A stretch of DNA of 37,325 bases from Prosthecobacter sp. (lineage in GTDB: Bacteria; Verrucomicrobiota; Verrucomicrobiia; Verrucomicrobiales; Verrucomicrobiaceae): contig NZ_JACSRD010000133.1 of NCBI RefSeq assembly GCF_014879935.1, positions 1 to 37,325 of the forward strand, given 5' to 3'. Under the pieces are notes generated by a model. That model was not told where the DNA came from. It worked only from the letters and a program-made list of their open reading frames with translations, and did not search any database. Below, in pieces: positions 1 to 37,325 of the stretch; position 1 is the stretch's first letter; each line of letters begins with the position of its first letter. A program made the position numbers and the translations under genes.

Positions 1-128
1 GAGAAAGCGAGACCAACAAAGCCGACGTGAAGAAGCAGCGTCTCAAGGTGGAGTGGGCCACGCGCGCCGAACAGATGCGCCGGATCCTCGACAACACCTA
101 CCGCCAGCTCCGCGAGGCGATGCGGTGA
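1..128 (+). CDS. C-terminal end of a secreted tandem-family protein (partial)
   Basis: The window opens inside a gene; reading from base 3 gives 41 codons and a TGA stop at 126-128. The peptide (key stretch ADVKKQRLKVEW, ending YRQLREAMR) is nearly identical to the last residues of the next gene, and the DNA differs at only a handful of positions from 1039-1166. It is therefore the first of at least three tandem copies of the same family. Only the charged, helical C-terminus is visible. The function is unknown and the gene's start lies upstream of the window. Confidence 0.8.
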   Translation, partial: ESETNKADVKKQRLKVEWATRAEQMRRILDNTYRQLREAMR

Positions 129-200
129 GCAGCACGGCGAAATGACGGCACCTTTCTGCTGACTGCATTCTGATTGTGTTCGAACCTCACCTCTATCCTC

Positions 201-1166
201 ATGAAATCCATCTACCGCGCCACGATCGTCTCATGGCTTGTCTTGACCTGTTTCGCTGGATCCGGATTTGCGGATGAGAATCGCCGTTTGGAGGATGTGG
301 TCGCAGCCTATGTCTGGTCGTGGAACAATCCGAAGTCCGCGGCGCGTGGCTGGGGGGAAGGTGCCGAAATGCGATTCCTGGCAGATCACACGCTGGTTCA
401 AAAAAGCACGAAAGGAAACACGGCGGTATTCGATTGGAGGATTGATGGTAATAACACCATTGTTTTTGGCCCAAAAAACGCGGAACGACGGCTTGTTTTT
501 GATGCTTCTTTTTCGTCATACAACGCAGTCGAGACTTGGAATGGCAACAACACCATCAAGGGAGCTCGTAAACAAGCCCTAGACGACAGGTCCCTTCCTT
601 CGGGTTCTCCGTCTTCACCACGAATTTCCCCACTCAATGCCGCCCCGCTGGCTACGATCCAAACCGACGCCAACCAGCCGCGCATCGAGGTTATCAAAGA
701 CCAGGGCCCCAACGCCACGGAGTGGGCGCTCACGCCGCTGGACGAGGCTATCCCCGCCGACATCCGCCAGAACCTCACCTTCCTGCGCGAGGACCTGCTC
801 GATGAAGGCGCGAAGGCCGCCAAAAGCAAACCGGAGGCCTACAAACTGGCCTCCGACTACTGCGACAAGCTTCTCGCCGCCCTCAGTCAACGCGAGATCG
901 CCCGTGTGCAGGCCGGCTATGCTGTCGCTCAGGCAGATGCGAACAAAGCGACCTCCACCCAGGCCCTCGACGCCCGCCGGAACTACCAGATGAGCTGGCC
1001 GCAATTCTCCCGCGAGGAATCCCAACGCGCCGCCCTGCGAGAAAGCGAGACCAACAAAGCCGACGTGAAGAAGCAGCGCCTCAAAGTCGAATGGGCCACC
1101 AGCGCCGAACAGATGCGCCGGATCCTTGACAACACCTACCGCCAGCTCCGCGAGGCGATGCGGTGA
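201..1166 (+). CDS. Secreted protein of a three-copy tandem family, copy 2
   Basis: This gene encodes 321 residues from the ATG at 201. An upstream in-frame TTG at 174 would only add nine residues before a good signal peptide (MKSIYRATIVSWLVLTCFAG...), so the ATG is preferred. After the signal comes a segment of about 90 residues, rich in aromatic and beta-type residues (WSWNN, FLADHTLV, FDWRIDG, ending KGAR). A low-complexity Pro/Ser linker follows, then a charged, probably all-helical C-terminal half beginning IEVIKDQGPNA. That half is shared almost word for word with the next gene and with the fragment at 1-128. I recognise no named family. The beta segment resembles the extreme C-terminus of the kinase at 2499, which suggests the secreted proteins and the kinase ectodomain are related. 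It is probably periplasmic or surface-located. Confidence 0.8.
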   Translation: MKSIYRATIVSWLVLTCFAGSGFADENRRLEDVVAAYVWSWNNPKSAARGWGEGAEMRFLADHTLVQKSTKGNTAVFDWRIDGNNTIVFGPKNAERRLVFDASFSSYNAVETWNGNNTIKGARKQALDDRSLPSGSPSSPRISPLNAAPLATIQTDANQPRIEVIKDQGPNATEWALTPLDEAIPADIRQNLTFLREDLLDEGAKAAKSKPEAYKLASDYCDKLLAALSQREIARVQAGYAVAQADANKATSTQALDARRNYQMSWPQFSREESQRAALRESETNKADVKKQRLKVEWATSAEQMRRILDNTYRQLREAMR

Positions 1167-1247
1167 CACACCGTGGTGGTGCAGCCAGATGAACGACACT
1201 AGCCAACATGCAAACCGGATCAGCCCATCACCAACAGAACCACGTCG

Positions 1248-2210
1248 ATGCAAACCTCCTGCCACTTGATTCTCGCGCTATTGTTCTGGACTGAAGTCAT
1301 GGCTTCGGCAGCACCAGAGAGCCATTCTGAGGCCGTGACCTCTCCGACCATCAGCCTTCACGACGCCATGTTTTTATATTCGTGGCACTGGCAGGGACAG
1401 TTCTCCGGAACCATCCAATTCTTGCCCGACGGCAGCATCAAAAAAGACTTTCAAGAGCAGAATTGGCTGAAATGGGAATTCTCAAAAGACGCTTCATCCA
1501 TTCTTGTGAGAGGGCGAGACGGGAAGATCACCCTGCAATTCAATCCAGACCGCACAGGTTTTTCCGGACCAGCTTGGAACCCCAAAAATAAGATTACCGG
1601 TAATAGGTTACAGAGGCTCGCCCCGTCGTCGCACCCTTCTGAGAAACCTGTTGCCAAGACTGCACCCGTTCCTGGCATGCGGAACAACGACAGCCTTTCT
1701 CGCATCGAAGTCATCAAAGACCAAGGCCCCAACGCCGCCGAGTGGGCGCTCACGCCCCTCGACAGGCCCATTCCCGCCGGCATTCGCCAGAATCTAACCT
1801 ATTTGCGCGAGGACCTGCTTGATGAAGCTTCCAAGGCCCCGAAAGCCAGTCCCGCTGCTTATACGCAGGCCTCTGAATACTGTGACAAGCTCCTCGCCGC
1901 CTTCAGCCAGCGTGAGATCGCCCGCGTGCAGGCGGGTTATCGGGCCACCCAGGCGGATGCGAACCAAGCAACGTCCACTCAGGCCCTGGACGCCCGGCGC
2001 AACCACCCGATGAGCTGGCCGCAATTCGCCCGCGAGGAATCCCAACGCGCCGCCCTGCGTGAAAGCGAGGCCGACAAGGCCGACGTGAAAAAACAACGGA
2101 TCAAGGTCGAGTGGACGACGCGAGCTGCGCAAATGCGCCGCATTCTGGACGATCACTACCGCCAGTTTCGAGAGGCGATGCGGCTGGCTCATTCTTCACC
2201 TGCCTGCTGA
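1248..2210 (+). CDS. Secreted protein of a three-copy tandem family, copy 3
   Basis: This gene encodes 320 residues from the ATG at 1248, with a signal-peptide-like start (MQTSCHLILALLFWTEVMAS). The N-terminal domain (about residues 35-125: YSWHW, FLPDG, WEFSKD, ILVRG, ITGNRL) is diverged from copy 2 but follows the same order of aromatic positions. The C-terminal half (IEVIKDQGPNAAEWALTPLD onward) is highly similar to copy 2. A slow-evolving helical half joined to a fast-diverging beta half suggests the N-terminal domain is the variable, ligand-facing part (inference). The 288 bases between its stop and the kinase start at 2499 hold no convincing gene. The product is unnamed and its function is unknown. 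Confidence 0.8.
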   Translation: MQTSCHLILALLFWTEVMASAAPESHSEAVTSPTISLHDAMFLYSWHWQGQFSGTIQFLPDGSIKKDFQEQNWLKWEFSKDASSILVRGRDGKITLQFNPDRTGFSGPAWNPKNKITGNRLQRLAPSSHPSEKPVAKTAPVPGMRNNDSLSRIEVIKDQGPNAAEWALTPLDRPIPAGIRQNLTYLREDLLDEASKAPKASPAAYTQASEYCDKLLAAFSQREIARVQAGYRATQADANQATSTQALDARRNHPMSWPQFAREESQRAALRESEADKADVKKQRIKVEWTTRAAQMRRILDDHYRQFREAMRLAHSSPAC

Positions 2211-2498
2211 CTGCTGATCCAAACGAAAGGCCTGACGCCATGTCGAGCAACGCAGCCGTCAATCTACCCAGATCGCCGCAGGACGATGCCGGGAAGGAAG
2301 TGCCGCCCCGTAGCTGGTGTGGAAGAAAGACGCACCACGAGAAGAATGGATTCGCATGGCGTTCGACTCGCCGGTCTCCTAGAAAGTCAGGATCGCAGGC
2401 CAGAATAGCTTCATCAAAGAATAGAGCGCGATTTCCAGCTCCGCTTGCAACCCGCGCGTGCCCTTTCCGAATTTACTCTGTGAAACCTTCTTTGAAGC

Positions 2499-5400
2499 AT
2501 GCCTGACTCCGACCCCGATCCTCTGTTTGGCAATCCCGCCAGCGATCTGATTCGCGGTGCCTTGGAAGGAGGCACGGGGACGAATCCTGGAGCCCCGTGG
2601 CAGCCGCCGGCTCCGGAGGTTTTGGAATCCTTGCTGCCGCAGTATGAGATCGAACGCATGCTGGGCCGCGGAGGCATGGGGGCGGTTTACAAGGGACGGC
2701 AGCTTTCGCTGGACCGGCCCGTGGCCGTCAAAATCCTCTCCAGCCATCTTGCGGGGACAGACCCAAGCTTTGTCGAGCGGTTCAAGAACGAGGCTCGCGC
2801 CATGGCGAAGCTCTCGCATCCTGGCATCGTCGCCGTTTATGACTTCGGCGAGGCTGCCGACGGCCTGCTCTACATCGTCATGGAGTTCGTCGAGGGCACG
2901 GACGTGCACGCCATGATCGCCCGTCAGGGCCGCCTGCACTCCGAGCATGCGATGGCGATCACCGCGCATGTGTGCGATGCGCTGGCCTATGCCCATGAGC
3001 GCGGGATCATTCATCGCGACATCAAACCGGCGAACATCATGCTCAGAAATGACGGCGTGGTGAAGGTGGCGGACTTTGGCCTGGCGAAGTTCCATGCGGA
3101 AGGTCGCGAGACCCAGGGGCTCACCCGCAGCGGGGTGGCGATGGGCACGCCTCACTTTGTGGCACCGGAGGCCTTGATCCTCGGCACGACCATCGATCAT
3201 CGCGCGGACATCTACGCCGTGGGCGTCATGCTCTACCAGATGCTCACCGGCAAGCTGCCACAGGGCCTGTTTGAGCTGCCCTCCCTGCAAATCCCCGGCC
3301 TCGACCCACGCTACGATGGCATCATCGGCCGTGCGCTGCGTGAAGATCGCGAGGTGCGCTACCCCAGCGTGCAGGACATGCGCCGGGATCTGGACGCGAT
3401 CCTCACGCAGCCCGTGGTCAAAGTGGAAGCCGCGGCGGAGAAAGCCCCTGCCGCGCTGCCCCCGCGTTCGCGTCCTCAGCCGTCGTCCGGGAAGCCAGAC
3501 CGTCCGGCCCCGGCCCAGTCCCTGCCTGCGTCACGACGGCACGCGTCCAGCATCGTGGGGTTTGCGATGGTGTGTCTGATCGTGTTGGCGAGCGCCGCAG
3601 CCTTTTACTTCCTGGTCATGGATCGCCCTGCGCCGACAGATTCATCGGCGCTGACGCCGCCAGGGGCTCAAAATGGAATGAGCCCCCTCGCGCAGCCCCC
3701 TGAGGCCACGCCATCCTCGACCGATCCCGTCCAGGCGACGAAGGACCAGCCCTTCGTGAATTCGCTCGGCATGAAGTTTGTGCCCATGCCGGGGACTGAC
3801 ATCCTCATGTGCATTCATGAGACCAGGAAGGGAGACTATGCCACCTACGCCGCTCAGAATGCCAACATCGATGAGACGTGGAAGAATCCGAACTATCGCG
3901 GCATTCCGGTCAGCCCAGGCGACGATCATCCCGTGTGCAATGTGAGCTGGGATGATGCCAAATCGTTCTGTGCCTGGCTGGGTCGGAAAGAAGGACTGAT
4001 CTACCGACTGCCAACGGACCGCGAGTGGAGTGCCGCTGTCGGAATTGCGGATTCGGAGCCCGCAGGAAAGACGCCCCTGGATTTGCAGCTCATGCAGTTC
4101 GAGTCAGGCGTGTACCCGTGGGGGACCGAATGGCCACCGCCGAAAGGCGCGGGCAATTTCTCCGACATCACCGCGAGCCAGGCCTTCCCCGCAGATACCC
4201 TGATTTCCTTCATTGAGGAGTATTCGGACGGGTATGCCGTCACATCGCCGGTCATGAACTTCAGACCCAACGCGCTTGGCCTTTTCGACCTGGCGGGGAA
4301 TGTCTATGAACTCTGCGAGGATTGGACGGCTGAAACCAAGCAGCATCGGGTGGTGCGCGGCACAAGTTGGAAGGGCAGCCTGGCCAGGGGGCTGTTGTCG
4401 TCGAACCGCGGCACTCACCGTCCGACTGCCAGGATTGATCACCATGGATTCCGAGTGGTGATCGAGCAGCCGATGAATCCGGCTGCTCTGAAAGCGGAGG
4501 CTGCTGTAGCGCCTGTGCGGCGGCCTGCTGCGCTTTCATCTGGCCAAACCACTTGGACGGACACCAAAGGCCGCAGCCTCACTGCCACCTTCAAAACCAT
4601 CGCCAGCGGCAACGTGCTCCTCGAAATCGCCGGCAAAATCACGCCCGTGCCGTTGAACACGCTCTCTGCAGAGAGCCAGCGCCTGGCGCGGGAACTGGAC
4701 GCGGGAGATCCGGCCAAGGCGGCCAAGGACAAGCCCTTCGTGAACTCTCTCGGCATGAAGTTTGTGCCCGTGCCGGGCACCGAGGTGTTGATGTGCATCC
4801 ACGAGACCCGGAAGGCAGACTACGCGGCCTTTTTCGCAGCCACTCCCGGAGTTCCCGACTTCTGGCAAAACCCGATCTATGAAGGAGAAAAAGTTAGTTT
4901 TGCGAACGATCATCCCGTCTGCAACATCCGGTGGGAGGATTGCCGGGACTTCTGCCAGTGGCTCAGCCGCAAGGAAGGACGCAACTACCGTCTGCCCACG
5001 GACCGTGAGTGGAGCTTCGCCGCGGGCATCGGGGATCGAGAGGATGCGAAGGTTTCACCCCACCTTCTGAGCGACAAGCTGACCGGCGAGTTTCCCTGGG
5101 GCCAAGAATGGCCGCCTCCCGCAGGTGCTGGGAATCTGGGTGACACGACCCTGGTGGCGAAGTTCCCCCAACGCCGCGTCATTCCCGGATACACCGACGG
5201 CTTTGCCACCACGGCTCCTGTCATGAGCTTCACCCCGAACCGGTTCGGCCTTCACGATCTGTCCGGGAATGTCTGGGAGTTCTGTGAAGACTGGTACGAC
5301 GACACGCATACGACGCATGTCATCCGCGGCCTCAATTTCGATGACGGTGGCGACATCAGCGTGCGTTTCTTGTCCAGCCATCGCGGCTGGTGTCCGGCAC

Positions 5401-5888
5401 CGAACCGCCATCCGAATCACGGCTTCCGCGTGGTGCTCGAACGGCCCGCCAAAACCGATGCCGCAGCATCCGGTGGCGGAGACAGCCGGGAAGATCCCGC
5501 AATGACTGAGTTGCTGGACTTTGAGCGGACGCTCCGCTCCCACACCTGGCTGATCCCGGAGCGCAACTGGGAACTCAGGTTCGAGAACGACCACCGGGCT
5601 TCCATTGACGAGCGGGTTTACACCACGCGCTGGCACTGGTGGGTCACCGGACCGCGGAGCCTGCATGTTCAGTTCGCCGCTTCACCGCCTTCCTACGATC
5701 CGAGCATCGGCTTCGAATACATCTTCGACAGGGAGATGAAGTCCTTCACCACCAGCACGGGAAAACCCACGGGCGTTCGGAGGAGCGCCCTGAAAGCACC
5801 AGAAGAGTCGGACTTGGGCCGATCCTTCGCGCCCGAATACGCAAAAAAACTCGGCAGCAGCCTGCGACCGCAGTTTCCCTCCCGGTAG
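2499..5888 (+). CDS. Transmembrane Ser/Thr protein kinase with two FGE/SUMF1-like domains
   Basis: This 1129-residue protein starts with a PknB-type kinase domain (about 49-302). The Gly loop is GRGGMG at 56-61, the ATP lysine K78, the catalytic loop HRDIKPAN at 172-179, DFG at 192-194 and APE at 222-224, so the kinase looks active. A Pro/Ala linker and one membrane helix (about 351-374) follow. Outside the membrane come an FGE/SUMF1 (C-type-lectin-like) domain (about 418-657), an SHD1-like segment (about 685-733), a second FGE domain (about 747-982) and a beta-rich tail (about 1003-1097). The first FGE domain lacks the paired catalytic cysteines of true formylglycine-generating enzyme, and the second keeps only one Cys (C965) near that place. 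They are therefore more likely binding modules than sulfatase-activating enzymes. By its layout this is a receptor-like kinase, with sensing outside and phosphorylation inside. Its ligand and substrates are unknown. Confidence 0.93.
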   Translation: MPDSDPDPLFGNPASDLIRGALEGGTGTNPGAPWQPPAPEVLESLLPQYEIERMLGRGGMGAVYKGRQLSLDRPVAVKILSSHLAGTDPSFVERFKNEARAMAKLSHPGIVAVYDFGEAADGLLYIVMEFVEGTDVHAMIARQGRLHSEHAMAITAHVCDALAYAHERGIIHRDIKPANIMLRNDGVVKVADFGLAKFHAEGRETQGLTRSGVAMGTPHFVAPEALILGTTIDHRADIYAVGVMLYQMLTGKLPQGLFELPSLQIPGLDPRYDGIIGRALREDREVRYPSVQDMRRDLDAILTQPVVKVEAAAEKAPAALPPRSRPQPSSGKPDRPAPAQSLPASRRHASSIVGFAMVCLIVLASAAAFYFLVMDRPAPTDSSALTPPGAQNGMSPLAQPPEATPSSTDPVQATKDQPFVNSLGMKFVPMPGTDILMCIHETRKGDYATYAAQNANIDETWKNPNYRGIPVSPGDDHPVCNVSWDDAKSFCAWLGRKEGLIYRLPTDREWSAAVGIADSEPAGKTPLDLQLMQFESGVYPWGTEWPPPKGAGNFSDITASQAFPADTLISFIEEYSDGYAVTSPVMNFRPNALGLFDLAGNVYELCEDWTAETKQHRVVRGTSWKGSLARGLLSSNRGTHRPTARIDHHGFRVVIEQPMNPAALKAEAAVAPVRRPAALSSGQTTWTDTKGRSLTATFKTIASGNVLLEIAGKITPVPLNTLSAESQRLARELDAGDPAKAAKDKPFVNSLGMKFVPVPGTEVLMCIHETRKADYAAFFAATPGVPDFWQNPIYEGEKVSFANDHPVCNIRWEDCRDFCQWLSRKEGRNYRLPTDREWSFAAGIGDREDAKVSPHLLSDKLTGEFPWGQEWPPPAGAGNLGDTTLVAKFPQRRVIPGYTDGFATTAPVMSFTPNRFGLHDLSGNVWEFCEDWYDDTHTTHVIRGLNFDDGGDISVRFLSSHRGWCPAPNRHPNHGFRVVLERPAKTDAAASGGGDSREDPAMTELLDFERTLRSHTWLIPERNWELRFENDHRASIDERVYTTRWHWWVTGPRSLHVQFAASPPSYDPSIGFEYIFDREMKSFTTSTGKPTGVRRSALKAPEESDLGRSFAPEYAKKLGSSLRPQFPSR

Positions 5889-5988
5889 AGCCAGCCATCC
5901 TTTTTTCGCCTCGCTGAAAAAAAATCGCTGAACCGCTGCAACCCGACGCCTTGCTTTGCGAACTTTGACTCTGACTCCCCACCCTCGC

Positions 5989-6969
5989 ATGACCCGTTCA
6001 CTCCGTCTCCTCGCCAGCATCGCCTGGCTGCTCGCCCACCCCGCGTTGCACGCCCAGGGCGGCGGCTTCCGCACCTTCACCAACAGCCAGGGCCGCTCCA
6101 TCGTGGCACGACTTGTCAGCAGCCGTGGTGACGAGGTCGTCCTGCGCCTGCAGGATGGAAAAGATGTCACCGTCAAAACCTCCCAGCTCAGTCCTGCGGA
6201 CATCGCCTGGGTCCGGCAGCAAGGTTCCGCCTCGCCCGCTAGCAATGCGGCCCCGTCCGCCCTTTCTGGATCGCCCCAGCCGCCCGGCGGCATGGTGTTT
6301 TCGTCCAACTGGCTGCCCAAGTCCCTCACCGCCCGACGCGAGCTGCTGGAAAGCCTGGAATTCTACTGCAAGGCCGCCATCGGCGACGCTCCCCGGGGCA
6401 AGGAGCCCGTTCCCACCACCATCTGCGGTGCCGTGCGTTGGCGCATGCCCATCGACGCCTTCATCCAGACCCTCCCACGCGGTTACAATAAGCTTTCCGA
6501 GCGGCCCCTGGTCCACTCCTGCCTGCCGAACGATTCCCTCACCCTTTGCGGCTTCCAGTTCAAAAGCTTCCTCGACCACGGCCAGCCCTTCAACCAGATG
6601 TTCCTCCTCATCGACAAGGAACGCTGCATCGTCTCCGTCCAGTTCGTCGATCAAAACGGCCGATACATCCGCTGGCTGCCGCAGCCCGACGGCATTCGTG
6701 AGCCCTGCTACAACTTCATCAACCTCACCTACAACGCCAGCACCACCAAGGAAGTGCCCTACCAGCTCCTGCGCGACCGCGGGTTCCCGCTTTGCGTGAA
6801 GACCGCTTTCCGCGACCGCGTCTCCGGCTCCGTGCCCGGCCTCACCAACATGCCTGTCTCGGCCTACGGACGCACCTATGAAAACGTCCACTGGTATCTG
6901 CCCGCGCCGTTCGCCCGCACCATTCTCGACATCGTCGATGTCTATCGGAAAGCCGGTGTCATCCGCTGA
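5989..6969 (+). CDS. Secreted SHD1-domain protein of unknown function
   Basis: This gene encodes 326 residues from the ATG at 5989. A TTG further upstream is less likely because the signal peptide (MTRSLRLLASIAWLLAHPAL) begins at this ATG. Right after cleavage comes an SLA1-homology-1-type domain (about residues 24-75: FRTFTNSQGRSIVARLVS, LRLQDGKDVTVKTSQLS), a small SH3-like fold very common in secreted proteins of Planctomycetes and Verrucomicrobia. The C-terminal ~220 residues (from about 105) contain Cys, Trp and Tyr residues and no motif I can name. The gene follows the kinase by 100 bases on the same strand, and the kinase also carries an SHD1-like segment, so the two may act in the same envelope process (inference). 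Confidence 0.82.
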   Translation: MTRSLRLLASIAWLLAHPALHAQGGGFRTFTNSQGRSIVARLVSSRGDEVVLRLQDGKDVTVKTSQLSPADIAWVRQQGSASPASNAAPSALSGSPQPPGGMVFSSNWLPKSLTARRELLESLEFYCKAAIGDAPRGKEPVPTTICGAVRWRMPIDAFIQTLPRGYNKLSERPLVHSCLPNDSLTLCGFQFKSFLDHGQPFNQMFLLIDKERCIVSVQFVDQNGRYIRWLPQPDGIREPCYNFINLTYNASTTKEVPYQLLRDRGFPLCVKTAFRDRVSGSVPGLTNMPVSAYGRTYENVHWYLPAPFARTILDIVDVYRKAGVIR

Positions 6970-7012
6970 ACGGCACGCGGTCTCCCGGCTCTATCCTCAC
7001 TCCACCTGAATC

Positions 7013-7858
7013 ATGCGCTTGATGCCCCGATCCATCGGCCACGTGTTGTCACGGCTTTGGACTGTGGCCCTGCTCCTCGTCGGCGGCACAGCCGCAGCGC
7101 AGGTGTTTCCCCACAGCGCCATTCAGAAAAACGGAGTGCAGTATCAAATCACCGTCGGCGCACTGCCCGACCACTACTTCCACTTTCAGCACAGCACGGA
7201 CCTCCGGCAGTTTTCCACCATTGATGCGGCCCTGGGCGCCCCCGCCGCCACCTTCGACTATCTCCCGGCCGTTGGCGAGACACGGGGCTTCTTCCGTGCG
7301 GAAGCCATCTCCGTCTGGTCCCCTTCCGATGTGGATCAGGACGGCATGGACGACCTGTGGGAGCTGCTCAACGGCCTCGCTCCGGTGGACCCTGCGGACG
7401 CTGGTGAACCCAGCCCCCTGCAACCAGGCCTCACCAACCTCGAAGCCTACCGCCTCCGCTTCGGCCTCACTCGCGTGACCGAATTCTACAGCGTCGAGAC
7501 GAGCGTCTTCAACAACACCTTTGCCATCTCCGACGAGGTCAGTGTTTACCGGTTCCCGCACACCACCGGCTTCACGGTCGAAGCACTCTCCGCCGAGACC
7601 AGCGTGTTCAATTTCCCTCCCGTCACCGGAGCGAGTGTGGCAGCGGTCTCCGCCGAAGTCAGCCTCTTCAACACCGCCCCGGTGACCGGACCAGCCGTGC
7701 AGGCCATCTCGCCCGAGGTCAGCGTCTTCAACTCATTTGCCCTCACCCCGACGCTCCAGGCCGTCTCGCCCGAGGTCAGCGTCTTCAACTCGTTTGTCGT
7801 CACGCCTGCGCTCCAGGCCGTCTCCCCCGAAGTCTCCGTCCTCAAATCCCTGCCTTGA
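7013..7858 (+). CDS. Secreted protein with Ca-binding motif and 19-20-residue VSVFN repeats
   Basis: This 281-residue protein has a signal peptide (about residues 1-30, cleaved near AAAQ). A beta-rich domain is followed by an acidic Ca-type loop DVDQDGMDD (106-114), typical of thrombospondin type 3 or EF-hand-like spacers in bacterial surface proteins. From residue 158 to the end the chain is made of about seven repeats of 19-20 residues with the core [AP]E[VT]SVFN, the last two full ones nearly identical. The regular period suggests a stack of beta-turn units (solenoid), but that is inference. It lies 23 bases before the next secreted-protein gene and probably shares its transcript. The function is unknown; a surface or adhesion role is plausible. 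Confidence 0.8.
   Translation: MRLMPRSIGHVLSRLWTVALLLVGGTAAAQVFPHSAIQKNGVQYQITVGALPDHYFHFQHSTDLRQFSTIDAALGAPAATFDYLPAVGETRGFFRAEAISVWSPSDVDQDGMDDLWELLNGLAPVDPADAGEPSPLQPGLTNLEAYRLRFGLTRVTEFYSVETSVFNNTFAISDEVSVYRFPHTTGFTVEALSAETSVFNFPPVTGASVAAVSAEVSLFNTAPVTGPAVQAISPEVSVFNSFALTPTLQAVSPEVSVFNSFVVTPALQAVSPEVSVLKSLP
7701..7843 (+). repeat. 57-bp in-frame tandem repeats
   Basis: Units beginning AGGCC start at 7701, 7758 and 7815, exactly 57 bases apart. The third is cut short by the end of the gene. Each unit encodes the 19-residue VSVFN repeat. The near identity of the first two units at DNA level points to recent copy-number change by slippage or unequal exchange. Confidence 0.85.
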
Positions 7859-7881
7859 ACCTCCACGCCGTCCGTCCTCTC

Positions 7882-9024
7882 ATGAAAACCAAACTGATCC
7901 ACCTCCTCTCCATCGTGCTGCTAGCCGGTGCCGCCAGCCTGTCGGCGCAGATCGCCATTCCCAGCGATGGCTCCGACGGTGCGCTCAATGTCAGCGCCAA
8001 CACCGTGATCGACCTCTCTCAGGCCGTCACGGGCACCTGGGACGCGAACAACAGCGCCAATGTGGGCAAGGGCATCTTCGATCCCGCGAAACGCGCCATC
8101 GTTTTCAAATACAGCTCCGTCACCATCAACCCCACCCGCACAGTCACCTTCATCAATCATCCCAGCCGCGCTCCGGTGGTCTGGCTGGTGCAGGGAAATG
8201 TGACCATCGCTGGAACCGTCAATCTCAACGGATCGGCTCCGCCCAACAACAACCTGCTGGCAGAACCAGGACCGGGTGGATTTCGTGGCGGCCCGAATGG
8301 TTCCCTCGGAAGAGGTGCCGGACTTGGGCTTGGAGGAGCCCCTCCTCTTTCCACTTTCAACGACTCGCCTGGCTCATATGCATCCGTTTACGGAAACCCC
8401 TCCATCACCCCGTTGATCGGAGGTTCAGGCGGAGGTGCCACTCCTTATGGCGGTGGTTCAGGCGGTGGCGGAGCCATCCTGATCGCAGCCGCCAATTCGG
8501 TTCAAGTGACAGGAGCCATCACCTCCACCGGAAACGGCACGGGCAGCGGAGGAGCCGTCCGCATCGTGGCCAACAGCATCAGCGGCACCGGAACCATTGA
8601 CACGCGGAACGATGGCCGCATCCGGCTCGAATCCAACACCGTCGCCGGCAGTCTCGTCACCCTGCCCCAGACCATCGCCGTGCCACCCGCCACCCCGCCT
8701 GTCATCTGGCCGGGGAACACCGCTCCCACCGTGAAAGTCGTCGCCGTGGACGCCGTGTCCGCCCCCGCCGTGCCCACCGCGCCGCTCGATCTCGCCGCCG
8801 ACATCGGCATCTCCACCACCGGGGCGACCACTGTCACCCTGCAAACCACGAACTTTCCCACCACCGGCCTCGTCGAGGTCCGCTCCGCCCCGAAGTTCGG
8901 TGCCGCGGCCACCTGGAGCACCGCCACCTTTCAAAGCGGCGACATCAACACCGCCACCTGGACCGCCACCGTCACCTTCCCCACCGGCTTCACCACCCTC
9001 CAGGCCCGCGCCACCCTTCCCTGA
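7882..9024 (+). CDS. Secreted Gly-rich surface protein
   Basis: This gene encodes 380 residues from the ATG at 7882; a TTG nine codons upstream overlaps the previous stop and is less likely. A clear signal peptide ends near SLSAQ. The body has Thr/Val/Asn-rich beta repeats (NVSANTVIDLSQAVTGTW, GNVTIAGTVNLNGSAP) followed by a Gly-rich block (about residues 130-215) that alternates with AILIAAANSVQVTGAIT-type strands. This looks like a beta-helix interrupted by glycine loops, as in many secreted proteins of this phylum and of myxobacteria. The C-terminal ~110 residues are Thr/Pro/Ala-rich. No catalytic motif is seen. It probably forms one unit with the repeat protein just upstream. Confidence 0.8.
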   Translation: MKTKLIHLLSIVLLAGAASLSAQIAIPSDGSDGALNVSANTVIDLSQAVTGTWDANNSANVGKGIFDPAKRAIVFKYSSVTINPTRTVTFINHPSRAPVVWLVQGNVTIAGTVNLNGSAPPNNNLLAEPGPGGFRGGPNGSLGRGAGLGLGGAPPLSTFNDSPGSYASVYGNPSITPLIGGSGGGATPYGGGSGGGGAILIAAANSVQVTGAITSTGNGTGSGGAVRIVANSISGTGTIDTRNDGRIRLESNTVAGSLVTLPQTIAVPPATPPVIWPGNTAPTVKVVAVDAVSAPAVPTAPLDLAADIGISTTGATTVTLQTTNFPTTGLVEVRSAPKFGAAATWSTATFQSGDINTATWTATVTFPTGFTTLQARATLP

Positions 9025-9138
9025 TGGCGGTCCAGTTCGCTGTTCGTAGCGGCAGGCGGCAGCATGACGGCGACTCGAAGCCTGGCCCCTCCAGAGCCGG
9101 GGTGGGACGCGCGGAAAGGCAAAGCGCAGCCCCTTGTT

Positions 9139-9173
9139 GCTCAGTGCTCAGTTCACAATGCTCAATGCCCAGT
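9139..9173. repeat. Degenerate heptamer array (GCTCAGT family)
   Basis: Five consecutive 7-base units can be read: GCTCAGT, GCTCAGT, TCACAAT, GCTCAAT, GCCCAGT. The array lies in the convergent intergenic stretch between the Gly-rich protein and the first amt gene. It resembles in style, though not in sequence, the GTTTCAR heptamers near 21146 and 30207. Confidence 0.65.
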
Positions 9174-9205
9174 TCTCTCTCACCGCCAGGGATTCAACCG
9201 CTCAC

Positions 9206-9244
9206 AAAAAACAAAAAGCCGGGCTGGAGAGACCAGCCCGGCTT
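9206..9244 (-). terminator. Intrinsic terminator after the first amt gene
   Basis: The perfect 12-bp arms AAGCCGGGCTGG (9216-9227) and CCAGCCCGGCTT (9233-9244) enclose a 5-base loop. On the minus strand the stem is followed by TTT and a further T-rich run. It lies about 40 bases past the amt stop codon at 9283. Confidence 0.88.
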
Positions 9245-9282
9245 CGAGGTTAACACGACACCCACTTGCAGGAGAAGATGTA

Positions 9283-10758
9283 TCAATGCTCGTAGCCGCC
9301 TTCGCCGTGTTCGGCGAGGTCGAGGCCGAGGCTTTCCACCTCCGGATCAGGACGCAGGCCGACGATGATCTTCACAATGATGGTGATGACCAGCGTGGCG
9401 GCGACGCTCCACACGATGGTGAGGCCGACGGCCTTGAGCTGTTCCATGAGCAGGCCGTCGAGGAGGCCCTCGATGCCTGGGTTGGCTTCCTTGCTGGCGA
9501 AGACGCCGGTGAGGATGGCTCCCAAGGTGCCGCCGACGCCGTGGACGCCGAAGGTGTCGAGGGCGTCATCGTAACCGAGCATCTTCTTCAGATAGGCGAC
9601 CGCGAGGAAGGGGATCACACCGGCGAGGACGCCGATGATGATGGAGGAGGTGGCGGTGACAAAGCCGGCACCCGGGGTGATGACGACGAGACCGGCGACG
9701 ATGCCGGAGCAGAAGCCGAGCACGGAGGGCTTGCCCTTGAGGATCCACTCCACCATGCCCCAGACGAAGCCTGCGGTGGCGGCGGCGAGCGTGGTGGTCA
9801 TGAAGGCGTTCGAGGCGATGCCGTCAGCACCGAGGGCGGAGCCGGCGTTGAAGCCATACCAGCCGACCCAGAGCATGCCGGTGCCGACGGCGCAGAGCAC
9901 CATGCTGTGCGGAGCCATCGGCTCCTTGCCGTAGCCCTGACGTTTGCCGAGGAGGATGCAGAGCACGAGGGCGCTCCAGCCGGAGGTCATGTGGACGACC
10001 GTGCCGCCGGCGAAGTCGATGGCCTTGATGGTGGCACCCGGATTGAGCGGGCCGCACATGAAGCCGGTCCCGCCCCACACCATGTGGGCGAAGGGGAAAT
10101 AGACGGCGAACATCCAGATCGCCACGAACAGCATGATGGAGATGAATTTCATGCGCTCCGCGATGGCGCCGACGATGAGCGCCGGGGTGATGATGGCGAA
10201 GCTGAGCTGGAACATGGCCCACATGGCATCCGAGATCCAGTGGTAGCCCGCGCCGGAGACATACGGGGAGACGCCTTTGAGCATGGCGTTGCCGAGGTCG
10301 CCGATGAAGGCGTTCCCTGCACCGAAGGAAAGGCTGTAACCGCAGGCCCACCAGAGGATGGTGACCATGCCGGCGATGCCCATGCACTGCGCGACGACGG
10401 AGAGGACGTTCTTTTTGCGGACCAGGCCGCCGTAGAACAGGAACAAGCCAGGAAGCGTCATGAAGATCACCAGCGCGGTGCTGGTCATCTGCCAGGCGTT
10501 GTGACCGGGGCCGGGGCCGGCGATCTTGGACTCCCACTTGGCGTCTCCGTCCTCACCCGGCTTCGAGTTGCCGACGTATTTCTCGAGGTCGATCACGCGT
10601 TGCTCGAGCGTGGGGCCTGCTGGTGCCGCCGGAGCAGCCGCGGCCGGAGCCGGTGGTGCGGCGGGGGCCGCGTCCTGGGCGCGGAGTCCAGCGCCGAGGA
10701 AGGTGGAGACGAGGAGACCGCACGCAAACGTGCGCCAGCGGGGCAGTAGTCGAGTCAT
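9283..10758 (-). CDS. amt: Ammonium transporter (Amt family), first copy
   Basis: This 491-residue inner-membrane channel conducts ammonium/ammonia. The ATG at 10758 is chosen because a signal peptide (MTRLLPRWRTFACGLLVSTF) starts there; the open frame runs further upstream only through the promoter region. After the signal comes an Ala/Pro-rich stretch (about 29-50) and a short helical segment, then about 11 membrane helices from residue 90. The twin pore histidines are visible as H256 (GGTVVHMTSG) and H406 (DTFGVHGVGG). The cytosolic tail ends in EHGEGGYEH. A second amt gene lies directly upstream on the same strand, but no glnB/glnK gene accompanies them in this window. The gene has its own sigma-54-type promoter at 10816-10830, so it is probably induced under nitrogen limitation. 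Confidence 0.95.
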   Translation of the reverse strand: MTRLLPRWRTFACGLLVSTFLGAGLRAQDAAPAAPPAPAAAAPAAPAGPTLEQRVIDLEKYVGNSKPGEDGDAKWESKIAGPGPGHNAWQMTSTALVIFMTLPGLFLFYGGLVRKKNVLSVVAQCMGIAGMVTILWWACGYSLSFGAGNAFIGDLGNAMLKGVSPYVSGAGYHWISDAMWAMFQLSFAIITPALIVGAIAERMKFISIMLFVAIWMFAVYFPFAHMVWGGTGFMCGPLNPGATIKAIDFAGGTVVHMTSGWSALVLCILLGKRQGYGKEPMAPHSMVLCAVGTGMLWVGWYGFNAGSALGADGIASNAFMTTTLAAATAGFVWGMVEWILKGKPSVLGFCSGIVAGLVVITPGAGFVTATSSIIIGVLAGVIPFLAVAYLKKMLGYDDALDTFGVHGVGGTLGAILTGVFASKEANPGIEGLLDGLLMEQLKAVGLTIVWSVAATLVITIIVKIIVGLRPDPEVESLGLDLAEHGEGGYEH

Positions 10759-10788
10759 TGCGAGATGATGGTTGGATGGGGGCCGAAA

Positions 10789-10841
10789 TTTTTTGGCCTG
10801 TTGGCACGGGGGAAAGCAATGCCCGTGCCAAGGCCAAAAAA
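10789..10841. repeat. Long inverted repeat overlapping the amt promoter
   Basis: TTTTTTGGCC (10789-10798) pairs with GGCCAAAAAA (10832-10841), and TTGGCACGGG (10801-10810) pairs with CCCGTGCCAA (10822-10831). Only TG at 10799-10800 bulges out, and the loop has 11 bases. The right arm contains the -24 box of the first amt gene. The A-run of the right arm also supplies the U-tract of the upstream gene's terminator. Confidence 0.85.
10816..10830 (-). promoter_or_regulatory. Sigma-54 (-24/-12) promoter of the first amt gene
   Basis: The minus strand reads TGGCAC GGGCA TTGC followed by TTT, a full match to the sigma-54 consensus TGGCAC-N5-TTGC. GG at 10829-10828 and GC at 10817-10816 are separated by exactly 10 bases. 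The start of transcription would fall near 10804, leaving a leader of about 45 bases. Confidence 0.85.
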
Positions 10842-10873
10842 AACTCCCCGACGCCTTTCGCGCCGGGGAGTTT
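10836..10873 (-). terminator. Intrinsic terminator after the second amt gene
   Basis: AAACTCCCCG (10841-10850) and CGGGGAGTTT (10864-10873) form a 10-bp stem with a 13-base loop. On the minus strand the stem runs into eight T residues. It lies just past the stop codon at 10907 and separates the two amt genes into independent units. Confidence 0.9.
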
Positions 10874-10906
10874 GTGGAGTTTGTCAGACGTGTCGTGAGA
10901 CCAGGA

Positions 10907-12373
10907 TCAATGGTTCGCCTGGAAGCTCGGGTAAGCCACGTTGCCGTGCTCGCCGATGTCGAGACCCTCGGATTCCTCCTCGGGGCTGACACGCAGACCC
11001 ATGACGATCTTGAGGATCAGCAACAGGACGAAGGCGAAGACGAAGGTGAACACGCCGTAGGCGGCCACACCCTTGAGCTGGCTCATGAGCTGCGGCATGC
11101 CGGCCTTGGCACCGAAGATGCCGACTGCCAGCGTGCCCCAGATGCCGCACACGAGATGGACGGACACGGCACCGACGGGATCGTCGATCTTGATCTTGTC
11201 AAAGAACAGCACGGAGAGCACGACCAGCACACCTGCGATGGCACCGATGTAGATGGAGCTCGCAGCAGCCATCTGGTCAGCGCCGGCGGTGATGCCCACG
11301 AGACCGGCGAGGATGCCGTTCAGAGCCATGGAGAGGTCCGGCTTCTTCATGAAGATGACGGAGGCGAGGGCGGCGGCGACACCACCCGCGGCAGCGGCGA
11401 GGCACGTCGTGACGAGGGTCAGGGAGACGAGGCCCGGATCAGCGGAAAGGACGGAGCCGCCGTTGAATCCGAACCAGCCGAGCCAGAGGAGGAACACGCC
11501 GATGGTGGCGAGGGGCATGCTGTGACCGAGGATCGGCTTGATCTTGCCATCCGCGGTGTATTTGCCCAGACGAGGCCCAAGGAGAAGAATGCCTGCAAGG
11601 GCGCCCCAGCCGCCGACAGAGTGCACCAGCGTGGAACCGGCGAAGTCATAGAACGGAGTCTCAAGGCGGTTCAGCCAGCCGTTGCCCCACTTCCAGCTTC
11701 CTGCGATCGGGTAGGCGATGGCGACGAAGATGATGGAGAACACCATGAAGGTGCTGAGCTTCACGCGCTCGGCGACAGCGCCGGAGACGATGGTGGCGGC
11801 GGTCGCGGCGAACATGGCCTGGAAGAGGAAGTCGGTCCAGTAGGTGTAGCCCACGTTGTAGCTGGAGGTCACACCGGCGGCATCGGTCGTGATGCCGAAG
11901 CCGGAGAATTTGAACCAGAACTGCGAATCACCATCGGCGAAGCCGGGATACATCAGATTGAAACCGCAGAGCGCATACGTGAGCAGGCCGATGCAGGGAA
12001 TGAGGGTGTTCTTGAACAGGATGTTCACCGTGTTCTTGGACTGGGTGAGACCGGACTCAACGCAGGCGAAACCCAGGTGCATGATGAACACGAGCGCGGC
12101 CGAAAGCATCATCCACAGGTTGTTTGTGGTGAAGAGTTCGGTGGAGGGACCCTTCGCCTCCTCGGCGGGGGCTTCGGCAGGTGCCGCGGGTGCAGGTGCT
12201 GGCGCGGCTGCGGGAGCCGGGGCTGGTGCCGCGGGGGCGGCGGCCGCGGCGGGCGCAGGCGGTGCTGCATCCTGCGCCTGGAGTTCACCAAGGCTGAATG
12301 CGAGGGACGAGAAGGCGGCGAGGGCTGTCATGACGACGCCGCTCCAGTTTCGAGTGGGTGTGTGCTTGAGCAT
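10907..12373 (-). CDS. amt: Ammonium transporter (Amt family), second copy
   Basis: This 488-residue ammonium channel starts at the ATG at 12373, just downstream of a sigma-54 promoter; the open frame extends further upstream only through the promoter. The N-terminus carries a hydrophobic signal-like segment (about 11-34), then an unusually long Ala/Pro low-complexity stretch (about 35-75), then the membrane core from about residue 85. The pore histidines are H251 (GSTLVHSVGG) and H406 (AVSVHLVCG). The cytosolic tail contains EGLDIGEHG, much like the first copy. The two proteins are clearly diverged within the membrane core, so they are old paralogues rather than a fresh duplication. Different affinities or partners are possible but not visible in the sequence. 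Confidence 0.95.
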   Translation of the reverse strand: MLKHTPTRNWSGVVMTALAAFSSLAFSLGELQAQDAAPPAPAAAAAPAAPAPAPAAAPAPAPAAPAEAPAEEAKGPSTELFTTNNLWMMLSAALVFIMHLGFACVESGLTQSKNTVNILFKNTLIPCIGLLTYALCGFNLMYPGFADGDSQFWFKFSGFGITTDAAGVTSSYNVGYTYWTDFLFQAMFAATAATIVSGAVAERVKLSTFMVFSIIFVAIAYPIAGSWKWGNGWLNRLETPFYDFAGSTLVHSVGGWGALAGILLLGPRLGKYTADGKIKPILGHSMPLATIGVFLLWLGWFGFNGGSVLSADPGLVSLTLVTTCLAAAAGGVAAALASVIFMKKPDLSMALNGILAGLVGITAGADQMAAASSIYIGAIAGVLVVLSVLFFDKIKIDDPVGAVSVHLVCGIWGTLAVGIFGAKAGMPQLMSQLKGVAAYGVFTFVFAFVLLLILKIVMGLRVSPEEESEGLDIGEHGNVAYPSFQANH

Positions 12374-12409
12374 AGGTCTGTAGTTGGATGGACTCCGACG
12401 CGAAGCAAA

Positions 12410-12424
12410 GCATCGTGCGTGCCA
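12410..12424 (-). promoter_or_regulatory. Sigma-54 (-24/-12) promoter of the second amt gene
   Basis: The minus strand reads TGGCAC GCACG ATGC followed by TTT. This differs from TGGCAC-N5-TTGC at one base. GG (12423-12422) and GC (12411-12410) are separated by exactly 10 bases. The start would lie near 12399, giving a leader of about 25 bases before the ATG at 12373. Confidence 0.78.
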
Positions 12425-12477
12425 ACTCGGTTTTCGATTTGGCAAACGCGTGATGCACGGCGGTGTCATTCCATCGG

Positions 12478-12506
12478 TTTGCGCAGGGAAAACGCGTTTT
12501 GCGCAG
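12478..12506. promoter_or_regulatory. Possible enhancer site upstream of the second amt promoter
   Basis: The 9-base word TTTGCGCAG occurs twice (12478-12486 and 12498-12506, 20 bases apart), and the 12-base palindrome AAAACGCGTTTT (12489-12500) lies between and partly within them. The block begins about 55 bases upstream of the -24 box, where an NtrC-type activator could bind. It does not match the proteobacterial NtrC consensus, so the assignment is by position only. Confidence 0.35.
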
Positions 12507-12511
12507 ACATG

Positions 12512-12542
12512 AAAAAAGCGGATGGGGATGCCATCCGCTTTT
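12512..12542 (-). terminator. Intrinsic terminator after the cupredoxin/secreted-protein unit
   Basis: The perfect 12-bp arms AAAAGCGGATGG (12514-12525) and CCATCCGCTTTT (12531-12542) have a 5-base loop. The minus strand continues in six T residues. It lies about 40 bases past the stop at 12584. The plus strand also ends in TTTT, so it may work in both directions. Confidence 0.88.
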
Positions 12543-12583
12543 CAGTGTGAGTGCTGCTTTGTTTCAGCGTTCCGAATCAAACA

Positions 12584-13108
12584 TCACTTCGCAAACGGGC
12601 TGGTGACCATCTTTTTGAAGCCATCCATGATCTTCGCGATGACGTCCTTGGGACCGGCGAGCTTCACGAAGACATTCGAGTCCTCGGTCGGCACGATCGC
12701 GGCCAGCAGCGTGTAGTTCTCACGCGGTGTCTTCGCTCCCATGGGCGGACCGTCGTTGTAGGTGCCGCTGGCGGTCACGAGCGTGATCTTCTTGCCGCCG
12801 GCGTCCAGCTCCTCGCGCTTCGACTCGGGCGTGCCCTGGAACTGGCCGAGCCAGCGCTGCACGTTCGCCTCCACACCACCGCCGCCGCCTGGGCCGGGGA
12901 AGTGGTAGAACACGGCCTCCAAGGGCTTGTCCACGCCTTCCACCTTCGCCTGGAGAGTGCCGGCACGGAACATGCCGCTGCTTTCCACCGCGGCCCACGG
13001 CGAGTCGAATTTGAAGGAGAGGCCGGCGACTTCGAGTTTGCCCTCCTCCGCACGGACGGCGGAGGTGAGCGTGATGATCACGGCGAGGATGGAGACGAGC
13101 GTTTTCAT
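12584..13108 (-). CDS. Small secreted protein of unknown function
   Basis: This 174-residue protein has a clear signal peptide (MKTLVSILAVIITLTSAVRA). The mature part is a soluble alpha/beta domain with the stretch GLSFKFDSPWAAVESS near its start, a Gly-rich loop (PGPGGGGGVEANVQRWLGQF) and a C-terminal helix (DVIAKIMDGFKKMVTSPF). Similar short secreted proteins, in which a gene product is compared through quantities such as FDSPWAAV...M, are common in this phylum but unnamed. It follows the cupredoxin gene by 35 bases on the same strand with no terminator between, so the two are probably co-transcribed and may act together in the periplasm. Confidence 0.78.
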   Translation of the reverse strand: MKTLVSILAVIITLTSAVRAEEGKLEVAGLSFKFDSPWAAVESSGMFRAGTLQAKVEGVDKPLEAVFYHFPGPGGGGGVEANVQRWLGQFQGTPESKREELDAGGKKITLVTASGTYNDGPPMGAKTPRENYTLLAAIVPTEDSNVFVKLAGPKDVIAKIMDGFKKMVTSPFAK

Positions 13109-13143
13109 GGGATTGCGCGTTGGGTTGTGTGTGTGGGTGAGTT

Positions 13144-13608
13144 TTATTTCGTGACGTGCATCACGCCACGCATGAGCATCCAGTGGCCGGGGAAGGTGCA
13201 GATGTACGGGTAGTCGCCCGCTTCCGCCGGAGCCACGAATTCAATGGTCTCGGACTGGTTCGGCTGCACCAGCTTCGTGTTGGCGAGGATGTCGGCTCTC
13301 GCGGCCTCGGGGATGTAGTTCTTCGCCATGCCCTGGGGATCGGCGAGCATCGCGTTGGCCTGGGCTCCCACGGAGTCCAGCTTGCCCGGCTTCAACAGGA
13401 GGAAATTGTGTGGCTGCGGGGCGATGCTGCCCGTGTTGGTGAGCGTGAGCTTCACCTTCTGGCCCGCCTTCACGGCGAGTTCCGTTTTGTCATAGCCCAG
13501 CGGGTTTTGCGGGTGGGGCTTCAGTTCGAGAACGGCCTGATCCGCATCCTGCGCGAGGGCGGGGAGGGACATGGCGGCGAGAAGGGCGAGGAGGCAGATG
13601 TGCTTCAT
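13144..13608 (-). CDS. Azurin/plastocyanin-like cupredoxin
   Basis: This is a 154-residue secreted type-1 copper protein, a small periplasmic electron carrier. The ATG at 13608 is chosen because the signal peptide (MKHICLLALLAAMSLPALAQ) begins there. The copper ligands can be placed by azurin spacing: H67 (QPHNF), C137 (YICTF), H142 and M146 (PGHWMLMRG), with Cys+5=His and His+4=Met as in azurin. The length and the insertion between residues 75 and 115 also fit azurin-type cupredoxins. Its redox partners are not in the window. The small secreted protein downstream is probably in the same operon. Confidence 0.92.
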   Translation of the reverse strand: MKHICLLALLAAMSLPALAQDADQAVLELKPHPQNPLGYDKTELAVKAGQKVKLTLTNTGSIAPQPHNFLLLKPGKLDSVGAQANAMLADPQGMAKNYIPEAARADILANTKLVQPNQSETIEFVAPAEAGDYPYICTFPGHWMLMRGVMHVTK

Positions 13609-13795
13609 GGGGGTTAGGGTGGGTTTTTGGCGGAAGCCTGTAATCGGGCTTTGGCAGCCGCAGTTTTCAACCATTACTTCGCCAAAAGCGGGGCGAGCCA
13701 TGGAGCCGGCCGCAGGGCGGTGAAGACAGGTTATCATAACACAGGGTTCACTTGCCAGACGTGCGAGGTCAGGCCGTGGCGGACGTTTTCACCAC

Positions 13796-16501
13796 ATGTC
13801 CAGCCTCTCCCACGCCTTGCTCCTCGTCATCGCCGCCACGATTTCTGCCGCCGCGCAGCCTGCGTCGAAGATGCCGGATCGTTTCACTCCTTCCGTCATC
13901 ACGAATCCTGGCGCGGAGTTTCAAGACGAGGCACGCGGTGGCGCGATGATCATTGGGATGGACCGCACGCCGAAGGGGCGCATCTGGGGTTGCTGGACAG
14001 GCACGGGGGACAAGCATGATGGGTATTTCCTGCTGGCGACGAGCGATGATGACGGCGCGACGTGGTCGAAGCCTCGTGTGGCGGTCGGCGCACGCATGGA
14101 GGCGGCGCAGAAGGTCAGCGGGGCGCTGGTGGGGAATCTTTGGACGGATCCAAAGGGGCGCTTGTGGCTGTTTCTCGATCAGCAACTCGGCGATCCGCAG
14201 AAGCGCATCACGAATTGGTTCATGCGCTGCGATGATCCCGATGCGGCGGAGCCATCGTGGAGCACGCCGGCGATGTTTGCGGAGGGTTGCACGCTGAACA
14301 AGCCGACGGTGCTCAAAGATGGCACGTGGTTGCTGCCGGTATCCGACTGGCACAAGAAAACGTGCCGCGTGTTTGAATCGACCGATGAAGGCGCGTCGTG
14401 GAAGGAGCGCGGCAGTTTGCAGTTCCCGGATTGGGAGTTCGACGAGCACATGATGGTCGAGTTGAAGGACGGTCGCTTGTGGATGCTCGCCCGCACGAAG
14501 GGCCAGCCGCATGAGAGCTTCTCCAGCGATGGCGGCAAAACGTGGAGCGAGCCGAAACCTGCCGCGACGGTGCAAAATGTGAATGCTCGTTTTTTTCTGC
14601 GTCGGCTCAAATCAGGTCGCATCTTGCTGGTGAAGAATGGCTCGCCCACGGAGCGACTGCCAAAGCGCACCCACATGAGCGCGTGGCTGTCCGAGGACGA
14701 GGGCCAGACGTGGAAAGGCGGCCTGCTGCTCGACGAACGCAACGCGGTGTCGTATCCCGATGGCTTCGAAGCGCCCGATGGGCTGATCCACATCCTCTAT
14801 GACTGGAACCGGCACACCGACGCGGAGATCCTGCTGGCGAAGTTTCGCGAGGAGGATGTTCTGGCGGGCAAAATCGTGTCGAAGGACGCGAAGCTGCTCA
14901 TGCTCGCGAACAAGGCCACCGGCCCAAAGCCCGAAAAGCTCTACAACGGCATCGAACTGCCCGATCAATGGCCGCCGCGTTACCGCGAGCCGAGCGATGC
15001 GGTGATGGAAGTGCCGTATTTGAAGAAGAAGCCGAAAGTCATCCCCATCGACCTCGGCAGGCAGCTTTTCGTCGATGACTTCCTCATCGAGAAAACCACG
15101 CTCAAACGCACATTTCATCAGGCGAAGAAGTTTGAGGGCAATCCGGTCTTCAAAGCCGAGACCGAGCGCGAACTCGGACCCGCGAGAGAAGGTGAGAAGG
15201 GCGAGGAAGCGACCACTTTCACCGGTCAGGGCGGCGTGTTTTACGATCCATCGGAAAAGCTCTTCAAGATGTTCTACGTCGCTGGTTGGCGCGGGGCGTT
15301 GTCGCTTGCGACGAGCCCAGACATGAAGACGTGGACGCGCAAAGGGCAGCTTTTGCCCGAAGGACTGCGCTGGACCGGACCGAAGCTCGTCACGGGCGGC
15401 TCCGATAACTGCGTGTGGCTCGATTTGAATGCCAAATCACCCGCGGAGCGCCTCAAATACATCACCTGCTGGCTACATGTGCCGAAGGAGCAGCGGCCGC
15501 AGGGCTTCATGCACTCGCTGCATGTCTCCGATGGCAAAACGTTCTCCGATGCGGTGACGACGACCATCGCGGCGGATGATTACTGCTCCTTCTTCTTCAA
15601 TCCCTTCCGCGAGAAGTGGTGCTTCAGCATCAAGATCGGCACCTCACGCGGTCGCAGCCGTTATTATTGCGAGAGCGATGATTTCCTCGCGGGAGCGGAC
15701 TGGAAGAAGAGCGTGTTTTGGACCTGCACGGACAAACTCGATCTCCCCGAGCCGCAGGGTCGCTATCCCGGCGCGGGCGAGGCTGCGCAGCTCTACAGTC
15801 TGAATGCGGTGGCCTACGAAAGCCTCATGGTCGGCATGCATTACATCCATCGCGGCCCGAACAACGGCGTCTGCGAGAAAGGTAAATTCCCGAAGCTACT
15901 CGATCTCGAGCTCGGCTTCAGTCGCGATGGCTTTCACTGGGATCGGCCGGATCGACGCGGCTTCATCGTCGGATCGCGCACGGAGGGCTCGTGGGATCGT
16001 GCGTATCTGCACGGCGCGGCGGGTGTGTTTGTCGTGCTCGATGACCAACTCGTCTTTCCCTACATGGGCACCAGCGGCATCGCGCCGAGCGGGCATCGCG
16101 GCATGTATACCGGCGGTAGCATTGGCCTCGCCACACTGCGGCGCGATGGTTTTGCCTCGATGGATGGCTCTGGCGAGCTGACGACGCGTCCGGTGAAGTT
16201 CAAAGGCAGGCATCTCTTCGTGAATATGAACGGCGAGGTGCGTGTGGAAGTGCTCGATGAGGCTGGAAAGGTGCTGCGTAGCTCCAAAGTGGCTTCGGGG
16301 GATCAAACGAAGCTGAAGGTGGAATGGGCTGACGGTATTGACCTTACAGACCTGATTGGGAAGACGGTGAAATTGCGCTTCCATCAGTCGAAGGGCTCGT
16401 TGTATGCCTTCTGGGTCACGCCGGATGAAAAAGGCACCAGCGGCGGCTACGTCGGCGCGGGTGGGCCGCAATTTGATGGCGTGCGTGATACTTCCAAATG
16501 A
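13796..16501 (+). CDS. Secreted Asp-box (sialidase-like) plus five-blade-propeller glycosidase-like protein
   Basis: This 901-residue protein has a signal peptide (about 1-21). The N-terminal half (about 30-375) is a sialidase-type propeller with four Asp boxes: SDDDGATW (83-90), STDEGASW (195-202), SSDGGKTW (243-250) and SEDEGQTW (299-306), plus the stretch SYPDGFEAPDGL. The FRIP motif of classical GH33 sialidases is not seen, so sialidase activity is uncertain. The second half (about 415-900) begins IPIDLGRQLFVDDFLIEK and includes GNPVF and GGVFYDPSEKLFKMFY. These are typical of GH32/GH43-like five-bladed propellers with a C-terminal beta-sandwich. It is thus a fusion of two propeller domains. 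It heads a four-gene operon with a transporter, a kinase and an aldolase, which suggests it releases the sugar or sugar acid used by that pathway. Confidence 0.82.
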   Translation: MSSLSHALLLVIAATISAAAQPASKMPDRFTPSVITNPGAEFQDEARGGAMIIGMDRTPKGRIWGCWTGTGDKHDGYFLLATSDDDGATWSKPRVAVGARMEAAQKVSGALVGNLWTDPKGRLWLFLDQQLGDPQKRITNWFMRCDDPDAAEPSWSTPAMFAEGCTLNKPTVLKDGTWLLPVSDWHKKTCRVFESTDEGASWKERGSLQFPDWEFDEHMMVELKDGRLWMLARTKGQPHESFSSDGGKTWSEPKPAATVQNVNARFFLRRLKSGRILLVKNGSPTERLPKRTHMSAWLSEDEGQTWKGGLLLDERNAVSYPDGFEAPDGLIHILYDWNRHTDAEILLAKFREEDVLAGKIVSKDAKLLMLANKATGPKPEKLYNGIELPDQWPPRYREPSDAVMEVPYLKKKPKVIPIDLGRQLFVDDFLIEKTTLKRTFHQAKKFEGNPVFKAETERELGPAREGEKGEEATTFTGQGGVFYDPSEKLFKMFYVAGWRGALSLATSPDMKTWTRKGQLLPEGLRWTGPKLVTGGSDNCVWLDLNAKSPAERLKYITCWLHVPKEQRPQGFMHSLHVSDGKTFSDAVTTTIAADDYCSFFFNPFREKWCFSIKIGTSRGRSRYYCESDDFLAGADWKKSVFWTCTDKLDLPEPQGRYPGAGEAAQLYSLNAVAYESLMVGMHYIHRGPNNGVCEKGKFPKLLDLELGFSRDGFHWDRPDRRGFIVGSRTEGSWDRAYLHGAAGVFVVLDDQLVFPYMGTSGIAPSGHRGMYTGGSIGLATLRRDGFASMDGSGELTTRPVKFKGRHLFVNMNGEVRVEVLDEAGKVLRSSKVASGDQTKLKVEWADGIDLTDLIGKTVKLRFHQSKGSLYAFWVTPDEKGTSGGYVGAGGPQFDGVRDTSK

Positions 16502-16505
16502 TCTC

Positions 16506-17438
16506 ATGAAGCGCTTCTTCGACTGGTTCAACAATCTGTATCCCGTGTGGCTCGTCACGCTGGCTGTCATCGCGTTTTACAAACCGCAGACGATGCTGTG
16601 GTTCGACAAGCCGTGGATTTTTTGGTCGCTGGCGGCGTCGATGCTCGGCATGGGGCTCACTTTGAGTCTGGACGACTTCAAAGCCATCGGCCGCATGCCG
16701 GGGTGTGTCGCGCTGGGCTTCATCGCGCAGTACACGATCATGCCACTCGCCGGTTGGGCCACGGCGAAGATGCTCGGTTTGGAGCCAGGCCTCGCCGTGG
16801 GCATCATTCTGGTGGCGAGTTGCCCCGGCGGCATGGCGTCGAACATGATCAGCTACCTCGCCAAAGCGAACGTGGCCCTGTCTGTGGTGCTCACGATGTG
16901 CTCCACGCTGCTGGCCTTTTTCTTCACGCCGATGTGGACGAGCACGCTCGCAGGCCAGTATGTGCCCGTGGACGCGTGGGGGTTGTGTGTATCCGCTTTT
17001 CAACTCACCATCGCGCCGGTGGTGCTCGGCATATTGATCCGATGGCGGCTACCGCGCACGGCGGATCAAATCGGAGCCTGCGGACCGACGGTGGCCGTGC
17101 TGGCCTTCACGCTCGTGAGCGGAGGCATCGTGGCGGCCAGCGCGGACGCCATCGCGGCGAATTTCGGCAAGCTGGCTCTGGCAGCCTTTGCGCTGCATGT
17201 GCTCGGCTTTGGCGTGGGGTATGGCCTGACGAAGATGCTGCGTTATCCTGAGTCCATCGCCCGCACGGTCAGCATTGAGGTCGGCATGCAAAACGGTGGC
17301 ATGGCAGCCTCACTCGCCCGTGAGCACTTTGCGGCGATGCCGCTCGCCGCCGCCGCAGGTGTCTTCAGTGGCGTGATGCAAAACATCATCGGAGGCATCG
17401 CCGCCGCCATCTGGAAGCGTCGTCCACCCTCCGCATGA
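16506..17438 (+). CDS. BASS-family (bile acid:sodium symporter-like) transporter
   Basis: This 310-residue inner-membrane protein has about nine to ten membrane helices. The ATG at 16506, four bases after the preceding stop, is chosen over an upstream in-frame start inside the previous gene. Family features are ASCPGGMASNMISYLAKAN, which lines the sodium/substrate site in BASS proteins, and VGMQNGGMAASLA near the C-terminus. Members import organic anions such as bile acids, pyruvate or pantoate with sodium. The gene sits between a secreted glycosidase-like protein and a kinase/aldolase pair and overlaps the kinase start by four bases (ATGA). A role in importing the released acid is therefore likely (inference). 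Confidence 0.88.
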   Translation: MKRFFDWFNNLYPVWLVTLAVIAFYKPQTMLWFDKPWIFWSLAASMLGMGLTLSLDDFKAIGRMPGCVALGFIAQYTIMPLAGWATAKMLGLEPGLAVGIILVASCPGGMASNMISYLAKANVALSVVLTMCSTLLAFFFTPMWTSTLAGQYVPVDAWGLCVSAFQLTIAPVVLGILIRWRLPRTADQIGACGPTVAVLAFTLVSGGIVAASADAIAANFGKLALAAFALHVLGFGVGYGLTKMLRYPESIARTVSIEVGMQNGGMAASLAREHFAAMPLAAAAGVFSGVMQNIIGGIAAAIWKRRPPSA

Positions 17439-18499
17439 ACCGCCGCGACATCTATTACTGGAAATGTGACCGCACGGCGGCCTTTCACGGCACCCAGTCG
17501 CGTGGTGAAGCGGATGCGAATCTGGCCGCGCAGCTCGAAAAGGAGCTATGTAGGCACTTTGACACGAAAAACGTCGTTTTGAGCCCTGGAGCCGGTCAGG
17601 GCAACCATCTCACGTGGAATGCTGAAGTGGATGGAAAGCCGCTTTTCGTCCGCGTGGAGAATGGACCCGAAAAAGACGCGCATCTGGCCGTGGAGTCGGC
17701 ATTGCTGGATCGTGTGCGTGCGGCGGGGGTGGTCACGCCTCGTGTGTTTGGCTGCGATGCCTCGCGGATTCGTGTTTCGTTCGCCTGGCAGGCTTTGGAG
17801 CGAGTTTCAGTGCCGGATTTGAATCACTGGTTCAAACAAGGCACGCTGGAGGTGCCGAAGATCGCCTTCGAGATCGGCGCGGCGGTGGCAAAGTGGCAGG
17901 CGATCACATTGGAGGGCTTTGGAGTGCTGGATGAGCAGCTTCGCGGCTATCGCACGACTTACGCCGACTACTTCCACCTGCGTCTCGATGATCATCTGCG
18001 CTTTTTGACGCAGCGCGGCTTTTTGGCGAATGCGGATGAGATTCGGGCGGAGATTGAGAGCCATCGTGCGCTGCTACAACTCGAACACGGCTGCCTCGTG
18101 CACAAAGACCTCGCGCTTTGGAACATCCTCGGCATTCGCGATCAAATCGCTGCCTTCATTGACTTTGATGACAGCATTGCGGGCGATCCGATGGATGACT
18201 TGTCCCTGCTGGCGTGTTTTCATGATGCAGCGTTTTTGCGCAGGGCCTTCGAGGGCTATCAAAGCGTGCGTGAATTGCCACAGCATCATCTTCAGCGTTT
18301 CTGGCTGCACTTGCTGCGAAACATGATCGTGAAAGCGGTCATCCGCGTCGGAGCGGGCTACTTTGATCGCGACGACGGCTTCTTCCTCATCAGCAGCGGT
18401 TCCTCAGGCTCAAACCTGCGTGAAATCACTCTTTCCAAGCTGGCCATCGCTTTACGCGGCTTGCGGGAGGACAGCGGCCTCGACATTCTCTCACCATGA
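17435..18499 (+). CDS. APH-fold small-molecule kinase
   Basis: This 354-residue protein is of the aminoglycoside phosphotransferase/choline kinase fold. The catalytic (Brenner) loop is HKDLALWN (223-230), with D225 as base and N230 as metal ligand; the DFG-like metal site is IDFDD (242-246). In the N-lobe the usual ATP-binding lysine position reads FVRVENG, with Arg in place of Lys. An antibiotic-resistance role is unlikely, because the gene is embedded in a catabolic-type operon with ATGA overlaps at both ends. It probably phosphorylates a sugar or sugar-derived alcohol/aldehyde made in the pathway (inference). Confidence 0.82.
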   Translation: MNRRDIYYWKCDRTAAFHGTQSRGEADANLAAQLEKELCRHFDTKNVVLSPGAGQGNHLTWNAEVDGKPLFVRVENGPEKDAHLAVESALLDRVRAAGVVTPRVFGCDASRIRVSFAWQALERVSVPDLNHWFKQGTLEVPKIAFEIGAAVAKWQAITLEGFGVLDEQLRGYRTTYADYFHLRLDDHLRFLTQRGFLANADEIRAEIESHRALLQLEHGCLVHKDLALWNILGIRDQIAAFIDFDDSIAGDPMDDLSLLACFHDAAFLRRAFEGYQSVRELPQHHLQRFWLHLLRNMIVKAVIRVGAGYFDRDDGFFLISSGSSGSNLREITLSKLAIALRGLREDSGLDILSP

Positions 18500-19209
18500 A
18501 AACTCACATCGGCACCTTTCTCTCCATCGGATCACCCGCAGTCACGGAACTCGCGGCAGAGTGTGGCTTTGACTGGGTTCTCATCGACTTGGAGCACGGT
18601 TGTGAGTCGGAGGCCGCGCTGCCAAACCAACTGCGTGCGTTGCGAGGCAGCAACACGCTGGCGATTGTGCGCGTGAGTGCTCCGCATGCCGATTTGATCG
18701 GTCGCGTTCTCGATTGGGGCGCGGATGGGATCATGGTGCCGCATGTGGACACCGTGGCGCAGGCAGAGCATTGTGTGAAAGCAGCGACCTATCCACCAAA
18801 CGGCACGCGAGGCGTTTCACGTACCGTGAGGGCCTATGGCTACGGCATGAGGCTCCCCGGCGAGGAGATGCCCAAACCGATCATCCTCGCGCAAATCGAG
18901 ACGGCGGAAGGCGTGGCGAATGCGGAGCAAATCGCCGCGGTGGAGGGCATTGATGCGCTCTTCATCGGCCCGGCCGATTTGAGCTACGATTTGAAGGCGC
19001 GGAAGTCGCCGCGCAGCTACGACGAGTGCCTGAACGCCGTCGTGAAGGCGGCGAAGGATCACGGCAAAGGCTGCGGCATCCTCGTGCGGCATGCGGATGA
19101 CAAGGAAAAGCTCAAGGCACTGGGCCTGACGTGGATCGCGATGGATTCCGACCTCTCGCTGGTGCGCGAGGGATTCAAACGGAACCTGGAGACGGCGCGG
19201 AGCTGGTGA
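18496..19209 (+). CDS. HpcH/HpaI-family aldolase
   Basis: This 237-residue class II pyruvate aldolase is of the HpaI/2-keto-3-deoxy-rhamnonate aldolase family. These enzymes split 2-keto-(3-deoxy) acids into pyruvate and an aldehyde using a divalent metal. Expected active-site residues are present: H34 (LEHG), R59 (VRV), metal ligands E135 (AQIETAEG) and D161 (GPADLS). The length is slightly shorter than the usual ~255. It is the last gene of the operon, overlaps the kinase stop by four bases and converges on the thioredoxin-like gene at 19213. The true substrate cannot be read from the sequence. A sugar-derived 2-keto acid fits the context. Confidence 0.9.
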   Translation: MKTHIGTFLSIGSPAVTELAAECGFDWVLIDLEHGCESEAALPNQLRALRGSNTLAIVRVSAPHADLIGRVLDWGADGIMVPHVDTVAQAEHCVKAATYPPNGTRGVSRTVRAYGYGMRLPGEEMPKPIILAQIETAEGVANAEQIAAVEGIDALFIGPADLSYDLKARKSPRSYDECLNAVVKAAKDHGKGCGILVRHADDKEKLKALGLTWIAMDSDLSLVREGFKRNLETARSW

Positions 19210-19212
19210 GGC

Positions 19213-19725
19213 TCATTTCGTGAGCTCGGCCACCTTGGCGGCAAGTGCCTCAAAGGAGAGCCTGTCAGCATTGCTCTTGCCGACATAACGGAAGACTTCC
19301 TTGCCATCGGGACCGATCAGGATGGTGGCGGGGAAGTGCACGGTCTGGCCGTGAAAATTGTAGCCATCGGGAATGTCGAAGGCTTTCGCGAGTTTCGCAT
19401 AAGGATCGCGGTAAATCGGATTCTTGGCGAGGTCCTCGGCAGGCAGTTTGGACGCCCAGGCCTCGATTTCGCGGTCGGAGTCCGGCTTGAGGAAAATCTG
19501 CGTCACGTTGGGCAGTGTCGCGGATTTGGCGAAGTAGTCGCGGGTGTGCTTCAGGCACAGCGGGCATTCGGTTTTGAGCAGGAAATGAAGCGCGACAAAT
19601 TTCCCACGCGCTTCCTTCAGCGTGAAGCTGCCTTTTCCAGCCGCTGCACGCACGGTGAAGTCCTCGGGTGGGGCGGCGGAGACGATGGAAGTGAGGAGGA
19701 GCAGGGCGCTGAGGAGATGTTTCAT
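19213..19725 (-). CDS. Secreted thioredoxin-fold (AhpC/TSA-type) protein
   Basis: This 170-residue protein has a signal peptide (MKHLLSALLLLTSIVSA), so it is a periplasmic thioredoxin-fold protein. The redox motif is CPLC (C54-C57) in HFLLKTECPLCLKH. The cis-proline segment appears as VHFPATILIGPDGK. The layout matches peroxiredoxin/TlpA-like proteins, but the second Cys three residues after the first is more like a thiol-disulfide oxidoreductase than a one-Cys peroxiredoxin. It is a single gene, divergent from the YlbF-family gene at 19811 and convergent with the aldolase. Confidence 0.85.
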   Translation of the reverse strand: MKHLLSALLLLTSIVSAAPPEDFTVRAAAGKGSFTLKEARGKFVALHFLLKTECPLCLKHTRDYFAKSATLPNVTQIFLKPDSDREIEAWASKLPAEDLAKNPIYRDPYAKLAKAFDIPDGYNFHGQTVHFPATILIGPDGKEVFRYVGKSNADRLSFEALAAKVAELTK

Positions 19726-19810
19726 GGCGTGTTGTGTTGGAGAGGCAGGAAGGGCAAAAATTCCGAGATTTTCCTGTGAAAACGGGTTTCCGGCCTACTC
19801 TCGCGCCCCC

Positions 19811-20218
19811 ATGACCGCATCCCCCCTCATCCAGTCCAAGATCATCGAGCTCTGCGAAGCCCTCGTGGCCGATGGTGATGTGAAAAACGCCCGCCTTCAG
19901 GCCGAGACCTTCCTGGCCGATGACGCGGCCATGTCGCTGTATCGCGAGATGGCCACGCTCGGCCGTGCGCTGCATCAGAAGCAGCATCACGACGAGGAAC
20001 CGACTGCCGAGGAGATCTCCCGTTTCAACGGCTTGCAGGACCGTTGCGAGTCCAATCCCGTGATCTCCGGCTTTCTCGGTGCGCAGAACATCCTCAGCGG
20101 TGTGGCGGAGGCGGTGAATGCCTTTGTCGGCAAGAGCCTGGAAAGTGGTCGTGTTCCTTCACCTGAGGAGATGGTGAAGAAAGGCGGCTGCGGCGAGGGT
20201 TGCGGCTGCCATCATTGA
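19811..20218 (+). CDS. YlbF/YmcA (Com_YlbF)-family protein with Cys/His tail
   Basis: This gene encodes 135 residues from the ATG at 19811; a longer frame exists upstream but runs through the divergent promoter. The helical body (about 5-110), with VKNARLQAETFLADDAAMSL and NPVISGFLGAQNILSGVAEA, matches the YlbF/YmcA family. In Bacillus the family forms the Ric complex that acts with RNase Y on mRNA maturation, and that complex carries iron-sulfur clusters. Here the C-terminus ends GGCGEGCGCHH, a compact Cys/His cluster that could bind metal. The gene is followed after eight bases by a secreted SGNH-like gene on the same strand; the two products have no obvious link. Confidence 0.85.
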   Translation: MTASPLIQSKIIELCEALVADGDVKNARLQAETFLADDAAMSLYREMATLGRALHQKQHHDEEPTAEEISRFNGLQDRCESNPVISGFLGAQNILSGVAEAVNAFVGKSLESGRVPSPEEMVKKGGCGEGCGCHH

Positions 20219-20226
20219 TCCCTGCC

Positions 20227-21129
20227 ATGAAAACGCTCGTCTTCGTCGTCTCATGGTTGCTCTGGGCCTCGACCTACGCGGGAGAGCCGCAAACGGTGAA
20301 GCTGCTGACCATTGGCAACAGCTTCTCCGCGAATGCCACGCATCACCTGAAGGATCTCGCCAAGGCTGGCGGCCACACCCTGATCCAAAACTCCCTCGTC
20401 ATCGGCGGAGCGTCGTTACAGGTGCATGCGGACAAAGCGAAGACGGAAGGCAAGGCACGGCTCTACACGAACGGCAAGGATCTGATCGCAAACCTCGCTG
20501 CGGATCGCTGGGACTTCGTCACGATCCAGCAGGCGAGCATCAAGAGCCACGATTACGCCACGTATCAGCCGTATGCGGGCTTCCTGCGGGATCTGATCGT
20601 GAAACACGCGCCGCAGGCGAAGCTGCTCGTGCATGAGACGTGGGAGTATCGAGTGGACGATCCGCGTTTCGCGGTGAAGGAACCCAAGCCTGGCGAGCCG
20701 AAGACGCAGGACGAGATGTACAACGGCCTGCGGGCGTCCTATGAAAAGCTTGCTGCGGAATATGGCGCACGCCTCATTCCCACCGGTGATGCCTTCCATC
20801 TCGCGGACACGGACCCGAAGTGGGGTTACAAGCCTGATCCGAAACCCTTCGACCCCAAAACGGCGAAGAAGCCCGAACTGCCCGACCAGACGCATTCACT
20901 GCATGTCGGCTGGCGCTGGGCGAAGTCGAAGGACGGCAAAAAGATCACGCTCGGCATGGACGGTCATCACGCGAACATGGCGGGAGAGTATCTCGGTGCC
21001 TGCGTGTGGTATGAGGTGTTGTTTGGCGAAAGCCCGGTCGGGCTGGCCGTCATCCCCACAGGACTCGATGCCGAGTTTGCGCGGTTTCTACAGGAGACGG
21101 CGCACCAAGCAGTGGCGGCCCGGAAGTGA
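20227..21129 (+). CDS. Secreted SGNH-hydrolase-like protein (DUF4886 type)
   Basis: This 300-residue protein has a signal peptide (MKTLVFVVSWLLWASTYA). It opens with LLTIGNSFSANATHHL, where GNSFS (30-34) is the nucleophile block of the DUF4886/SGNH group. GGASLQVH and WDFVTIQQ correspond to later conserved blocks, and near the C-terminus DGHHANMAGEYLGA carries the D-x-x-H type catalytic pair. Family members act on acylated or decorated polysaccharides outside the cytoplasm. The substrate is unknown here. The start at 20227 is set by the signal peptide. Confidence 0.85.
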   Translation: MKTLVFVVSWLLWASTYAGEPQTVKLLTIGNSFSANATHHLKDLAKAGGHTLIQNSLVIGGASLQVHADKAKTEGKARLYTNGKDLIANLAADRWDFVTIQQASIKSHDYATYQPYAGFLRDLIVKHAPQAKLLVHETWEYRVDDPRFAVKEPKPGEPKTQDEMYNGLRASYEKLAAEYGARLIPTGDAFHLADTDPKWGYKPDPKPFDPKTAKKPELPDQTHSLHVGWRWAKSKDGKKITLGMDGHHANMAGEYLGACVWYEVLFGESPVGLAVIPTGLDAEFARFLQETAHQAVAARK

Positions 21130-21145
21130 GTCTCAATCGTTTTAT

Positions 21146-21212
21146 GTTCCAAGTTTCAAGTGGCCGAGTGCTCGCGGCCGCATCATGAAACGTGGAACCT
21201 GAAACCTGAAAC
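21146..21212. repeat. GTTTCAR heptamer arrays in divergent orientation
   Basis: The left side reads GTTCCAA GTTTCAA (21146-21159). The right side, read on the minus strand, is GTTTCAG GTTTCAG GTTCCAC GTTTCAT (21212 down to 21185). They flank a small hairpin, GGCCGAGTGCTCGCGGCC. The element lies between the SGNH-like gene and the convergent efflux gene, so it could also act as a transcription end. The same heptamers recur at 30207-30331. Confidence 0.8.
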
Positions 21213-21221
21213 GAGCTTCGC

Positions 21222-22742
21222 TCAATTCCCCCCACCCATCGCCTTGTGGATGCGGACCCAGGCGGCGGTTGCCCTCGTGCGGCTGAGGACGATGTCGTTT
21301 TGCGCTCCGAGGGCGACGCGTTCGGCGTCGAGGACAGTGAGGAAGTCGGCGACGCCGTCTTGGTAACGCTGGCGGGCCAAAGTGGCGGCTTCACGGGCGC
21401 TGGCGGCGCTGGCTTCAAGGTGGCGGAGGCGCTGACGCTCGCGGTCGTAGCTGGTGAGGGCGTTTTCGACCTCTTCGAGGGCGAGGAGGACGGTCTGCTC
21501 ATAGGTCGAAAGAGCGGCGTCGGCACGATGACCCGCGGCTTTGATCTGCTGACGCACGCGACCGAGGTTCAAGAAGGCCCAACTGAGGCGCGGACCGAGG
21601 CTGTAGGCGGGTGAGCCGTATTGATTGAGGCTGGCGAGCGTCTGGCCTTCCAGATTCAAACGTCCGCCGAAGGTGAGTCGCGGAAACAAATCGGCGGTGG
21701 CGATGCCCACACGCGCCGTGGCGGCTGCGAGGGTGTTTTCGGCCATGCGAATGTCAGGGCGCAGGCGCAGCAGCTCAGCGGGTTTGGCGATGGCAGCGCT
21801 TGAGGGCACTGCGGGCTGTTTGAGCGCTTTTTGGAGCTGCGGGCGCAATTCGGAGGGATTGCGGCCGCTGAGCACGGCGAGGCGGTGGATGGCTTTGGCG
21901 ACGCTTTCCTCGTAAGTGGGGATTTGCGCCTGCGTGGCGTTCAAAAGGGCGTTGGCGCGTGCGACATCGAGCTGCGTGCCGCGTCCGCCTTTGAGGGAGG
22001 CTTCGGCGATGCGCAGGGCTTCGCTTTGATTGCCGGCGTTTTCCTGTGCGACGCTGAGTTGAGCCTGGGCACCGCGAAGTTCGAGGTAATTGATGGTCAC
22101 CTCGGCCTGCAGCGTGATGAGCAGGTCCTGCAAGCTGGCTTCCGCCGCGGCGCTGGTGGCTTTGGCGGCCTTCACGCTGTTTCGGACGCGTCCGAAGAGG
22201 TCGAGTTCGTAGTCGGCATCGAAACCCGTGCGCCAGGTATCGACGGTGCGGCCGCGGAAGGCCGCGTTCATCGAGGCGCCGAGCTGGGTCGTGTCATAGC
22301 TGCTGCTGGCGGTGACGGTGGGCGCGAAGTCGAACTGCGCCTCGCGCCAGAGTGCGCGGGCCTCAAGCAGTCGCGATTTGGCGACGGCGAGGTTTTTGTT
22401 CTGCTCGGTGGCTTGAGCGATGAGCTGGTTCAACGTGCTGTCATTGAGCCTGCGCCACCAGGTGGGTTCGGCGCGGAGGTTGTTGGACGACTTGGAGGCA
22501 TAGTCCGCAGGCATCTTCGGCTGCGGCTGGAGGAATTTCGGGCCGACGGTGCAACTGGAGAGAAGACCGGCCAGCAACAGAGGGAGATGACGATCCGCGC
22601 GGCAGCGTTTTGGAGTGCTCCAGCCCTCTGGAGCTTTGCGCAGGCCGGGAGACGTTCGAAAGCGCCGGAGGACCGGCGCACTCCAGGACGCTGTCGCGAT
22701 CTTTGTGACCGTAAGATCGGGAGCTTCAGGCGTGTGCTTCAT
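21222..22742 (-). CDS. Outer-membrane efflux lipoprotein (NodT/OprM type)
   Basis: This 506-residue TolC-like channel is the outer-membrane part of an RND efflux pump. Family features run through the chain: CTVGPKF after the lipid-anchor Cys, WWRRLNDSTLNQLI, YELDLFGRVRN, the long coiled helices, LRLRPDIRMAE and LFPRLTFGG, ending in RYQDGVADFLTVLDAER. The ATG at 22742 overlaps the end of the RND gene by 17 bases. The N-terminus is odd: the lipobox LLSSC (Cys64) is preceded by about 60 residues instead of about 20. Residues ~15-48 are translated from an inverted-repeat element (22597-22697). A shorter start with the normal signal length is not obvious, so either the long form is made or a non-standard start is used. 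Confidence 0.9.
   Translation of the reverse strand: MKHTPEAPDLTVTKIATASWSAPVLRRFRTSPGLRKAPEGWSTPKRCRADRHLPLLLAGLLSSCTVGPKFLQPQPKMPADYASKSSNNLRAEPTWWRRLNDSTLNQLIAQATEQNKNLAVAKSRLLEARALWREAQFDFAPTVTASSSYDTTQLGASMNAAFRGRTVDTWRTGFDADYELDLFGRVRNSVKAAKATSAAAEASLQDLLITLQAEVTINYLELRGAQAQLSVAQENAGNQSEALRIAEASLKGGRGTQLDVARANALLNATQAQIPTYEESVAKAIHRLAVLSGRNPSELRPQLQKALKQPAVPSSAAIAKPAELLRLRPDIRMAENTLAAATARVGIATADLFPRLTFGGRLNLEGQTLASLNQYGSPAYSLGPRLSWAFLNLGRVRQQIKAAGHRADAALSTYEQTVLLALEEVENALTSYDRERQRLRHLEASAASAREAATLARQRYQDGVADFLTVLDAERVALGAQNDIVLSRTRATAAWVRIHKAMGGGN
22597..22697. repeat. ~100-bp inverted-repeat element inside an efflux gene
   Basis: The two outer arms match when one is inverted: GGCAGCGTTTTGGAGTGCTC (from about 22600) against GACAGCGTCCTGGAGTGCGC read from the other strand (from about 22694). 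Each arm holds its own small hairpin (CTCCAGCCCTCTGGAG and GCGCCGGAGGACCGGCGC). The form is that of a REP/MITE-like palindromic unit. It lies in frame between the start codon and the lipobox of the outer-membrane efflux gene. Confidence 0.75.
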
Positions 22743-25700
22743 GATGAGTGATTGAAGGTGTCGCTTTTGCACGCCTTTCAACGATGGCGCGGAGGATGAC
22801 GTAGAAGACGGGGGTGAAGAGCAATCCGAAGATCGTGACGCCGATCATGCCGAAGAAGACGGCGGTGCCGAGGGCCTGGCGCATCTCGGCTCCTGCTCCG
22901 GTGGCGAGCACGAGCGGGAGAACGCCGAGGATGAAGGCGAAGCTCGTCATCAAAATGGGGCGCAGACGCAGTCGGCAGGCCTCCACGGCGGCTTTCACGC
23001 GGTCCATGCCCTCGTCTTGAAGTTGTTTGGCGAATTCGACGATGAGAATGGCGTTTTTGGCCGCGAGACCGACGAGCACGACGAGGCCGATCTGCGTGAA
23101 GATGTTGTTGTCGAGTCCGCGCAGCCACACGCCGCCGATGGCGGAGAGCAGGCACATCGGCACGATCAGGATGATTGCGAGCGGCATGCTCCAGCTCTCG
23201 TATTGCGCTGCCAGCACGAGGAAGACGAAGATCACGCACAGTGGGAAGATGTAGATGAGCGTGTCTCCTGCGAGGATCTGCTGATAGGTGAGGTCGGTCC
23301 ACTCGATGGCGAAACCGCCCGGCAGGTGCTCCTTGGCGAGGCGCTCGATCTTTTCGATCATCTGGCTGGAACTCACACCGGTGGCGGTGTTGCCGTTGAT
23401 GTCGGCGGAGTAGTAGAGGTTGTAGCGTTGCACGCGGTCGGCTCCACCCGTTTTCACCACTTTGACCAGCGCTCCCAGCGGCACCATCTCGCCCGCCTGG
23501 TTGCGAATCTTGATGCGGGAGACATCCGCGGGGTCCTTGCGGAAGAGCGGATCGGCCTGCGCGGTGACTTGATAGGTGCGGCCGAACAGATTGAAGTCGT
23601 TCACATACACGGAGCCGAGATAGACCTGCAGCGCCTCGTTCAGATCCGCGAGCGAGACGCCCATGGTCTTCGCCTGGGCGCGGTTGATCTCCAGTTTGAA
23701 CTGCGGCGTGCGTGCGCGGAAGCCGGTGACAAGCGAATTGAGGCCCGGCTCATTCTGCGCGGCGGCGAGGAGCTTCTGCGTGGCGGCTTCGAGAGCCTCC
23801 AGGCCGGCGTTGTTGAGGTCCTGCACCTGGATTTTGAACCCACCGGCGTTTCCGAGGCCGCGCAGCGGCGGTGGTGGCAGCACGAGCACGCGCCCCTCCT
23901 GAATCGTGGCGAATTTCTGCCGGATGGTGGCCAGAAGGCGGTCGCCTTTGAGCTCGGGCGTGGTGCGGTTGTGGAAGTCGTCGAAGACGAGGAAGGCCGC
24001 GCCGACGTTGGGCTGGTTGGCCTGCAAGATGGAGCTGTAACCGGAGATGGCGAAGGTGTGGACGATGCCGGGGATCTCCTGCGCCATGCGGTCCATCTTG
24101 CGCACGACCGCGTCAGTGCGCTCGAACGCGGCGGCGTCGGGCAACTGCACCAGAACGATGGCGTAGCCCATGTCCTGCGCGGGGATGTAGCCGCCGGGGA
24201 CGGTGTTGAAGACCTTCTGCGTGAGGAAGAGCAGCCCGCCGTAACCCAGGATGACCAGCAGGGCGAGGCGGATGAGTTTGCGCACGAGTCCGGCGTAAAC
24301 GTTCGAGCCGAACTGGAACACCTTGTTGAACAGGGCGAAGAACCAGCCGAACACGAAGTGGATGAGGCGCGAGAACCAGTCCGTCTTCGCCCCGTGCGGC
24401 TGCAGCAGAAGGGCGCACAAGGCGGGGCTGAGCGTGAGTGAATTGAAGGCGGAGATGACCGTGGACACGGCGATGGTGAGCGCAAACTGGCGGTAAAACT
24501 GGCCGGTGATGCCGCTGATGAACGCGGTGGGCACGAACACGGCGCACAGCACCAGCGCCACGGCGATGACGGCGCTGCTGACCTCCTTCATCGCCTGGAT
24601 GGCGGCCTCACGCGGCGCGAGCCCCTTGGCGATGTTTCGTTCGACGTTTTCCACCACGACGATGGCGTCATCGACCACGATGCCGATGGCCAGCACGAGG
24701 CCGAAGAGGCTCAGATTGTTCAGCGAGAAGCCAAAGCCCTGCATGACGGCCAGCGTGCCGATGAGGGACACCGGCACGGCGAGCAGGGGAATGATCGACG
24801 CCCGCCAGGTTTGCAGGAACAGCACCACGACGAACACGACGAGCACCACCGCCTCGACGAGCGTGGTGAGCACCGATTTGATCGAGGCACGGACAAATTT
24901 CGTCGTGTCGTAGTTGATGCGGTAATCGACGCCTGGCGGGAAGCGCAGCTTCAGCTCCGCGAGTCGCTTGTAAACCGCATCGGCAGTCTGGATGGAGTTG
25001 CTGCCGGGAAGCTGGAACACGCGGAGGGACACGGCGTTGTAGCCGTCCATGTAGGTCTTGCTGGAGTAGTCGCGGGAGCCCAGTTCGATGCGGGAGACGT
25101 CGCTCAGGCGCACGACATCGCCCTGCGTGCCGGTTTTGAGCACGATGTCGCCAAACTCCTCGGCTTTCTTCAAACGGCCGGGAGCCGTGAGCGTGTATTG
25201 AAACTCCATACCTTCCGCCGCAGGCGGTTGACCCAGCGATCCGGCGGCGACCTGCACATTTTGCTCGCGGATGGCACGGACGACATCACCGGCGGTGAGA
25301 CCGACGCCGGCGACTTTTTCGGGATCGAGCCAGACGCGCATGGAGTAGTCGAGCCCACCGAGCGATGAGGCCTCCGCGACACCCGGCAGTCGCGCGATCT
25401 CGTTCTGAATCTGGAGCGTGACGTAGTTGCTGAGGTAACCGACCTCCCGCGAGCCATCCGGGCTGTAAAACTGCGCGGCCAGCGTGAGGTCGGGCGAGCG
25501 TTTGTTCACGATGACGCCCAGACGGCGCACTTCTTCGGGAAGTCGTGCCACGGCGGCATTCACGCGGTTCTGCACCAGCACCTGCGCTTTGTCCAAATCC
25601 GTGCCGAGACGGAAGGTGACGGTGATTTGCACGCGGCCATCGCTGGTGGATGACGACGAGAGGTAGATCATGTCCTCGACGCCGTTGATCTCCTGCTCCA

Positions 25701-25899
25701 GCGGCGTGGACACAGTTTCCGCGAGCGTGCGGGCATCCGCGCCGGGATAAGCGGCGGAAACGACCACGGTGGGCGGGATCACCTCCGGATACTGGGCCAC
25801 CGGCAACGAAAAGTAGGACAACGCACCGAGCATCGTGATGACGATGCTGAGCACCGCCGCGAAGATCGGCCGGTCCACGAAGATGCGGGCGAAGTTCAT
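22726..25899 (-). CDS. RND multidrug efflux pump, inner-membrane subunit (HAE1/AcrB type)
   Basis: This 1057-residue proton-driven exporter is of typical length for the family. The N-terminus MNFARIFVDRPIFAAVLSI starts the first membrane helix. PVAQYPEVIPPTVVVSAAYP and ADARTLAETVSTPLEQEING follow as in AcrB/MexB. The proton-relay pair D410-D411 sits in GIVVDDAIVVVEN, and the partner Lys in GLAAKNAILIVEFA. The second half repeats the fold (porter domain with RVQRYNLYYSADINGN). The gene overlaps the fusion-protein stop by four bases (ATGA) and runs into the outer-membrane gene, so all three parts of the pump are in one operon. Its drug or solvent range cannot be read from the sequence. Confidence 0.96.
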   Translation of the reverse strand: MNFARIFVDRPIFAAVLSIVITMLGALSYFSLPVAQYPEVIPPTVVVSAAYPGADARTLAETVSTPLEQEINGVEDMIYLSSSSTSDGRVQITVTFRLGTDLDKAQVLVQNRVNAAVARLPEEVRRLGVIVNKRSPDLTLAAQFYSPDGSREVGYLSNYVTLQIQNEIARLPGVAEASSLGGLDYSMRVWLDPEKVAGVGLTAGDVVRAIREQNVQVAAGSLGQPPAAEGMEFQYTLTAPGRLKKAEEFGDIVLKTGTQGDVVRLSDVSRIELGSRDYSSKTYMDGYNAVSLRVFQLPGSNSIQTADAVYKRLAELKLRFPPGVDYRINYDTTKFVRASIKSVLTTLVEAVVLVVFVVVLFLQTWRASIIPLLAVPVSLIGTLAVMQGFGFSLNNLSLFGLVLAIGIVVDDAIVVVENVERNIAKGLAPREAAIQAMKEVSSAVIAVALVLCAVFVPTAFISGITGQFYRQFALTIAVSTVISAFNSLTLSPALCALLLQPHGAKTDWFSRLIHFVFGWFFALFNKVFQFGSNVYAGLVRKLIRLALLVILGYGGLLFLTQKVFNTVPGGYIPAQDMGYAIVLVQLPDAAAFERTDAVVRKMDRMAQEIPGIVHTFAISGYSSILQANQPNVGAAFLVFDDFHNRTTPELKGDRLLATIRQKFATIQEGRVLVLPPPPLRGLGNAGGFKIQVQDLNNAGLEALEAATQKLLAAAQNEPGLNSLVTGFRARTPQFKLEINRAQAKTMGVSLADLNEALQVYLGSVYVNDFNLFGRTYQVTAQADPLFRKDPADVSRIKIRNQAGEMVPLGALVKVVKTGGADRVQRYNLYYSADINGNTATGVSSSQMIEKIERLAKEHLPGGFAIEWTDLTYQQILAGDTLIYIFPLCVIFVFLVLAAQYESWSMPLAIILIVPMCLLSAIGGVWLRGLDNNIFTQIGLVVLVGLAAKNAILIVEFAKQLQDEGMDRVKAAVEACRLRLRPILMTSFAFILGVLPLVLATGAGAEMRQALGTAVFFGMIGVTIFGLLFTPVFYVILRAIVERRAKATPSITHHEAHA

Positions 25900-27101
25900 G
25901 GCTTTTTCTCCGTGGCAGGGGTGTCAGCGGCAGCGGGCTGCATTTCGACAGTGGAAGCCTTCACCTTCACGCCATTGCGGACGCTCATGAGGCCGAGGAC
26001 GACGACGCGGTCGTCTGCCTTCAAGCCGCTGCGCACGACCCGCATGCCATCCAGCAGCGGGCCGGGCTTGATGGGGAGATAGACGGCCTTGTCCTCCGCA
26101 TCGAGCACCCAGACGTAGCTGCTGCCCTGGTCGTCGCCCACGGCGGAGTCGCGGATGAGCAGCCCGTCGTATTCACCGCTGCCGGGGATGCGCACGCGGG
26201 CGAAGAAGCCGGGGGACATGAGCTGGTCGCCGTTCGGAAACACACAGCGGGCGTGAATGGTGCCGGTGGCGGGATTGAGCTGGTTGTCCACGAAGTCGAT
26301 CTCGCCTTTGTGCGGCCAGCCTTCCTCATGGATGAGCGCCATCTCGGCCGGGATGCGGCCAAAGAGGGCGCTCTTGCGCTCGCCGGTCTTGTGCATCTCG
26401 CGATACTTCAGCACGCTGCGTTCGTCCGCCTCGAAATCGACGTAAATGGGATCGAGTGCCACGATGGTGGTGAGCAAGGTGGAGCCCTGCGTGCCTCCGC
26501 TGACGAGATTCCCCTCCGTCACTCGGGCGTCGCTGACGCGGCCGCTGATGGGGGCTTTGATCTGGGTGAATTCGAGTTCGAGCTGCGCGGAGATGAGCAT
26601 GGCCTCGGCGGCGCGGACGGCTGCCTGCTCGCCCGCGGCGCTCTTCAAACGGCGCTCCGATTCCTCGGCGGAGATCACCTGGCCTTCGCGCAGTTTGGTG
26701 GCGTTCTTCGCCTCGATCGTCGCGAGTTCGGCATTCGTCTTCGCCTGGGCCAGCATGGCCTCGGCACGCTGCACTGCGGCGGCGTAGGGCCGCGGGTCGA
26801 TGGTGAAGAGCAGGTCGCCCTCTTTAACCTGCGTGCCTTCTTTGAAGTGAATCTCGGTAAGATAGCCTGATACCCGGGCGCGGACTTCGACCCGGTCACG
26901 AGCAACAAGGCGGCCGCTGAACTCATCCCAGTCGGTCAGGCGTTTCGCGACCGGCTTTGCCACGCTGACCTCCGGGACAACGCCAGCCGGCGGACCTGAA
27001 GGCCCGGCAGTGTGCGGTTTACAGCCGGCGACGAAGGCCGCTGCCAGCACGGGCAGGGCCGCGCACCGGGAGAATCGGGGGAGGGGGATTCCAAGGGGCA
27101 T
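25896..27101 (-). CDS. RND efflux periplasmic adaptor (membrane fusion lipoprotein)
   Basis: This 401-residue AcrA/MexA-type protein links the inner- and outer-membrane parts of the pump. The lipoprotein signal ends in FVAGC (Cys27). The lipoyl/barrel-sandwich half-motifs are RVEVRARVSGYLTEIHFKEG and IKAPISGRVSDARVTEGN. A coiled hairpin lies between them (about 110-175: AEAMLAQAKTNAELATIEAK). The beta-barrel and membrane-proximal domains follow. It is the first gene of the efflux operon. Its start is 72 bases from the divergent LysR regulator, the usual layout for local control of an efflux operon. Confidence 0.95.
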   Translation of the reverse strand: MPLGIPLPRFSRCAALPVLAAAFVAGCKPHTAGPSGPPAGVVPEVSVAKPVAKRLTDWDEFSGRLVARDRVEVRARVSGYLTEIHFKEGTQVKEGDLLFTIDPRPYAAAVQRAEAMLAQAKTNAELATIEAKNATKLREGQVISAEESERRLKSAAGEQAAVRAAEAMLISAQLELEFTQIKAPISGRVSDARVTEGNLVSGGTQGSTLLTTIVALDPIYVDFEADERSVLKYREMHKTGERKSALFGRIPAEMALIHEEGWPHKGEIDFVDNQLNPATGTIHARCVFPNGDQLMSPGFFARVRIPGSGEYDGLLIRDSAVGDDQGSSYVWVLDAEDKAVYLPIKPGPLLDGMRVVRSGLKADDRVVVLGLMSVRNGVKVKASTVEMQPAAADTPATEKKP

Positions 27102-27173
27102 GGCGTGGCTAGATACGGACGGGAAAGTGTCTTCAACAGTGCATATCCGGCATATCGCCTATACAATAATGGA
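27102..27173. promoter_or_regulatory. Divergent control region between the efflux operon and its LysR gene
   Basis: This 72-base spacer is more AT-rich than its flanks. It holds two 9-base direct repeats, GCATATCCG (27141-27149) and GCATATCGC (27150-27158), which create the dyad ATAT-N5-ATAT (27143-27155). TATACAATAAT at 27160-27170 could serve as a -10 region for the LysR gene. A LysR-type binding site here is expected from the layout. Which bases are contacted is not known. Confidence 0.5.
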
Positions 27174-28103
27174 ATGACCAATTTGAACGACCTCCAGCAA
27201 GTCCGTGAATTCGTCCAGATCGCCGACTCCGGCAGCATCTCCGCCGCGGCGAAGATTCTGGGCATGGCACAGCCCACGCTGAGCCGCCATCTGGCGGCGC
27301 TGGAGACCCAGATCGGCGCTCCGCTCATCCGCCGCGACACACACACCATGAGCGTGACCGAGGCCGGGCGCATACTCCTGGCGGATGCACGGGAGCTGCT
27401 GGCCCTGGCCGACCGTCTCGGCAAACGTCTCCACGGTGAACGACGTGAGCTCCGCGGCCATTTGCGCATCGTTTCAGTCGTCGATGTCGGCCAGTGGATC
27501 GTCTCGCGTGTGCTCTCTCGCTTTCGGAAGCTGCATCCGCAGGTGACGATGGAGCTGCATCTCATCAACCGGCCGACGAAGTTCGTGAAGGAAGGTTTCG
27601 ACTGCGGGGTCATGGTGGGCGGCCCGACCGACCGGCGCGTCACGACGAAGAAGGTCGCGGAACTCAATCGCCGGCTCGTCGCCGCGCCTTCCTTGCTCGC
27701 CGAGCACGCGGCTCCGCAGCGACCGGCCGATCTGAGCCGCCTGCCGTGGCTGGGCATCCTGCAGCCGCATTTTTACGCCCGCGACCGGGTGGACCTGGTG
27801 CGGAAAGGGAAGGTGGTGAAGCTCAAATTCGCCCCGGTCATGCTGCTCGACACCGTCACCGCGTTGCGCGAGGCCGTGATCGAGGGGGCGGGGTTCACCA
27901 GCGTGCCGGAGTGGATGGCCTCGCGAGACATCGCCGCCGGAAGGCTCGTGCAACTGCTGCCGGACTGGCACATCGAGCCCGTCGATCTGCATCTCGCCCA
28001 CGCCAGCCACGAGCAGCTACCCGAACGTGTGAGAACGCTGCTGGAATATCTCGCAGCCGGCATTCCGGAGGAAATTCACAAGCTGGACCTGGGCGATCGC
28101 TGA
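27174..28103 (+). CDS. LysR-family transcriptional regulator
   Basis: This gene encodes 309 residues from the ATG at 27174; the frame is open further upstream but runs into the divergent gene. The N-terminal winged helix-turn-helix is typical: LQQVREFVQIADSGSISAAA and AQPTLSRHLAALETQIGAPL. A linker helix and a periplasmic-binding-protein-like effector domain follow (about 90-295). It is transcribed away from the RND efflux operon and probably controls it, responding to an unknown small molecule. The C-terminal tail (EEIHKLDLGDR) ends 52 bases before the secreted FAD oxidoreductase gene. Confidence 0.92.
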   Translation: MTNLNDLQQVREFVQIADSGSISAAAKILGMAQPTLSRHLAALETQIGAPLIRRDTHTMSVTEAGRILLADARELLALADRLGKRLHGERRELRGHLRIVSVVDVGQWIVSRVLSRFRKLHPQVTMELHLINRPTKFVKEGFDCGVMVGGPTDRRVTTKKVAELNRRLVAAPSLLAEHAAPQRPADLSRLPWLGILQPHFYARDRVDLVRKGKVVKLKFAPVMLLDTVTALREAVIEGAGFTSVPEWMASRDIAAGRLVQLLPDWHIEPVDLHLAHASHEQLPERVRTLLEYLAAGIPEEIHKLDLGDR

Positions 28104-28155
28104 TGCCGCTCACTTTGGTGTCCAAAACAGGCGCGGTCTGTCCTTTTTGAAAACC

Positions 28156-30195
28156 ATGACGCGCCTCCTTGTCTGCATTCTTCTTCTCGCCTTTTCATGC
28201 CATGCTGCCACGCAGGCGGATGTGATCGTGTATGGAGCCACGCCGGGTGGATTCTGCGCGGCGATCGCGGCGGCGCGTGAAGGAGCGGCGGTGGTGCTGC
28301 TGGAGCCGACGGGGCATGTGGGCGGAGTGAACACGGGCGGGCTGTGCTTCTCGGATTCGAATCAAACGGTGCGCAGCACGGTGATGGGGCTCTTCGATGA
28401 ATGGCATGCGCGGGTGGAAAAGGACTACCAGCAGCGCGGCGTCGCTTTGCCTTATCAGGTGAGTGTGAAGGATCATGCGCACTGGACCTACGAGCCGCAT
28501 GTGGCGGCGAAGATCACGAAGGAGATGCTTGATGAGGCGAAGGTAAAGGTGCTGACGAAACGTGTGCTTAAATCGGTGACCAAAAACGGCACGCGCATCG
28601 CGAAACTGGCCACCACAGATGGCGAGTTCGAGGCCAAAATGTTCATCGATGGCACCTACGAAGGCGATTTGATGGCCGCGGCGGGGGTGAGGTGGACGAT
28701 TGGTCGCGAGGGCCGGAAGGAGTTCGGTGAGTCGCTGGCGGGGAAGCAGTATCCGAAGCCGAAGATGCGCATCTCAGGCCTCGGTGACGATGGGAAGCCG
28801 CTGCCGCTGATCACGACGACGGATGCGGGTCCGGAGGACGCGGGAGACAAGAACGTGATGGTGTATAGCTTCCGCCTTTGCGTGACGAAAGACGCGGCGA
28901 ATCGCGTGCCGTTTCCGATGCCGGCGAAGTATGATCCGGCGCGATTTGAGGTCGTGCGGCGCTACTTTGCGAAGGAAAAGCGGCCTGTTTTGCCGTGGGA
29001 TCTGTATCCGCTGCCAGGGAACAAGTTCGATGCGAACAACGGCATTGGAAAACAGTTCTCGATGGGCCTCGTGGGTGCCTGCAATGGCTGGAGCGAGGCG
29101 GATGAGGCGGGTCGCGCGGTGATCTGGGAGGCGCACAAGCAATACACGCTGGAGTTTTATCACTTCCTCACGACGGACGCGGCGGTGCCGGAGAAGATCC
29201 GGAAGGAGATGAGTGAGTTGGGGCTGTGTCGTGATGAGTTCGCAGATTATGAGCACTGGTCGCCGCAGCTTTATGTTCGCGAAGGCCGGCGCATGATCGG
29301 CGAATACATCGTGTCGCAGAACGACATCATGAAGGAGCCAAAGAAAGACGATGCGATCGTGGTGTCGTCGTTTCCCATTGACTCGCACGACTGCCAACGC
29401 GTGGGCACGGGCGAGTTCGTCATCGATGAGGGCACGATCATGCCGGTGCGCGTGCCGGGAAGGAAGCACGGCTACGCCTATCACATCCCGTATCGCGCCA
29501 TCACGCCAAAAGCGGCCGAGTGCGCGAACCTGCTCGTGCCGGTGGCGCTGTCCTGCACGCATGTGGGCATGTCGTCGATCCGCGTGGAGCCGACGTGGAT
29601 GATCCTCGGTCAAAGCGCGGGAATCGCGGCCGCTTTGAGCGCGAAACAGCAGCTCGACGTGCAAAAGCTGCCGTATCCGGCGCTGCGTGAGCGTTTGCTG
29701 GCGCAGAAGCAGGTGCTGGATCTGCCCGTGCTCTCCGAACTGCCGCCCGAGCCGAAGGGCGCGATGAGCATCGATCCGAAATCGCTGCCCGGCATCGTGC
29801 TCGATGATGCGCAGGCGGAGCTGAAAGGCCCGTGGAGCCGCTCTTCCAACTTCAAGCCGCACCTCGGCACCGGCTACCTCCACGACGACAAACGCGGCGA
29901 TGGCGAATGCGCGGCCATTTTTCGCCTTCAAGTGCCTCAAAGCGGTCGCTACGACCTGCGCATGGCCTATTCCGCGCACGAGACTCGGGCGACCAAAGTG
30001 CAGTTGACGATCCAAAACGGTGAAACAGCCGTCGAACTGCTCGTGGACCAAACGCAGCCGCTTCCCGCTGGTGAAGCCTTCCGCAGCATCGGCAAGGTCG
30101 AACTCCAAAAAGGCCTCGAAACGACGATTGCGATCCGAAACGCCGACACGGACGGTTTTGTGATTTTGGATGCGTTGCAGTTGGTGGCTGAGTAG
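28156..30195 (+). CDS. Secreted FAD-dependent oxidoreductase with golvesin-like C-terminal domain
   Basis: This gene encodes 679 residues from the ATG at 28156; a TTG three codons earlier is less likely. A signal peptide (MTRLLVCILLLAFSCHAATQ) precedes the FAD-binding Rossmann start DVIVYGATPGGFCAAIAAAR, in which the second Gly of GxGxxG is replaced. GHVGGVNTGGL and FIDGTYEGDLMAAAGV then follow, as in the FAD_oxidored (PF12831) group. The end of the catalytic part is SSIRVEPTWMILGQSAGIAA. The last ~130 residues (from about IVLDDAQAELKGPW) form a golvesin/CBM-like beta-sandwich. This class is very abundant in Planctomycetes/Verrucomicrobia and is thought to act on carbohydrates, but few members are characterised. 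A paralogue begins at 36087. Confidence 0.9.
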   Translation: MTRLLVCILLLAFSCHAATQADVIVYGATPGGFCAAIAAAREGAAVVLLEPTGHVGGVNTGGLCFSDSNQTVRSTVMGLFDEWHARVEKDYQQRGVALPYQVSVKDHAHWTYEPHVAAKITKEMLDEAKVKVLTKRVLKSVTKNGTRIAKLATTDGEFEAKMFIDGTYEGDLMAAAGVRWTIGREGRKEFGESLAGKQYPKPKMRISGLGDDGKPLPLITTTDAGPEDAGDKNVMVYSFRLCVTKDAANRVPFPMPAKYDPARFEVVRRYFAKEKRPVLPWDLYPLPGNKFDANNGIGKQFSMGLVGACNGWSEADEAGRAVIWEAHKQYTLEFYHFLTTDAAVPEKIRKEMSELGLCRDEFADYEHWSPQLYVREGRRMIGEYIVSQNDIMKEPKKDDAIVVSSFPIDSHDCQRVGTGEFVIDEGTIMPVRVPGRKHGYAYHIPYRAITPKAAECANLLVPVALSCTHVGMSSIRVEPTWMILGQSAGIAAALSAKQQLDVQKLPYPALRERLLAQKQVLDLPVLSELPPEPKGAMSIDPKSLPGIVLDDAQAELKGPWSRSSNFKPHLGTGYLHDDKRGDGECAAIFRLQVPQSGRYDLRMAYSAHETRATKVQLTIQNGETAVELLVDQTQPLPAGEAFRSIGKVELQKGLETTIAIRNADTDGFVILDALQLVAE

Positions 30196-30206
30196 CGAGG
30201 GAATGC

Positions 30207-30331
30207 GTTTCAGGTTTCAGGTTTCAAGTTTCATGTTCCAAGTTCTCTGTCTTCGCTCTTTATGAGACTTCGAACCACCTTGAGCCCTCGCGCATCTCTC
30301 TCTTGAAACTTGGAACCTGAAACTTGAAACC
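30207..30331. repeat. GTTTCAR heptamer arrays, inverted pair
   Basis: The left array (30207-30248) reads GTTTCAG GTTTCAG GTTTCAA GTTTCAT GTTCCAA GTTCTCT. The right array (30302-30331), read on the minus strand, is GTTTCAA GTTTCAG GTTCCAA GTTTCAA. The two face each other across about 53 bases of unrelated sequence and could fold into a large hairpin. The element fills the gap between the FAD oxidoreductase and the LamG-like gene. Confidence 0.85.
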
Positions 30332-30342
30332 TCTTCTTCCTC

Positions 30343-31581
30343 ATGAAGCTCCTTCCTCTTCTTTTCCTCACGCCGTCACTCTTTGCCGCTGAACCTGTCG
30401 CCACGGTCGCGAGCACACCGGGGCTCGTGGCGTTTTGGGATTTTGTGAAGCGTGAGCCGGAAGGGCAGAAGCGTTTCACGGCGCATGTGCCTGCCGGAGC
30501 GACGACGGACTATCCGCTCGATGCCGCGAACTACATCAAGGACTACTGGGGCGCGGGGCGTGAGGCGACGTATGCGGATTTTCCGTTGTTGGGTCGCGGG
30601 CCCTTCGGAAATGCGATTCGGATCGTCAAAGAGACGGATGCGGACTTCCGGCCGTTTTTGTTCGTGCCGAGGTCGCGGCTGCATGACACGCCGCTGGACA
30701 TCAAAGGCGCGGGGAAGTCGGTCACGGTCGTCGTGTGGGCGATTCGCGAGAGCGGAAATCACGCGCTTGCAGGCATCTGGCATGAGGGCACCGATTTGAA
30801 GGAGAAGAGCACCGCCACCATCGCGAAGGTGGAACGCGGGCAGCGGCAATACGCGCTCTTTACGGGCCTGAACAAGCAAGGCAGCGCCTGCGGGCATGTG
30901 TCGGAGAACGGCGCGAGTTCGTTCCTGAACAAGTATGCGCTGCACAAGTGCAACTCGGCGGATCTCTCGCCCGAAGTGCCTGCCGATTCGCCTGCGGAGG
31001 TGCTCGATGCGTCGTGGCAGTGCTTCGCGATGACCTTTGATCACGAAAAGGATGAACTCACCGGATGGCTGAACGGCGTGTCCGGCGATCGCTGGCTCGA
31101 ACAGCCGAAGAAAGACAAGCTCATCTCCTTTGCCTACAACGCCTACATGCAGGGCCATTACGCGAAGCTTCCCGGCAAGCAGGACGGCGAGGACGAGGCC
31201 TTCCCGAAGGATCAATACTACAACCCGCCCGAAGGCGAGCCGCTGAGCGTGAAAGTGCTGCGCGAGTCCGCCGACGAACGCGTCGAGCTGCGCGAGCATC
31301 GCTTCACGAAGATCGAGGTCACGCTGCATGGTGGCAAAGAAATCGCACGTGATCTCGTGGCGCTGCGACTGAATCCCTGGTGGTATCCGCACGACCTCTA
31401 CACGCCGAAGGACGCCCAAAGCGGCGGCCCCTTCACCATCGGTCGCGTCATCCACAGCAGCCGCAGCGTCGGCTTCACCGGCTGGATCGGCGGCGTGGCC
31501 GTGTTCGATCGGGCGCTGAGCGCGGATGAGTTGAAGAAGCTTTCCAAAGTGGCCTCGGCTTCAGCCGAATCGGCTCGATGA
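30343..31581 (+). CDS. Secreted LamG/concanavalin-A-like protein
   Basis: This 412-residue protein has a signal peptide (MKLLPLLFLTPSLFAA). The opening GLVAFWDFVKREPEGQ and the closing pattern GWIGGVAVFDRALSADELKK are hallmarks of LamG/laminin-G-like jelly-roll proteins in this phylum. In between come SVTVVVWAI and SWQCFAMTFDHEKDELTGWL, matching the usual strands. It probably binds a polysaccharide outside the cell. It follows the FAD oxidoreductase on the same strand, separated by the heptamer repeats. The last residues (KVASASAESAR) and the stop codon are encoded by one arm of an inverted repeat. Confidence 0.82.
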   Translation: MKLLPLLFLTPSLFAAEPVATVASTPGLVAFWDFVKREPEGQKRFTAHVPAGATTDYPLDAANYIKDYWGAGREATYADFPLLGRGPFGNAIRIVKETDADFRPFLFVPRSRLHDTPLDIKGAGKSVTVVVWAIRESGNHALAGIWHEGTDLKEKSTATIAKVERGQRQYALFTGLNKQGSACGHVSENGASSFLNKYALHKCNSADLSPEVPADSPAEVLDASWQCFAMTFDHEKDELTGWLNGVSGDRWLEQPKKDKLISFAYNAYMQGHYAKLPGKQDGEDEAFPKDQYYNPPEGEPLSVKVLRESADERVELREHRFTKIEVTLHGGKEIARDLVALRLNPWWYPHDLYTPKDAQSGGPFTIGRVIHSSRSVGFTGWIGGVAVFDRALSADELKKLSKVASASAESAR

Positions 31582-31601
31582 GTTGCGGCTGAAGCCACTT
31601 T
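31546..31601. repeat. Inverted repeat spanning the stop codon of the LamG-like gene
   Basis: The left arm AAAGTGGC-CTCGGC-TTCAGCCG (31546-31567) and the right arm CGGCTGAAGCCACTTT (31586-31601) are exact complements apart from six extra bases, CTCGGC, in the left arm. The TGA stop (31579-31581) lies in the loop. It may act as a two-way terminator for this convergent gene pair, or it may be a dispersed repeat that has extended the protein. Confidence 0.75.
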
Positions 31602-31611
31602 CATGGCGACT

Positions 31612-32187
31612 TCACCTCAGCCTCTCCACCAGCCGATAAACCCACGTCGCCTGCTCATCCGGCCACTTCGCATCGGGTTCAGTATCCAGCTCTTTGGCTC
31701 GCTCACAGGCTTGGAGCACCAGCGGCATCAGCTTCAAGGCATCATAGTCGCCTTTGGCAAACTCCGGCCACTCGCGGCAGAGACTGCGCTGGCAATCGTG
31801 GCGATCCGCGAAAGGACGGTTGGGCTTCAGGTGTAGCCAGAGCCAAAGTTCAAAGCACGGATTGCTGAGCGCGAGGTGGTAGTTGTCGTGTTTTGCGATC
31901 TCACGGCTGACTTCATCGAGTTCGGAGGCGCTCCACGCATCGCGATCGATCACGGCCCAGTATTCGGTGTTCGGGCCTTCAAGTTTGCGGCGTTCGTAGT
32001 CGATCAGACGTTGCAGAACATCGCGTGGCCGGGATTTGTGATTGGGGTTTGGCAAGACTTTGAGACGAAAGCCTCCATCTCGGCCGGGCTTGAACGGCAA
32101 AAAGTAGATCCTCTCCGTCTCCGCCCCTTCAGAAGCGACCACGAAAAGACGCTTCGTCTTTTTGAATCCAGACCGCCGGCCTCTCAT
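31612..32187 (-). CDS. rloB: RloB-like protein, TOPRIM-type partner (AbiLii-like)
   Basis: This 191-residue protein is of the RloB family. Family marks are FVVASEGAETERIYF (about 15-29), with E20 in the first acidic position, the DxD-type motif VIDRDAW (80-85) and NPCFELWLWLHL (109-120). Together these resemble the acidic residues of TOPRIM folds. RloB proteins are encoded next to RloA-type ATPases at restriction and defence loci, and the AbiL abortive-infection system of Lactococcus has the same pair. Here the start overlaps the end of the ATPase gene by four bases, so the two are translated together. A nuclease or other toxic activity released on phage infection is likely but not shown. Confidence 0.85.
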   Translation of the reverse strand: MRGRRSGFKKTKRLFVVASEGAETERIYFLPFKPGRDGGFRLKVLPNPNHKSRPRDVLQRLIDYERRKLEGPNTEYWAVIDRDAWSASELDEVSREIAKHDNYHLALSNPCFELWLWLHLKPNRPFADRHDCQRSLCREWPEFAKGDYDALKLMPLVLQACERAKELDTEPDAKWPDEQATWVYRLVERLR

Positions 32188-33632
32188 GCCTTCTTCCCCC
32201 GCGAGGTTTTGTAGGCAGCGGATTCTTCATTCAGACGAAAAGCCTCTTCCGGTGGAGTTTCGTATTCATGACGCCGCTTCATCAAAAAGGGACTCAAATG
32301 TGGCACTCCTGAAAAACGACCGCTGAGATACGCCTTCCGCACGTCCTTGTCATAGCGCACCTCCTTATAGTCGGAGAGGCTCTCCAGCAGCGTCTCGCCG
32401 TGCTTCCCGCGCTCGATGAACCACATCTCGTCCCGCCGCAGCAGCGCCTGATCCATCAGCAGCACGTCGTGCGTCGTGAAAATGAGCTGCGTGCGCGTGT
32501 CCTTGCTCCGCGTGCCGTTGTAGTGCTCCAGCAGCGCCTCGGTGAGCTGCGTGTGCATCGAGCGATCCAGCTCGTCGATCACATACACGCGGCGGCAGCC
32601 CGGCGTGGCCAGATCGTGAAACACCGGCGACAAGTCAAAGAGCCGCAGCGTCCCGTCGCTCTCATCGCTCGTCTCAAAGGGCACCTTCTTGCCCTCCTTC
32701 GAGTCGCGATAGGTCACGATGCGCCGCGCCATCAGCTCGCCATCTTTGGGAAACACGCGGAACCGCGCCCCTCCGTCCGAGCGCAGGATGATTCCCGCGT
32801 CGTCTTCCTTCAAAGTGGAGCGCAGCTCGTCCTGCACCTGCTTCGGCATGCCGATTCCGGCCACCGGCACATCCACCGCCTCGATGCCTACGATGCCCGT
32901 GTCCGCACGATTCAGGATGCTCACGGTGAAATCCCGCAGGTCCTGCCGCTCCGCCTCCTGCACCCGCAGCGAGAGGTAATCATCATTCGGCCCCAGCACC
33001 ACGAGCTGGTCGCGGAACCAGCGAAACACCGGTGCCAGCACCGTCACATTGCGATCCATCGCCTCATGCAGGAAGAGCTGGTTCGGCTTCGTGCCCTTCG
33101 CCACGAACTTCGCAAACAGCCGCTCCTCCTCCGGCACCGCACGCCGCTCCCACCAGTCCAGGCTGAAGACATGCTCCACCGCGCCGTCCGCGCCCGGCTT
33201 CCGGCTGAAAAACACCTTCTCCGACACCACCCGGATCTCCGTCAGCGATTCCTCCACCACCTCGCGACCGTTCACGGCAAAGACGTAGCGAAACACCCGC
33301 TCCTCGCCCTCCGCCTCCACCACGATCTCAAACTCAAAGCGGCTCGGCTCCTTCGCCGCGTCCTCGCGCAGCCTGAAGGGAATGCGCCCCGTCGGCCCGT
33401 CCGCCCGCGTGCCGATCACGACCATGTGCTTCGCATACTCCAGCACGCGGCAAAGGTTCGATTTCCCCGAGGCATTCCCGCCCCAGATCGCCGCCGTCTG
33501 CAGCACCCGCTCCGGCATGGATTCCCCCTCCGCGACCCGCCCCAGATGCTGCGACTCCTTGGAAGCCAGCATAGAAAACTCGACCGGGGTGTCGATGGAA
33601 AGGAAGTTGGAGGCGTGGAGACGAAGGAGCAT
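32184..33632 (-). CDS. rloA: RloA-like AAA/ABC-type ATPase (AbiLi-like)
   Basis: This gene encodes 482 residues from the ATG at 33632 (MLLRLHASNFLS...), the usual start of this family; a further 37 upstream codons are AT-rich promoter-like DNA. The Walker A motif is GGNASGKSN (51-59), the signature-like segment SDGTLRLFDL (325-334), Walker B VYVIDELD (349-356) and the switch histidine TTHD (386-389). This is the AAA_21/OLD-like SMC-type ATPase group, which senses or gates a partner nuclease in systems such as RloAB/AbiL, PARIS and Gabija. It forms an operon with the RloB-like gene. The flanking intergenic DNA is AT-rich compared with the window, which fits horizontal transfer. Confidence 0.88.
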   Translation of the reverse strand: MLLRLHASNFLSIDTPVEFSMLASKESQHLGRVAEGESMPERVLQTAAIWGGNASGKSNLCRVLEYAKHMVVIGTRADGPTGRIPFRLREDAAKEPSRFEFEIVVEAEGEERVFRYVFAVNGREVVEESLTEIRVVSEKVFFSRKPGADGAVEHVFSLDWWERRAVPEEERLFAKFVAKGTKPNQLFLHEAMDRNVTVLAPVFRWFRDQLVVLGPNDDYLSLRVQEAERQDLRDFTVSILNRADTGIVGIEAVDVPVAGIGMPKQVQDELRSTLKEDDAGIILRSDGGARFRVFPKDGELMARRIVTYRDSKEGKKVPFETSDESDGTLRLFDLSPVFHDLATPGCRRVYVIDELDRSMHTQLTEALLEHYNGTRSKDTRTQLIFTTHDVLLMDQALLRRDEMWFIERGKHGETLLESLSDYKEVRYDKDVRKAYLSGRFSGVPHLSPFLMKRRHEYETPPEEAFRLNEESAAYKTSRGKKA

Positions 33633-33746
33633 GATTTTTATCGCAAAATGGTGTTCCAAATCACTTATAACGCAATAAAATGTCATTTTCCGAGTTTTTT
33701 TCTCTAAAACATGTTTTTCTTTTTGAGATACCATTAACGCCATGCA
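33633..33746. promoter_or_regulatory. AT-rich divergent spacer between rloA and the MBL gene
   Basis: These 114 bases are much richer in A/T than the surrounding DNA, with runs such as GAGTTTTTTTCTCTAAAAC. They must contain the start signals of both the RloAB operon and the ComEC-like gene. No single promoter can be assigned with confidence. Confidence 0.5.
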
Positions 33747-34532
33747 ATGTCTTTATTGGCAAATAATCACCCTCAGAATCGAATGCAAATTTACACACTC
33801 AATGTCGGCCAAGGCCAGTTTGTGGTCGTCTCCGGAAACGCCGAGGCTTTCATTGTGGACACCTTTGTCCCTCTGAATCCTGAGGTGCCAATCGTGAACG
33901 TCAAAGCTGCGCTTGCCAATATCTTGAACGGCAAGGAACTAATTGGCTTGGTTGTTACAGGTTTCGACGCGGACCACTTCAACGCGGTGGGCATGAAGAT
34001 CGTGCTCAACAAGTATCGGCCCAATTGGATCATGTATCCCAAGTATTTCAAAAAGACGGCTACTGCTGATGAATGCTTCGCGGTGATCGCCAGCTTTGAG
34101 TCACAAAAAGCCTTTCAGCGCTATTCTGTTTCACTGTCTCAAAACGACACCCGTTTCTACACAAAGCTCTCGAAGGAGTTCACCTTTGAGGTCTTCTCGC
34201 CACATGCCGCAGACATGGATTCCTCGAACAACTGTTCGCTCGTTTGCAAGGTCACCGAGCGATCCACCGGAGCGGAATATCTTGTAACAGGAGACACCGA
34301 GAATGATCGGTGGGACTCAATCGTCCGCTATTTTGCCAACTCGTTGGAGTGCGATGTCCTAGCGGCACCTCATCACGGATCAAAAAATGGAATTACTGAA
34401 GGCTCATTATCTTGCATGCTGCCTGACACAGTCCTCATCAGCGCAGGCGTTAGAAACAAATATGGACATCCAGATATCGAGGCAGTTCGGCTGTTTCAAA
34501 AGCATTCCAACAATGTGTATCAAACTTTTTAG
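33747..34532 (+). CDS. ComEC-like metallo-beta-lactamase-fold protein, C-terminus possibly truncated
   Basis: This 261-residue protein has the metal-hydrolase fold of the ComEC/Rec2 soluble domain, without membrane helices. It starts QIYTLNVGQGQFVVV, where GQG matches the usual GxGD block. The first metal motif is TGFDADHFNAVG (DxDH at 74-77; the usual first His is replaced). Later motifs are VTGDTEND and APHHGSKNG (207-215), then SAGVRNKYGHP (232-242). Relatives continue ~15-20 residues past VYxT; this one stops right after NNVYQTF. A start at Met13 (33783) is equally possible. Stand-alone proteins of this type occur in mobile and defence regions and probably cleave nucleotides or nucleic acids. 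The end overlaps the opposite-strand membrane-protein gene by 83 bases. Confidence 0.82.
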   Translation: MSLLANNHPQNRMQIYTLNVGQGQFVVVSGNAEAFIVDTFVPLNPEVPIVNVKAALANILNGKELIGLVVTGFDADHFNAVGMKIVLNKYRPNWIMYPKYFKKTATADECFAVIASFESQKAFQRYSVSLSQNDTRFYTKLSKEFTFEVFSPHAADMDSSNNCSLVCKVTERSTGAEYLVTGDTENDRWDSIVRYFANSLECDVLAAPHHGSKNGITEGSLSCMLPDTVLISAGVRNKYGHPDIEAVRLFQKHSNNVYQTF

Positions 34533-35013
34533 AGGCCACAGAGACACGCGTGGCTACATAAGCGCTTTGCTTTCGATAAGACACTATAAACAATGTCGTG
34601 CCGCCAACGATGGCGCACCATTGGACGGTCTGATCGCACAAACTGATTCGCGTGGATAGTATTGTCCAAAGTTTCAGGAGAGCCAAACTCGCAAACATGG
34701 CAGCTAGAGTCCTGTACATGTTATTGACCTCGGAAAGCACTTCGATCTTGGGGTCGGTCGCCGACGCCTTCACGAAGTCGTCATACGCCCCAAACTTGAT
34801 GACGCCAACTTTCTTCAAAGCAGGCTCTACTATGAGGGATCCAATCCGGCTAATGACCAAGCCGACAAAATAGAAGATAAACAGGTCAGAGATGGTTTCG
34901 CCCTGGCGGATCGTCAGGAGTTTGAAGTGCTCCGCAATGACTGAGAAGACGCAGCCGGGCAGCAGGTAGTTGAAGAGATTGTAGGTTCCCAATTTTTCGA
35001 GTGCCTCTTTCAT
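34450..35013 (-). CDS. Four-helix membrane protein, possible defence effector
   Basis: This gene encodes 187 residues from the ATG at 35013. About four membrane helices lie near 13-30, 40-62, 102-120 and 130-146. Notable segments are YNLFNYLLPGCVF, VGLVISRIGSLIVEPALKK, KIEVLSEVNNMYRT and IVSYRKQSAYVATRV. I do not recognise a named family. Short multi-helix proteins of this look are common in defence islands, where they often permeabilise the membrane. The last ~23 residues (after SKKF) are read through the antisense of the MBL gene and look like read-through, as if the original stop codon were lost. No partner is found on the same strand except the toxin-antitoxin pair further upstream. Confidence 0.72.
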   Translation of the reverse strand: MKEALEKLGTYNLFNYLLPGCVFSVIAEHFKLLTIRQGETISDLFIFYFVGLVISRIGSLIVEPALKKVGVIKFGAYDDFVKASATDPKIEVLSEVNNMYRTLAAMFASLALLKLWTILSTRISLCDQTVQWCAIVGGTTLFIVSYRKQSAYVATRVSVASKKFDTHCWNAFETAELPRYLDVHICF

Positions 35014-35084
35014 GGTTCGATTGTGTCGGGCTTCTGCTAGATTCGCAAACACAGTTTCGACGCACTATCAGCGCCCTCAACCTC

Positions 35085-35216
35085 TTACAGCTTGTTCGGC
35101 ACCACCTTCATCCACGGGCTCCAGGCACCCAGCGCATGCTGCTGGACTTTGCGTTTCCCGATCTTGGTCATGCAGAAGGCGTAGATGAGAGGCGAAGCAT
35201 GCCAGGATGTGTAGCA
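35085..35216 (-). pseudogene. Possible remnant of a gene end (low confidence)
   Basis: On the minus strand an open stretch ends at TAA (35087-35085) and encodes a protein-like tail (MTKIGKRKVQQHAL, then GAWSPWMKVVPNKL). It has no proper start and is closed upstream by a stop next to the PIN gene. The Trp/Pro-rich ending looks like a real C-terminus cut off from its gene. I cannot name the family. Confidence 0.3.
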
Positions 35217-35708
35217 TCACGCTTTTCGAGCCATCATCCGCGCCTCGAAGCGATCGAGCAGCTCTTCGTTGGCGCGGAACGTCGTCTGTTTGAGTTCGTT
35301 GAGAGTGCTGACGCCATCAAGGAGTCCCCGCTCGTCTGCGAGGTCGAGGATGTTCAAGGTGCCGATGGGCAGCAGGCCGCGCGCCTCCGCGGCGGCGCGG
35401 CCTCTTCGCTCGTCCATGAGCACGATGGAGACCTGTTTCTCAATGGCGAGGCTGATGGCTTCGGTCTCGCCATGGCCGAGCTGGATGGTGTCGTCCACAT
35501 GCGAGACTTTGATGACTCTGATCCACTGTGGCAGATGTTGCAGCCATGCGGTGACGGCGGCAGGTGCCTTGGGATGGCGGAGTTCCGTGAGCACGGCCTC
35601 CGGGATCATGACTTCGCCAAAAAGCTGATGTAGAACCTCAGTTTGTCGGATGAGAACCAGGTAGTTCAGCGGCGTGGTGTCTGCCACGACGACGCCTGAC
35701 GCGCTCAT
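35217..35708 (-). CDS. PIN-domain toxin (DUF3368 type)
   Basis: This 163-residue PIN-fold ribonuclease is likely the toxin of a type II toxin-antitoxin pair. Acidic active-site residues appear in order: D10 (VVVADTTPL), E42 (VLTELRHP), E81 (LGHGETEAI) and D99 (IVLMDERRGR). The block RGLLPIGTLNIL follows as in DUF3368 proteins. The start overlaps the antitoxin stop by four bases (35705-35708), the standard arrangement for this pair. It is complete in length. RNA target and trigger are unknown. Confidence 0.9.
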   Translation of the reverse strand: MSASGVVVADTTPLNYLVLIRQTEVLHQLFGEVMIPEAVLTELRHPKAPAAVTAWLQHLPQWIRVIKVSHVDDTIQLGHGETEAISLAIEKQVSIVLMDERRGRAAAEARGLLPIGTLNILDLADERGLLDGVSTLNELKQTTFRANEELLDRFEARMMARKA

Positions 35709-35968
35709 GACTGGAGGGCCGCGCGAAGTTTGTCACCGCTGGCCTCCAGTTCTTCCCAGCTCGGCTGCTGCTCGGCACCATGGCGCTTGAAGAAGGACTC
35801 AGCCTCGTGGAAACTCAGTCCGAGCATCTCCGCCGCCTGACCTCGGGAGAGCCTGCCTTCGCGATAGCTTTCCGTGATCAGCATCTCGCGGGCGCGTCCA
35901 GGCGCATCCGCTGTATCGAGGCCGAGCAGGCGCTTCCAGGAATCCGGGAGTTCGAGAACGAGTGTCAT
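35705..35968 (-). CDS. UPF0175-family antitoxin
   Basis: This gene encodes 87 residues from the ATG at 35968; the longer frame upstream runs through the promoter. The N-terminus MTLVLELPDSWKRLL is followed by YREGRLSRGQAAEMLGLSFH and EAESFFKRHG, the helix-turn-helix pattern of the UPF0175 family. Such proteins pair with DUF3368 PIN toxins and are expected to bind both the toxin and their own promoter. It lies directly before the PIN gene and diverges from the FAD oxidoreductase at 36087. Confidence 0.88.
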   Translation of the reverse strand: MTLVLELPDSWKRLLGLDTADAPGRAREMLITESYREGRLSRGQAAEMLGLSFHEAESFFKRHGAEQQPSWEELEASGDKLRAALQS

Positions 35969-36046
35969 GTGGTGAGCATACCTTTCGATTTTCACTCCGC
36001 AAGTGGGTGGCGGGATCGCTGTTGCTTCATCACGCGGCAAGTTCGT

Positions 36047-36061
36047 TGTCCAAATCGGACA
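36047..36061. promoter_or_regulatory. Small perfect inverted repeat in the divergent spacer
   Basis: TGTCC (36047-36051) and GGACA (36057-36061) are separated by five bases, between the antitoxin gene and the second FAD oxidoreductase gene. It could be an operator for the toxin-antitoxin pair or for the oxidoreductase. The word TGTCCAAA also occurs at 28119-28126, upstream of the other FAD oxidoreductase. Confidence 0.35.
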
Positions 36062-36086
36062 TCTGGGCACCTATTCAACAGCACGC

Positions 36087-37325
36087 ATGAAGTCTCTCGC
36101 CATCGCTCTCCTCACCTGTTTCACGCTTTCGGCCTCCGCGGCTCCGCTCGAAACCGATCTCTGCATCTACGGCGGCACGAGCGCGGGCGTGATCGCGGCG
36201 GTGCAGGCGGCGACGATGGGGAAAAAGGTCGTGCTCGTCGAAGCGGGACAGCATCTCGGTGGCATGAGCGTGGAGGGGCTCGGCGGCACGGACATCGACA
36301 ACCAACCGTTTCGGAACAGCCCGGCGGTGGGTGGGCTGGCGCTGGAGTTTTATCGACGCATCAACGCGCACTACGGTCGCACGGCGAAGTTTGAGGCGAT
36401 GCTCGCGGCGGGTGGCAAGGATACGTCGCTGTGGCGATTCGAGCCGCATGTGGCGGAGGCGGTTTGGGAGGCGTGGGCGAAGGAAGCGGGCATCACGGTG
36501 CTGCGCGGGCATCGTTTGAAGGAAACGGCGGGCGTGACGAAGGACGGCGCACGCATTACGACGCTGCATTTTGAAAATGGAGCCGAGGTGCGGGCCAAAA
36601 TGTTCATCGAAGCGACTTACGAGGGCGATCTGTTGGCGTTTGCAGGCGTAAGCTTTGCGGTGGGTCGCGAAGGCAATGCGAAGTATGGCGAGACGAACAA
36701 CGGCATCCGCACAGACACGACGCACAAGCAGCACGACAAGCCCATCGATCCCTACCAGACGCCGGGCGATGCGAAGAGCGGTGTCATCTTTGGCGTGCAG
36801 GACGAGCCGCTCGGCGAGCACGGCGCGGCGGACGACAGCATCCAGGGCTATTGCTTCCGCCTCTGCCTGACGAAGACTCCCGCGAACCGCATCGCGATCA
36901 CAAAGCCCGCGAACTACGATCCCAAGCACTATGAGATGCAGCGTCGCTACCTCGCTGCGGGCGGCGTCATCAGCCCGCCACATGCCAGCGTGCCAAATGG
37001 CAAGACCGATCCCGGCACCTGGCACTCGCTCGCGTCGAACTTCACCGGCTGGAACCACCGCTACCCCATCGCCAGCTACGCGGAGCGTGAGGCGATGCTG
37101 CGCACGAGTCGCGATTACATGAACGGCCTGTATTGGTTCATGGCGAATGATGATGCGGTGCCTGCCAAGCAACGCGAGGCCTGGGCCGCGTGGGGCCTGT
37201 GCAAAGATGAGTTCACCGACAACGACGGCTGGCCGCGTGCCTTTTATGTCCGCAATGGCCGCCGCATGGTCGGCGACTTCGTTTTGACCGAGGCGCAGCT
37301 CCGCAAAGCGAACCCCGAGCCCGTG
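36087..37325 (+). CDS. Secreted FAD-dependent oxidoreductase (partial, runs off the window)
   Basis: From the ATG at 36087 the frame stays open to the last base (413 codons). A signal peptide ([18 protein letters not shown]) is followed by the FAD-binding start [20 protein letters not shown], then [14 protein letters not shown] and [16 protein letters not shown]. It is a paralogue of the protein at 28156 (shared blocks: [43 protein letters not shown]). It differs by a His/Asp-rich insertion near residue 215 ([19 protein letters not shown]). The missing C-terminus prevents saying whether it also has a golvesin-like domain. It belongs to the FAD_oxidored (PF12831) group of secreted enzymes. Confidence 0.9.

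Follow-up and report, generated by a model that had tools for sequence, protein, structure and literature searches.

A conserved four-gene operon of Prosthecobacter as a possible nan-like pathway for a 2-ulosonic acid

The window, which is the whole 37,325-nucleotide stretch of Prosthecobacter sp. DNA analyzed here, carries a four-gene operon that is best explained by nan-like scavenging of a 2-ulosonic (2-keto-3-deoxy) acid, probably not Neu5Ac; we regard this explanation as about equally likely to be right or wrong. The identities of the genes, their intact catalytic residues, their conserved linkage and the lack of NanA and NanE matches over cut-off were observed directly. For the substrate, the order of the steps and the product of the pathway, we infer the following scheme. 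The secreted, sialidase-fold exo-hydrolase (gene 1) would free the acid from a glycan, which its second half may also trim; the sodium-coupled BASS symporter (gene 2) would import the acid, recognizing the carboxylate and the C2 oxygen; the metal-dependent HpcH/HpaI aldolase (gene 4) would split it into pyruvate and an aldose, which the APH-fold kinase (gene 3) would phosphorylate for central metabolism. Our search of the open-access literature found nothing on this operon.

Gene 1 (13796–16501, + strand) encodes a secreted two-module protein of 901 residues (Pfam BNR_2, 3.8e-33), gene 2 (16506–17438, + strand) a BASS-family sodium symporter of 310 residues (SBF, 6.8e-40), gene 3 (17435–18499, + strand) an APH-fold small-molecule kinase of 354 residues (APH, 1.9e-15) and gene 4 (18496–19209, + strand) an HpcH/HpaI class II aldolase of 237 residues (HpcH_HpaI, 1.8e-38). 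The ATG of gene 2 is located 4 bases past the stop of gene 1, and ATGA overlaps are found at both the gene 2/gene 3 and gene 3/gene 4 junctions; the gene coordinates and Pfam matches bear out the first-pass annotation, which had described this arrangement at 13796–19209. The operon comprises genes 1–4, since the nearest genes on both sides, one cupredoxin-like (13144–13737) and one redoxin-like (19213–19725), are on the opposite strand.

The protein of gene 1 starts with a signal peptide, as judged by eye. It had been annotated as a secreted propeller; the propeller module is present (about residues 31–385; 13886–14950, + strand), and a second half (about residues 405–901; 15008–16498, + strand) had been missed. 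The propeller is of BNR_2/sialidase type. GH33 sialidases are its best sequence matches (1.2e-17); E217, R233, R291 and Y320 occupy the GH33 catalytic positions, and D72 the acid/base position. The mean pLDDT of the structure model is 64, the propeller half being better and the second half poor. The 3D comparison listed 50 entries (Z 28.1–30.5), of which 49 represent sialidases or neuraminidases (the title of some gives just NanC) and one, 4j9t, is a designed protein; comparison of the predicted model with 1w8o gave Z 30.5 over 295 residues at 2.6 Å. The first half of gene 1 has the sialidase propeller fold of GH33.

Residues were counted in 70 propellers, which are all the propeller matches above 380 bits on 90 loci. 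Y320, at the nucleophile position, its partner E217, and R233 and R291 are kept in all 70. The position of the RIP-motif Arg (M51 in gene 1) is Met in 44, Gly in 20, Cys in 5 and a gap in 1, and Arg in 0 of the 70. The GH33 arginine triad, which includes the RIP motif, is incomplete, and we counted this against the nan-like reading; the same applies to the acid/base column, which is Asp in 44 of the 70 (Pro 18, Glu 7, gap 1). Because one of the three carboxylate-binding arginines of GH33 is absent throughout, ordinary sialic acid is probably not the substrate. R47, located 4 residues ahead of the RIP position and Arg in 57/70 propellers, could stand in for the missing residue. The Glu/Arg/Arg/Tyr set also occurs in at least two further BNR_2 proteins encoded by this genome (L158 and L163) and is therefore not specific to the operon. 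For the second half of gene 1, no convincing Pfam family was found in 17 members; the lowest E was 0.015, reached by 3 of them. Its matches to GH chains are short and weak; those to GH32 reach 1.5e-5 and cover only ∼55 of 501 profile positions, and those to GH130 and GH43 are weaker still. Owing to the short coverage and the poor model there, no substrate was derived from the GH32 matches.

Gene 2 scores 137.2 bits against the Pfam SBF cut-off of 24.3 and belongs to the BASS family. The residues at ASBT_NM Ser114, Asn115, Glu260, Gln264 and Asn265 are kept in 69/69 transporters (the best per locus over the score threshold, 90 loci). Gene 2 is related to both ASBT_NM and PanS, but it was not assigned to PanS, owing to a score of 207.3 bits where the NCBIfam cut-off is 400. 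An excerpt of published work (PMC10645422) describes pantoate as bound via its carboxylate and 2-hydroxyl; by analogy, a cyclic ulosonic acid would offer the same carboxylate and 2-oxygen groups. Transport of small 2-oxygenated acids by the family of gene 2 is supported.

Gene 3 scores 57.7 bits against the Pfam APH cut-off of 23.2, and PF01636 is its only match at E up to 0.1. It forms its own APH subfamily with the signature YWKCDRPAAFHG...HKDLALWN; no named family could be tied to the conserved N-terminal YWKCDRPAAFHG segment in these comparisons. The HxDxxxxN and DxD motifs (H223, D225, N230, D243 and D245) are present in 90/90 kinases, again the best per locus over the score threshold on the 90 loci. 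The nearest folds are FN3K, APH(4) and methylthioribose kinase, which act on sugar-like hydroxyls; the fold comparison yields a broad APH list, and the substrate was not named from it.

Gene 4 scores 132.5 bits against the cut-off of 25 for Pfam HpcH_HpaI (PF03328). Its H34, R59, Q133, E135 and D161 align with GarL H50, R75, Q151, E153 and D179, which we take to be the catalytic positions; among 83 aldolases, selected per locus in the same way as the kinases, Q133 is kept in 82 and the other four in all. The best-scoring models of gene 4 are GarL and HpaI, both far below their cut-offs, which we counted against the nan-like reading. The two GarL models gave 159 of 393 and 154.4 of 406.75 bits, HpaI 154.7 of 368.8 bits and RhmA 115.6 of 441 bits; having missed these NCBIfam cut-offs, gene 4 was assigned to none of the three equivalogs.

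The ranking of GarL and HpaI favors a keto-deoxy aldonate or aldarate pathway, a rather unlikely alternative. In such a pathway, a GarL-like split of a C6 2-keto-3-deoxy acid would yield pyruvate and a C3 aldehyde, the kinase would act on the C3 compound (glyceraldehyde or glycerate), and the propeller would be a feeding glycosidase that releases no ulosonic acid. It gains further from a second operon of the same genome, which contains propellers, an HpcH/HpaI aldolase, another APH kinase and, directly after the kinase, an enolase, and which shows that the aldolase/APH kinase pairing recurs. The kinase of this second operon occurs in 15 other genomes, 8 of which we read, at 8 further loci; the enolase is present at 7/8 and the aldolase and the first propeller at 6/8, the kinase and enolase standing without aldolase in L218 and L222. 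Enolase uses 2-phosphoglycerate. Since the second operon pairs aldolase and APH kinase with enolase, action of the kinase on a C3 product is conceivable. However, the operon of the window contains no enolase, dehydratase or dehydrogenase, its propeller is sialidase-like, and the shortfall of gene 4 against both GarL and HpaI is large.

Among the 68 genomes of the family, the kinase is present in 59. Both kinase and aldolase were found in 58 genomes and neither in 9; one genome (G038, in which 19 residues match where a contig begins) has the kinase without the aldolase, and none has the aldolase without the kinase. In 56 of the 58 pairs the two genes share a contig and are separated by under 1 kb; the other two pairs (G022 and G048) are split over different contigs. 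This co-presence rules out a single-locus coincidence. Lack of joint conservation in relatives had been named beforehand as one outcome that would refute the proposed pathway; the genes prove to be conserved together.

The 90 loci are the best 80 of 178 found (2 of the 80 from one bin) and 10 of 40 loci of the family; as their sources partly coincide with those of the 68 genomes, the two tallies are not independent. The aldolase is downstream of the kinase in 84/90 loci, the BASS gene upstream of it in 71/86, and a propeller gene is found on the same strand anywhere on the locus in 64/75 and is missing in 11/75; a locus entered these denominators if room was present or the gene was seen, which slightly biases them toward presence. 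The complete four-gene set occurs in 55/90 loci. Partial genes were counted as present (aldolase in L104, BASS in L125 and L143). Kinase and aldolase also occur together in loci labelled as other Verrucomicrobiota and Planctomycetota; several labels (Akkermansia, Klebsiella, Burkholderiales and Hyphomicrobiaceae) appear to be doubtful bin names, and statements on phyla are approximate. In 6/90 loci the kinase has no aldolase within 1.5 kb, some of these kinases adjoining other transporters, which we counted against the nan-like reading. Near kinases without aldolase or BASS, we observed TctC, TauD, MFS, LysR, ParB, a GH130-like protein, aldose 1-epimerase, ABC-type proteins and others. Only the epimerase immediately upstream of the kinase in L144, counted for the nan-like reading, and the pair of MFS and GH130-like proteins in L146 are relevant to sugars; with one locus each, such replacement genes were not taken as a clue to the substrate.

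It is improbable that kinase, aldolase and BASS transporter form a separate pathway, such as one that salvages a small hydroxy acid or keto acid, with the propellers as mere frequent neighbors in BNR_2-rich genomes. The 31 PF13088 matches of the genome (some are pieces of one frame), the 11 loci without propeller and the wide presence of the kinase in the family would fit it. So would the poor correlation of propeller distances with kinase distances (r 0.30, vs 0.65 for kinase with aldolase distances), which was computed with the best-scoring propeller per locus, not always an orthologue, and was counted against the nan-like reading. Against it stand the same-strand propellers of the other 64 loci, the 4 bases between propeller gene and transporter gene in the window, and two more clusters of the genome that pair BNR_2 with an aldolase. 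The combination of a DHDPS/NAL-family aldolase with BNR_2 proteins in another cluster of this genome was counted against the nan-like reading. That the kinase acts first, so that the keto-deoxy acid is phosphorylated after import and only then split by the aldolase, following the logic of Entner-Doudoroff, is decidedly unlikely: the kinase gene is upstream of the aldolase gene and occurs without it in the 6 loci above, but HpcH/HpaI aldolases, among them GarL, HpaI and RhmA, take unphosphorylated substrates.

The first-pass annotation had proposed that the operon frees, imports and splits an ulosonic acid and phosphorylates the sugar. The conserved unit, the sialidase fold in which most catalytic residues are kept, the intact aldolase residues and the fitting BASS family argue for it; the missing RIP-motif Arg argues against it, and, given the enolase of the second operon, the kinase may act on a C3 product instead of a sugar. 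The genome holds a GlcNAc 2-epimerase family gene, counted against a nan-like reading without Neu5Ac; because of this gene, a Neu5Ac route is still conceivable. Salvage of Kdo, or of a closely similar ulosonic acid that lacks an amino group (Dha, KDN), from bacterial lipopolysaccharide or from algal or plant cell walls is a tentative and, in our view, unlikely proposal; a D-arabinose-5-phosphate isomerase-type gene of the genome (305.5 bits, cut-off 203.7), counted for the nan-like reading, would give a Kdo route its exit. In a 2007 survey, Kdo aldolase (EC 4.1.2.23) was reportedly among the orphan activities. If the Kdo proposal is true, gene 4 would provide this activity with a sequence, gene 3 would represent a new family of D-arabinose (or matching aldose) kinases, and gene 1 a new family of ulosonic-acid hydrolases with an altered arginine set. 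If the nan-like reading is true, the same acid-sugar pathway as nan would have been built from non-orthologous enzymes, an unassigned part of the sialidase superfamily would gain a function, and three enzymes could be assayed together. As kinase and aldolase occur in most genomes of the family and in loci labelled with other phyla, annotation would have missed a widespread food source.

Canonical nan operons provide a sialidase, NanT or a TRAP/SSS transporter, NanA, NanE and NanK. By analogy, our operon would have the same order of roles, namely exo-hydrolase, importer, pyruvate aldolase and sugar kinase, whereas the importer, aldolase and kinase are of the BASS, HpcH/HpaI and APH families. 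The operon contains no NanA-type lyase (PF00701, TIGR00683), gene 4 being PF03328, no NanE-type epimerase, and no ROK-family NanK, gene 3 matching only PF01636. In the 68 family genomes, nanA TIGR00683 is over cut-off in none, with weaker DHDPS-family matches in 67, and NanE (PF04131) is over cut-off in none and weak in 2, compared to 6/14 controls over cut-off. The earlier claim that genes 2–4 are not nan orthologues agrees with these results; the Pfam families and the lack of NanE and NanA matches over cut-off rule out membership among ordinary sialic-acid operons, and the functional analogy is kept.

Like the GH33 sialidases Bacteroides BTSA (4bbw) and Micromonospora 1eur, the gene 1 propeller has the propeller fold, Asp boxes, the Glu/Tyr pair and two of the three arginines. 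Different from them, it lacks the RIP-motif Arg, has the extra invariant residues R265, R315, D336 and R339, shows only ∼20% identity and is fused to a second half. E218 and R234 of the GH181 sialidase Amuc_1547 (AmGH181) align with E217 and R233 of gene 1, and an excerpt of its description (PMC10067855) presents AmGH181 as likewise without one canonical Arg. In GH181, Q350 replaces the Tyr and Q367 the third Arg, whereas gene 1 keeps Tyr320, with R339 19 residues later. GH181 is characterized by a CBM-like domain and by His-Gln where GH33 has the Tyr; conservation of Tyr320 in 70/70 propellers rules out GH181 membership. Gene 2 keeps the sodium- and substrate-site residues Ser114, Asn115, Asn265 and Gly267 of ASBT_NM, but Thr112 is replaced by Met and His294 by Gln. 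Gene 3 shares the APH fold (Z ∼22) with fructosamine-3-kinase, APH(4)-Ia and methylthioribose kinase, with 12–22% identity. Gene 4 shares fold family and catalytic residues with the class II pyruvate aldolases GarL, HpaI and RhmA, but it reaches under half of the bits required for each NCBIfam equivalog.

The operon at 13796–19209 is, in its likeliest reading, a conserved, uncharacterised and putative acid-sugar scavenging operon, a view we hold with moderate confidence. It lies on contig C275 of a 7.7-Mb genome of 286 contigs; the closest relatives from the contig scan are titled Verrucomicrobiaceae and Prosthecobacter. The four genes are all on the plus strand and match their Pfam families well over cut-off: gene 1 (13796–16501) BNR_2, gene 2 (16506–17438) SBF, gene 3 (17435–18499) APH and gene 4 (18496–19209) HpcH_HpaI. 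Their junctions comprise one 4-base gap and two ATGA overlaps, and the flanking genes are in opposite orientation. The first-pass annotation is thus confirmed in its four-gene operon, gap, overlaps and families, but gene 1 exceeds the one propeller described there; its second half (residues ∼405–901) matched no family in the Pfam scan. Elsewhere, the window holds a protein kinase fused to FGE-sulfatase-type domains (2499–5888), two adjacent ammonium transporters (9283–12469, minus strand) and an RloB-like and AAA_21 pair (31612–33743, minus strand); pairs of this type are known from defence-like loci.

Gene 3 kinase occurs in 59 and gene 4 aldolase in 58 (E up to 1e-70) of 68 family genomes; both are present in 58 and absent in nine, and the lone genome with a kinase match only has 19 residues at a contig start. 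The two genes share a contig, less than 1 kb apart, in 56 of the 58; in the two exceptions (genomes G022 and G048) they are on different contigs. The contig scan gave 178 relatives; the best 80 were kept and joined by 10 further family loci, giving 90 loci, which come in part from the same sources as the 68 genomes. The aldolase is downstream of the kinase, within 1.5 kb, at 84/90 loci, the BASS gene is upstream of the kinase at 71/86, and a propeller gene is found anywhere on the locus at 64/75; all four genes are on 55/90 loci, many of the 90 being cut by contig ends. Given this co-presence and adjacency, the genes are kept together in relatives, contrary to what would have refuted the first-pass proposal. 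Distances correlate at r 0.65 for kinase–aldolase and 0.73 for kinase–BASS, and at r 0.30 for propeller–kinase. Because the propeller is so much less correlated, the intracellular core is stable and the secreted part is exchanged. At several loci the propeller protein is arranged otherwise, as two BNR_2 units or as one before BASS and one after the aldolase. Some relatives (L077, L078, L094, L096, L061) carry a protein of ∼290 residues between transporter and kinase (L061:5389–6273, L037:6679–7137), the L061 copy having no Pfam family in the scan. Others (loci L101 and L103, genomes G033, G034 and G002) have an insert of ∼0.8–0.9 kb between kinase and aldolase, which in L101 (8110–8859) and L103 contains a 250-residue frame on the opposite strand.

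A profile built on 28 propellers (that of the window plus 27 of the 63 hits listed) had its best match in GH33 sialidases (1.2e-17). In structural alignments of the predicted model of gene 1 (mean pLDDT 64, first half better), sialidases or neuraminidases account for 49 of the 50 structures listed (Z 28.1 to 30.5); the remaining one is a designed protein. The profile alignments match the Glu/Tyr pair of GH33 with E217 and Y320, two of its three arginines with R233 and R291, and its Asp acid/base with D72; these positions are catalytic in GH33. On the 90 loci, 70 propeller hits score more than 380 bits; across all of these, E217, R233, R291 and Y320 are invariant, as are R265, R315, D336 and R339, and the D72 column is Asp in 44. 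None of the 70 has Arg at the RIP-motif position. PMC10067855, which gives some of the GH33 catalytic residues, describes Gln replacing the third arginine in Amuc_1547, 17 residues past its Tyr equivalent. By analogy, R339, 19 residues past Tyr320, may fill the place of the missing arginine; R47, four residues upstream of the RIP-motif position and Arg in 57/70, is another candidate. As a control, other BNR_2 proteins of the genome were inspected: at least two (L158, L163) carry the full Glu/Arg/Arg/Tyr set, some residues are absent in others, and many matched partially. The set is therefore informative yet not unique to the operon. The genome has 31 PF13088 (BNR_2) matches, some being pieces of one frame.

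Gene 2 aligns with ASBT_NM over almost its full length (2.7e-57), retaining Ser114, Asn115, Asn265 and Gly267, whereas Thr112 and His294 read as Met and Gln in the alignment. In 69/69 gene 2 relatives, the residues at ASBT_NM Ser114, Asn115, Glu260, Gln264 and Asn265 are kept. As reported in PMC10645422, pantoate is bound via its carboxylate and 2-hydroxyl, and ketopantoate is not bound. Ulosonic acids in water are mainly cyclic and bear a C2 hydroxyl; because of this hydroxyl, such a pantoate-type site could accept them.

Gene 3 has the APH fold (Z ∼22 to FN3K, APH(4) and methylthioribose kinase) and keeps its catalytic residues in 90/90 relatives; no substrate could be derived from the fold comparison. 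At a single locus, L144, an aldose 1-epimerase is directly upstream of the kinase. Gene 4 relatives keep the residues at GarL H50, R75, E153 and D179 (83/83) and Q151 (82/83), which are catalytic in GarL; gene 4 itself falls below the equivalog cut-offs of GarL, HpaI and RhmA.

A second operon of the same genome (L193:4113–13371, contig C96) encodes, in order, RraA-like, BNR_2, HpcH/HpaI aldolase, BNR_2-GDSL, ceramidase-like (a weak match, under cut-off), APH kinase, enolase and phosphoesterase proteins. Its kinase differs from gene 3 and is found in 16/68 family genomes. Eight further such loci have the aldolase and first propeller in six and the enolase in seven; two of the eight lack the aldolase but retain kinase and enolase. 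Since propeller, HpcH/HpaI aldolase and APH kinase recur in two different operons, a pathway reading is supported. The enolase suggests a phosphoglycerate-like product of the C96 kinase, and it lends support, for the window operon too, to the rival and less likely reading of a C6 keto-deoxy aldonate or aldarate pathway with a GarL-like aldolase and a kinase acting on the C3 product. Another cluster (L194:1911–11237, contig C151) may handle acid sugars in a more ordinary way; in it, a DHDPS/NAL-family aldolase is accompanied by an AraC regulator, two GH32 proteins and three proteins of BNR_2 type.

A Kdo route would release D-arabinose, to be converted to D-arabinose 5-phosphate. An isomerase-type gene for this phosphate is present in the genome; as Gram-negative bacteria require the isomerase for LPS regardless, it is permissive only. 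Kdo aldolase is EC 4.1.2.23. That activity is marked 'difficult' among the orphans of a 2007 list (PMC1940265), and no later paper assigning it a gene was found in the open-access literature. NanE and nanA are over cut-off in none of the 68 family genomes (the nanA search gives weaker DHDPS-family matches in 67). Neu5Ac is an unlikely substrate, since without NanE the route would stop at ManNAc-6-phosphate; it is no worse than unlikely because the genome has a GlcNAc 2-epimerase family gene.

The proposed mirroring of sialic-acid catabolism is thus partly supported. Membership of a nan operon was rejected, other families being used at three steps and NanE and nanA passing cut-off in none of the 68 genomes, but a conserved, putative acid-sugar unit stands, and in role the window operon would be comparable to the canonical nan operon.
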